Below are positions 1 through 36,051 of a stretch of DNA of 36,051 nucleotides, piece after piece. The notes under the pieces are model-generated. The model was not told the origin of the DNA and made no database searches. It worked only from the letters and a program-made list of their open reading frames with translations. Numbering within the stretch: the stretch's first letter is position 1; the number at the start of each line of letters is the position of its first letter. Made by a program: the position numbers and the translations under genes. The stretch is from a virus, in the IMG/VR virus record IMGVR_UViG_3300023257_000065, positions 1 to 36,051 of that record; one strand, written 5' to 3'.

Positions 1-627
1 CCCGTTATTGTCCGCCGTGCCAGTCACAACGATCACATCTCCCGCTTGTAGTTGAGCGTAGATGGTTCCCCCGGCTGCGTTCTCAGTAATCGAGCCTTCG
101 CCAGTGGCACCCACGTTCACGTCAACGGTGACTGCATGAGCCGCAATTGGATTGTAGTCACTGGTATAGACGGATGCAGAGTCATCGTACAAGATGCCCT
201 CGTAGGCAGACATATAACGGTAATCCACTACTGCGCCGTTCTTGAAGAACGCGGGGTGCAAGCTAAAGCCCGGCAGGGGAATCGCTGAAATGTCCCAGCT
301 ATGCACGTTGGCTGCATACGAATACCGCAAGTAGAACTTGGGTATCTCTACCATTACCTGTCCATCGGTTCCAGTTAGATCTGATGCTGTCAGACAATCC
401 GCTTTTAGGGTACTGTCAGTGGCACATAGGTAGTACAATATGACGCCATCGTCTCCCATAACGCAGCGTTTCATGCTACCTTGAATTGCCAGTGCTGCAC
501 TGCCAGGTGAACTTCCTGTCACCACTCCCGCTAATGTCCCGGTGCGCCCGTAGGCGTCGGTGCTCTCGTTCCAGGTCAAGCCGCAGTATAAGCGGCTGTC
601 TTGTCTACCTCGTCCTCGTATTGGCAT
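1..627 (-). CDS. Tail fibre / tail structural protein, partial (N-terminal 209 residues)
   Basis: The frame is open for 209 codons from an ATG at 627 to the left edge, so the C-terminus is missing. A GGAGAG SD lies just upstream. The stretch with MKRCVMGDDGVILYYLC, DGQVMVEIPKFYLRYSY and HSWDISAIPLPGFSLHPAF, followed by a YRYMSAYEGILYD motif, resembles a recurrent tail-fibre/baseplate-associated domain seen in many phages (recognised from memory, not searched). It is the last visible gene of a leftward structural operon, 9 bases after the upstream structural gene. The likely role is in the virion, perhaps host contact. The domain assignment is good; the exact fibre role is inferred. Confidence 0.75.
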   Translation of the reverse strand, partial: MPIRGRGRQDSRLYCGLTWNESTDAYGRTGTLAGVVTGSSPGSAALAIQGSMKRCVMGDDGVILYYLCATDSTLKADCLTASDLTGTDGQVMVEIPKFYLRYSYAANVHSWDISAIPLPGFSLHPAFFKNGAVVDYRYMSAYEGILYDDSASVYTSDYNPIAAHAVTVDVNVGATGEGSITENAAGGTIYAQLQAGDVIVVTGTADNNG

Positions 628-636
628 AATTCTCTC

Positions 637-1671
637 CTATACCCACGCAATAATTTCAACGATAGTACCCGGGATAGCTGACCCCAGATATAATGTGCTG
701 GGAGCGGCTTCCTGATTTAAGTCGAATGAATAGTAATAATCTCCCGCTTTCAGTGTGATCCATGGAGCGGCTGGTCCAGCTACGTGTCCAGTCACGAACG
801 CAGCCCGAATAGCCACATCGGTCCGGGCCTGAAACTCAAATGCCCTGCAATTAGCTGGCATAGCCTGTGAGTATTCCGTGTCGGCTACCGTTAGTGTCAC
901 GTTGTACGTCACCGGCGTAGCCGTCACTGGGTCAGCCCACACCTTATTGGTCGTCCCTGGCGTGGTCTGGTCTATCTTCACGCTGATAATGCTAATCAGC
1001 AGCTTGACGATACCACGCAGATATTGTTGAACTGAGCCAGCTGCATCAGTTACTACCGCAGCACCAGTAGTTGTGCCAAGTGCTGCATTATCACCATCTG
1101 CCACGGTAATACCAATCTTAGCCGCAACGAGGGTAACCAGACCTCGTAGGTACTGTTGGACTGTGCCGACACCGTCAGTTACTACTTTCGCGCCGGTAGT
1201 TACTCCAATAGTTGCTCCAGCTCCTCCACTAGTAACTACAGTAGCATCTACTGGAACCGACGCCTGATCACTGGGTAGGACCACCGGAAACGACTCGGTC
1301 ATAGCCTTCTGGCCCTTAACACTGTCAAAGCCATCTACATCAGCAACGTTGACCTTTCCCAGATCTCTAGCTACACGATCTGAGACGTCCACTTGCTCAC
1401 TATCAAGTGTTACAGGAACATCTCCTTGACCCGTAGCATCTACAGGAACAGGATTTGCGTTGTTTACGTCAGCGTCACCCACTTGTTGGTTTGCATTAGT
1501 TGATAGACGTAAATCTGGTGTTACCTCTGCTCTGTCATCCGTTATACCATCCTTGAGCTCGATGGCTCCAATTGAAATCTCTCCCGCTGCTAGAGACACT
1601 GGCAGCGTAGCTATATAATTACCATTCTCGTCAACTAGTCTGACGATCCTAACAAAATCGTCTGCAGCCAT
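637..1671 (-). CDS. Phage structural protein with internal repeats (putative tail/baseplate)
   Basis: The start is the ATG at 1671, preceded at 5 bases by GGAGG; a longer frame to 1710 has no better SD. The 344-residue product opens with FVRIVRLVDENGNYIATL and has a low-complexity middle rich in V, D, T, A and G. It contains two similar segments, VVTDGVGTVQQYLRGLVTL and VVTDAAGSVQQYLRGIVKL, separated by about 40 residues. Such VTDA-x-LRG repeats are familiar in phage tail and upper-baseplate proteins. The C-terminal third (from about residue 245) looks like a beta-sandwich. The gene starts on the last base of the methyltransferase stop codon, so it is probably translationally coupled. A virion role is inferred. 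Confidence 0.7.
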   Translation of the reverse strand: MAADDFVRIVRLVDENGNYIATLPVSLAAGEISIGAIELKDGITDDRAEVTPDLRLSTNANQQVGDADVNNANPVPVDATGQGDVPVTLDSEQVDVSDRVARDLGKVNVADVDGFDSVKGQKAMTESFPVVLPSDQASVPVDATVVTSGGAGATIGVTTGAKVVTDGVGTVQQYLRGLVTLVAAKIGITVADGDNAALGTTTGAAVVTDAAGSVQQYLRGIVKLLISIISVKIDQTTPGTTNKVWADPVTATPVTYNVTLTVADTEYSQAMPANCRAFEFQARTDVAIRAAFVTGHVAGPAAPWITLKAGDYYYSFDLNQEAAPSTLYLGSAIPGTIVEIIAWV

Positions 1672-2207
1672 TATAACCTCCGTAGAAATGCTGTACGAGC
1701 TACATCCCAACGAGTAAAGCCAAGCTCTACAGCTGTATCAACAGCACAGAGGTAGTAGTCCCTCTCTGTATCGTCAAGAATGATTACACCCCCATGCTTG
1801 ACACGGTCCAATGAGTTTAGGAGCGACAAACGACGTGCTCGACCATCTACCATGACAACGTCGAAGTATTCAGTTGGAAACATCCTAATCGTACGGGCGT
1901 ACACATCAAGCCTACGAAGCGGGTCAGCACCTGCTGCAACCCTCTCCTGGATTAGCATCAACGTTAGCCTGTTCCACAACTCCGGCTCCTCGTCGTCGAC
2001 GAACGCCCGTACCTTGTTGTACCAGTCCGGCCAGTGCTCGACCGCTATGACCTGTGCTACCCTCCGCGTTGCCCAAACAGTCGATGCTCCACAGCCATAC
2101 TCAAATACTCGAGCGGTCGGAGTATACAGCTTCTCCATCTCGGGTACAATCTCATCCTCGATCCATGGGATCTTATCCCGCCAAGCTATTCCGCCATTCA
2201 TTACCAT
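1671..2207 (-). CDS. Class I SAM-dependent methyltransferase
   Basis: The 178-residue protein has a Rossmann motif I FEYGCGASTVWA at about residues 36-47, an acidic motif II at VIAVEH, and later FDVVMVDG and GGVIILDD strands typical of class I methyltransferases of the type found beside glycosyltransferases. The substrate cannot be told from sequence. The ATG at 2207 overlaps the previous stop by one base (TAATG) behind GGAGG, and the gene's own stop overlaps the next start in the same way. Its position between a glycosyltransferase-methyltransferase fusion and fibre genes suggests modification of a glycan or virion protein rather than DNA; this is inference. Confidence 0.8.
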   Translation of the reverse strand: MVMNGGIAWRDKIPWIEDEIVPEMEKLYTPTARVFEYGCGASTVWATRRVAQVIAVEHWPDWYNKVRAFVDDEEPELWNRLTLMLIQERVAAGADPLRRLDVYARTIRMFPTEYFDVVMVDGRARRLSLLNSLDRVKHGGVIILDDTERDYYLCAVDTAVELGFTRWDVARTAFLRRL

Positions 2208-4021
2208 TATAACCTCCTAGTAACTGATCCACGATCAGAGGTAGCTACATCCAGCAACACATGCCACCGATCTCCAGCTCCTCCGTAGTACTCTGAGTGT
2301 TTAACGTCGAAGTGCCTACTCACAACTTTCTGCCACCACTCAAGACCGCGAAGGTTCTCGTTCCCGAAGTCTCGTGTCGGATAGTAAATCGACGGCACCG
2401 AAAACACTACTCGGTCTGCCGCCCCTAACTGCTGTCCAATGATCTTAAGCACGTCGTGAACCTTGAAATGTTCAAGCAGGCCCTGGTGGTAGATAACGTC
2501 TGCCTGGTGCCCGTTTAACTCAAAAGTGTCTCCCGAAATTATCTGGGGTACTACGCCGAGCTTCTCAAGTACTTTTGTCGCTTCTACAATAACCTTAGGG
2601 TCGTTCTCTATCGCCGACACACTAAAACCGCAAGCACTTAAAGCGGCGAAAAACGATCCGGTACCCACTCCAGTCTCAAGTAGTTGACTCGACTTCGGAA
2701 AGGTTTCGACAATGTAGTCGAAGAACCGCTTGTGGTGCTCCTGTATGTGTCGAACTGGCCTAAGGTCTACCTCGCCCTCACTGCTGTAGAAACCGGCCCA
2801 CGACTTCGACAGCTGCGAACGCTTCGACGGCTTACTAGTAACACCCTCAAGAGCATCCAGAATCTTCTGGCCCACTCGCTCTGGCGAGTACTCACGGCGA
2901 TACCGCTCCGAACCCTTAAGGGCTCTCTCTGCAGCAACCTCTCGATTACTGTAAAGCTCACGTAAGGAGTCAACAGCTGCATTCCAATCCGGAATACACC
3001 AGTCTCCACCATAGCAGCTGGGGGCTTTAACTACCTTACGGGTAGGGATCGCTACAACGTCTCCAGAACTACATATCGATCCGTACCCAGTATTGTCTGT
3101 AATAATACTTGGTAACCCGAGGGCTACTGCTTCGCGGCCTGGCCGGCCCCAACCTTCTCCCTTTGACAAGAATAACCCAACGTCTGCACTCCGTGCAAAC
3201 GAGACTAGTTGTTCGAACGACCAGGTCTCGTTGATGATCTCAACACGGTCGTCGGTTACCTGTGGAAAGTCTCCCGGCTCCCCACCGAACCATCCCGAAT
3301 GCGTCTTAATCTTGAGCCGACAGTCAGGATACTTACTCCGTGGAAATGCCTTCTGAAACACCCCAATCATCTCCCGCGGGCTCTTCAACACCGTCATCAT
3401 CGCCCACGAAACGACTACGAACTCTTTCCGATCGTGCTGCTCCCAGAGCGGCGCCTCGTAAAACCGATGCGCTGCACTTAACTCTACCACCTTAATCGGT
3501 GAATACACATTGGACCGCTTCCACACCTGCTTGCACCACTCACTCGGCGTTAGAAGGAGGTCCAGCTCGTTTATCTGCCACGTCCACTGTGGATGCACCT
3601 CCGCAGGCCTATCTGTTTCCCACATCGTCAACCCTACACGGTACTCCGTCGGCAAATGCTGAAACTCTCCGGCAGTTGCAAAACACAGTCCTACCTCATG
3701 CGTTCCTACACCTGGGCGGCTAAGTAGCTCAAGTACTCTTGGGTGGAGCCCTTTCGGCTCTACCTCCCATAAGTTTCTCACGGTGAGAGCTACTCCGAGC
3801 GAATCCCATCCCACCACAAGGTCCTCAGCCTGTGACCCATAGCCCTCACAGCTTCTAAACGGTGCCAAGAAGTACAGATTCGGACCCAAGGGCTCAAATG
3901 AGTACCCTGGTCTGTTCCCAATTGCCTTGGCGACTCTCTCCGGAATATCGTGCCTTCCCCGAGGTATCACGTATCCATCCCACACTTGGGTTATACCAGT
4001 CTCGTTGATAACTACGCTCAC
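2207..4021 (-). CDS. GT4-like glycosyltransferase fused to a C-terminal methyltransferase
   Basis: The preferred start is GTG at 4021, 5 bases after GGAGG, giving 604 residues; an in-frame GTG at 4108 adds 29 Gly/Arg-rich residues but lacks a well-spaced SD. The N-terminal two thirds is a glycosyltransferase family 4-like fold: LTMWETDRP, LLTPSEWCKQVWKRS, then the nucleotide-sugar-binding region GLFLSKGEGWGRPGREAVA with the characteristic acidic residue, and LPSIITDN. After a linker, a class I methyltransferase begins with SQLLETGVGTGSFFAAL and contains VIYHQGLLEH. The fusion suggests that a sugar is transferred and then methylated. The acceptor is unknown; fibre genes follow downstream, so virion or surface glycan is plausible, and modified DNA is an alternative. 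Confidence 0.82.
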   Translation of the reverse strand: MSVVINETGITQVWDGYVIPRGRHDIPERVAKAIGNRPGYSFEPLGPNLYFLAPFRSCEGYGSQAEDLVVGWDSLGVALTVRNLWEVEPKGLHPRVLELLSRPGVGTHEVGLCFATAGEFQHLPTEYRVGLTMWETDRPAEVHPQWTWQINELDLLLTPSEWCKQVWKRSNVYSPIKVVELSAAHRFYEAPLWEQHDRKEFVVVSWAMMTVLKSPREMIGVFQKAFPRSKYPDCRLKIKTHSGWFGGEPGDFPQVTDDRVEIINETWSFEQLVSFARSADVGLFLSKGEGWGRPGREAVALGLPSIITDNTGYGSICSSGDVVAIPTRKVVKAPSCYGGDWCIPDWNAAVDSLRELYSNREVAAERALKGSERYRREYSPERVGQKILDALEGVTSKPSKRSQLSKSWAGFYSSEGEVDLRPVRHIQEHHKRFFDYIVETFPKSSQLLETGVGTGSFFAALSACGFSVSAIENDPKVIVEATKVLEKLGVVPQIISGDTFELNGHQADVIYHQGLLEHFKVHDVLKIIGQQLGAADRVVFSVPSIYYPTRDFGNENLRGLEWWQKVVSRHFDVKHSEYYGGAGDRWHVLLDVATSDRGSVTRRL

Positions 4022-4022
4022 A

Positions 4023-4118
4023 CTACCTCCGCCGCCCTTTCTTGGGCGGGCAACTTCCCCGTCTTCGCCCTGTTCGTGGGCCTGCGCCCCTCGGCCCTGT
4101 TCCGTCACCGTTTGGCAT
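4023..4118 (-). CDS. Short basic leader ORF translationally coupled to the glycosyltransferase
   Basis: An ATG at 4118 sits 8 bases after a perfect AAGGAGGT (4134-4127), the best SD in this stretch. It opens a 31-codon frame rich in G, R, P and K, ending PPKKGRRR. Its final codons GGCGGCGGAGGTAG contain the SD of the glycosyltransferase, whose GTG begins one base after the TAG. This geometry argues for a leader peptide with coupled translation. It is in a different frame from the long ORF that overlaps it. It may be only a translation platform rather than a functional peptide. Confidence 0.5.
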   Translation of the reverse strand: MPNGDGTGPRGAGPRTGRRRGSCPPKKGRRR

Positions 4119-4156
4119 TTCTACTTACCTCCTTCGCTTACTAGTCTAATTTGCTT

Positions 4157-4191
4157 CTCCTACTGCGTAGCACAGGGGTGTAGGAGTTTTT
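4157..4191 (+). terminator. Intrinsic-terminator-like hairpin, antisense to the late operon
   Basis: CTCCTAC (4157-4163) and GTAGGAG (4180-4186) form a 7-bp stem followed on the plus strand by TTTTT. No plus-strand gene precedes it, so it may stop antisense transcription. On the minus strand it is a hairpin preceded by A residues, in the gap between two genes. Confidence 0.4.
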
Positions 4192-4245
4192 GCCATCGAA
4201 CCGGAAACCTCCGTGCCGCGAATCGAAAAACCCGTGCCTGACCGA

Positions 4246-5325
4246 CTATGTTGCCGCGCTGTCTGCACTATCCGAAGTAGGTAGAAACTCGCTGAGTAGT
4301 TCCGACAGATCATCATCATCGCCGACGAACGTACACTCAGGCGGCAGTGGCTGCATTACCCGCGGCTCCGACGTAGGTGCTGGCGTCGGCGGAGGCGCAG
4401 TTGTTGCCCAGTCAGATTGGTCAGATTGGTCAGATTGGTCAGATACTGTTTGGAGAGGCTGGTCGGGGTCGGGAACTCGGCCCAGGTCCTGAACAGTAAA
4501 GGACCCGTCGATGACGTCAACGGGGGTTGCCTCGGGAGGTGTGACGTCAGCGACGGGCTGTGGTGGTGCGAGGTTGTCGATGTTGCCGTTGTTGATCGTT
4601 ACGTTGTGCTGTACTAGTGTGCGTAGGCTTGGGAGCTGGATGGATTCTAGGTCAGAGATTACCTCGGTGCCGCGAACGTGGTTGGGTAGTTTCCCCATCG
4701 ATTGCGCTGCGCGGGTGTATTGAGTAAGCATTGACCAGTATACAGCGATCATTTCGTTCACAGTAGCAGCAAAGCCTCCCCGCCGTGCTGGTCGTCTACT
4801 CAGGACCGATGCTTGCCCAATCTGGTTGCCTTGCTGGCCGCCCTGCCCACTTTGGCCGCCTTGCTGACTGCCCGGCTGCTGACGTCGAACGACGCCAGGC
4901 TTCCCCGGAACCATGAGTTCGTCTCCACCTGTGTTGGCAATGCGCTCCTCGGTCTGAAGCGCGGCGGATAGGCGAGACTCTTGGGTTCGGATCGTCTGGG
5001 CCATCTTGAGCATGACGTCCACCTCGACGGTAGCGCCGGCAAGTTCCGTCTCCATGTTGGTTGCCGGTAGGAGGGCACCCTCGGGGACTCGAACTCGGAC
5101 GCGTTCAACATCACCCTCGGCAATGTAGGTCCGTCGATTGGACGCCAGGAAATCGACAATGCGGTCATTTGTCCATCCCGAACGCACCATGGCAGCAATT
5201 GCACCCTCGATCACTGTAGTGATGGGGGTCCGACCCGAACTTTGGCTAGCCAGTTCAGCGACGTCCTGGCCCCGAACATCTTGGTTGTGTAGCTGAATTG
5301 TTTGGGTTGTCACATCTGCCCCCAT
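4246..5325 (-). CDS. Unrecognised protein, first gene of the leftward operon
   Basis: The product is 359 residues from ATG 5325, which has no good SD; a GTG at 5313 behind GGGGG is an alternative start. I do not recognise it. Residues about 30-75 look helical (AAMVRSGWTNDRIVDFLASN). A Gln/Gly-rich low-complexity stretch lies near 155-175, a helical segment follows (FAATVNEMIAVYWSMLTQY), and the C-terminus is Pro-rich and acidic. The SDQSDQSDQSDW run comes from a 9-base tandem repeat. As the first late gene it might act in packaging (small-terminase-like) or assembly, but nothing in the sequence proves this. No signal peptide or membrane segment is visible. Confidence 0.6.
   Translation of the reverse strand: MGADVTTQTIQLHNQDVRGQDVAELASQSSGRTPITTVIEGAIAAMVRSGWTNDRIVDFLASNRRTYIAEGDVERVRVRVPEGALLPATNMETELAGATVEVDVMLKMAQTIRTQESRLSAALQTEERIANTGGDELMVPGKPGVVRRQQPGSQQGGQSGQGGQQGNQIGQASVLSRRPARRGGFAATVNEMIAVYWSMLTQYTRAAQSMGKLPNHVRGTEVISDLESIQLPSLRTLVQHNVTINNGNIDNLAPPQPVADVTPPEATPVDVIDGSFTVQDLGRVPDPDQPLQTVSDQSDQSDQSDWATTAPPPTPAPTSEPRVMQPLPPECTFVGDDDDLSELLSEFLPTSDSADSAAT
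4412..4444. repeat. 9-base tandem repeat inside the coding sequence
   Basis: TCAGATTGG is repeated three full times plus a partial fourth copy. Read on the minus strand in frame it encodes SDQ triplets. The unit length is a multiple of three, so copy-number changes would keep the frame. Confidence 0.85.
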
Positions 5326-5380
5326 TTTGGCTGGTGCTGGTGGGTGCTTTTTGTTCTAAATTTCTATATCTTATATATAT

Positions 5381-5409
5381 ATTATACCCGCAATTTCGGA
5401 AAAAAGCAA
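5381..5409 (-). promoter_or_regulatory. Candidate sigma70-type promoter for the leftward operon
   Basis: On the minus strand TTGCTT (5409-5404), a 17-base spacer and a perfect TATAAT (5386-5381) stand about 56 bases upstream of the ATG at 5325. The -35 matches the consensus only in TTG. The surrounding DNA is very AT-rich, so chance matches are likely. Confidence 0.4.
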
Positions 5410-5416
5410 TAGGGTT

Positions 5417-5497
5417 TGTGCTCAATTTAGTGATACGTTTTCGGTGAGAACTCTTGAACGTTTGTTAGGTCAGGTAGGCAACAAGAGATTGAGCACA
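5417..5497. repeat. Two-part inverted repeat in the divergent region
   Basis: TGTGCTCAAT (5417-5426) is perfectly complementary to ATTGAGCACA (5488-5497). Inside it CTCTTG (5451-5456) pairs with CAAGAG (5482-5487). The two right-hand arms are contiguous while the left-hand arms are 24 bases apart. It could be an operator, an RNA structure or an origin element. Confidence 0.6.
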
Positions 5498-5659
5498 CAG
5501 TAAAAGTACCATCCGACGATATTGTCAATTCGGGGGGTGTAGTATTTATAATATATATATATTATAATATATATAATAAATAAATAAATAATATAATTTA
5601 TATATTATATAAAGAACTGTTTGCATAACTATTAACTATCTGGTCGTCTGTGTTTCTTA

Positions 5660-5688
5660 TCTATTCTAATAGGGAGGTCTGTTATAAG
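5660..5688 (+). promoter_or_regulatory. Weak candidate extended -10 promoter for the rightward operon
   Basis: TGTTATAAG (-10 TATAAG at 5683-5688 with a TGn extension) resembles the TGTTATAAT of the stronger promoters further right, but the -35 position reads TCTATT and does not match. It is the best plus-strand candidate before the first rightward gene. Confidence 0.3.
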
Positions 5689-5785
5689 AAGAAATTTCTA
5701 ACTGTTCGTTAACTATCGATTGATATTAAAACTGTAACGTCTAATGTTGAGATATTCTATATCTCAGAAAGAGAGAAGATTTATC

Positions 5786-6016
5786 ATGGGTAGTATGAAA
5801 GTTTCGTTAATAGAGTTTCTTTTCAATCTAGTAAAATCGGGTCGTTCAATATCTATTCTATCAATTAATGATCACGTTAATGATAGATTTTATGATATAG
5901 GTCTTCATCATGATCGAATTATGATGAGATCTATAAACGAAGATGATAAGCTAATCTATCAAGTGTTCTATCACGAGATCATCGATTGGCAAGATGATCA
6001 GATTATTATGAAATAG
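5786..6016 (+). CDS. Small unknown protein, first rightward gene
   Basis: The ATG at 5786 is chosen because the upstream AGAAAG box lies at exactly the same distance as in the next gene, although here the box is degenerate (AGAAAGAGAGAAGAT). The 76-residue product is acidic/hydrophobic and ends VFYHEIIDWQDDQIIMK. Its end resembles the C-terminus of the gene at 6195 (FNWRSVKSVSFNDDDITVKV), so the two may be distant paralogues. No known family is recognised. Coding sequence and flanks are distinctly AT-richer than the rest of the early arm. Confidence 0.65.
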   Translation: MGSMKVSLIEFLFNLVKSGRSISILSINDHVNDRFYDIGLHHDRIMMRSINEDDKLIYQVFYHEIIDWQDDQIIMK

Positions 6017-6023
6017 AATATAT

Positions 6024-6112
6024 AGATCTCTCGTAAGAGAGATCTTATAAGATAGCTAGAACGCAGCCGTTATAGCTATCTTATAAGATTAGTACTGTAC
6101 TAATCTTATAAG
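6024..6112 (+). promoter_or_regulatory. Three tandem stem-loops, two mutually exclusive
   Basis: Stem A is AGATCTCTC-GTAA-GAGAGATCT (6024-6045), a 9-bp stem with a GNRA-type loop. Stem B has 15-bp perfect arms 6044-6058 and 6073-6087. Stem C has 16-bp perfect arms 6080-6095 and 6097-6112. The 3' arm of B and the 5' arm of C share CTTATAAG (6080-6087), so both cannot form fully at once. A further 8-bp stem (6128-6135 with 6146-6153) lies before the SD of the next gene. There is no T-run, so this is not a plain intrinsic terminator. Confidence 0.75.
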
Positions 6113-6194
6113 GATTTGCTGATATAAAATCTGTAGCAATTCTGTTACAGATTATTAACACCATGTCATATCCCAGAAAGGGGGTGATAACAAA

Positions 6195-6428
6195 ATGACT
6201 TACAACCTAGCCGTGGAGAGAGTTATCAACTCTCTCGTGCAGGAGACTGTTACACTTATGTGTGATAGTTTCTTAGCAGAGGGTCTTGTTGTAAGATATG
6301 CTGGTGGTAACTTTGCAATCTCTTGCAAAGGGATCGAAGTAGCTATCTTCAACTGGAGATCGGTTAAGAGTGTTAGCTTTAACGATGATGATATCACCGT
6401 TAAAGTAACCTCTTGCGATTTCCTCTAG
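6195..6428 (+). CDS. Small unknown protein
   Basis: The ATG at 6195 follows CCCAGAAAGGGGGTGATAA, an extended SD, at good spacing. The 77-residue product has no recognised motif. It begins with a helical segment and ends in a likely beta meander (VAIFNWRSVKSVSFNDDDITVKV). It may be related to the protein at 5786. It is flanked on both sides by overlapping stem-loops and shares its leader box with the next gene, so it looks like one unit of a repeated expression cassette. A host-directed early function is possible but not shown. Confidence 0.7.
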   Translation: MTYNLAVERVINSLVQETVTLMCDSFLAEGLVVRYAGGNFAISCKGIEVAIFNWRSVKSVSFNDDDITVKVTSCDFL

Positions 6429-6437
6429 GCCCCAATA

Positions 6438-6508
6438 GTAAGAGACCCGTAAGGGTCCTCTTACATGAGTGATGAAACGTCGCGTATTCATCACTCATGT
6501 AAGGGTCC
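6438..6508 (+). promoter_or_regulatory. Overlapping tandem stem-loops (second cassette)
   Basis: The first stem is GTAAGAGACCC (6438-6448), loop GTAA, GGGTC and TCTTAC (to 6464) with one bulged C. The second stem pairs TTACATGAGTGATGAA (6461-6476) with TTCATCACTCATGTAA (6487-6502), 16 perfect base pairs. TTAC belongs to both stems, so they compete. GTAAGGGTCC occurs twice (6449-6458 and 6499-6508), giving a further alternative pairing for the first left arm. Confidence 0.75.
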
Positions 6509-6559
6509 AATTGTGGATTCTTTATATCATGTCATATCCCAGAAAGGGGGTGATAACAA

Positions 6560-6763
6560 TTGAATAAGGACTGCCAACACAGCCTTCACCCCATAAAGGG
6601 GAGCAACGGCGACTACTCCGCCGTGTGTCTGAATTGTGGCGATGGTTTCCCTATCTCTAAGGAGACCTTCGACCTCTGGACCGCGACGATGTCACTGTCG
6701 TCCCTCCTTTGGGGGCAGCTGTCTAACTCTATAGGTGACCACAAGGTCGACCTAGGTATTTAG
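6560..6763 (+). CDS. Small zinc-ribbon-like protein, TTG start
   Basis: The TTG at 6560 follows the same AGAAAGGGGGTGATAACA leader as the gene at 6195, so TTG is the likely start. The 67-residue product contains C5-x-H7 near the N-terminus and a later CLNCG, which could bind one zinc. The rest is hydrophobic and helical (FDLWTATMSLSSLLWGQL). No family is recognised. The third stem-loop cassette follows it. Confidence 0.7.
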   Translation: MNKDCQHSLHPIKGSNGDYSAVCLNCGDGFPISKETFDLWTATMSLSSLLWGQLSNSIGDHKVDLGI

Positions 6764-6784
6764 AGTAGACGGCTCCAGGCCGCC

Positions 6785-6897
6785 GTACGGTGTAGGCGCT
6801 CCTATCCAGGAGATAATACCGTACACCACAAATAGAACCCTTAACAGGGGTTCTTATATGAGTGCTATAACGACACACTTATAGCACTCATGTAAGA
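6785..6897 (+). promoter_or_regulatory. Overlapping tandem stem-loops (third cassette)
   Basis: GTACGGT (6785-6791) pairs with ACCGTAC (6818-6824) around an inner CTCCT/AGGAG hairpin. AGAACCC (6834-6840) pairs with GGGTTCT (6848-6854). A long stem pairs 6852-6870 with 6879-6897, 19 pairs with one G-T. The second and third stems overlap at TCT. The long stem and its flank CATGTAAGAGTC are clearly related to the second cassette (CATGTAAGGGTC). Confidence 0.75.
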
Positions 6898-6951
6898 GTC
6901 TCTACCTACATTCTTTATACACACGTCACATCTAGAAAGGAGGTGATAGAC

Positions 6952-7185
6952 GTGACCATCAAAGTGACACTAGGAGCAGACCATCAAGGTCTGCCCTGCG
7001 TGGACTGGATTGACGGTACCGAGAGGTACTGGCTTCCCCTTTGGGAGGCAGTCAGCAAGTCCATCCAAGTCGACCCGGCCACACTGAGGCCCCACGTGGA
7101 CTTCTCGAGGCCGGCATTCCGCCGACTCCCAGCCTCCGTCCTCAAGAGGCTGATAGTCGTCATCCCACCTGGGCTCGTCCTGTAG
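6952..7185 (+). CDS. Small unknown protein, GTG start
   Basis: The GTG at 6952 follows TCTAGAAAGGAGGTGATA, a near-perfect complement to a Gram-positive-type 16S 3' end. The product is 77 residues with no recognised domain. It has a patterned amphipathic first half and a Pro/Leu-rich end (VLKRLIVVIPPGLVL). Base composition is more GC-rich than the first two cassette genes. It is the last gene of the stem-loop cassette series. Confidence 0.65.
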   Translation: MTIKVTLGADHQGLPCVDWIDGTERYWLPLWEAVSKSIQVDPATLRPHVDFSRPAFRRLPASVLKRLIVVIPPGLVL

Positions 7186-7210
7186 GCACAATGAAGTGCT
7201 ACCCGGGAGA

Positions 7211-7307
7211 AAGGAGGTGCCTTGCACCACCACAACCGAATATCCACAAAACTGAATAGCCGATGTTGAGCGAAGCCCATCAGATATACACACCTAGGAG
7301 GTGTATA
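7211..7307 (+). promoter_or_regulatory. Leader with two SD-containing hairpins
   Basis: AAGGAGG (7211-7217) overlaps the hairpin GGTGC-CTT-GCACC (7216-7228); a TTG within its loop would open a 15-codon frame (7222-7269). Further on, TATACAC (7285-7291) pairs with GTGTATA (7301-7307), enclosing the SD of the gene at 7309. Both SD sites could be masked, so translational control by a protein or by RNA refolding is plausible. Confidence 0.5.
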
Positions 7308-7308
7308 C

Positions 7309-7770
7309 ATGGCTACGGCCAAGAAGGTAACATCGACACGCGTCCAGGAATTAGCCCCCGGGAACAACCACGAGGTACTGCTCGAGGAGGTTAGGGCAGG
7401 GGAGTGGGTGTCTCGGAAGGCATTCCAGAATGACTGTGGCATAGTTCCGGTCTGGGGCCAGCGCATGCTGTCCCAGGGTAGGAAGGGCATTGTCGCAGGC
7501 AAGTTGGAAGGTCGTTGGTTCGTCTCCAAGTACTTCGTGGAGAGGTACGCCAAGGAGATGGCCCAGAAGGATCTCCCGGGAATGCGGGCTACGGGCAACC
7601 ATGAGAAGCCGACCATCCGGGCGATCCGGATGGTGGGCAACATGGTGACCCAGGATGCTGACCTGGACGACACGGCGCGCGACGTCGTGTTGGAGCTGCT
7701 CCGGAAGTACAAGGAGCAGTACGACACTCGCCAGGAACTCCTGGAGGAGCTCGCCGAGCTGGACGCCTAG
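7309..7770 (+). CDS. Putative helix-turn-helix DNA-binding protein
   Basis: The ATG at 7309 follows TAGGAGG at 7 bases. The 153-residue protein has an N-terminal region reading GEWVSRKAFQND with IVPVWGQRMLSQGRKGIVAGK and GRWFVSKYFVERY, resembling MerR/excisionase-type winged helices. A C-terminal helical part carries VTQDADLDDTARDVVLELL. The layout, and especially the end (TDLDEEDRETAVAWLEVY in the other), matches the protein at 13757, so they are probable paralogues. It is likely a phage regulator or DNA-binding accessory protein. The SD lies inside a hairpin, suggesting autoregulation, which is inferred. Confidence 0.6.
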   Translation: MATAKKVTSTRVQELAPGNNHEVLLEEVRAGEWVSRKAFQNDCGIVPVWGQRMLSQGRKGIVAGKLEGRWFVSKYFVERYAKEMAQKDLPGMRATGNHEKPTIRAIRMVGNMVTQDADLDDTARDVVLELLRKYKEQYDTRQELLEELAELDA

Positions 7771-7791
7771 CAAGCGTCGAGCAGTAGCACG

Positions 7792-7817
7792 CAGGGCTTC
7801 ACTTCGGTGGAGCCCTG
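7792..7817 (+). promoter_or_regulatory. Stable TTCG-loop hairpin between genes
   Basis: CAGGGCTTCAC, TTCG and GTGGAGCCCTG form an 11-bp stem with one G-T pair and a UUCG tetraloop. Outer bases AGCGT (7773-7777) and ACGCT (7818-7822) can extend it. No T-run follows, so it may be a processing or stability element rather than a terminator. Confidence 0.65.
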
Positions 7818-7898
7818 ACGCTAATGCTTGACAACCGAATAGCAATGGATGCGGACCGCGCAGCGAGACAAGCCAACACCCGAAAGGAGGTGATGCAA

Positions 7899-8027
7899 AT
7901 GTTTCACGTGAGCGTAGGCAGCTACTTCGTAGTGCGGTCAGCCGATATCTTCTGGCTGATGGCCGTCTCGATAACCTTCCACGCACCAATCGTCCATACC
8001 TGGACTGGCGTGGAAGTCTGGAGGTAA
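7899..8027 (+). CDS. Tiny hydrophobic protein
   Basis: The ATG at 7899 is placed by CGAAAGGAGGTGATGCAA directly upstream, a very strong SD. The 42-residue product has a hydrophobic centre (IFWLMAVSITFHAPIV) that might be a weak membrane segment. Its TAA is followed within 2 bases by the next open frame, which lacks a standard start. The two may have been one gene (see findings). Confidence 0.6.
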   Translation: MFHVSVGSYFVVRSADIFWLMAVSITFHAPIVHTWTGVEVWR

Positions 8028-8029
8028 CC

Positions 8030-8269
8030 ATCGAAGCTAACGAACTGCTGGAAAGGCTACGCGGCCGCATCCAAGTGGTGCCCGGTTCCAAGGACCCCGC
8101 CAGAATCTTTTTGTACTCCTTGGGGCCACCTACAGTCGTTCCAACTTCTGGAGAGCTCCCTGCCTTGGTTACACAGAGGTATACGGAGGCTCCACACACA
8201 CCTAGATGCCGAGACTGGCTCGGCGGCCGCGATTCGATGCAGAAACTGGCAGAGAGGAGATGCAAGTGA
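8030..8269 (+). CDS. Small unknown protein with uncertain start
   Basis: The frame from 8030 codes for 79 residues beginning IEANELLERLRGRIQVVPG. The only codon well placed behind the upstream GGAGG is ATC at 8030. The first standard start is GTG at 8075, which has no SD. The TGA overlaps the next ATG at 8269, which supports this frame being translated. It may start at a rare ATC codon, start at GTG 8075, or be the second half of a frameshifted gene beginning at 7899. No domain is recognised; the C-terminus is Arg/Lys-rich. Confidence 0.45.
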   Translation: MEANELLERLRGRIQVVPGSKDPARIFLYSLGPPTVVPTSGELPALVTQRYTEAPHTPRCRDWLGGRDSMQKLAERRCK

Positions 8270-8475
8270 TGAAGAAGGTAGGTAGGACGAAACGAGTATA
8301 CAACTCAGCAGCAAACCGCCGGAGGGCGACAGCACAGCTGATCCGGTACGGGAATAACTACTTCTTAGGGTTCCGAAACATATGTGACCCGCAGCAAGAG
8401 ATACCGATGCGATTTGGGCTCAGCTACGGAGTAGCTAGTTGGGTGGGCCCAGGCGAGGTGTTACAGAATGTGTGA
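8269..8475 (+). CDS. Small basic unknown protein
   Basis: The ATG at 8269 overlaps the preceding TGA and follows GAGGAG at 9 bases; an in-frame ATG at 8260 lies within the SD region. The 68-residue product has a very basic N-terminus (MKKVGRTKRVYNSAANRRR), suggesting nucleic-acid binding, but no family is recognised. It is the last gene before the second AT-rich gap. Confidence 0.65.
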   Translation: MKKVGRTKRVYNSAANRRRATAQLIRYGNNYFLGFRNICDPQQEIPMRFGLSYGVASWVGPGEVLQNV

Positions 8476-8494
8476 GAGCGTGACAAGAGGCCGT

Positions 8495-8524
8495 GGGAGT
8501 GGAGGGTAGTTGCCCCTCACTCCC
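8495..8524 (+). terminator. Hairpin after the first small-gene cluster, possible terminator
   Basis: GGGAGTG (8495-8501) pairs with CACTCCC (8518-8524), with an inner AGGG/CCCT. It lies 20 bases after the last stop codon. The following bases are not a T-run, so termination would be weak or factor-dependent. Confidence 0.4.
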
Positions 8525-8736
8525 GTACTCAAGGTTTCCAGTTGTATCAATATATATATATATATAATTTATATAAAAATATAATAATAATAATATATTA
8601 AGTATATCTAGAGGAGGCAAATCTCAATATATTGAGAAATATAAATAAGTATAAATATATATATATATAGCTTATCTTAAAATTCTCGTATTCTCGTATT
8701 TTATTATAAACGAGAGATCTCAATATCGCTTAGGCC

Positions 8737-8771
8737 ATGAGTCAGCAAAAACAGCTGTTTTCGCTACTCAT
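8737..8771. repeat. Imperfect palindrome centred on AAAACAGCTGTTTT
   Basis: ATGAGT pairs with ACTCAT, AGC with GCT and AAAACAG with CTGTTTT, interrupted only by single-base mismatches or bulges. The symmetry suits a dimeric DNA-binding protein or a cruciform. Confidence 0.65.
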
Positions 8772-8871
8772 TGGTACCCGATCGGAGACCCAAAACAACA
8801 AACCCTCGAGCTTATACAACACTACAAGTATTCTCACTTATAATGTTCTACGAAAAGCTACCAAGAACCGG

Positions 8872-8917
8872 GCTACATTGTGGTCACGTTGTGGACACGT
8901 TGCTACCACAATGTAGC
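8872..8917. repeat. 12-bp perfect inverted repeat upstream of the first strong promoter
   Basis: GCTACATTGTGG (8872-8883) is the exact reverse complement of CCACAATGTAGC (8906-8917). The 22-base interior contains CACGTTG twice. It ends 45 bases before the -35 at 8962, a suitable position for an operator or activator site. Confidence 0.7.
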
Positions 8918-8961
8918 TGGGAAAGAGAGGAGGGAAACCCTGCCACGCACCAAAGAGAGAC

Positions 8962-8990
8962 TTGATTTTTTCGCGGTTCTGTGTTATAAT
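8962..8990 (+). promoter_or_regulatory. Strong sigma70-type early promoter 1
   Basis: TTGATT (8962-8967), a 17-base spacer and TATAAT (8985-8990) with a TGT extension. It is preceded by CAAAGAGAGAC, a box shared with the other three promoters. It drives the genes from 9011 with a leader of roughly 15 bases. Confidence 0.85.
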
Positions 8991-9010
8991 TAGATAGAAA
9001 GGAGATTAGG

Positions 9011-9304
9011 ATGTGTAACCAAGAAGGCAATAACCTGGTGGAACGACTACAGCAAGCCATAGTAGCAAGCGATACCGCCGCGCGGATAACGGAGGAGCCC
9101 GTCGTGATCGATGAAGCTGCGACGCGCACACGCAAGTACTTCGGAGTGTCCCGTTGGGAGGCCTTCCGAGATGGAGACGAGGACCCAGAGGTGGATAGGT
9201 ACCACGTAATCCAATGGCAGCTATCCGCAATGTTCCTCGCACTCCAGGTATGCAGCGAGTTCAAAGAGGAGCTCGAGAGGCTCCTTAGTAATCCGCCAGC
9301 GTAG
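9011..9304 (+). CDS. Small unknown early protein
   Basis: The ATG at 9011 follows AGAAAGGAGAT and is the first gene after promoter 1, so it should be made early and strongly. The 97-residue acidic protein seems mostly helical (LVERLQQAIVASDTAARI; LALQVCSEFKEELERLL) with a central FGVSRWEAFRDGDED. I do not recognise the family. It is separated by 42 bases from the next gene in the same operon. Confidence 0.7.
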   Translation: MCNQEGNNLVERLQQAIVASDTAARITEEPVVIDEAATRTRKYFGVSRWEAFRDGDEDPEVDRYHVIQWQLSAMFLALQVCSEFKEELERLLSNPPA

Positions 9305-9346
9305 GTACCTAGTAATGAATCACAAGGAAAGGGAGGGTAACGCAAG

Positions 9347-9550
9347 ATGCCTATCAAGTTAAAGGGAGGAAGGCTCGTTATTGGGTTCTTCGAAGGAGAA
9401 CGTGAAGAGGATGGAGCATACATCTACTGCTACGATACTGTCGAGGAAGACGATCACTGGCAGCTGATGCTCCCTCGAATTCGAATTGATCTCCCACGGC
9501 TCTACATACGTGGGAAGAAAGCAAAAGGAGGTAGCAATGCTGCAGGATGA
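9347..9550 (+). CDS. Small unknown protein
   Basis: The ATG at 9347 follows AAGGGAGGG at 9 bases. The 67 residues start with a likely beta-rich part (KLKGGRLVIGFFEGERE) and end with a basic tail (RLYIRGKKAKGG). It overlaps the next start at 9537 by 14 bases, consistent with coupled translation. No family is recognised. Confidence 0.65.
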   Translation: MPIKLKGGRLVIGFFEGEREEDGAYIYCYDTVEEDDHWQLMLPRIRIDLPRLYIRGKKAKGGSNAAG

Positions 9551-9875
9551 AGTCAAGGTAGTTGAGTTGGGGATGGATAAGATCGTGGATATAAACATAC
9601 TCCTCGATCTCATTGAGGTGTACGCCAAGAACATCGAGAACGACATCAAGGACCTCAAAGTGCAATCACACATTGAGGGAGACGTCGATGGAACAGCGTT
9701 CACGATCCTGTCATGGCCGGACCTCGAGGAGACCATCGAAGAGGTCTTCGTTGCAATCCACCGCAGCAGGGATGGTCTGGTTGAGCGGGCACTCGATGTG
9801 GGTCGACAAGATCGAGTCAACACTGCTAAGGGCCTACGACCTAGGCTCAGAGAGGAAGGTGATCTCGGATCATGA
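9537..9875 (+). CDS. Small unknown acidic protein
   Basis: The ATG at 9537 lies behind AAAAGGAGGTAGCA; the frame opens further upstream but without an SD. The 112-residue product has a helical acidic N-terminal half (KIVDINILLDLIEVYAKNI) and a basic C-terminus. Its TGA overlaps the next ATG (ATGA), which supports this frame to its end even though another frame from about 9799 also looks protein-like. No family is recognised. Confidence 0.6.
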   Translation: MLQDEVKVVELGMDKIVDINILLDLIEVYAKNIENDIKDLKVQSHIEGDVDGTAFTILSWPDLEETIEEVFVAIHRSRDGLVERALDVGRQDRVNTAKGLRPRLREEGDLGS

Positions 9876-10117
9876 TGTCACTAGAGGAGCTGCAAGAGCA
9901 GGAGGACTGGCACGTTAGCGAGTTCATCGAGAGGATCATGCGCATCCTAATGGACTAGGAACACATCCGCCACGGGATCGCTATCCAGTTTGCTGAGGAC
10001 AGAGAGGTGGACTATGAGATGATCGCGCAGGCTGGAGAGGAGGAGTGGGACAACCCCACGGATCTGCAAGCAGCGTGGCTCCGCAGGCACATCATGAACG
10101 TAATAGAGAACTACTAG
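9872..10117 (+). CDS. Small gene interrupted by an in-frame amber codon
   Basis: The ATG at 9872 opens 28 codons ending RIMRILMD, then TAG at 9956-9958. The same frame continues for 52 sense codons (EHIRHGIAIQFAEDREVDYE ... WLRRHIMNVIENY) to TAG at 10115. Both parts have the acidic, helical character of neighbouring early proteins and no other frame looks better. Possibilities are amber readthrough or suppression, a nonsense mutation or sequencing error, or a second gene starting at ATG 10018 behind AGAGGTGG. Most genes here end in TAG, so general recoding is unlikely. Confidence 0.55.
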
Positions 10118-10136
10118 GAGAGGAGAGTAACGAAAG

Positions 10137-10220
10137 ATGATAGGCAGAGTACTTAGGGTGACGAGAATAACGAGCGCGGCGAGTCGGAATGTCAACACCG
10201 TACTAGAAAACTATTTGTAG
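10137..10220 (+). CDS. Tiny basic peptide
   Basis: ATG at 10137 after GGAGAGGAGAG encodes 27 residues (MIGRVLRVTRITSAASR...). Its TAG (10218-10220) contributes the first base of the next SD. It is too short for family recognition. The spacing and SD pattern match its neighbours. Confidence 0.5.
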   Translation: MIGRVLRVTRITSAASRNVNTVLENYL

Positions 10221-10229
10221 GAGGTATAC

Positions 10230-10334
10230 ATGGAAGAACTATTTCTCGCGATAGCGTGGGCAATGGGCGTAGTTGGGGCTTCAATACTGGTGTACTCCGT
10301 GTTCGTGATAATTATGTGGAAGGTAGAGGAGTAA
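10230..10334 (+). CDS. Tiny single-pass membrane protein
   Basis: ATG at 10230 after TAGGAGG at 6 bases encodes 34 residues. Almost the whole peptide is one membrane helix (WAMGVVGASILVYSVFVII) ending in MWKVEE. It is one of three tiny membrane peptides in this early cluster (also 10706 and 10848). Role unknown; perhaps a host-membrane modifier. Confidence 0.65.
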   Translation: MEELFLAIAWAMGVVGASILVYSVFVIIMWKVEE

Positions 10335-10369
10335 TCATAGCGGTCCCGCAACGAGAGTATGAGACGGAG

Positions 10370-10681
10370 ATGCGTAAGACAGAGTTACTTAAGGTAAAGA
10401 CGATCGAGATCACCACGATGCGGAAGGTGATCTCAAGACAGTTGAGGAGCATCAATACCTATCATGGCGATGAGATCGGCACCCTCATCCCGCTGGGGTG
10501 GGCAAAGACCGAGGCGGCAAGGGGTGGAGGACCTCTCGACAAGGTAGTACTCCTTCGTACTGAGAGCGGAGAGATCATCTGGTTCTCAGACTATTCGTGT
10601 ACACTGACCGAGACCGACAAGCAACATCGAGTGATCTGGACACCGACTAATGCACCGCTAGACCAGATCTTCATAGTATGA
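10370..10681 (+). CDS. Unknown protein, start uncertain
   Basis: The frame is open from before 10256, but the best SD (AGAGGAG, 10325-10331) faces only ATC (10334) or ATA (10337). The first ATG is at 10370, giving 103 residues; the segment before it (VPQREYETE) also looks like protein. The product appears beta-rich (KVKTIEITTMRKVIS; KVVLLRTESGEIIWFSDYS) and ends ITTR-free with LDQIFIV. Not recognised. It may start at a rare AUA/AUC codon coupled to the overlapping TAA at 10332. Confidence 0.55.
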   Translation: MRKTELLKVKTIEITTMRKVISRQLRSINTYHGDEIGTLIPLGWAKTEAARGGGPLDKVVLLRTESGEIIWFSDYSCTLTETDKQHRVIWTPTNAPLDQIFIV

Positions 10682-10705
10682 AGGGAGAGGGAGGAGGAAA
10701 GGAGA

Positions 10706-10813
10706 ATGTACGAACCGCCCGAAAACGCTAGAATAGGTGAGATGATCTTACTTGTACTAGCCATTGGGGTTATTGGGGCAGCGTTTCTTTGCATCATCAC
10801 AACGTTCTTGTGA
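10706..10813 (+). CDS. Tiny single-pass membrane protein
   Basis: ATG at 10706 after GGAAAGGAGA encodes 35 residues with a short polar N-terminus (MYEPPENARIGE) and one strong membrane helix (MILLVLAIGVIGAAFLCII). No family is recognised. Confidence 0.65.
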   Translation: MYEPPENARIGEMILLVLAIGVIGAAFLCIITTFL

Positions 10814-10847
10814 TTACAAGTAGTGGGAGGGTGGGGAAAGGAGAAAC

Positions 10848-10982
10848 ATGGAGGGCGTAGGTGTTGTTAGTATCGTAGGTGCTATAGCCTTTGCGGTACT
10901 ATGTTGGAGACTGCGCGAGCTCATACGCTGGGCGAACGAGGACACACCGGACGAGGTCGGAAAGTATCTAGACCATAGCTAG
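10848..10982 (+). CDS. Tiny membrane-anchored protein with a charged tail
   Basis: ATG at 10848 after GGGGAAAGGAG encodes 44 residues. A membrane helix (VGVVSIVGAIAFAVLC) is followed by a charged amphipathic tail (WRLRELIRWANEDTPDE), probably cytoplasmic. Third membrane peptide in the cluster. Function unknown. Confidence 0.65.
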   Translation: MEGVGVVSIVGAIAFAVLCWRLRELIRWANEDTPDEVGKYLDHS

Positions 10983-11003
10983 CGGTAGAGAAAGGAGATA
11001 TAC

Positions 11004-11246
11004 ATGTCGACGCTTATACTAACGGAGTATGAGGTTCACGACCTAGCATCGGAGCTACACGCGAAGCTAAGTCAAACTGGAGAGGGTGAGCGTGTCGACC
11101 AGATAGAGATTCACCCAGACGAGGGTCGCGTATTTCCGATACCACGAGAGGAGTTCAAGGTGTGTGAGGATCTGTTGTTTGCCATCAAGGTCCTCGTTGC
11201 TCACCTGGACGCCGAGATCCATGATGTTGCAGGGTACACCTGCTAA
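11004..11246 (+). CDS. Small unknown acidic protein
   Basis: ATG at 11004 follows GAGAAAGGAGATATAC. The 80-residue product begins with an amphipathic helix (YEVHDLASELHAKLSQ), has a central short beta part (VDQIEIHPDEGRVFPI) and ends in a second helix (FKVCEDLLFAIKVLVAHLD). No family recognised. Early operon member. Confidence 0.7.
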   Translation: MSTLILTEYEVHDLASELHAKLSQTGEGERVDQIEIHPDEGRVFPIPREEFKVCEDLLFAIKVLVAHLDAEIHDVAGYTC

Positions 11247-11283
11247 GTACCCACTAAGGGCTAATCAAGAGAGGAGTAATACA

Positions 11284-11799
11284 ATGAACAAACTCGTATT
11301 AGGACCAGAGGTACTAAGAGAAAAAGATAGCGCCCTTAATGAACTGCACACTCGGTTCAGCATTGGGCAACTCGTCGATGCCGTAGCTCACTACGGTTAT
11401 GGGAACGGGGAAGAGTTCTTCGACTGGCTCGTACAGAACGGAGCCGACGACGACGGAGCGCAGGATACCGTAGACGCACTTCGACATGCTCTAGCCCATA
11501 AGATCCCAGTACCGATGATAGAGTACATGCTCTTGCGAGGACCGTGGCTGCACGCAGAGTCTCAGACCGCATCACCGGTTGCAGAGCAGGGCCTGTCCTC
11601 CGCCGTAATCGAGGACGCCTCCCGCATCCCGAAGTCCGGGTTCTCCTTGGGAAGGCACGCGGAGGTTCCCTCACCAAGTTACATAGCTGGGGTCCTGAGA
11701 GCACTTTGTAGGCCGATGTTGCCCACGTACGGTATCACGGCGCAAGAGGTCTCGGATGCTGTATGGTATAACGTCATTCGAATTGAGCCAGCACAATGA
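11284..11799 (+). CDS. Unknown early protein
   Basis: ATG at 11284 after AGAGAGGAG. The 171-residue product is mostly helical and acidic, with a Gly-rich motif HYGYGNGEEFFDWLVQNGAD in the first third and a Ser/Pro-rich linker (residues about 95-135) before a C-terminal helical part (VLRALCRPMLPTYGITAQEV). Not recognised. The stop overlaps the next start (ATGA at 11796). Confidence 0.7.
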   Translation: MNKLVLGPEVLREKDSALNELHTRFSIGQLVDAVAHYGYGNGEEFFDWLVQNGADDDGAQDTVDALRHALAHKIPVPMIEYMLLRGPWLHAESQTASPVAEQGLSSAVIEDASRIPKSGFSLGRHAEVPSPSYIAGVLRALCRPMLPTYGITAQEVSDAVWYNVIRIEPAQ

Positions 11800-11894
11800 A
11801 GGTACAGGTGAAGGTGGAGGAGGGAGTTATGGATGTTGAAATGGTTTGGTTTGCATCGACTGAAGGTCTAAGTAAGGAGGAAGGGTCAACATGA
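11796..11894 (+). CDS. Tiny coupled ORF
   Basis: ATG at 11796 overlaps the previous stop (ATGA) and its TGA overlaps the next ATG at 11891 in the same way. It encodes 32 residues (MKVQVKVEEGVMDVEMVWF...). Its last codons contain AAGGAGGAAGG, the SD of the next gene. Overlap at both ends supports translation, at least as a coupling ORF. Confidence 0.5.
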   Translation: MKVQVKVEEGVMDVEMVWFASTEGLSKEEGST

Positions 11895-12151
11895 GGTTAC
11901 TATTCTTTCACGGCATGGGAGGGAGGAACTCTCCCCACGTTGAGCATGACGTCAAGTTCGACGGCGACGTTACGAGTGAGACGAAGCAGCATCACATCAG
12001 TAACGTCGACGTTGAAGATGGTGAGGTAACCATCTACACCTCTCCGGAGTCTCGACAAGGCAGGGAGTGCTGGTACTTCACTCTCACTGAGGACGAGATG
12101 CATCTACTCTTCACGATGTACCAAGGAGCTAAAGTCGGGGGAGGGGGATAG
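11891..12151 (+). CDS. Small unknown protein
   Basis: ATG at 11891 follows AAGGAGGAAGG. The 86-residue product is His- and Asp-rich at the start (FFHGMGGRNSPHVEHDVKF) and likely beta-rich later (VEDGEVTIYTSPES; ECWYFTLTEDEMHLLF), ending in Gly residues. No family recognised. The last base of its TAG is the first base of the next GTG. Confidence 0.65.
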   Translation: MRLLFFHGMGGRNSPHVEHDVKFDGDVTSETKQHHISNVDVEDGEVTIYTSPESRQGRECWYFTLTEDEMHLLFTMYQGAKVGGGG

Positions 12152-12387
12152 TGGAATATCCTGACGAATATCTAGGGCCTCCGCCGCCGGAGTATTTGGA
12201 GAAGCTGGAACAGGAGCGGGACGAGGCCCGCGAGTGGGCTAGCCGTATGATGCGGTGGGGCAAGAGGAAGAAGAAATGGGAGCGGGTATACAAGCATCGA
12301 GCAGAGAGGAGATTGAGGCAAATCTCCTCTCTGCAGGCGGAACTGGTTGCGCTCAAAGCAAAACGGTGTGAGACGTGCAAGAGTTAG
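12151..12387 (+). CDS. Small coiled-coil protein
   Basis: The GTG at 12151 overlaps the previous TAG (TAGTG), with GGGGGAGGGGG as SD. The 78 residues begin with a Pro-rich stretch (LGPPPPEYLEKL) and continue as an almost unbroken charged helix, likely a coiled coil, ending with a CETC pair. A structural or adaptor role is possible; unrecognised. Confidence 0.65.
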   Translation: MEYPDEYLGPPPPEYLEKLEQERDEAREWASRMMRWGKRKKKWERVYKHRAERRLRQISSLQAELVALKAKRCETCKS

Positions 12388-12431
12388 GTACCTAGACCAG
12401 GTAAAGGCTCAGGTAGAGGAAGGAGATAGCT

Positions 12432-12539
12432 GTGCGCCCTGAGCCGGGTGGGAAAGCCCATAAACCAAATACATATTGCCCCATAGCGAGCCTTGCATGG
12501 GGTCCCAAAACGAAAGGAAGGTGGTGCAATGCCAGGTAA
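12432..12539 (+). CDS. Tiny basic ORF, GTG start
   Basis: GTG at 12432 follows GGAAGGAGATAGCT and encodes 35 residues rich in K, P and W (RPEPGGKAHKPNTYCP). It overlaps the next gene's start by 11 bases in another frame, and its end encodes that gene's SD. The strong SD supports translation; function unknown. Confidence 0.45.
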   Translation: MRPEPGGKAHKPNTYCPIASLAWGPKTKGRWCNAR

Positions 12540-12807
12540 GAGTTTAGTACTCCAGGCCAAGAAGGGGGACGAACCCTTCATCGACGTTGATCCCGAGTCC
12601 GACACTGTTAACGAGACCAACTATCTGACTATTAAGTTGGGCCAAGGTCAGCGGTATGATCAAGTCCGCCTAGTCAACCTGAAGCTCAAGAAGGTAGTCT
12701 ACCTACGGGATGTTCAATATGTCTACCGCTTCAGTCGGGGTCCGAACAAGCTTGTGCGGGTGACACCCACAGTCATTGCAGCACATGTCGCGGATGATCC
12801 CGAATAA
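12529..12807 (+). CDS. Small unknown protein
   Basis: The ATG at 12529 is placed by AAAGGAAGGTGGTGCA; an upstream in-frame ATG at 12493 lacks an SD. The 92-residue product looks beta-rich (NYLTIKLGQGQRYDQVRLVN; VVYLRDVQYVYRFSRG) and may be a small barrel. No family recognised. A long hairpin follows it. Confidence 0.65.
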   Translation: MPGKSLVLQAKKGDEPFIDVDPESDTVNETNYLTIKLGQGQRYDQVRLVNLKLKKVVYLRDVQYVYRFSRGPNKLVRVTPTVIAAHVADDPE

Positions 12808-12827
12808 ACTTCGGTAGTCGGTCCACG

Positions 12828-12868
12828 GTGGGGAAACATGCAACGGCGGTTTGGTTGCGTTTCCCCAC
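12828..12868 (+). promoter_or_regulatory. Long intergenic hairpin
   Basis: GTGGGGAAAC (12828-12837) pairs with GTTTCCCCAC (12859-12868); after a two-base bulge GCAAC (12840-12844) pairs with GTTGC (12854-12858), closing a 9-base loop. No T-run follows. It could be an RNase III-type processing site or a protein binding site. Confidence 0.7.
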
Positions 12869-12918
12869 TCAACCCCCGTGCAAGACGTAATTGCGGCATC
12901 ACACAAAAGGAGGACACA

Positions 12919-13113
12919 ATGGCCTGGAGCTTGAGTGGCGTCACCGACGACGAGTGGACGGCGTCGGATGCTAAGTACGAGGAGGACAAAATAAACAAAC
13001 TAGTTGTACAGGACAGACGCATGTGTGAGGAATTCATCCGCCTTATTTGGTCGGTCATCCGCATCCATATATATAGCTGCGGAGGAGGGATACATACCCA
13101 AAGAGAGACTTGA
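12919..13113 (+). CDS. Small unknown protein whose end overlaps promoter 2
   Basis: The ATG at 12919 follows AAAAGGAGGACACA. The 64-residue product is charged in its middle (ASDAKYEEDKINKLVVQDRR) with a hydrophobic stretch (FIRLIWSVIRIHIYS). Its TGA stop is part of the -35 element of promoter 2, so its last codons (TQRET) are dictated by the promoter box. No family recognised. Confidence 0.6.
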   Translation: MAWSLSGVTDDEWTASDAKYEEDKINKLVVQDRRMCEEFIRLIWSVIRIHIYSCGGGIHTQRET

Positions 13114-13138
13114 TTTTTCTGAAGATGTGTGTTATAAT
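13110..13138 (+). promoter_or_regulatory. Strong sigma70-type early promoter 2
   Basis: TTGATT (13110-13115), 17-base spacer, TATAAT (13133-13138) with TGT extension, preceded by CCAAAGAGAGAC. It lies just upstream of the gene at 13175. Confidence 0.85.
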
Positions 13139-13174
13139 TAAGTTAGACTGAGTTGCAAGTTGAGGGAGTGAACG

Positions 13175-13468
13175 ATGGATGAGTGTTTCCAAATGGTGCA
13201 CGACGTCAACTATGGGTATGGGTTTAGAGTAACTCGCGAGGAGGTGGCTCGATGCGCAAACGGTAGAGGTAGTTTGATAGTGCAGTACGCGAAAGATCGG
13301 GGCCGAAAGTGGTACCCACGAGGGTTCATGCTTCAGGGGCTACACGTCGAGAAGGAATGGACAGCCTTTATACGTGGTAGCTACCGGAGGATGCGAAGAT
13401 ACATTGGGTGTCCAATGCGTAGTGGGTGCCACCTCTGCGACGTGATTATCGTAACACGCAAGTTGTGA
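13175..13468 (+). CDS. Small basic unknown protein
   Basis: ATG at 13175 follows GAGGGAGTGAACG, the first gene after promoter 2. The 97-residue product is Arg-rich (FRVTREEVARCANGRG; YRRMRRYIGCPMRSGC) with three Cys and a His near the C-terminus (CPMRSGCHLCD) that might bind a metal. It may bind nucleic acid; no family recognised. Confidence 0.7.
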   Translation: MDECFQMVHDVNYGYGFRVTREEVARCANGRGSLIVQYAKDRGRKWYPRGFMLQGLHVEKEWTAFIRGSYRRMRRYIGCPMRSGCHLCDVIIVTRKL

Positions 13469-13479
13469 GGAGGTAAATT

Positions 13480-13647
13480 GTGAGTAATGTTGTTGAAAGA
13501 GTTCGCGGAGTAGTAATGGTCATTGTCGAAGCCTTTCTTGACGAGGTAGCCCAGTTGGAATCGGACTACGGGTTGTTGGAGGATGACGACGTTACGAAGG
13601 AGTTTAAGGCCTTCGTCGCTGATGAGGGTGAGGCCGCCGATAAGTAA
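13480..13647 (+). CDS. Small acidic protein, GTG start
   Basis: GTG at 13480 follows GAGGAGGTAAATT. The 55 residues form an acidic helical protein (VVERVRGVVMVIVEAF; LEDDDVTKEFKAFVADEG). Small acidic early proteins are sometimes DNA mimics or enzyme inhibitors, but nothing here proves that. Promoter 3 begins 13 bases after its stop. Confidence 0.6.
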   Translation: MSNVVERVRGVVMVIVEAFLDEVAQLESDYGLLEDDDVTKEFKAFVADEGEAADK

Positions 13648-13659
13648 CCAAAGGGAGAC

Positions 13660-13688
13660 TTGACATTTAGTTGCTTCTGGGTTATAAT
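13660..13688 (+). promoter_or_regulatory. Strong sigma70-type promoter 3 (consensus -35)
   Basis: TTGACA (13660-13665), 17-base spacer, TATAAT (13683-13688). The upstream box reads CCAAAGGGAGAC. This copy has the perfect -35 but lacks the TGn extension, suggesting -35 and -10 strength have been traded. It drives the HTH gene at 13757. Confidence 0.88.
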
Positions 13689-13756
13689 AGAAGCATAGGA
13701 CAGTTCAGATTTCCAAATTTCGTTATTGAGCCGCTAGGCTCGGAAGGAGTTTAACC

Positions 13757-14266
13757 ATGGCAATTAACATGGAACCGAGAGATGTTAACGGAGTACCATA
13801 CCTAACCCTGAGGCAAGCCTCGTTTGAATTCGATCTAAACGAGCAGTGGCTGCGGCGAATGTGTCGGGAAACCCTGATCCCGTTCATCCGCGACACCGAA
13901 TCGCCCCGAAAGCCGATTCTGCTTGCAGTGTCTGACCTGCAGGCGTATGTGGCTTCGAAGGGGCAGCGTAGTGCCGGAGCCGGCTCGCCGTACCAGGGTC
14001 TGCCGTCGTACGTGCAGAAGGCAAAGTCGGTGAGGAGTGCAGTATCCAAGATGGACATCGCTGACACCGACCTCGACGAGGAAGACCGTGAGACCGCGGT
14101 AGCTTGGTTGGAAGTATACACCAAGCAGCAGATCGCTCGTGGTGTGGCCGCGAAAGCCGCGAAGGAAGCTGAAGCAGCGGCGGAAACTGGCACGCCCCCT
14201 ACTGTGGATGAGGAAGGCTTCGAAGAGGAATGGGAAGCTGAACTCGAGGCCGAGGGTGGGGAGTAA
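13757..14266 (+). CDS. MerR/excisionase-type helix-turn-helix protein
   Basis: The ATG at 13757 follows GGAAGGAGTTTAACC. The N-terminal 70 residues read YLTLRQASFEFDLNEQWLRR then MCRETLIPFIRDTESPR and ILLAVSDLQAYVA, the layout of a MerR-like/excisionase winged helix. The C-terminal half is helical and ends in a long Ala/Glu-rich acidic tail. The segment DTDLDEEDRETAVAWLEVY parallels DADLDDTARDVVLELLRKY of the protein at 7309. It stands alone between promoter 3 and a strong terminator, so it is made as a single-gene unit at high level. It could be a regulator or an abundant DNA-organising protein. Confidence 0.72.
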   Translation: MAINMEPRDVNGVPYLTLRQASFEFDLNEQWLRRMCRETLIPFIRDTESPRKPILLAVSDLQAYVASKGQRSAGAGSPYQGLPSYVQKAKSVRSAVSKMDIADTDLDEEDRETAVAWLEVYTKQQIARGVAAKAAKEAEAAAETGTPPTVDEEGFEEEWEAELEAEGGE

Positions 14267-14291
14267 GCCAACCTCCCTCCCAACCGGAGAA

Positions 14292-14321
14292 GAGAGCCGA
14301 CTAGTCTCGGCTCTCTTTTTT
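14292..14321 (+). terminator. Strong rho-independent terminator
   Basis: GAGAGCCGA (14292-14300) pairs perfectly with TCGGCTCTC (14307-14315) and is followed by TTTTTT. It closes the single-gene unit of the HTH protein. Confidence 0.92.
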
Positions 14322-14352
14322 ACCTGTGTGTAAGCTGAAGGGAGTAAGTACT

Positions 14353-14697
14353 ATGAAGGGATCAAGATTAAAGGTGCCCGAGTCCAAACAGGGTATTATA
14401 ATCCAAGTTCGGCGGGTTTCTCGTACAGTTCTAGTAGCATGCGACGACAACGACCTTTTGGAGGAACTGCGAAAGGCTGCAGAGCATTTTGGGCACGTTG
14501 AGGAGGTAGCCGTGGGAGCAGTCTCTCCGTACGACTTCGAGCTCACGGTTCGGGCTACGTTTAACGTCGGAGGGGTAGTTGACTACTTAAGGAGCTTCGA
14601 CGACAAACCTCCCGGGCCTGAAGATATTGCGTTCCCGGTTCTCTATGGAAAGGGTGCGCGAGTGCGTAATGATCCAGGGGATATAATACTGGATTGA
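14353..14697 (+). CDS. Unknown protein after the terminator
   Basis: ATG at 14353 follows AAGGGAG; an upstream in-frame GTG at 14326 is less likely. The 114-residue product looks like an alternating alpha/beta protein (GIIIQVRRVSRTVLVACDD; LLEELRKAAEHFGHVEEVAV). No family recognised. No promoter is evident between it and the terminator, so it relies on readthrough or an unseen promoter. Confidence 0.68.
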   Translation: MKGSRLKVPESKQGIIIQVRRVSRTVLVACDDNDLLEELRKAAEHFGHVEEVAVGAVSPYDFELTVRATFNVGGVVDYLRSFDDKPPGPEDIAFPVLYGKGARVRNDPGDIILD

Positions 14698-14720
14698 GGT
14701 AGCGCGGCAGGGGAAGCCTG

Positions 14721-14798
14721 ATGGGGAAACGACTGAGTAAATTATTTGAGACCGACCTAAGGAGGTTGACATGGCTAAGATTATCGTATCCGGGATGA
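14721..14798 (+). CDS. Possible tiny overlapping ORF
   Basis: ATG at 14721 opens 25 residues (MGKRLSKLFETDLRRLTWL...) overlapping the next gene's start. Only a weak SD (GGGGAAG) is present. It may be a chance frame. Confidence 0.28.
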   Translation: MGKRLSKLFETDLRRLTWLRLSYPG

Positions 14799-14956
14799 AG
14801 TACAAGAAGGGTACAAAGGGTACCGTGGTGTTTGAGGCTACTGCTGATGAAGCTGCGGTTCCGGTGATCTACATCAAGAAGCACGCAGTTCCTGATGCTA
14901 ACGACGTGGAAGCACTTAGGGGTAAGACGGTTACCCTTACGATCGAGATGGCTTAG
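14771..14956 (+). CDS. Small unknown phage protein
   Basis: ATG at 14771 follows AAGGAGGTTGAC. The 61-residue protein looks like a small beta-barrel (KGTVVFEATADEAAVPVIYI; GKTVTLTIEMA). Small proteins of this look recur in phage early regions, but I cannot name a family. It ends three bases before the next ATG. Confidence 0.7.
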   Translation: MAKIIVSGMKYKKGTKGTVVFEATADEAAVPVIYIKKHAVPDANDVEALRGKTVTLTIEMA

Positions 14957-14958
14957 GG

Positions 14959-15201
14959 ATGGCTACGTTTCTGTACAGACGTGACGATGAAAGCGAACAG
15001 TTCATCGAACAGACCTTGACTATTGAGCACTTTGATAATCTGTTAAGTCTACTCCAGCGTGCCGTTGCTGAAGAGGCAGCGGCGCGCACCCTGCGACCCT
15101 GGGAAGACCACCTCAGTGACGATCTGCTGACGGAGATAGAGGCTACTCTGGCCATCACACGAGCTGAGACCAACTCTTATAGTTTCAAGTCAGGGATCTG
15201 A
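14959..15201 (+). CDS. Small unknown helical protein
   Basis: ATG at 14959 lies 2 bases after the previous stop, with only a weak SD (TTAGGG), so translation is probably coupled. The 80-residue product is helical and acidic (IEHFDNLLSLLQRAVAEEAA; DDLLTEIEATLAITRAE). Not recognised. Confidence 0.65.
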   Translation: MATFLYRRDDESEQFIEQTLTIEHFDNLLSLLQRAVAEEAAARTLRPWEDHLSDDLLTEIEATLAITRAETNSYSFKSGI

Positions 15202-15220
15202 GGAGGTAGACCACTCCCCC

Positions 15221-15301
15221 ATGCGTGATAGGCACTGGACATTGAACAAACCAGTACTCGACGGAGTACTTCTCGAAGCTATCCAGGAGGCGCAACGGTA
15301 G
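15221..15301 (+). CDS. Tiny unknown ORF
   Basis: ATG at 15221 encodes 26 residues (DRHWTLNKPVLDGVLLEAIQ). AGGAGG lies upstream but with a long spacing of about 14 bases. The sequence looks protein-like, hence the entry. Confidence 0.4.
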   Translation: MRDRHWTLNKPVLDGVLLEAIQEAQR

Positions 15302-15386
15302 GGGGGTGGCTTCCAAGTTGTGGTAGGTTTCGTTCAAGGGAGAAGGTCCAATGAGGTACCTTCTCCTCGGCAAGAAGGAGAATGAT

Positions 15387-15572
15387 ATGAAAAAGACTGA
15401 GATTCAGACGATTAGTGCAGGATTTACGCCGTGGACGGTTCGGTGGAACCCTACGGAGAAGAAGTGGGAGCTCACCGATGACCACAGCTACAAGGTCGTT
15501 AGGTCCTTTATGATACTCGATGAGGAGGGTAACTTCGTTGTTCTGCCTCTGGAGGTTGACGATGACGTGTAG
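15387..15572 (+). CDS. Small unknown protein
   Basis: ATG at 15387 follows AAGAAGGAGAATGAT; an in-frame ATG at 15351 with GGGAGAAGG is also possible and would add 12 residues. The 61-residue product looks beta-rich (FTPWTVRWNPTEKKWELTDD; FVVLPLEVDDD). The next gene starts inside its last codons at 15562, using the GGAGG that encodes part of LEVD. Confidence 0.62.
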   Translation: MKKTEIQTISAGFTPWTVRWNPTEKKWELTDDHSYKVVRSFMILDEEGNFVVLPLEVDDDV

Positions 15573-15849
15573 GCAGGCTGGGATAGCTACGGGAGCTACC
15601 CTGATAGCGTTGATGGTACTCCCGGTCGGTATTATATCCTTTGTGTGTACCTTCATCATATTTGGTATCTGGGCCGTCGTGTTCCTAACACAGAGTGCTA
15701 AGCTCAGAGAGATGATGCGGCAGGGGCTGTACGAGAAGATGGACGCGAAGGAGGAGAAGAAGAAGACCGCTCCAGATACCGACCCTCTAATTGGGCTCCT
15801 CGACGAGGATATGTATCTGTGGCAAGAACTATGGGGAGGTGACAAATGA
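15562..15849 (+). CDS. Small membrane protein
   Basis: ATG at 15562 follows GGAGGTTGACG within the previous gene. The 95-residue product has a hydrophobic region (LIALMVLPVGIISFVC and IFGIWAVVFLT) forming two short or one long membrane segment, then a Lys/Glu-rich cytoplasmic tail. No family recognised. Its stop overlaps the next start (ATGA at 15846). Confidence 0.68.
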   Translation: MTCRQAGIATGATLIALMVLPVGIISFVCTFIIFGIWAVVFLTQSAKLREMMRQGLYEKMDAKEEKKKTAPDTDPLIGLLDEDMYLWQELWGGDK

Positions 15850-16001
15850 GGTGGAAGGATAAACCACTACCACGAGTTCCTAAAGACGGCGACATGCGCG
15901 TAATCAGGAGGTTCCTGTGGTTCCCGTACAGTGTGGCTGGGGAATTTCGTTGGCTAGTAAGGTCAGGCATCCCGGGAGAGAGTAGGTATGACGAAGACTG
16001 A
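15846..16001 (+). CDS. Small conserved-looking phage protein upstream of the HNH gene
   Basis: ATG at 15846 overlaps the previous TGA, giving 51 residues. The pattern KPLPRVPKDGDMRVIRRFLW, FP and GEFRWLV is one I associate with small phage proteins encoded near HNH genes (recall only). It overlaps the HNH start by 14 bases. Function unknown. Confidence 0.62.
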   Translation: MRWKDKPLPRVPKDGDMRVIRRFLWFPYSVAGEFRWLVRSGIPGESRYDED

Positions 16002-16623
16002 CAGAGAGAAGAAGGCGTACTACCATCAGTACTACCGAGATCATAAGGAGGAGCGTAGTGCTTATCAGAAGAAGCGTAAGAAGAAGCGCAAGAAGAGAAC
16101 GATTAAGGCGCAAGCCTATATTCGTCGACGAAGGCGGATTGAGGATATGGAGATATCTCTTACGGTAACACAGTGGGGTGCTATCCTCGAAATGTTTGAC
16201 TATCGCTGCGTATATTGTGGACGTACTGAGAGTGAGCTAGCTGATGAGGGGGGCCTACAACAGGATCATTGGGTACCGGTAGTTCGAAAGGGGGCATATA
16301 CTAGGTTCAACGTAGTGCCTTCCTGCCGCACCTGTAACATGCAAAAGGGAACAAAGACCCCGAGTAAGTTTCTAGCTAAGATGGGTAGAGTAGAGGAGGT
16401 TACAGAGGTGACAGTGGCTAAGCAGCCGTGTCCGTTTTGTGGGAGTTATGTGGTGAGTACCAGACGTGGTGGTCGGTATTTGTACTGGTGTGTCTGTGTA
16501 AAGTGTAAGGCTGATGGTCCCCCTGCAGCAACAGCAGTTGCCGCAGTCGAACGATGGGACGAGAGAGGAGATGGTAGCAATGAAGAATCAGTTACCGGCG
16601 AAGAGGGAGAGGCGAGTAGTTAA
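15988..16623 (+). CDS. HNH endonuclease joined to a Lar-like zinc ribbon
   Basis: ATG at 15988 follows GGGAGAGAG. Of 211 residues, the first 50 are very basic and likely bind DNA. An HNH module follows: C74-x2-C77, DHW at 93-95, N108 and C113-x2-C116, i.e. the metal-binding and catalytic layout of HNH nucleases. From residue 148, PCPFCGSYVV, WCVCVKCKADGP and AVERWDER match Lar/restriction-alleviation zinc ribbons. A GTG at 16408, 8 bases after GGAGG, is in frame just before the second module, so a separate 71-residue Lar-like protein could also be made. Placement among small early genes fits a homing-type or packaging-associated HNH. The Lar-like part might counter host restriction; inferred. 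Confidence 0.85.
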   Translation: MTKTDREKKAYYHQYYRDHKEERSAYQKKRKKKRKKRTIKAQAYIRRRRRIEDMEISLTVTQWGAILEMFDYRCVYCGRTESELADEGGLQQDHWVPVVRKGAYTRFNVVPSCRTCNMQKGTKTPSKFLAKMGRVEEVTEVTVAKQPCPFCGSYVVSTRRGGRYLYWCVCVKCKADGPPAATAVAAVERWDERGDGSNEESVTGEEGEASS

Positions 16624-17041
16624 TCTATGGTTCGAACCTGACTACAGGCCAACTCAGGAGTGGTACCACAAAGACGAACCACAGTGGCGGATGGAGGGTG
16701 GCCTCCACATACCCATATCGAAGTTAACGGGTCTACACCTGTTCAACTGCTGGAGGATGTGCCGCAGGTCTTTGGTTGCAAGCTTCAGAGAGCTACCTAC
16801 CAATCGTAGCCATATGGTAATAGATTATGTCTTCCTCCGTATATTTGCGTTGGGTAGGTGGGAGAAGATCTTATTGGATGAGCTCAACAGAAGGGCTCTA
16901 GGGGGTGACCCTGCAATTCGAGAGGTTACCAAGTTACTAGGAGGAGGAGGAGGTTATGGGTCGAATAGACTTGAAGTTAACGATGAGGGGCCAGACGATC
17001 GCAGAGACCCTAGGTGTATTGGGAGGGGAGGAGCCTCCTGA
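16580..17041 (+). CDS. Unknown protein overlapping its neighbours
   Basis: The ATG at 16580 is chosen for AGAGGAGATGGTAGCA; an ATG at 16571 is an alternative. The 153-residue product is Trp-, Arg- and Leu-rich (VVNLWFEPDYRP; LHLFNCWRMCRRSLVASFRE). It overlaps the HNH gene by 44 bases and the next gene by 86 bases. The C-terminal part read in the second overlap (Asp/Arg-rich) looks less like folded protein. Not recognised. Confidence 0.62.
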   Translation: MKNQLPAKRERRVVNLWFEPDYRPTQEWYHKDEPQWRMEGGLHIPISKLTGLHLFNCWRMCRRSLVASFRELPTNRSHMVIDYVFLRIFALGRWEKILLDELNRRALGGDPAIREVTKLLGGGGGYGSNRLEVNDEGPDDRRDPRCIGRGGAS

Positions 17042-17612
17042 GGAACTGGATTATCAGCTCGCGTTCCTGGGGTTAGAGGACGAGGAGCTGATACACGGTG
17101 CGGAGTGGACTGTGCTCCATGAGTCGATTCTCTTTATATCGGGGCGGAGAATGGGGTCCCACATATCGTTTACAGACACCAAGGAGCCCTTCGATGCGAT
17201 AGTGGACGCGCTCATGCGACATGTGAGTGTGTACTTTCCTGGGGTTCCGATCTGGTTGTTTGAGGATGTAGTTCTATGGCTGTGGAGGCATAAGTTGCTT
17301 GTGGGATTTGAATCCTTAACACCTACGCTGCTGTTTATGAGTATCTCTCCCGCACTCGGAATCCTTACTAACGAGTGGAGGTTAGGTTTCCTTGGAGAGC
17401 TCCTCTCGGTTCCTGGTCAGACCACTGAAGATCTGCGGGACTGGTCGGCTCTATCTCTTCCGACGGTCAACTGGCACCTCCGCCAACTGGTGGATCTAGG
17501 AGCGTTAACTATGGAGGACTCTAGACCGATCTTCTACTTTGTGTGTCTTGAGTTCATACGGAGCTTGTCGTGGCGTATGGATCTCGCCCTAGAGTTAGTA
17601 GAGGAGGTCTAG
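16956..17612 (+). CDS. Winged-helix-containing protein
   Basis: ATG at 16956 follows AGGAGGAGGAGGTT. The 218-residue product has hydrophobic helices (VPIWLFEDVVLWLWRHKLLV) and, near residues 150-195, TTEDLRDWSALSLPTVNWHL with RQLVDLGALTMED, the recognition-helix/wing layout of ArsR/MarR-like winged helices. It is the last gene before promoter 4 and could be a regulator, though a structural use of the fold is possible. Confidence 0.65.
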   Translation: MGRIDLKLTMRGQTIAETLGVLGGEEPPEELDYQLAFLGLEDEELIHGAEWTVLHESILFISGRRMGSHISFTDTKEPFDAIVDALMRHVSVYFPGVPIWLFEDVVLWLWRHKLLVGFESLTPTLLFMSISPALGILTNEWRLGFLGELLSVPGQTTEDLRDWSALSLPTVNWHLRQLVDLGALTMEDSRPIFYFVCLEFIRSLSWRMDLALELVEEV

Positions 17613-17637
17613 ATCCTCTTGGTGCCCGAAGAGAGAC

Positions 17638-17666
17638 TTGATTTTCTCAGAGTTCTGTGTTATAAT
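17638..17666 (+). promoter_or_regulatory. Strong sigma70-type promoter 4
   Basis: TTGATT (17638-17643), 17-base spacer, TATAAT (17661-17666) with TGT extension, preceded by CGAAGAGAGAC. It drives the recombination and replication operon from 17707. Confidence 0.87.
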
Positions 17667-17706
17667 TATAGTATGAGGTAAGGAGAAAGGCCTCGGGAGG
17701 GTGAGC

Positions 17707-18780
17707 ATGTATGAAATCCACATCTCGGATGTTCGGAATTTTCTGACTTGTCGCCAGAGGTGGGCTCTGGCATCCCCACTTAGAACCAACTTGGAATCGA
17801 AAGCTCCCAACCGACATTTGTGGTTGGGCAGTGCAATCCATTACGCGTTAGGTGCATACTACGGAGCCGACCGTTCAGCTAAGAGTTTGCTCCACTCCTA
17901 CGAGGAGTGGTGTACGAGACAAATGGCTGCGATCGAGGGGCAGGTAGAGCTCACGGACGAACTCCATAACGAACTTATTGATGCACGTAAGCTTGGTAAG
18001 GGAATGCTAAGCAACTACGCGTTGTGGGCCCGGGTCCACGACGACTTTGAGGTTATCATGCCGGAGGTACAATTCTCCCTCCCGTTTGCGGAGTACAATG
18101 GACAGGAGATTGTTTTTGCCGGAACGTGTGATGGCCTCGTGAAGACTCCAGACGGGAAGTACTGGATACTCGAACATAAGACCACCGCCCAGTTCGAATC
18201 GGACCGTAAGGTGGGGTTCAAGTTTTTGTTTCACGACATGCAGTGCCTCGCATATGTGTGGGCAACGCTTCGGGATCCGCGCTTTGAGGGTATGCGACCA
18301 GAAGGTGTGATCTATACCTTCTTGCGTAAGGACGTACCTAATCCTCCGAAGCTCTTGAAGAGCGGAGAGCTGTCACGTTCTAAGAACCAAAAGACTACGT
18401 ATGAGCTCTACAAGTGGGCGTTACGGAAGTACGACGCCCCGGAGTCTGCGTACACAGAGATACTCGAAACGTTGCGCGCACAGCCAGATAAGTTCGTGGC
18501 ACGTGCACAGATCTCGGTAGGAGATAAGCGACTTGAAACGTTTGAAGAGACCCTCAGAGCCATTGTCTACGACATGTTCCACGGGGAGGTCTACCCTAAC
18601 CCCGGAATGCTTGGATGGAACTGCAAGATCTGCCCATTTTTCGGGCCTTGCAATCTCATCCAAAATGGAGTCGACCCTAGAGGTGTACTCGCTGCCGATT
18701 ACCGCAAGCGAACAAGATCTCCTTTCGACACTCCAGAGTTTATGTCACGAGATAATGTTGGCGTGTCGGATTCCAAGTAG
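17707..18780 (+). CDS. Cas4/RecB-like PD-(D/E)XK nuclease with Fe-S cysteines
   Basis: The ATG at 17707 follows GGGAGG at 7 bases; GTG at 17701 lies too close. In the 358 residues I see C15 in a CRQRW context, H45, D142 (GTCDGLV), E156-x-K158 (ILEHKTT), Q179 of a QxxxY motif, and C306, C309 and C315. Together these form the nuclease site and the four cysteines of a 4Fe-4S cluster, as in Cas4/AddB-type nucleases. It likely acts as a 5' or 3' single-strand exonuclease making tails for the annealing/recombinase proteins encoded next. No CRISPR array is present, so it is a phage recombination enzyme, not adaptation Cas4. Confidence 0.88.
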   Translation: MYEIHISDVRNFLTCRQRWALASPLRTNLESKAPNRHLWLGSAIHYALGAYYGADRSAKSLLHSYEEWCTRQMAAIEGQVELTDELHNELIDARKLGKGMLSNYALWARVHDDFEVIMPEVQFSLPFAEYNGQEIVFAGTCDGLVKTPDGKYWILEHKTTAQFESDRKVGFKFLFHDMQCLAYVWATLRDPRFEGMRPEGVIYTFLRKDVPNPPKLLKSGELSRSKNQKTTYELYKWALRKYDAPESAYTEILETLRAQPDKFVARAQISVGDKRLETFEETLRAIVYDMFHGEVYPNPGMLGWNCKICPFFGPCNLIQNGVDPRGVLAADYRKRTRSPFDTPEFMSRDNVGVSDSK

Positions 18781-18801
18781 GCTACTAAGAGGAGGTAAGT
18801 G

Positions 18802-19614
18802 ATGGAGTTACCTGAAATAACAGGGGTACAGATCGTACCAATCGAGGAGGACATCGGACCACTTAGGTTACTCGCCTATGGCCCGTCCGGTTGTGGTAAA
18901 ACTCATTTGATGGGAACGGTTGCAGAGGTTCCCGAGATGTGCCCAGCGTTGTTTATTGACTTTGACCGGGGTACTCGAACATTACGTCAGTTTGCTCAGA
19001 TGGGGGAGGTACATGTTATTCACGTCGACAACTACCAAGAGTGGCAGTTGTTGTCTAAGTACCTAAGAAGTGAGTCGTGTACGTACAAGACGGTGATCCT
19101 GGATGATCTGAATGAGCTGTACGACATCATGATGCGAGCGCGATTGAAGAGCCAGCTTGGAAAGGCCGGGCGTGAGCCGGGGATCCCGTGGCAGGAGGAT
19201 TGGATGCGCATCCACTATCAGATGCGGGCTCTCCTTCGGATGCTGCGTAGACAGCCGTACCACTTGCTGGCAACGACTTTGGAGGCTCTAAATGCTGACC
19301 AGCAGACCGAGATTATTCTGCGACAGCCGATGCTACCTGGGAAGCTTGCGGGAGAGGTAGGTAAGTACTTTGACTATGTCTTGTACCTCTCTGTTCGGGG
19401 GGCAAGACACACTGCGAGTACTCAACTGAAGGCTCGACTAGTTGCAAAGGCGCGGGGGAAGCTTCCGGCGCTGATAGCAGGCCCGCACATGGGTCCTATT
19501 CTTAGTGCCGACAGAGAGGGTGCCCCGGAATTCGAGACCATTGAGGAGTCCGACTCCGAGGGAGGTGACGATGAAGAGGTAGCAACGGAAGTGCAAACGT
19601 TGATTGATGACTAA
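18802..19614 (+). CDS. RecA-like ATPase (Sak4-type single-strand annealing/recombination protein)
   Basis: The ATG at 18802 is 6 bases after GGAGG; an adjacent GTG at 18799 is less well spaced. The 270-residue protein has Walker A GPSGCGKT (27-34), Walker B TVILDDL (97-103), an acidic FIDFDRGTRTL motif after strand 2, and lacks the RecA N- and C-terminal domains. Size and order fit phage Sak4-like AAA/RecA-fold proteins. Its place between a Cas4-like nuclease and an SSB-like protein is the common phage arrangement. The C-terminal 35 residues are strongly acidic. Confidence 0.85.
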   Translation: MELPEITGVQIVPIEEDIGPLRLLAYGPSGCGKTHLMGTVAEVPEMCPALFIDFDRGTRTLRQFAQMGEVHVIHVDNYQEWQLLSKYLRSESCTYKTVILDDLNELYDIMMRARLKSQLGKAGREPGIPWQEDWMRIHYQMRALLRMLRRQPYHLLATTLEALNADQQTEIILRQPMLPGKLAGEVGKYFDYVLYLSVRGARHTASTQLKARLVAKARGKLPALIAGPHMGPILSADREGAPEFETIEESDSEGGDDEEVATEVQTLIDD

Positions 19615-19644
19615 GACACAGAGGTATTAGTATAGGAGGCTAAA

Positions 19645-20136
19645 ATGCCAGAAGATTTCGACAACGTGGGGGGTATGGGTGGTGGGATCCTGGATCTGGA
19701 CTTCACCGGCGTCTCGGACGCTATGGAGGCGGTGCCGGTTGGGTTGTACCGGGCGCTGGTGCAGAAGGTGGAGAGCACCAAATCCAAAGCCGGAAATGCG
19801 ATGCTGGTTCTGACATTCAGCATCACGGAGCCCGATGAATTTGCCGGAAGCAAGTTATGGGATCGCCTCTCGCTCCTACCGCAGTCGCGGTGGGTGGTGA
19901 AGCGGTTCCTAAAAGCTACTGGGGTTTCTGAAGACGACCTTGAGGGGCCAATTCAGCTTGACCTTGACGACCTAGCAGGTGCAGAGGTCGTTGTTGAGGT
20001 TGAGCATCGTGTGTGGGAGGGAAATACGCGATCCGAGATCGCACGCTACCTCCCGAACAACACTCCTCTCTCTAGTGAGAGTGAAGACACCGCCGTTGAC
20101 TTCGCCGTCGAAGGCGACGACGACGAGTTGTTTTAG
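19645..20136 (+). CDS. DUF669-like single-stranded DNA-binding protein
   Basis: ATG at 19645 follows TAGGAGG. The 163 residues contain VGLYRALVQKVESTKSKAGN, MLVLTFSIT, GSKLWDRLSLLP and WVVKRFLKATGV, the pattern of DUF669-family proteins, followed by a likely OB-type barrel. The C-terminus ends GDDDELF, an acidic tail ending in an aromatic residue like that of bacterial SSB, which recruits partners. It probably coats single-stranded DNA during replication and works with the Sak4-like protein. Confidence 0.82.
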   Translation: MPEDFDNVGGMGGGILDLDFTGVSDAMEAVPVGLYRALVQKVESTKSKAGNAMLVLTFSITEPDEFAGSKLWDRLSLLPQSRWVVKRFLKATGVSEDDLEGPIQLDLDDLAGAEVVVEVEHRVWEGNTRSEIARYLPNNTPLSSESEDTAVDFAVEGDDDELF

Positions 20137-20160
20137 GAGAACTGCTTCTAACTGAATACT

Positions 20161-20242
20161 AAAGGGGGGAGGAGCCGCGCACCACATGTTGCATCGCGCT
20201 GTAGCTCACACACACATACACATAAGAGCTACCCTCCCCTTT
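20161..20242 (+). promoter_or_regulatory. Structured leader upstream of the primase-helicase gene
   Basis: AAAGGGG (20161-20167) pairs with CCCCTTT (20236-20242), extended by AGG/CCT after a GG bulge. Inner complementarity (GCGC/GCGC, GAGC/GCTC) could form further stems. The outer right arm ends just before the SD of the next gene. The GGGGGGAGG also precedes an ATG at 20186 opening a 65-codon frame in a different phase. Translational control of the primase is possible. Confidence 0.4.
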
Positions 20243-20256
20243 CCTTGGAGGTTGGC

Positions 20257-22797
20257 ATGGATCTACTCGACACTTTGTTTGAAGACCTCTCGTCGGAAGA
20301 GTGGATCGAGGTTCGTATTATCGACAGGGACCGAAAGAGTAAGCAGCTCTTCGTTCAGTCGGCCGCTAAAGTATATGAGATAGCGGGTAAGGTAGGAGAG
20401 AAGGCAAATGTATATTTCGGGGTAAGTGCCCGCCTAGGTAAGGATGGGCACAAGGAGTCCGTTGCACGGTGTCGGGCTGTATGGGCCGACATTGACGGGA
20501 AGAGCTTTCCTGGCGGCAAGGAGGATGCGCTTGCCGCAGTGGATTCCTTCGTCTTCGCCCCCTCGTTCGTAGTCGACAGTGGTAACGGGTTCCATGGGTA
20601 CTGGCTCCTCGTAGAGGACGCGAAACCTACAGACGCTGAAGACCTAATGAAGGAAATCGGGGCATGTGTTAACGGAGACAGTACCTGGGACGCTTCAAGG
20701 GTACTTAGAGTACCAGGGTCCTTTAACGTTAAGGGGAATGTACCCATTCCATGCGTGCTTGTTCAGTCGCGCCCCGACCTGAAGTACAACCTCGATGACC
20801 TAGCTGCTGGTTGTAAGCTTGATGGTAGTACAGTACAACGCATTGTCACGGGAAGCTCTGAGGGCTACACGTCGAGGAGCGAGCGTGATTGGGCTGTTAC
20901 TACTGCCCTGGTGAGTAAGGGAGTCTCGGACCTTGGAGTCCGACAGATATTTGAGGAACGCGCAATCGGAGACAAGTTCTCCGAGGAGGGAGGAGACCGA
21001 TACCTTTCGCGAACGGTAAAGCAGGCTTCAAAGCGGCTAACACCTACGGCGATCAGTATCCTAACGGAGCAAGAAGATTGCTACTATGTAGATACGGCAA
21101 AGGGGATACGTCAGGTATCAACGTTTAGGATTGACCCGCATCGTCTGCTACACGGCGACGTACAGGATGCAATTATGGGCGACATCATCGCAGAAGGATT
21201 AGTATGGAAAGATGTCATACTGCCGAAGGCGGCGTTTAACAAGCGCGACGCACTACTGAGACACCTAACCTCGGTGGAATGGCAGTGGACAGGAACCGAC
21301 GATCATGTTAGGCTCCTACTTCCTTTTCTGGTTCACAAGCTGCGTGCACTCAGCGATCCCATGCCGAGTGCGAGAGCTGTCGGAGTGCTCGGACGGCACG
21401 AGGACTACTGGGTTACTCCCCAGGGAACGTTCTCGGCGACCAAAGAGTACCCACAGCAAGAAGCCCCAATCCTTTTCATGTCGATGAAGCGCACAGCTCT
21501 CCCGGTGCAATACGACCGGGCTGGCGACGATGCTCTAGCTGAGTTCTTAGGTGCGTTGTTTCCAACGCTACTCGAGATAAACGACCCGGAAGTAATATGG
21601 CCTATACTTAGCTGGTATATGGCCACGCCGTACAAGGTGTTGCTAAACAGCGCAGGGGTCTCGTTTCCTACCCTGAACGTGTACGGTACTAGGGGTTCAG
21701 GAAAGACGACAACGTTAACTAGGGTCATGCAGCCGTTACTAGGGTACACAAAGCCCTTCTCCCATGACTGTTCGACTACACCGTTTGTGCTGCTGAGTCT
21801 GCTTAGCTCCACGAACTCCATCCCGATCTCGTTTAGTGAGTTCCGCAGGTCTGGGATGCGTGAGGCTGATTACACAAAGTTACTCAGGTACGTACTCTTA
21901 GCGTACGACGCTGGATATGACGCGAGGGGTCGACCTGACCAGACAACTACAGAGTACCAACTGAGTGCTCCGTTTACCCTTGATGGAGAAGACGCACTAT
22001 CAGATGCTGCAGCTCAGGAGAGGTCAGTAATCATAAACCTCCGGCCAGAGACGGTGAAGGAGAATGGTACCTGTTGGACCGCGTACAACAAGCTAGTGAC
22101 TCTGCCTCTGGGAATGTTCGCGGGACATTATATACGTTACACCCTTTCGCATTCGGAGAGCTCGATTGTGACTGAGTGGCAACGAATGTATGACCTAACC
22201 AAGGAGGCGTTTCCCGAATCTATACCGGACCGCGTTCGACGCAACATCGCAACTACGTGTCTCGGAACGTGGTCGCTTAAAGGGTTCCTAGCACAACACG
22301 GTCTCGACGTAGTAGACCTAGACGCGGCTTTTGTAAGGTCGGTCTTTGGACCCTCTATCGGGGACATCATCAACCTTACGACTGGCAGAACTATGATCCT
22401 AGTCGACGAGCTGATTGAAGACGTAATCAACATTGTAGCTGCTCCCGACGTTCGTGTCCCTTTTACTTACAAGTATGACAGTCAGCGGAACGTACTATGG
22501 TTCCACATGACTACGGTGTTGAATTGGTGGCACCGCAAACGACGAACCGAAGGTAGGGCGTCACTAGACTCAGCTGCAGTTAAGCGGCAGCTCGCAGAAA
22601 GGAGTGTGCATACTTTTGTAGGGCCCGGTCAGTACGTTGTGGGTCGTAAGTCCGTTGCCCTGTCCGGAGCCGTTCGCTGGATGTACGGAATCGACATCGC
22701 AGTAGCGTGTGACGCCGGTCTGGACATTCCCGACCAGGTGGCGGATGCTACAATAGTAGTATATGGAAAAGGAGAATCCGATGCAAGAATTAGCTAA
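20257..22797 (+). CDS. Primase-helicase (AEP-type primase fused to P-loop helicase)
   Basis: The ATG at 20257 follows TTGGAGGTTGGC; a frame extension to 20245 lacks an SD. The product is 846 residues. The N-terminal 190 residues look like an archaeo-eukaryotic-type primase: DID at 78-80 as metal ligands, SGNGFHGYW (108-116) with the conserved His, and WDASRVLRVPGSFN (144-157). A middle linker leads to an ATPase with Walker A GTRGSGKT (477-484) and downstream helicase-like motifs (SFSEFRRSG). The enzyme should prime and unwind phage DNA. It overlaps queC by 17 bases, tying replication to the modification genes. Confidence 0.87.
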   Translation: MDLLDTLFEDLSSEEWIEVRIIDRDRKSKQLFVQSAAKVYEIAGKVGEKANVYFGVSARLGKDGHKESVARCRAVWADIDGKSFPGGKEDALAAVDSFVFAPSFVVDSGNGFHGYWLLVEDAKPTDAEDLMKEIGACVNGDSTWDASRVLRVPGSFNVKGNVPIPCVLVQSRPDLKYNLDDLAAGCKLDGSTVQRIVTGSSEGYTSRSERDWAVTTALVSKGVSDLGVRQIFEERAIGDKFSEEGGDRYLSRTVKQASKRLTPTAISILTEQEDCYYVDTAKGIRQVSTFRIDPHRLLHGDVQDAIMGDIIAEGLVWKDVILPKAAFNKRDALLRHLTSVEWQWTGTDDHVRLLLPFLVHKLRALSDPMPSARAVGVLGRHEDYWVTPQGTFSATKEYPQQEAPILFMSMKRTALPVQYDRAGDDALAEFLGALFPTLLEINDPEVIWPILSWYMATPYKVLLNSAGVSFPTLNVYGTRGSGKTTTLTRVMQPLLGYTKPFSHDCSTTPFVLLSLLSSTNSIPISFSEFRRSGMREADYTKLLRYVLLAYDAGYDARGRPDQTTTEYQLSAPFTLDGEDALSDAAAQERSVIINLRPETVKENGTCWTAYNKLVTLPLGMFAGHYIRYTLSHSESSIVTEWQRMYDLTKEAFPESIPDRVRRNIATTCLGTWSLKGFLAQHGLDVVDLDAAFVRSVFGPSIGDIINLTTGRTMILVDELIEDVINIVAAPDVRVPFTYKYDSQRNVLWFHMTTVLNWWHRKRRTEGRASLDSAAVKRQLAERSVHTFVGPGQYVVGRKSVALSGAVRWMYGIDIAVACDAGLDIPDQVADATIVVYGKGESDARIS

Positions 22798-23494
22798 CAC
22801 TCCGCAGAAGGCTGTTGTAATACTAAGTGGAGGCCTAGACTCGACAACGGTCTTGTCGCTAGGCATGCGGGGCCTTATACTAGATGCTAGCGGACCCGCT
22901 ACCCCTTGTGCCGCGGTATCATTCCGGTACGGACAGCGCCACGAGAAGGAGGTGGAACACGCTGAACAGATTGCGACGTACTGGAACGTACCGTTCTTTG
23001 CGTATGATATCCCTAGAGTTGCCACGTCGCATCTGACACTTCCCGGTACTGACCTAGATCAGAAGCTTTCTGACTACGTCGCGGTGAGACCACTGTCGTG
23101 GCATCCACATCGTAACGCACTCATGATCATCTTGGCTGCTCAGCTGGCTTACCGTAGAGGTACAAACATCGTCATGGGTGGATGGCATCAGGATGACAAT
23201 GCATACCCTGACTGTACGTATCCCTTCCTCCGAGCGATGGAGGATATGCTGCGTGTCAGCGGTGACGATGACGGATTTCGAGTTCTCTCGCCGTTGCTAC
23301 ACATGAAGAAGGTTGAGATCGTCAAGGCCGCAATACGATCGAATGCCCCAATTGAGCTTACATGGTCATGTTACAAAGGAGGTGAGAAACAGTGCGGTAC
23401 GTGTGGAACCTGTAAGCAACGAAAGTTAGCGTTTAAGGAGGCCGGCGTGCCAGACCCTGTACCCTATGCCGACCCAACAGTGTACGACGACTAG
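22781..23494 (+). CDS. queC: 7-cyano-7-deazaguanine (preQ0) synthase QueC
   Basis: The ATG at 22781 follows AAAAGGAGAATCC; the ATG at 22763 lies upstream of that SD. The 237-residue protein has the PP-loop SGGLDST (16-22) for ATP and the zinc site C197, C205, C208 and C211 (GEKQCGTCGTCKQR), all diagnostic of QueC. It converts 7-carboxy-7-deazaguanine to preQ0 using ATP and ammonia, in the cytoplasm. Length is normal. It starts within the primase gene and leads the deazaguanine island. I saw no QueF, so preQ0 rather than preQ1 is the expected end product. Confidence 0.95.
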   Translation: MQELANTPQKAVVILSGGLDSTTVLSLGMRGLILDASGPATPCAAVSFRYGQRHEKEVEHAEQIATYWNVPFFAYDIPRVATSHLTLPGTDLDQKLSDYVAVRPLSWHPHRNALMIILAAQLAYRRGTNIVMGGWHQDDNAYPDCTYPFLRAMEDMLRVSGDDDGFRVLSPLLHMKKVEIVKAAIRSNAPIELTWSCYKGGEKQCGTCGTCKQRKLAFKEAGVPDPVPYADPTVYDD

Positions 23495-23503
23495 GAGGGT
23501 AAC

Positions 23504-24157
23504 ATGGAACAGAAGGAACTGCGGAAGGTTTTCGGAATTGCAATCCTGCTAACAGGTCTGTACTTTATGTGCGGTCTGATAGCAAACGTAACCGCGGCAA
23601 AGATGTTCACGGCGTTCGGGCTAGTGATGCCGGCAGGCACACTTGTCTTCGCCGTCACGTTTACACTCCGTGACAGCATCCAACGAGTGCTCGGCAAGCG
23701 TGTTGCACAGCTTGTGATTCTAATAGGAGCACTCCTAAACTTACTGATGGTACTGTACTTTCAACTTACGATTGGTTTACATCCTGCCAGTTTCTGGCCG
23801 TACCAGGGTGCCTACGCGACGATACTGGGAGCAGTACCACGTATTGTAGCTGCGTCGATCGTTGCGATGATTATAAGCGAGTTAATAGATACAGAGGTGT
23901 ATAGTATCTGGGTACAGAAGATCGACCCAGATAGAAAGTACCTTTGGACAAGAGTCATCGCATCGAATGCTGTCTCGGTGCCGATCGACTCGGTAGTGTT
24001 TCAGGTGATAGCGTTCGCCGGGGTATTTCCACTCGCGGGGATGATAGCAGCGATATGGGGCCAGACATTGTTCAAGTACGCAGTGACAATCGTATCCGTT
24101 CCATTGATCTACGTCACGCCCAACATCAAGAAGCCCATCACGGGTGAGGAGGTATAA
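23504..24157 (+). CDS. yhhQ: YhhQ/QPTR-family queuosine-precursor transporter
   Basis: ATG at 23504 follows TAGGAGGGTAAC. The 217-residue protein has about six membrane segments (for example IAILLTGLYFMCGLIANVTA and LVILIGALLNLLMVLYF) with YhhQ-type motifs NVTAAKM, FAVTFTLRDSIQRVLG and SELIDTEVYS. The family imports queuosine precursors such as preQ0/preQ1. Alongside a full synthesis route it gives a second source of the deazaguanine base, or perhaps balances the pool in the host. Confidence 0.92.
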   Translation: MEQKELRKVFGIAILLTGLYFMCGLIANVTAAKMFTAFGLVMPAGTLVFAVTFTLRDSIQRVLGKRVAQLVILIGALLNLLMVLYFQLTIGLHPASFWPYQGAYATILGAVPRIVAASIVAMIISELIDTEVYSIWVQKIDPDRKYLWTRVIASNAVSVPIDSVVFQVIAFAGVFPLAGMIAAIWGQTLFKYAVTIVSVPLIYVTPNIKKPITGEEV

Positions 24158-24186
24158 ACGTGCAAACGCCTATCGAAAGGGGTGCA

Positions 24187-24618
24187 ATGGCGGACAGCTC
24201 TCAAGAGTTTGTGGGAGCGCTGGAGGCTGTAGTTGCCGATCTGCAAGCGATGTACGAAAGTAAGGGGGATGACTACGACCAGCTCACCCCGGTATGGCAT
24301 CGCATGATGTTCGGCAACGTCTCATGGGCTCACGAGGTTGCAAAGAAGGCCGACAGACTCACGAGCCTCGTTATGGTTGAGCTGCATGGTAAGACGCCGA
24401 ACTTTGACTCACTCTCAGACAACGTTATGGACATTGCTGTATACGCAGTGATGTGGCTCGCGTTTATGCGAGTGTGTAAGCAGCAGGACCGCAACTCCGA
24501 AGATTCCGTGAAGCCTAGTGTATCCCAGATACGGGAGATGGCGAAGGGAGAGACTTCAGATCCTGAAGTGTCGCTGAAGCCCAGCGATGGAGTACGTAAG
24601 CTCTTCGGGAAGAAGTAG
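24187..24618 (+). CDS. DUF1599/MazG-like nucleotide-modification-associated protein
   Basis: The ATG at 24187 follows GAAAGGGGTGCA; an upstream GTG at 24160 is also in frame. The 143 residues contain YESKGDDYDQL, EVAKKADRLTSLV and DNVMDIAVYAVMWLAFM, the pattern I associate with DUF1599 (nucleotide modification associated domain 1), a relative of MazG-type pyrophosphohydrolases. Acidic and Lys residues that would bind metal and phosphate are present. The C-terminal 40 residues are a Ser/Pro/Lys tail. Inside the island, it might clean up or remodel a nucleotide; inferred. Confidence 0.7.
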   Translation: MADSSQEFVGALEAVVADLQAMYESKGDDYDQLTPVWHRMMFGNVSWAHEVAKKADRLTSLVMVELHGKTPNFDSLSDNVMDIAVYAVMWLAFMRVCKQQDRNSEDSVKPSVSQIREMAKGETSDPEVSLKPSDGVRKLFGKK

Positions 24619-24621
24619 AAC

Positions 24622-24717
24622 AAGGGAGGCCTTGTGCCTCCTTCGGCTGCGTCGAGCATTTTCACGAAAGAGGGGTCTAGACTGGGTGTTCGACGTAGTC
24701 GAAGGGTGCATACACCC
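24622..24717 (+). promoter_or_regulatory. Structured leader upstream of queD
   Basis: Three hairpins: AAGGGAGGC/GCCTCCTT (24622-24643, one bulge), TTCGAC-GTA-GTCGAA (24689-24703, perfect) and GGGTG-CATA-CACCC (24704-24717, perfect). Competing outer pairing GGGTGT/ACACCC (24684-24689 with 24712-24717) exists. This is the only sizeable gap inside the island. No known preQ1 riboswitch pattern was recognised. Confidence 0.45.
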
Positions 24718-24736
24718 TAGAGAGGAAGGTAGTAGA

Positions 24737-25096
24737 ATGATTGGCAAATTTAACAAGAAGTACATGCTCAGGAAGGTAGTGTGGATAAGTGCAGCACACC
24801 ACCTACGTTGGGTTAGCTCCCCGTGCTCGGAGGTGCACGGACACAATTGGAGGGTAACGGTAATCTGCGGCACTGACGAGCTCAACGACCGAGGAATGGT
24901 CGTCGACTTCTCGCTGATATCGGAGGTCGTAAAGAAGTACGACCATACAGACCTAAACACTCAGCTAGAGCAACCAACTGCCGAGATGCTCGCTAACCGC
25001 CTAGGCGCAGAGATTCCAAAGTGCCTTGCTGTAGGAGTACAAGAAACGGAGGGGAACGAGGTATGGTGGATCAACCCACTCCCAGGCATAGCATAA
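24737..25096 (+). CDS. queD: 6-carboxytetrahydropterin synthase QueD
   Basis: ATG at 24737 follows AGAGAGGAAGGTAGTAGA. In the 119-residue product the zinc histidines H22, H34 and H36 (HHL and VHGHNW), the catalytic C30, the D69-H70 pair and the PTAE motif (80-83) match QueD/PTPS. It turns 7,8-dihydroneopterin triphosphate made by FolE into 6-carboxytetrahydropterin. The gene overlaps the next ORF by 34 bases. Length is typical of QueD. Confidence 0.93.
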   Translation: MIGKFNKKYMLRKVVWISAAHHLRWVSSPCSEVHGHNWRVTVICGTDELNDRGMVVDFSLISEVVKKYDHTDLNTQLEQPTAEMLANRLGAEIPKCLAVGVQETEGNEVWWINPLPGIA

Positions 25097-25362
25097 CCAA
25101 AACGGTAGAGGGAATTCTGTGGGAGGTTATTCTACACTACTACCCAACTGACTCGCAAGCTATGAGCCGCCGTGTACTAGTCTTTGCTGAGACTGCAGAA
25201 TGTGCTATCCGGCTTGCTAGGGACTATGACCGGGGACTCGAGGATTTCAGAGTAGAACGTAGGGACCTCGTACCCGAGTACCGAGACGAAGTCTGTAGCG
25301 TCAAAGCGATTGGTGATTACGTTCAGATCGCGAAGGAGGGTATTACACAGCATGGTACCTAA
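25063..25362 (+). CDS. Unknown protein embedded in the deazaguanine island
   Basis: ATG at 25063 follows CGGAGGGGAACGAGGT inside the queD gene. The 99-residue product (SITKTVEGILWEVILHYYPT; MSRRVLVFAETAECAIRLAR; DFRVERRDLVPEYRDEV) looks like a small alpha/beta protein. I recognise no family. It overlaps queD by 34 bases and queE by 11 bases, so it is translated with them in all likelihood. Placement suggests a link to modification, but it may be an unrelated inserted gene. Confidence 0.68.
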   Translation: MVDQPTPRHSITKTVEGILWEVILHYYPTDSQAMSRRVLVFAETAECAIRLARDYDRGLEDFRVERRDLVPEYRDEVCSVKAIGDYVQIAKEGITQHGT

Positions 25363-25957
25363 ACCCGGATACGACATAAACGAGATCTTCTACTCTATTC
25401 AGGGTGAAGGTCACTGGACAGGGCGGCCGGCGATCTTTGTAAGGTTCGCAGGGTGCAATCTCCACTGTGAATGGTGCGATACCGACTTCTCCCTGCAGTA
25501 CGAACTTGAACTTGACAAGTTACTGCTCAAGATCAAACATACGGCACAGTGCACTAATGTAATCCTAACCGGCGGGGAACCCACTCTCCAAGACCTTGGA
25601 CCTTTGGTAGAGGGACTGCGGAAGGCCCGTTTCTGGGTTGCCATCGAAACCAATGGCATCTGCTGGGAGCGCATACCTAAGGAGATTGACTGGGTGACGA
25701 TGTCACCGAAGGAGTTAGGCAAAGTTTACATCTGCGACGAGCTGAAGCTTATATACACCGGCGAGGAGGATCTAGCTAAGTACCACGCGGTCGGTCGCCA
25801 AGCGTGGTTGCACGGCGAGCAAGTGCAGGCTCTGCACTTCCTGCAGCCGTGTGAGCGAGATGGTGTAATGAACATTGAAGAGACCGTACAGAAAGTAAAG
25901 GAGAATCCAACATGGCATCTAAGCTTACAAACACACAAGTTGATCGGGCTACAATAG
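25352..25957 (+). CDS. queE: 7-carboxy-7-deazaguanine synthase QueE (radical SAM)
   Basis: The start is ATG 25352; GGAGG lies 12 bases upstream, rather far, so translation is probably coupled. The 201-residue protein has FYSIQGEG (13-20), the radical-SAM cluster motif C35-x3-C39-x2-C42 (GCNLHCEWCDTDF), TGGEP (73-77) and SPK (118-120), all typical of QueE. It contracts the ring of 6-carboxytetrahydropterin to 7-carboxy-7-deazaguanine. It overlaps folE by 46 bases. Confidence 0.95.
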   Translation: MVPKPGYDINEIFYSIQGEGHWTGRPAIFVRFAGCNLHCEWCDTDFSLQYELELDKLLLKIKHTAQCTNVILTGGEPTLQDLGPLVEGLRKARFWVAIETNGICWERIPKEIDWVTMSPKELGKVYICDELKLIYTGEEDLAKYHAVGRQAWLHGEQVQALHFLQPCERDGVMNIEETVQKVKENPTWHLSLQTHKLIGLQ

Positions 25958-26484
25958 CTCTAGCAGTCCGACGGGTCCTCGCAGCAATCGGAGAGGACCC
26001 AGAACGCGAGGGTCTCGTAGGTACTCCGCACCGAGTAGCAAAGTTCTGGTCGGAGTTTATTGACTATAAGGATGACAACCTAGATACTTCTTTTACGTCG
26101 GTCCGAGCCGACCAAATGGTTGTCATCCGGAACATCCGGGGGTGGTCGTTGTGTGAACATCATCTACTTCCGTTTTCGTTTACCGCGGCTGTTGGGTACA
26201 TTGCAGAAGAGAAGATCCTCGGGGCATCCAAGCTCGTAAGAGTCGTACAACTCTATGCGCACCAACTACAGATTCAAGAACGACTAGTGGAGCAGATTGC
26301 AACCCATGTACAGCATCTTGCAGGTGCCGACGACGTGGCAGTATGTATGGTGGGTCAGCACACCTGTATGCAGATGCGGGGGGTGCTGTCTGAAGACTCC
26401 GAGATGATCACACAAGCCCTACGCGGCCGATTTCTCTCTAAGCCCGAAGTCCGTCAGGAGTTCATGCAACTACTAGCCCTATAG
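25912..26484 (+). CDS. folE: GTP cyclohydrolase I FolE
   Basis: ATG at 25912 follows AAAGGAGAATCCAAC within queE. The 190-residue protein shows EGLVGTPHRVAKFW, the zinc site C81/H84 (SLCEHHLLPF) and C152 (QHTCMQMRGV), and the substrate region GASKLVRVVQLYAHQLQIQE. It opens the pathway by converting GTP to dihydroneopterin triphosphate. A phage copy frees the pathway from host folate control. Confidence 0.95.
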   Translation: MASKLTNTQVDRATIALAVRRVLAAIGEDPEREGLVGTPHRVAKFWSEFIDYKDDNLDTSFTSVRADQMVVIRNIRGWSLCEHHLLPFSFTAAVGYIAEEKILGASKLVRVVQLYAHQLQIQERLVEQIATHVQHLAGADDVAVCMVGQHTCMQMRGVLSEDSEMITQALRGRFLSKPEVRQEFMQLLAL

Positions 26485-26500
26485 AAAGGAGAACAAAAAG

Positions 26501-27280
26501 ATGAAGCTATCGATTATTGCACCGCCCAAGCTACACCATTACGAGGCGATTACGGATTTCCATCTTCTCCCCGTGCATCACCTATTTGAAGCCGGGATGA
26601 GGCTGTTCTACCGGGAACTAAGAGACCGCGGCGACTACATCATTCTGGATAACGGGGTAACAGAGAGGGGTACTCCCTGCGGAGTTAATGTTCTTGCGGA
26701 GTACGCGCTTACCGTTGGGGCTCAGGAGATTGTGTTGCCGGACGTCTTTGACGATGGTCCAGCAACTGTGGACTCTACGTTCACTGCTCTTGAGGAGTTC
26801 AAGAAACTCTCAACCAGACCTCTGGATGTTAAGCTGATGGCTGTTGTGCATGGTAGCACCGAGGCCGAATGGACTCAGGTGTACAACACCTTTGTTGCAT
26901 GTGATGACATCGACGTAATTGGGTTCCCGAAAGTGATGACGCGAACCTTTGGGAGTAGATTCCTGCAGCTCCGAACCATGTTCCAGACGGAAGTAGTACA
27001 ACGGTCGATGTACAAGGAGTATCACCTACTCGGGGTATGGGCCAGTCCAAGTGAGGTTCCGAACTACAAGCGGTACTTCCCCTGGATCAGGAGCATCGAT
27101 ACCTCACTGCCAGTAATGTCCGGGGTATTCGGAGAGGACATCTCTATCAGCGACCACTTTGGTACATTCAGGAAGCACCAACTCGATGAGGGCCTCACAG
27201 TAGACCCCAACCCAGAGGCCACGCTACGAAACATTGCAGCGTTCCTCAAATGGACAGAGCATGCACAGGGAGTAGGGTAA
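26501..27280 (+). CDS. dpdA: DpdA-like DNA guanine transglycosylase (TGT superfamily)
   Basis: ATG at 26501 follows GAAAGGAGAACAAAAAG. The 259-residue protein is shorter than tRNA TGT and has the phage-type pattern YIILDNGVTERG (D50), EIVLPDVFDD (D81), KLMAVVHGST and VIGFPKVMT, matching TIM-barrel TGT-like proteins of phages. Next to queC, queD, queE and folE, the natural reading is a DpdA that exchanges guanine in DNA for preQ0 or a derivative. No tRNA-binding zinc site is seen. Its TAA overlaps the polymerase ATG by one base. Confidence 0.85.
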   Translation: MKLSIIAPPKLHHYEAITDFHLLPVHHLFEAGMRLFYRELRDRGDYIILDNGVTERGTPCGVNVLAEYALTVGAQEIVLPDVFDDGPATVDSTFTALEEFKKLSTRPLDVKLMAVVHGSTEAEWTQVYNTFVACDDIDVIGFPKVMTRTFGSRFLQLRTMFQTEVVQRSMYKEYHLLGVWASPSEVPNYKRYFPWIRSIDTSLPVMSGVFGEDISISDHFGTFRKHQLDEGLTVDPNPEATLRNIAAFLKWTEHAQGVG

Positions 27281-29730
27281 TGGCCATCGAACCGAAGGCA
27301 CCCGGAGCCGACTGTGAATCCTGTCCCCTTCAGGGCGCGAAGATGGTTCCCGGGACCGGCCCGACCACGTGCAAAGTTGTAGTGGTAGGAGAGGCGCCCG
27401 GGGTTACGGAGGCACGACTGGGAAAGCCGTTTGTTGGGCCATCGGGAGAGCTACTCCGACGGACGCTCAATGGTTACGGGATTGACGACAAGGACATTTA
27501 TGTCACCAACGCTGTACTCTGTCATCCGGCCAGGAACAAGTTACCGCCGAAAGCTGTACACTGTTGCCGTCGTAGACTACTTGCAGAGATCGTGGCCCAT
27601 AAACCGGAGGTAGTGTTAGCACTCGGTAATACTGCTACACATGTACTCCTCGGAGACATCGGAGGGATCACGACGATAAGAGGTCGCCAGTATGAGGCTG
27701 TCGGCCTTAAAGACATCGTAGTAGTACCGACACTACACCCGGCAGCAATCCTAAGGCGACCATCGTCGTTTAGGGACTTCTCGGCAGACATTAGTAAGGC
27801 GTTTAACCGAACTGTCAACTCGGTTAGTACCCATCAAGGTCCCGTGGACCGACGGATAATCCTCGACCAGCAGGAGGCTGTAACCTTCCTTCAGCACCTC
27901 GAGCGAATGGCTACTACAGCTACTAACGAGGCTGGAGCACCAATGAAGGTTACGGTTGACCTGGAAACCTCTGGGTTTGACCCCTTCGACGACTACATCC
28001 TGTGCATCGTGTTCTCGTGGAAGGAGGAGCAGGCTGTCGTTCTGGGCCTGAACCTCATTGAAGACTCCGAAGTAAGGAAGGCACTCCTTGATGCGTTTAC
28101 CAGTGTCCACATCGCTTGGGGCGGCCACGGAATGAAGTTTGACCGTAAGCACCTAGTTAGTGCGCTCGGAGGTGTAGGGCCAAAGGTTTCGTGGGACACC
28201 CTACTACAGCACTACATGCTCGACGAGCGCAAAGGGACCCACGACCTCAAGAAGCTGGCAGCGGGTAATCTGAACGCTCCCAACTGGGAGGGAACTATTA
28301 AGCAGTATCTAAAGAAGCCGAGTACCGATTCGTACGCATTGCTTCCTGAGTCGGTACTCTATACGTACGCACTACACGACGGAGACTACACTACGAGGCT
28401 CCGAATGCTTCAGGAGTCAGAGTTGGCTTCTCGGAAGAGGCTACAGTGGGTATACGATAACCTACTGGTTCCCGCGTCCAACGTACTGGCAGACATAGAG
28501 CTCTTTGGAGCTCGAATCGACCAGTCCGAGCTCGAAGGACTGGATGATGAGCTCACGGGAAAGATCTTCGACCTAGAGTGTGAACTCTGTACGATGGCAG
28601 GAGATCCCGGGTTCAATCCTAATTCTACTCAGCAGGTAGGACGCATCATATTCGAGAAGTTTAACCTACCACATATCAGGGGCAACAGTACCGACGCGGA
28701 TGTACTTGAGGCTCTGGACAAGAAGACGGGCCACCCATTCGTTAAGCTGATGCGCAAGCAGAGAAAGGTAGCGAAGCTACACTCAACCTATGTTAAGGGT
28801 ATCGAGCGGCAGTTGTCGAGTGACGGGCGAGTCCGTTCATCGTTTATGCTGCACGGAACAGTTACGGGAAGGCTCTCGTGCCGCGACCCCAACCTACAGA
28901 ACGTCCCACGCAAGGGATCGGGGATACGACGTTTGTACATCCCGTCAACTCCTGCAGACTTTCGAAGGATGTTCAAGCACGTATACGGAAGAGTACCCCA
29001 GAACATTCGAGACGACGATGAGCTGGTAATTATGCAGGGCGACTATAGTCAAGCAGAGCTTAGGGTCCTAGCTTGGATTACCAAGGACCCATTCCTGCTT
29101 GAAGTCTATCGCTCCGGGAGGGATCTACATAGTGAAGTCGCAGAGAGAATGTTCGGACCGGAGTATACAAAAGAGCAACGCGTTGCCGCAAAGATGGTCA
29201 ACTTTGGTCTCGTCTATGGAAGGACGGCAAGAGCTCTTGCGAGGGATACTCGAATCCCAGGTATGTCCTACGAAGAGGCCGTGGAGTACATCAACGACTT
29301 CTTTCGTAAGATGCCACGTGTTACCGACTGGTACCAGAAGACCAAGGCTCAGGTCCGTCGAACAGGAATGGTTACTTCCCTTGTCGGGAGAGAACGACGA
29401 TTCGGAATTGTCACCCAAGAGGTGCTACGTGACGTCGAGAACCAAGCTGTCAACTTTATGTGTCAGTCTCCAGCAAGCGACTTCACCCTTAGATCGCTTT
29501 GTAGAATGCACGAATGGTGTGTTAGATCCGGAGCTGCCCACATACTGGTCACTGTCCACGATAGCATTATTCTTGAGTGTCCTAGAAGACTGGTACCTGT
29601 GGTCGGGAAGAAGCTCGCAACGCTAATGCAGTCGACCGCAGAGGAAATGATCGGTGACGACGTTGTACCGTTTCCTTCTGATATTGAAGTAGGATCAAAC
29701 TGGGAGGACCTGAAAGGAGTAAAGGTGTAG
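27280..29730 (+). CDS. Uracil-DNA glycosylase-like domain fused to PolA-type DNA polymerase
   Basis: ATG at 27280, coupled to the previous stop, gives 816 residues. Residues 1-170 match family 4 UDG: C12, C15, C81 and C95/C96 for an Fe-S cluster, GEAPG (37-41) and HPAAIL (153-158). Residues 224-375 are a DEDD exonuclease (D227, E229, then GGHGMKFDRK and a final DGDYTTR). Residues about 390-816 are family A polymerase with motif A DYSQAELR (588-595), motif B R634...K638...NFGLVYG (F642) and motif C VHDS (759-762). It is the replicative polymerase; the UDG part may sense or remove uracil at the fork. UDG-Pol fusions are known in SPO1-like phages. Confidence 0.93.
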   Translation: MAIEPKAPGADCESCPLQGAKMVPGTGPTTCKVVVVGEAPGVTEARLGKPFVGPSGELLRRTLNGYGIDDKDIYVTNAVLCHPARNKLPPKAVHCCRRRLLAEIVAHKPEVVLALGNTATHVLLGDIGGITTIRGRQYEAVGLKDIVVVPTLHPAAILRRPSSFRDFSADISKAFNRTVNSVSTHQGPVDRRIILDQQEAVTFLQHLERMATTATNEAGAPMKVTVDLETSGFDPFDDYILCIVFSWKEEQAVVLGLNLIEDSEVRKALLDAFTSVHIAWGGHGMKFDRKHLVSALGGVGPKVSWDTLLQHYMLDERKGTHDLKKLAAGNLNAPNWEGTIKQYLKKPSTDSYALLPESVLYTYALHDGDYTTRLRMLQESELASRKRLQWVYDNLLVPASNVLADIELFGARIDQSELEGLDDELTGKIFDLECELCTMAGDPGFNPNSTQQVGRIIFEKFNLPHIRGNSTDADVLEALDKKTGHPFVKLMRKQRKVAKLHSTYVKGIERQLSSDGRVRSSFMLHGTVTGRLSCRDPNLQNVPRKGSGIRRLYIPSTPADFRRMFKHVYGRVPQNIRDDDELVIMQGDYSQAELRVLAWITKDPFLLEVYRSGRDLHSEVAERMFGPEYTKEQRVAAKMVNFGLVYGRTARALARDTRIPGMSYEEAVEYINDFFRKMPRVTDWYQKTKAQVRRTGMVTSLVGRERRFGIVTQEVLRDVENQAVNFMCQSPASDFTLRSLCRMHEWCVRSGAAHILVTVHDSIILECPRRLVPVVGKKLATLMQSTAEEMIGDDVVPFPSDIEVGSNWEDLKGVKV

Positions 29731-29731
29731 C

Positions 29732-30025
29732 ATGAACCTAGACCAGTTTAAGAACGTAATGATACAGAAGCTCAACGAGAACGAACATAAGGGAGGCTGG
29801 AGTACTGATACGCTTCAGCAGCTACTGACTAAGCTCTGCGCAGAAGCTGAGGAGCTTATGGGAGAGCTAGCAGCGTGGAACATTGACGCAGACGCTGTAG
29901 TAAAGGAGTGTGCAGACGTTGCTAACTTCGCGTACGCTATCGCTGACCGGGTAACTCAGCTACACCCCAAAGAGTTAAACATGTGGCCGAACGGTATACC
30001 TGCAGGTGCAGAGGAGGACTCATGA
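29732..30025 (+). CDS. MazG-like nucleotide pyrophosphohydrolase
   Basis: ATG at 29732 follows GAAAGGAGTAAAGG. The 97-residue protein has the all-helical MazG pattern: LLTKLCAEAEELMGELAAW with the ExxE pair, then VVKECADVANFAYAIADRV with ExxD. These bind magnesium for hydrolysis of nucleoside triphosphates. In a phage it may remove dUTP-like or damaged nucleotides or lower host alarmones. It overlaps the RuvC-like gene by 4 bases. Confidence 0.8.
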   Translation: MNLDQFKNVMIQKLNENEHKGGWSTDTLQQLLTKLCAEAEELMGELAAWNIDADAVVKECADVANFAYAIADRVTQLHPKELNMWPNGIPAGAEEDS

Positions 30026-30630
30026 CAACTGTGCTCGCCTTTGATCCGGGAGAAACAACAGGCTGGGCCTGTGCGTACTCAGAGACTGGGAAGTTAGAGA
30101 CGGGGGAGCTCCGGTACTGGCGTGGAGCCGATCGACTCATCCGAACTGTCCGACCTGACATGGTTGCCATTGAGTCGTTTCGGCTCTACCCGGGTAGGGC
30201 ATTGGGTCAATCATGGTCCGACTTTCCTCCTGTGCAAGTAATTGGGGTGCTACGGTTCATTTGTGAGGACCTAGCACACGTTCGGTATGTACTTCAGTCA
30301 GCCTCTGAAATGAAAGGGTTCGTACTCCGTATGCCGGGGCTTAAGATATCGGTACACGAGTACGATGCATCCCGCCATGCAATGTTGTACCTAAGGAGAA
30401 CTAGCGATGACGAACGGTTCAGAGATTACTTTCGGGCCAAACCGCAAGTTAGAGGTGCCCTTGCACGCGTTGACGGACTCACAGCAAAAGACGATGCTCC
30501 GAGTCCCTGGAGCCGTAAAGAGGATCGGGAAGATCCTAGTGCCGCAGGAGCTCCGGCTACTGGAGATGTTGGTGCTTCTGGTTCCGGAGATCCAAATGTG
30601 CGAGGGGGTCTGGTCGTGGTACCAAAATGA
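30022..30630 (+). CDS. RuvC-like resolvase/nuclease with a long out-of-frame overlap
   Basis: ATG at 30022 follows GAGGAGGACTC. The 202 residues begin VLAFDPGETTGWACAYS, with first catalytic Asp and GxTTG turn, then MVAIESF with the Glu, typical of RNase H-fold RuvC-like phage proteins; DASRHAMLYL may hold the last acidic residue. The core ends near residue 128. The remaining 74 residues (Ser/Ala/Gly-rich) overlap the helicase gene in another frame by 224 bases. It probably resolves branched DNA before packaging or in recombination. Confidence 0.78.
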   Translation: MTTVLAFDPGETTGWACAYSETGKLETGELRYWRGADRLIRTVRPDMVAIESFRLYPGRALGQSWSDFPPVQVIGVLRFICEDLAHVRYVLQSASEMKGFVLRMPGLKISVHEYDASRHAMLYLRRTSDDERFRDYFRAKPQVRGALARVDGLTAKDDAPSPWSRKEDREDPSAAGAPATGDVGASGSGDPNVRGGLVVVPK

Positions 30631-32068
30631 ACGACGAGTTGAGAAGTCACTCATCAAGTTCGGAGGAAGAAAAGACGCTCAGCTCAAGCACTTCGAGCGT
30701 GCAGATGAACTCTATCCGTTCCAACGTGTTGGGGCAGAGTTCATCAATATGGCTGGGAGAGCACTCCTGTGCGACGAGACAGGACTGGGCAAGACTGCAA
30801 CCTCAATCGCAGCTGTAGTGAGCTCTCAGATGATGATGAGGGTCTTAGTTATCTGTCCGAACTCACTCAAGCTCTGGTGGGCCGACGAGATACGAAGGTG
30901 GGACCCTACGGGTCGTAGAGTAACCGTAGCAAACTCCGCTACTCGAGAGGTTGACATTAAGCGGTTCATGAGTGGTACCGGCTGGCTAGTTGTTAACTGG
31001 GAGCTTGCAAGAATCGGGACGGAGTTGCTGGATCAGTTTGTATGGGACTGGATGATCTGTGATGAGGCACATAGAATCAAGAATAGACGTACTCTCACGT
31101 ACAAGAGTGTCTCGCAGCTAATGTTTACTAGACTCATTCTTGCAACTGGAACCCCAATGTCGAATGAGCCTGGAGAGCTCTGGTCACTGCTTCACTTGCT
31201 AGCCCCTAGCGAGTTTCCGTCGTACTGGAGGTTCTATGAAATGTATACCGAGTATAAGGCGAACTACTTTGGGGGGAGAGAAGTAAGGGGAGTTAAGAAC
31301 TCCGAACTGCTACGACGTGAGCTAGCTCCACGGATGCTCCGGAGAACCAAGAAGGAGTTCCTCCCGCAGCTTCCAGACAAGACGTATAAAACCGTACATG
31401 TATTGATGACTCCTCGTCAATTGAAGATGTACAAACAAATGGTCAAGGAATCGATCATACGGCTAGAATCGGGGGAATCTGTCGACGCGGTCGGAGCAAT
31501 TGTAGTTATACTGCGTCTCCAACAAATCCTCTCTACAACTGCTACTTTGGACGAGTTCGACAGTTCAGGCAAGTTGGATGCTGCTTGTGAACTTATTGCT
31601 GACGCTGTCGAAGAAACGAAGGTTATCGTGTTTACTAAGTTTCGGAAGACCGTTGAGGCTCTAAGTCAACGCCTTGACAAGGGCAAGGTAAAGCATGTGG
31701 TTATTATGGGGGGAATGACTGGTGGGGTAGCTCCAGTCGTCAAACAGCTACAGGAGGATGACGAGGTACGTGTTGCCGTTTGTACGTTACAGGCTGCGGG
31801 TGAGGGTCTGACTATGACTGCTGCTACCAAGGTGATCTTCTTAGAGAAAAACTACAACCCGGCCACCCAACAGCAAGCTGAGGACCGGGTTCATAGAATC
31901 ACTCAAGAGAAAGCTGTACAAATAATCACCGTGGCCTGTAGAGGCACAGTTGATGATTTCGTACAGGAGATACTCGAGCGTAAGGGTGCGATGACCCATA
32001 AAGTGCTAGGCACCGAACTCCTCACGCACCTCAAGGAACAGGAGGAGGTGGGAGTAGATAGCCGGTAG
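30407..32068 (+). CDS. Snf2-family DEAH helicase/ATPase
   Basis: ATG at 30407 follows AAGGAGAACTAGCG, which is why this start is preferred despite the overlap with the RuvC-like gene. The 553-residue product has FQRVGAEF with DETGLGKT (123-130), CPNSLKLWW, VVNWEL, DEAH (219-222), ATGTPMSN, then the second lobe VIVFTKFRKTVEAL, AAGEGLTMTAATKVIFLE and QAEDRVHRITQ. This is a complete Snf2/SF2 translocase. Phage homologues act in replication or recombination restart. It ends by running 38 bases into the convergent lysis gene. Confidence 0.92.
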   Translation: MTNGSEITFGPNRKLEVPLHALTDSQQKTMLRVPGAVKRIGKILVPQELRLLEMLVLLVPEIQMCEGVWSWYQNERRVEKSLIKFGGRKDAQLKHFERADELYPFQRVGAEFINMAGRALLCDETGLGKTATSIAAVVSSQMMMRVLVICPNSLKLWWADEIRRWDPTGRRVTVANSATREVDIKRFMSGTGWLVVNWELARIGTELLDQFVWDWMICDEAHRIKNRRTLTYKSVSQLMFTRLILATGTPMSNEPGELWSLLHLLAPSEFPSYWRFYEMYTEYKANYFGGREVRGVKNSELLRRELAPRMLRRTKKEFLPQLPDKTYKTVHVLMTPRQLKMYKQMVKESIIRLESGESVDAVGAIVVILRLQQILSTTATLDEFDSSGKLDAACELIADAVEETKVIVFTKFRKTVEALSQRLDKGKVKHVVIMGGMTGGVAPVVKQLQEDDEVRVAVCTLQAAGEGLTMTAATKVIFLEKNYNPATQQQAEDRVHRITQEKAVQIITVACRGTVDDFVQEILERKGAMTHKVLGTELLTHLKEQEEVGVDSR

Positions 32069-32348
32069 CCCAGGCTATCACCAAAGCTGTAGTGACCGTA
32101 AGGGCCACCCCACCAACAAGTCCGAGGAGCCATACTGCTCGATCGACACCACGACACCAGATGTGCATCTCACGCTCAAACACTTCTAAACGCTCTATAC
32201 GATCAACGAGACTCTCAACCTCGTCCCGACTTACTAAGCGGACGTTAATGGTATCTAGCTGTTTTTGAACGTGTGCGAACTTAGTTTTCATGAGATCGTG
32301 GAGACCTTGAATCCTCTCTTCGAGTATACCGTTTATTTCAGGAGGCAT
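32031..32348 (-). CDS. XhlA-like lysis accessory protein (coiled coil plus one membrane helix)
   Basis: ATG at 32348 follows GGAAGGAGTATT. Residues 1-65 are a helical heptad-like region (QLDTINVRLVSRDEVESLVD; RIERLEVFEREM), then one membrane helix (AVWLLGLVGGVALTVTTALV) and a Pro-rich end. The order matches XhlA/haemolysin-type proteins that accompany holins. It is the last gene of the leftward lysis set and meets the Snf2 gene tail to tail with a 38-base overlap. Confidence 0.72.
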   Translation of the reverse strand: MPPEINGILEERIQGLHDLMKTKFAHVQKQLDTINVRLVSRDEVESLVDRIERLEVFEREMHIWCRGVDRAVWLLGLVGGVALTVTTALVIAWATGYLLPPPPVP

Positions 32349-32364
32349 AATACTCCTTCCTTAA

Positions 32365-35300
32365 CTAGTTCTGTATATGGGTAACGACGAGGTACTGATC
32401 CAGAATACAAATCGCTATTCCCATGCAGAACTTCTGTGCAACATACTGCACGTTGTCAAAGTCGAAGCCTCTCTCGTTGGTCAGTGCTGCCCCTAAGCTC
32501 GATCCCCGGGCATACTGCATCAGAGCCGTTGCGTCATTAAACTGAACAACTCCACCGATAGCTTCCTTACTCATCTGATCCCTGACGAACCATTGGAAGT
32601 TGGAATCGTCAACTGGAATCTCGGCTTGCACAGGGCTCTCTACGTGTTTCCCGTATACATAGACGGCCAAGATGGAATGGTGACCCGTCGTGCTCCCGGG
32701 GACTTCGATGTCGGGGTGCCGTGTATGGAAGCCTGTTACTACGTCTGAAGGTACGTACAACCCTCCAATACTCTCGACCCAGACATCCATGGTATCATTC
32801 CGGCCCGCCGGCACATCCCCCATCGGTCCGTTAGGATCAGTCTTGTCGAGTGGAACTGTTCCGGCAGTGTTGTTGCCTGTGTTACGCCACCCAACTTTTA
32901 CGTTCTGCAGTCTGTTACCGTTCTCGTTGAGGACCTCTACAAAAATGCTGTGGTCCCCGTGATTCTCTTCTGGGGTCAACAAGTGGAGGTGAACCAGTTT
33001 CGCGTAGCGGCCCCCAGGTTCTAGTTCCATGTCTGGCTCTACAATTGTAACTCCCCAATCAGCTGGAACGTCGTTCCCCATCTCTATAGGGTCCGCCGGC
33101 TCCGGCTCCGGTCCGGGCGTAGGCTCTGGCTCTGGACCGGGTCCAGGTTCCACTTCGCCCATTCGGAGTGCAGCATCCTCCCACTCATCTAAGCATTCAA
33201 ACGTCTCCCAGCCGTATGAAGGGCCGGCTGTGAACATTGCAGCTCCTACAACGTAATCGTCTAGACATAGCTGTTGATCGTACTTGTGCATGCCCTTTAC
33301 AAATACCTCACGATCTATTCCTTGACGCCATCCAACGTCTTCGTAGCCCTCGACAACTGCGTGTGTAAGTCCACACTCGGTTATGAGAAGACCCCATCCC
33401 CACTGTGCTGCCCATTTCATCTGGGTGCGATACCGTAGTAACCGTGCATTCAGTTCCCAGTCCCAGGTGTTCCATGTGTACTCGTGCACACATATGTATC
33501 CTCGGGGAGGTGTTACAGCGTCGAAGGTACGAGGGAAGTGTGTGGAGTCAATTAAAGGTTCCCCCTCCCATCCGAAGTTGCCGGTTGGTAGGCAGAACAG
33601 ACCAATCTTGACGGCAGGGTTCTTCTCCCAAATACTACGGGCGAACTGTGCTTGGAACTGATCGAACTTTGCAAGGTCGCCAGGTGAGGTAGTGTTGTTT
33701 ATTGCCTCGTTGTAGACTTCAGCGACGTGGATGTCGTTAATGACAGATTGGAACCGCGTCGCGAAGTCAATTGCACACCCCTCTGGGTTGTCACTGAATG
33801 GCTGTGAGTCTACGTGGATACGGTATACAATCTCAGTGTCGGGGGCGGCTAACTGAATCGCCTGAAGGTCGCTCACTGGTAGCCCCATTACCTTAACCAT
33901 TGGAGGCTGCAACCTCTCGATAGCCTCCAGGGTTTGGGGACTCATTATCTGGATGTGTGGACAGAGCTTTGAGTACATTGGTCTGTTCTCCTCCTTGGTG
34001 ATCATGTGTTGTACAAATGGTAGCTCATTGTTTAGTGCAAACGGCCCGTTATGCCACGTTGTGTGTAGACCCTGATCTTCGAAGCTGTCGGCTTGTTGGG
34101 CACTTAGTAACTGTACTCCAATGAGCCACTGCATCCACGTGAAGAAGTTTGGGTCAGCGTCGATAGTACGCTGCATGATGTCGGTGTATGTTATCTGTTG
34201 CTGAACGGTATTCCTTGCGTACCTGCTATCATTGTGGCTGGCTACAACATATCCCCCTTCTGTTGCAATCATTGGTACGTATGGGAGAAGGCCTACCTCT
34301 GCTAACAGTCTTCGATGTCCGAGCCACGATCCGAAGCAAGTGTCGTCCGTCTCAATAGTTGCTCCGGGGTTCTTGTGCTGCTGCCTTATTAGGTTAATGT
34401 GGTGCTCGTCTACCTGCCACGGGAGAAAGACCCACTTGTCTCCAGTGTTCTGGCGATACTCAAGGGAGACCTCAGCAAGCTTAGCGAGGTACTCTTCATG
34501 TGTCATTGGGTACCCAACTTGATTGACAGCGTCGTACGGATAATCAGGTGGGTGGTTTAGGGGGTACGGGTGAATGTTTGTCCAGCCGTGACCCTCGATG
34601 AAGATGTCTCTTCGCTCTTCGGGAGACATGTACTCTAAATAGGGGTTGATTATGTTTCCGTCGGGGTCGGGATATAGCCACGTAGTGCATGCAGGAGTTC
34701 CAGGGTAGCCGCCCAGAGCATTGATCTTATAGGCAGCTGGAACGAACGCTCTCCAGCAACGCTCTACCCAGTCCTTCGGGATCTTGAAGTCGTTGTGTGC
34801 CCACTCTCCTCCACATTCTGGTTCGTTCTGGTAGTAAAAATAGTTGACACCTTTCTCAATAAGCCGGCCCACTGTGTCTTCCATGCGCGAGTCAAAACGT
34901 GCGTCAGGTCTATTGAAGAGACGAATGACACACTCAATGCCGCGCATGTGAAACATGTCGACAATACTCAGCCCACCGTAGTACGGATTAGGCTGAAGTG
35001 TCGATCCTCCACCGTCGTCAATGAGTAATACCCAGCTAGCCCACTCCGCTGTACGATCGATGTACCACGTAAGGTCAGCGTGTGCGTGATACTGTATCGG
35101 CGTCCAATGCACCCCGGGGGAGGGGCTACCGTACCCAGGGTACCGTTGGATGGTTATCTCTGGCATTGCCGTTCTCTCCTTTGGCCACTCAACGTATAGA
35201 TGAAGCTGGTACAAGTGGCCATCCACGTACTTGCTGATGACTTTGTCTCCACGGATCCACGGTGGTCGTGTTTCGGTACCTTGTGTATCTGCAAGACTCA

Positions 35301-35550
35301 TACAGTACATAAACCCGTTAGACTCAAGTGATGGGCCGATAGTACCTACTACTCGTGCTGCGAGTGTACGTGCCTCTGTTGTGGGTGGAAGCCTGCCCAT
35401 CCACTTGCCTGCAATGACGTTAGGGCTTTGGCCAGCTTCGGCTTGAGTCAGGATAGTTCTAGCAACTGCTGTCCTACCCTCAGTTCCCAGTATTCCCGCC
35501 TCGCCTTCGATGATCTCTGCGTATAGCTCTATGATCTCTTCTACGTTCAT
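32365..35550 (-). CDS. Giant tandem TIM-barrel glycosidase-like protein, putative endolysin or virion hydrolase
   Basis: ATG at 35550 follows GGGAGAGGG. The 1061 residues start with EGEAGILGTEGRTAVARTIL, similar to SleB-type wall hydrolase starts. A glycosidase-like barrel follows (WVLLIDDGGGS; VNYFYYQNEPECGG, with a catalytic-type NEP; IATEGG). A second barrel carries VMGLPVSDL, VAEVYNEA (an acid/base-like NE) and LLITECG (nucleophile-like TE). A Pro/Glu linker comes next, then two likely beta-sandwich modules and a C-terminal helical segment. It sits between holin-like and XhlA-like genes, which argues for lysis. The substrate is not determined; no signal peptide is seen. Confidence 0.75.
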   Translation of the reverse strand: MNVEEIIELYAEIIEGEAGILGTEGRTAVARTILTQAEAGQSPNVIAGKWMGRLPPTTEARTLAARVVGTIGPSLESNGFMYCMSLADTQGTETRPPWIRGDKVISKYVDGHLYQLHLYVEWPKERTAMPEITIQRYPGYGSPSPGVHWTPIQYHAHADLTWYIDRTAEWASWVLLIDDGGGSTLQPNPYYGGLSIVDMFHMRGIECVIRLFNRPDARFDSRMEDTVGRLIEKGVNYFYYQNEPECGGEWAHNDFKIPKDWVERCWRAFVPAAYKINALGGYPGTPACTTWLYPDPDGNIINPYLEYMSPEERRDIFIEGHGWTNIHPYPLNHPPDYPYDAVNQVGYPMTHEEYLAKLAEVSLEYRQNTGDKWVFLPWQVDEHHINLIRQQHKNPGATIETDDTCFGSWLGHRRLLAEVGLLPYVPMIATEGGYVVASHNDSRYARNTVQQQITYTDIMQRTIDADPNFFTWMQWLIGVQLLSAQQADSFEDQGLHTTWHNGPFALNNELPFVQHMITKEENRPMYSKLCPHIQIMSPQTLEAIERLQPPMVKVMGLPVSDLQAIQLAAPDTEIVYRIHVDSQPFSDNPEGCAIDFATRFQSVINDIHVAEVYNEAINNTTSPGDLAKFDQFQAQFARSIWEKNPAVKIGLFCLPTGNFGWEGEPLIDSTHFPRTFDAVTPPRGYICVHEYTWNTWDWELNARLLRYRTQMKWAAQWGWGLLITECGLTHAVVEGYEDVGWRQGIDREVFVKGMHKYDQQLCLDDYVVGAAMFTAGPSYGWETFECLDEWEDAALRMGEVEPGPGPEPEPTPGPEPEPADPIEMGNDVPADWGVTIVEPDMELEPGGRYAKLVHLHLLTPEENHGDHSIFVEVLNENGNRLQNVKVGWRNTGNNTAGTVPLDKTDPNGPMGDVPAGRNDTMDVWVESIGGLYVPSDVVTGFHTRHPDIEVPGSTTGHHSILAVYVYGKHVESPVQAEIPVDDSNFQWFVRDQMSKEAIGGVVQFNDATALMQYARGSSLGAALTNERGFDFDNVQYVAQKFCMGIAICILDQYLVVTHIQN

Positions 35551-35570
35551 ATCCCTCTCCCTAGAGGTAG

Positions 35571-35586
35571 GGGGGCATAAGCCCCC
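35571..35586 (-). promoter_or_regulatory. GC-rich hairpin between holin-like and lysin genes
   Basis: GGGGGC and GCCCCC form a perfect 6-bp stem with a 4-base loop, starting just after the holin-like stop codon. No T-run follows on the minus strand. It may tune expression of the lysin or mark a processing site. Confidence 0.5.
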
Positions 35587-35588
35587 AT

Positions 35589-35960
35589 CTACTCGCCCGC
35601 GTTGAGTTGCCGTGCTTTACGAGACTTGTCAAAGTTATACCATACTTGTTGGAGTACAGCTACAGGTAAGACTACGTTCATCCAATTGCTCACCCACATC
35701 TGCCAGGTTGCGCTTGTAGGAGGCTTGTCGTACAAACCCACTAGCGTCCCGAACCACCATACGATTGTAATTAGGAGAGCTGCCCAGACAACGGATATCA
35801 CATATTTAGTGAGTGAGCTCCAGCTCTCCAAGAACGGAAATGGCTTAGTCTCCAGCCAGTAGTAGAGCTTGACGCTCAGCCACGGCACTCCCATCGTAAC
35901 AATTAGTACGATGAGCCATGTTAAGGCGTCAGTCTCTCCAGGTAGTATTGGTGCACCCAC
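35589..35960 (-). CDS. Holin-like membrane protein
   Basis: GTG at 35960 follows AGAGGAGGTAAATATC. The 123 residues contain about three membrane segments (ALTWLIVLIVTMGVPWL; YVISVVWAALLITIVWWF; WMNVVLPVAVLQQVW) and a basic C-terminus (FDKSRKARQ), a typical holin outline. It lies directly upstream of the giant hydrolase, as expected for a lysis cassette. No signature of a specific holin family is recognised. Confidence 0.68.
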   Translation of the reverse strand: MGAPILPGETDALTWLIVLIVTMGVPWLSVKLYYWLETKPFPFLESWSSLTKYVISVVWAALLITIVWWFGTLVGLYDKPPTSATWQMWVSNWMNVVLPVAVLQQVWYNFDKSRKARQLNAGE

Positions 35961-35965
35961 GATAT

Positions 35966-36051
35966 TTACCTCCTCTTACTAGATGTTCTGGTTTGTAGTT
36001 CCTCGAGCAGATACTCGGCTAACCTCCACACCCGCCAACTCAGCCAACGCC
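35966..36051 (-). CDS. C-terminal end of an unknown gene (partial)
   Basis: A minus-strand frame enters from the right edge and ends at TAA 35968-35966. Its 27 codons (RWLSWRVWRLAEYLLEELQT...) look like an amphipathic helix with a basic end. Its last codons AAGAGGAGG supply the SD for the holin-like gene, supporting it as real. Too short to identify. Confidence 0.5.
   Translation of the reverse strand, partial: RWLSWRVWRLAEYLLEELQTRTSSKRR

Follow-up and report, generated by a model that had tools for sequence, protein, structure and literature searches.

In cluster K mycobacteriophages, some of the non-structural genes carry a repeated box (SAS) at their ribosome-binding sites, and about half of these boxes have an imperfect 17-bp inverted repeat upstream, mostly within wide gaps; the available portion of the original description calls the role unknown (PMC3203893). 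The ESAS described there have 17-bp arms and, in most cases, a spacer of 4-13 bp, and lie directly upstream of the SD-like box. According to the same portion of that 2011 paper, departures among the ESAS do not generally support RNA pairing (PMC3203893). ESAS of phage Adephagia contain SigA-like promoters, the basis of a promoter reading (PMC11373665), and the ESAS of cluster EF Microbacterium phages are weakly conserved in sequence and, in the accessible part of that report, not described as hairpins (PMC7302621). A 2025 survey, as excerpted, covers 188 cluster K phages (PMC12699233).

Other phages carry structured or repeated elements between genes. In T7, the available text describes R1.1 as a structured RNA, 60 nt long, that lies between early genes 1.0 and 1.1, and as an RNase III site that is used in vivo (PMC6121014). 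The put RNAs of HK022 are described as about 70 nt long, with two stem-loops, and as making RNA polymerase resist later terminators by binding it directly (PMC9378689). Cluster O mycobacteriophages are reported to have 17-bp dyad repeats with 7-bp arms in more than 30 copies, many of them intergenic (PMC4351075). The host-takeover module of Bacillus phage SPO1 is summarized as mostly small early genes with high-expression ribosome-binding sites (PMC6873191).

The element considered here lies in an uncultured phage, IMG/VR virus record IMGVR_UViG_3300023257_000065, and the whole 36,051 bases analysed are referred to as the window. The window encodes DNA polymerase A, a helicase, a Sak4-like annealing protein, an exonuclease and QueC/QueD-like proteins. 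The QueC-like (22763-23494) and QueD-like (24587-25096) genes suggest 7-deazaguanine modification of the phage DNA. Among the matches listed from cultured phages, the best relatives of the polymerase are in Weizmannia and Bacillus phages (~31% identity) and those of the helicase in Rhodococcus and Gordonia phages (33-35% identity). Because of these relatives, and because the SDs discussed below are complementary to the Gram-positive 16S tail, the host is probably a Gram-positive bacterium, possibly an actinobacterium.

Small genes of 76, 77, 67, 77 and 153 aa, all rightward, follow a divergent AT-rich stretch (5325-5785, GC 0.30), and the gaps in this cluster are, from the gene coordinates, 178, 131, 188, 123 and 128 nt wide. 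The small genes had only sub-threshold matches in Pfam at curated cut-offs (best E 0.0096) and a best E of 0.048 in PHROGs, the two collections that the search covered. Small genes without a family match behind an AT-rich divergent region make an early operon probable. The cluster is flanked, at 5540-5613 and 8539-8670, by two repeat tracts that are very rich in AT and could be origin or promoter regions. Third-position GC runs 0.29, 0.45, 0.71, 0.73 and 0.81 across the five neighbours in 5786-7770, and is 0.56-0.57 in the helicase and polA genes. The features of the cluster are as follows.

5786-6016, plus strand: gene 1, 76 aa, no family match at the curated cut-off; ordinary purine-rich ribosome-binding site, -10.2 kcal/mol
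6021-6049, plus strand: block 1, first predicted hairpin (stem 6024-6045), 9-bp core, GUAA loop, 4 nt past the gene 1 stop
6041-6090, plus strand: block 1, family copy 1, 17 bp (6042-6089) plus inner pairs
6079-6113, plus strand: block 1, third predicted hairpin (stem 6080-6112), 15-16 bp, 3-nt loop, overlapping copy 1 via CTTATAAG
6128-6153, plus strand: block 1, extra predicted hairpin, 11 pairs including one GU, in block 1 only
6175-6189, plus strand: extended SD of gene 2, AGAAAGGGGGTGATA, -22.3 kcal/mol with the anti-SD
6195-6428, plus strand: gene 2, 77 aa, ATG start, no family match at the curated cut-off
6438-6464, plus strand: block 2, first predicted hairpin, GUAA loop, 3' arm CTCTTAC overlapping the next stem; from the second fold
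6457-6507, plus strand: block 2, family copy 2 (stem 6458-6505), 18 Watson-Crick pairs and 1 GU
6541-6555, plus strand: extended SD of gene 3, AGAAAGGGGGTGATA, -22.3 kcal/mol with the anti-SD
6560-6763, plus strand: gene 3, 67 aa, TTG start, no family match
6785-6824, plus strand: block 3, extra leading predicted hairpin, 9-bp outer and 5-bp inner stem
6834-6854, plus strand: block 3, short predicted hairpin (AGAACCC...GGGTTCT) ahead of the long one
6850-6900, plus strand: block 3, family copy 3 (stem 6852-6897), 18 Watson-Crick pairs and 1 GU
6934-6948, plus strand: extended SD of gene 4, AGAAAGGAGGTGATA, -23.1 kcal/mol with the anti-SD
6952-7185, plus strand: gene 4, 77 aa, GTG start, no family match at the curated cut-off
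7776-7832, plus strand: imperfect predicted hairpin in the fourth gap (7771-7898), 11-pair core 7792-7817, not a family copy
7881-7894, plus strand: extended SD of gene 6, CGAAAGGAGGTGAT, -22.7 kcal/mol with the anti-SD
7899, plus strand: ATG of gene 6, an ORF of 42 aa

Tandem hairpins with stems of 15-19 bp thus occupy three gaps between small genes (6017-6194, 6429-6559 and 6764-6951), and each of these successive gaps has the same order: stop codon, stems, next SD, with the first stem 4-21 nt past the stop (hand-set anchors). In a count of stems with at least 9 Watson-Crick pairs that treats GU and AC alike, block 1 has stems of 9, 17, 15 and 11, and blocks 2 and 3 have one of 19 each; the first hairpin of each of the latter two is shorter or bulged and was taken from folding instead. 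A recount of pairs shows that the long stems of the original prediction are real (17 bp, 15 bp, and twice 18 Watson-Crick pairs plus one GU). A further gap with a similar layout had been overlooked: gap 7771-7898 contains a hairpin and then CGAAAGGAGGTGATG at 7881.

The final long stems of blocks 2 and 3 had been noted to share sequence, and they are repeats of 73% identity over 49 nt; block 1 adds a third copy, the hairpin at 6043-6088, which is 72% identical to the block 3 copy over 46 nt. The copies at 6041-6090, 6457-6507 and 6850-6900 form one family in an alignment of 51 columns, with stems of 17-19 bp and loops of 8, 10 and 14; all three have AACG on the 5' side of the apical loop, and the rest of the loop is variable. 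Blocks 1 and 2 also share a linker repeat of 44 nt (91% identity). No two of the genes that follow the copies are evident paralogues (the best E-value between different genes is 1.1), so it is the leader, not the gene, that repeats.

Scored on the 19-pair stem of copy 3, pairing is retained at 55 of 57 cells (96.5%) across the copies. Ten of the 19 pairs are invariant, seven are changed on both sides, one is changed on one side, and one departs only by an unpaired cell. The observed percentage, number of double-changed pairs and covariation score were each reached by 1 of 500 column shuffles and the number of pair types by 4 of 500, in a test on three copies from one genome that borrows its structure from one of them and so leans towards the true register. 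With the registers slid by 1-3 columns, pairing is 29.8-50.9%, with at most one double-changed pair. The original prediction had proposed a covariance search seeded with the blocks; a covariance model of the family, R1, picks out the three copies in the window, at 63-70 bits on the plus strand and 39-46 bits at the same places on the minus strand. These results support a repeated, structured cis element ahead of several genes. Because the copies changed letters and kept their base pairing, the RNA shape of the hairpins probably matters, and from this covariation we infer that they form in the transcript.

The stems exceed chance. When 6017-6951 was shuffled 200 times with dinucleotides preserved, stems of at least 10 pairs averaged 0.12 and the longest had 12; the real sequence has four by the same count (18, 16, 11 and 19), which misses the stem at 6852 because of its GU pairs. 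Compared with shuffles, folding of blocks 1-3 has z-scores of -7.3, -7.8 and -7.4 on the plus strand and -8.5, -6.6 and -5.7 on the minus strand, the plus strand being better in two of three. The fourth gap (7771-7880) reaches z -3.7, a value matched by 1 of 200 shuffles, and gap 7186-7308, which lacks the element, z -1.6, matched by 14 of 200. Non-Watson-Crick pairs inside the block stems read as GU on the plus strand in three of three cases, and in four of four with gap 7771-7898 included (p 0.06), as expected for a transcript of the coding strand. The GU counts are small. Under stricter rules the ratio of GU to AC is 1:0 for the blocks together with the fourth gap, and 1:2 for the remainder of the window, both AC pairs belonging to hairpin 7284-7310, in a neighbouring gap outside the blocks. 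All three blocks also fold well on the minus strand, so the palindromic arms could be kept as DNA instead of RNA.

So, are the overlapping stems a switch? The shared arms reported earlier were all re-found: CTTATAAG at 6080-6087, TTAC at 6461-6464 and TCT at 6852-6854 each belong to two neighbouring stems. To call these stems mutually exclusive is too strong, given that both hairpins (all three in block 1) are kept in the best and next-best distinct folds, which have energies of -42.1 and -41.0 kcal/mol in block 1, -39.3 and -34.1 in block 2, and -32.2 and -30.8 in block 3. The two folds of each pair differ by a shift of shared basal pairs only. Folding each block for alternatives, a second check proposed with the original prediction, thus yields structures that trade basal pairs and seldom lose a hairpin: one of the five folds listed for block 2 lacks the first hairpin, at a cost of 6.8 kcal/mol over the best fold, as does one of the six for block 3, at a cost of 3.5 kcal/mol, and another in block 3 has it shortened. 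The predicted folds indicate that the overlap is mainly a migrating junction.

The SDs do not seem to be gated either. Exposure of the SD in the genes behind the hairpins is 0.28, 0.28, 0.51 and 0.53 unpaired; the median of 42 genes of this genome, picked by script, is 0.505, and ten of them lie below 0.28. Since the hairpins coexist in the best folds and the SDs are not unusually buried, a riboswitch, attenuator or other switch with two exclusive folds is rejected, and the earlier reading of a switchable RNA element falls with it. As modelled, the element looks more like a structural or RNA-processing part.

The box itself behaved as described. AGAAAGGRGGTGATA occurs three times in the window, once behind each block, 61, 35 and 35 nt past the last long stem, and from its first base to the ATG, TTG or GTG there are 18-20 nt (hand-set anchors). 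We take this extended SD to be a 13-14 nt complement of the Gram-positive 16S 3' end, which accounts for 14 of the 15 letters of the box. In duplex energy, genes 2, 3, 4 and 6 are the top four of 42 candidate genes picked by script, not by a gene finder, at -22.3 to -23.1 kcal/mol, and the rest are at -17.6 or weaker. The same box with a start codon is present in at least 120 stretches in IMG/VR. The box was therefore discarded as a separate element, being 16S complementarity and common in IMG/VR. Because the duplex energies rank highest and the same boxes are frequent in other phages, the extended SDs appear to mark genes meant for strong translation. A stem of at least 10 pairs lies within 130 nt upstream at 9 of 80 such SD sites (from loci L020-L099, sites with less than 130 nt upstream dropped and 40 further loci unused), compared with 11 of 400 random 130-nt pieces that are probably mostly coding, a mild excess.

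Gene 5 lies behind a gap of another kind. An extended SD, AGAAAGGAGGTGCC, within 7208-7310 precedes a 15-codon frame from TTG at 7222 to TGA at 7269, LHHHNRISTKLNSRC, which could be a leader peptide that controls gene 5. The SD of gene 5 is inside hairpin 7284-7310, where bases 7301-7306 are 3% unpaired in the block folding; its hexamer AGGAGG, partly in the loop, is 0.65 unpaired in the SD-exposure calculation.

The explanation that we tentatively favour, at somewhat less than even confidence, is a repeated intercistronic mRNA element whose hairpins delimit or protect strongly translated early cistrons, perhaps as RNase III sites. Each copy begins with one or two hairpins close to the stop codon, followed by a family hairpin of 17-19 bp, a linker and a strong SD; the linker is 35 nt in blocks 2 and 3, and block 1 has further hairpins and 61 nt. 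An RNase III processing site is a double-stranded stem of about two helical turns in a transcript, and the predicted stems of the blocks are long enough. By analogy with the sites between T7 early genes, the hairpins may be double-stranded cleavage sites for host RNase III, and alternatively or additionally they may act as 5' or 3' stability barriers. Each small gene would then be translated highly and independently of its neighbours. If the hairpins do cut or protect the mRNA, they would be a compact natural insulation of genes within an operon.

An unlikely alternative, although the one that has most to recommend it, is control at the level of DNA, with the inverted repeats as operators of a dimeric phage regulator and every gene having its own promoter next to them. 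Palindromes as near to perfect as these suit DNA binding, and they fold on either strand; the dimensions are close to those given for ESAS (17-bp arms with an SD-like box downstream) in the excerpted account (PMC3203893), and the Adephagia ESAS are said to hold SigA-like promoters (PMC11373665). However, no match to TTGACA-N16-18-TATAAT was found at 10 of 12 positions between 5529 and 8961, or at 9 of 12 on the plus strand in 5300-8961, and such promoters are present elsewhere; a weaker or non-canonical promoter in the blocks is possible. The inner halves of the arms also differ by compensating changes, which argues against a DNA operator, since a fixed binding site does not need them. Four similar strong sigma-70-type promoters, with 10-12 of 12 matches and all with GTTATAAT, lie on the plus strand at 8962, 13110, 13660 and 17638.

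It is more doubtful that the hairpins are an RNA operator, bound by a phage or host protein that adjusts the translation or decay of several early genes together; this is the binding-site idea of the original prediction without its switch. One hairpin family with a common AACG does stand before three unrelated genes, but the long hairpins end 35-61 nt ahead of an SD whose exposure is not unusual, the loop is variable besides AACG, and there is no candidate protein. We give equally little credence to a broader proposal, in which the tandem hairpins with migrating junctions are a new phage RNA family, duplicated ahead of several early genes, through which one trans-acting factor, a phage protein or host nuclease, sets the expression of host-takeover genes.

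That the hairpins are attenuators or terminators without a U-tract, producing a stepwise fall in expression between genes, or terminators of leftward transcription, is improbable. The stop-proximal hairpins are strong, and a scan of 5300-9400 found four terminator-like sites, all on the minus strand, where 2.2 were expected. Three of the four are the first hairpins of the blocks read leftward (6024-6045, 6443-6458 and 6834-6854). Against this, the simple scan for a stem followed by a U-run found no intrinsic terminator on the plus strand in 5300-9400, the genes that follow carry the window's strongest SDs, which would be odd behind a terminator, and no leftward gene was identified directly to the right of the blocks.

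Slightly less probable again is that the repeats are neutral or mark recombination joints, as duplicated linkers through which small genes would be exchanged. The strong differences in third-position GC between neighbours (0.29-0.81), set beside linkers that repeat (44 nt, 91%), would fit; pairing kept through seven double changes is unexpected for neutral repeats, and no relatives show gene swapping. A put-like antitermination RNA, whose paired stem-loops bind RNA polymerase so that it resists later terminators, is highly improbable: two adjacent stem-loops in a probable early operon recall HK022 put as partly described (PMC9378689), but there are three copies per operon against one behind each early promoter, the stems are nearly perfect against the bulges and non-canonical pairs of put, and none of the Rfam models used was matched.

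The original prediction had also held that the element matches nothing known. This stands for the sequence, for which searches recognised no homologue, and not for the kind, given the published SAS/ESAS parallels, although no description of exactly this element was found in the literature searched. The window gave no Rfam match above the gathering threshold (three weak ones were far below it) and no match to cultured-phage DNA; a separate search of the latter returned 112 records whose matches were short (E 5 for the ones listed). Cultured-phage proteins gave nothing for some queries and distant replication proteins only for others. A polymerase search of IMG/VR found two 9-10 kb fragments, identical in PolA, that lack the hairpin region, and the other IMG/VR protein searches found no relatives. 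Pattern searches of IMG/VR yielded 7, 7, 0 and 5 matches, of which one set of seven and the set of five look like chance; the other seven hairpins, chosen for likeness of the outer stem, look unrelated to the family. Nine pattern matches in GTDB genomes also look like chance. Across 150 loci, with the window copies (L001-L003) left out, R1 scored at most 26 bits off the three copies, and its best such scores fall on loci selected for the outer stem. With no relative found that covers the hairpin region, the family is three copies in one genome. In three of the loci, on AT-rich contigs (L013, L017 and L019), a common hairpin, CTTATATGAG...CTCATATAAG, followed by an SD and start codon, precedes one gene.

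How does the element compare with those of other phages? The put RNAs are also tandem stem-loops in early phage transcripts, but the available description gives them irregular stems, direct polymerase binding and a single position behind each early promoter (PMC9378689). The cluster O dyads are likewise repeated inverted repeats, many of them intergenic; they differ in having fixed 7-bp arms and, in the part of the report at hand, no close link to translation starts (PMC4351075). The SPO1 host-takeover genes suggest, by analogy, a role for genes 1-4; unlike the operon here, the SPO1 module has no repeated hairpin element mentioned in the available portion of its description (PMC6873191).

Two uncultured phages among the 120 SD-pattern loci, L044 and L107, which look related to each other, repeatedly show the order stop codon, hairpin, SD, small gene. 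In a scan of the 120 for a repeated SD-plus-stem layout, L044 came first among the best 12, and L107 was found separately. Their stems differ in being GC-rich and ~8-14 bp long, several with CCCGTAA at the 3' end, and R1 does not match them. A helicase stretch of L044 (~130-160 nt) has 70-72% DNA identity to Microbacterium phages. The hairpins at L044:400-1240 and L107:6480-8100 may be a second RNA element, one whose relatives can be compared.

The T7 RNase III sites, as partly described, share structured RNA between early genes; R1.1 has an internal loop, whereas the stems here are nearly perfect, in tandem and without one (PMC6121014). The closest parallels are the SAS/ESAS, reported since 2011 and so far read as DNA-binding sites or promoters, which in the portions available likewise have a repeated box at the ribosome-binding site, an inverted repeat upstream and wide gaps (PMC3203893). 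The boxes themselves are unlike: that of this phage is 16S complement in 14 of 15 letters, and in the window the SAS box GGGATAGGAGCCC has two matches with two mismatches, both on the minus strand (1.06 by chance), and GGGAAAGGACCCC has none (0.95 by chance). The family stems are of ESAS size (17-19 bp, loops of 8, 10 and 14) and lie 35-61 nt before the box rather than immediately upstream of it, and the SigA-like -35/-10 known from ESAS is not found at 9-10 of 12 on the plus strand of the blocks (PMC11373665). Seven of 19 pairs here are changed on both sides, whereas the ESAS arms, in the same excerpted account, follow a common consensus, with departures that in general give little support to pairing (PMC3203893). 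Apparent RNA pairing, backed by covariation, is the main difference from the ESAS, and the covarying copies of this phage argue that at least some such elements may act as RNA.

Follow-up and report, generated by a model that had tools for sequence, protein, structure and literature searches.

In the RNA phage Qbeta, a leaky UGA codon in a virion gene gives rise to coat protein and A1, and a role is known for each of them. One start could likewise give a shorter and a longer protein at the locus described here, an open frame interrupted by TAG at position 9956 of a 36051-base stretch of viral DNA (the whole stretch is called the window below); however, the codon here is UAG, the gene is an ORFan, the phage is a DNA phage and there is no evidence of the long product. 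In code-15 phages, which translate TAG as glutamine, several genes contain the reassigned codon, most of them late structural genes, and suppressor tRNAs have been predicted (PMC9523058). At the present locus, too, coding sequence continues beyond an in-frame TAG, but here a single TAG lies in a single small gene, TAG is the commonest normal stop and no tRNA was found.

In none of the features tested does the locus differ from a phage gene hit by an ordinary amber mutation or a base error: there is one gene with one in-frame stop, frame and codon usage are intact on both sides, and no further features are present. Such an origin accounts for all the observations. With a probability of roughly 0.78, TAG 9956 arose either by a recent amber mutation or through a base error of the metagenome assembly, in a probably dispensable ORFan gene.

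The interrupted frame and its coding signal

The features of the locus are collected in Table 1. The first-pass annotation had described a frame that opens at ATG 9872, is broken only by TAG 9956 and then continues for 52 sense codons; the sequence confirms this description, and the frame ends at TAG 10115-10117. Its ATG overlaps the TGA of the preceding gene (ATGA), and its Shine-Dalgarno (SD) sequence is the strongest among the starts tested, assuming an anti-SD of the E. coli type. The preceding gene has no Pfam match, and its comparison with PHROGs gave only a hint, to phrog_32750 (E 0.0026), a family of unknown function.

Table 1. Coordinates of the interrupted gene, its immediate surroundings and the preQ0 cassette of the same window.
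Feature	Position	Strand	Remarks
Upstream ORFan gene, 112 aa	9537..9875	+	own SD strong, -13.0
Shine-Dalgarno region GAGAGGAAGGTGATC ahead of ATG 9872	9850..9871	+	duplex with 16S 3' end -18.5 kcal/mol
5' part of interrupted gene, 28 codons	9872..9955	+	coding score 0.399 per codon
In-frame TAG interrupting the gene	9956..9958	+	ranks top of 519 stops scanned
3' part of interrupted gene, 52 sense codons	9959..10114	+	coding score 0.332 per codon
GTG, first in-frame ATG/GTG/TTG past TAG 9956; possible restart, weak	10007..10009	+	SD energy -5.8
Terminal TAG of the frame	10115..10117	+	same frame as ATG 9872
QueC-like	22763-23494	+	
Vut_1/YhhQ-type transporter	23504-24157	+	
6-pyruvoyl tetrahydropterin synthase/QueD-like protein	24587-25096	+	
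QueE-like radical SAM	25310-25957	+	
GTP cyclohydrolase I	25912-26484	+	

Coding potential was scored as a codon log-likelihood with 16 confident genes from the window as the training set and their other five frames as the contrast; windows of 28-52 codons then average about 0.14 per codon in coding sequence and about -0.13 in wrong-frame open sequence. The score of the 28 codons before TAG 9956 (0.399) was reached by none of 9581 wrong-frame open windows of 28 codons, and that of the 52 codons after it (0.332) by none of 3496 such windows of 52 codons in the confident genes. These similarly high codon-usage values agree with the earlier claim that composition is alike on both sides, and synonymous-codon preference alone points in the same direction across the TAG, more weakly. 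The openness of 9959-10114 is in itself weak evidence, because 2130 of 20000 dinucleotide shuffles of this segment (~11%) are also open in frame; none of the open shuffles attains the observed coding score. Coding signal flanks TAG 9956 on both sides, no other gene in the window is clearly interrupted, and 9872-10117 is not merely open by chance.

A scan of the window for stops preceded by at least 20 open codons and followed by at least 16 retained 519, and TAG 9956 is the only one that runs into strongly coding sequence without an ATG, GTG or TTG for 16 codons. At the second-ranked stop, TAG 23492, the next gene begins three codons further on, with an ATG and an SD of its own.

Same-frame successions of genes across a TAG were seen at two other places. 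At 23492-23506 (+ strand) the QueC gene leads into the Vut_1 gene, with 220 open codons, and at 627-639 (- strand) gene 637-1710 leads into a tail gene at the left end of the window, with 212 open codons to the end. Both pairs are ordinary neighbours, the downstream gene starting within a few codons.

The read-through protein of 81 residues was modelled with AlphaFold2 on the single sequence, with glutamine chosen as the residue at the TAG. The model is all-helical, with four helices (mean pLDDT 78.8, pTM 0.59; as a single-sequence fold it calls for caution), and residue 29, the TAG site, falls in the loop linking helix 1 and helix 2. A fold search with this model returned no structural relative below E 1. 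The high coding score on both sides, the uniqueness of the TAG among 519 stops and its position in a predicted inter-helix loop together point to one gene of ~81 codons with one interruption.

Decisive here are the 16 codons of 9959-10006, which separate the TAG from GTG 10007, the earliest codon that could serve as an ordinary start. They score 0.338, a value that 7 of 16091 wrong-frame windows attain, as do 91 of 12406 open shuffles of this stretch. Were 9872-9958 a gene for a 28-aa peptide and 10007-10117 another, for 36 aa and read from GTG 10007, perhaps through fission of an older gene, these 16 codons would lie between them; yet they score as coding. Such an arrangement would be in keeping with the neighbours of 34-44 codons at 10230-10334, 10706-10813 and 10848-10982, and with a GAGG located 8 bases ahead of GTG 10007. 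However, an SD as good as that of GTG 10007 or better was found at 65-81 of 198 internal in-frame start-like codons, so that it is ordinary for internal codons, and the structural model unites both parts as one helical protein. Because there is coding signal throughout the gap and the SD of GTG 10007 does not rise above background, two independent genes are disfavored, and we regard this arrangement as unlikely.

Readthrough, suppression and bypassing

Programmed or otherwise functional amber readthrough would yield a short product of 28 aa and a long one of 81 aa from one start, and it would account for the coding signal that resumes right after TAG 9956, for the 52 codons that follow with no stop and for the location of the TAG between two predicted helices. 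A plain nonsense change predicts the identical sequence, however, and pseudoknot-free folding revealed no stable RNA structure, either around the stop or beyond it (z -0.60, -0.41 and +0.70 against shuffles), nor was any homologue with a conserved TAG found in INPHARED, IMG/VR or GTDB. Stimulatory RNA structure near the stop is frequent, though not universal, in programmed readthrough. The intact and well-kept downstream frame is explained equally by functional readthrough, and does not tell a recent mutation from it. On balance, functional readthrough appears distinctly improbable. Its narrower form, a gene-specific leaky UAG that would fix how much 28-aa helix is made relative to the 81-aa helical protein, with neither a phage suppressor tRNA nor a stable downstream RNA structure, is very improbable. 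The first-pass annotation had raised a recoding interpretation, which holds insofar as both sides of TAG 9956 form one coding unit and not two independent genes; the step from there to recoding is accompanied by no RNA signal, suppressor tRNA or other internal TAG.

Amber suppression or reassignment of TAG, whereby a suppressor tRNA of the phage or its host would insert an amino acid at the codon, makes a wider prediction. TAG is the commonest stop among the 36 other called genes of the window, terminating 16 of them and lying within none, in line with the earlier statement that it serves as a true stop elsewhere; efficient suppression would therefore lengthen many proteins. The search for a suppressor tRNA proposed earlier was made with ARAGORN, and neither the window nor the two conspecific contigs described below, which together represent an incomplete genome, yielded a tRNA. 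As the 36051-base record is itself incomplete, such a tRNA could sit outside the window, although suppression still seems highly improbable. Genome-wide reassignment of TAG was rejected, given that this codon is the commonest stop and that clear interruption was seen in no other gene.

Ribosomal bypassing like that in T4 gene 60 would involve take-off from the GAC immediately 5' of the TAG and landing on a downstream GAC, for which the 14th and 18th codons after the TAG are in-frame candidates. GAC is a common codon, however, the stretch to be skipped is coding-like and in the same frame, and no stable hairpin occurs just after the TAG (z +0.70), making this mechanism extremely improbable.

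Relatives of the window and the origin of the stop

Searches with the interrupted gene provided little comparative material. No match was found among INPHARED phages at the DNA level, and at the protein level there was a single match of 29 residues (E 0.9); no homologue was found in IMG/VR or GTDB genomes, comparisons with PHROGs and Pfam gave weak matches only, to unrelated families, and no paralogue was detected inside the window. Two IMG/VR contigs from other samples align closely with the window as a whole, L003 at 99.95% identity over 9706 bases and L004 at 99.99% over 9468 bases, and are by this measure the same virus recovered from other metagenomes. Their combined coverage is restricted to positions 22662 to 36050 of the window and thus stops well short of the interrupted gene. 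L003 also extends ~360 bases beyond the right end of the window. A more distant contig, L002, has in common with the window, over the partial sequence of that contig, only an exonuclease at 29% identity.

The conspecific contigs allow a rough estimate of how often a stray nonsense change might be encountered. They differ from the window at 7 positions in ~19.2 kb, four of these within ~25 bases of a contig end, and the corresponding rate, with or without the contig-end differences, is about 6-13 per 36 kb. In the downstream segment of the interrupted gene, 21 of 468 single changes (~4.5%) would create a stop. The resulting estimate, which is rough and applies before selection, is 0.3-0.6 nonsense changes per 36-kb window; at such rates, a sizeable minority of windows of this size would be expected to carry a stray nonsense change, and a single instance is unremarkable.

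With TAG 9956 as a nonsense allele or base error, 9872-10117 would represent a single ORFan of ~81 codons, lying in a series of small ORFan genes in a tailed-phage genome. Translation from ATG 9872 would normally stop at TAG 9956 and release a 28-aa peptide, probably corresponding to one helix of the intended helical protein, while the 3' part (9959-10114) would be made at the level of background readthrough or not at all. We infer that the TAG is recent and non-functional and that the gene is dispensable, dispensability being an assumption. As it stands, the interruption matters little beyond annotation: gene callers will shorten or split the gene at 9872-10117, and the 28-aa ORF should be labelled as the 5' portion of a gene that is interrupted. 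Were the TAG conserved and read through, the locus would offer a rare case, in a double-stranded DNA phage, of amber readthrough specific to one gene.

Other features of the window

The C-terminal NVIENY of the interrupted frame (10084-10117, + strand) resembles NTVLENYL in the next ORF, of 27 aa (10190-10220, + strand), and each lies just ahead of a purine-rich SD. This likeness may be due to chance, because the 27-aa ORF carries no coding signal (score -0.05). On the opposite strand, a gene of 1061 aa (32365-35550) has no PHROG match at E 0.01 and was found elsewhere only in a conspecific contig.

The window also contains a cassette for the 7-deazaguanine (preQ0) pathway (22763-26484, + strand; Table 1), which is suggestive of modified DNA or of queuosine metabolism. 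Within this cluster, the transporter is the less usual member.
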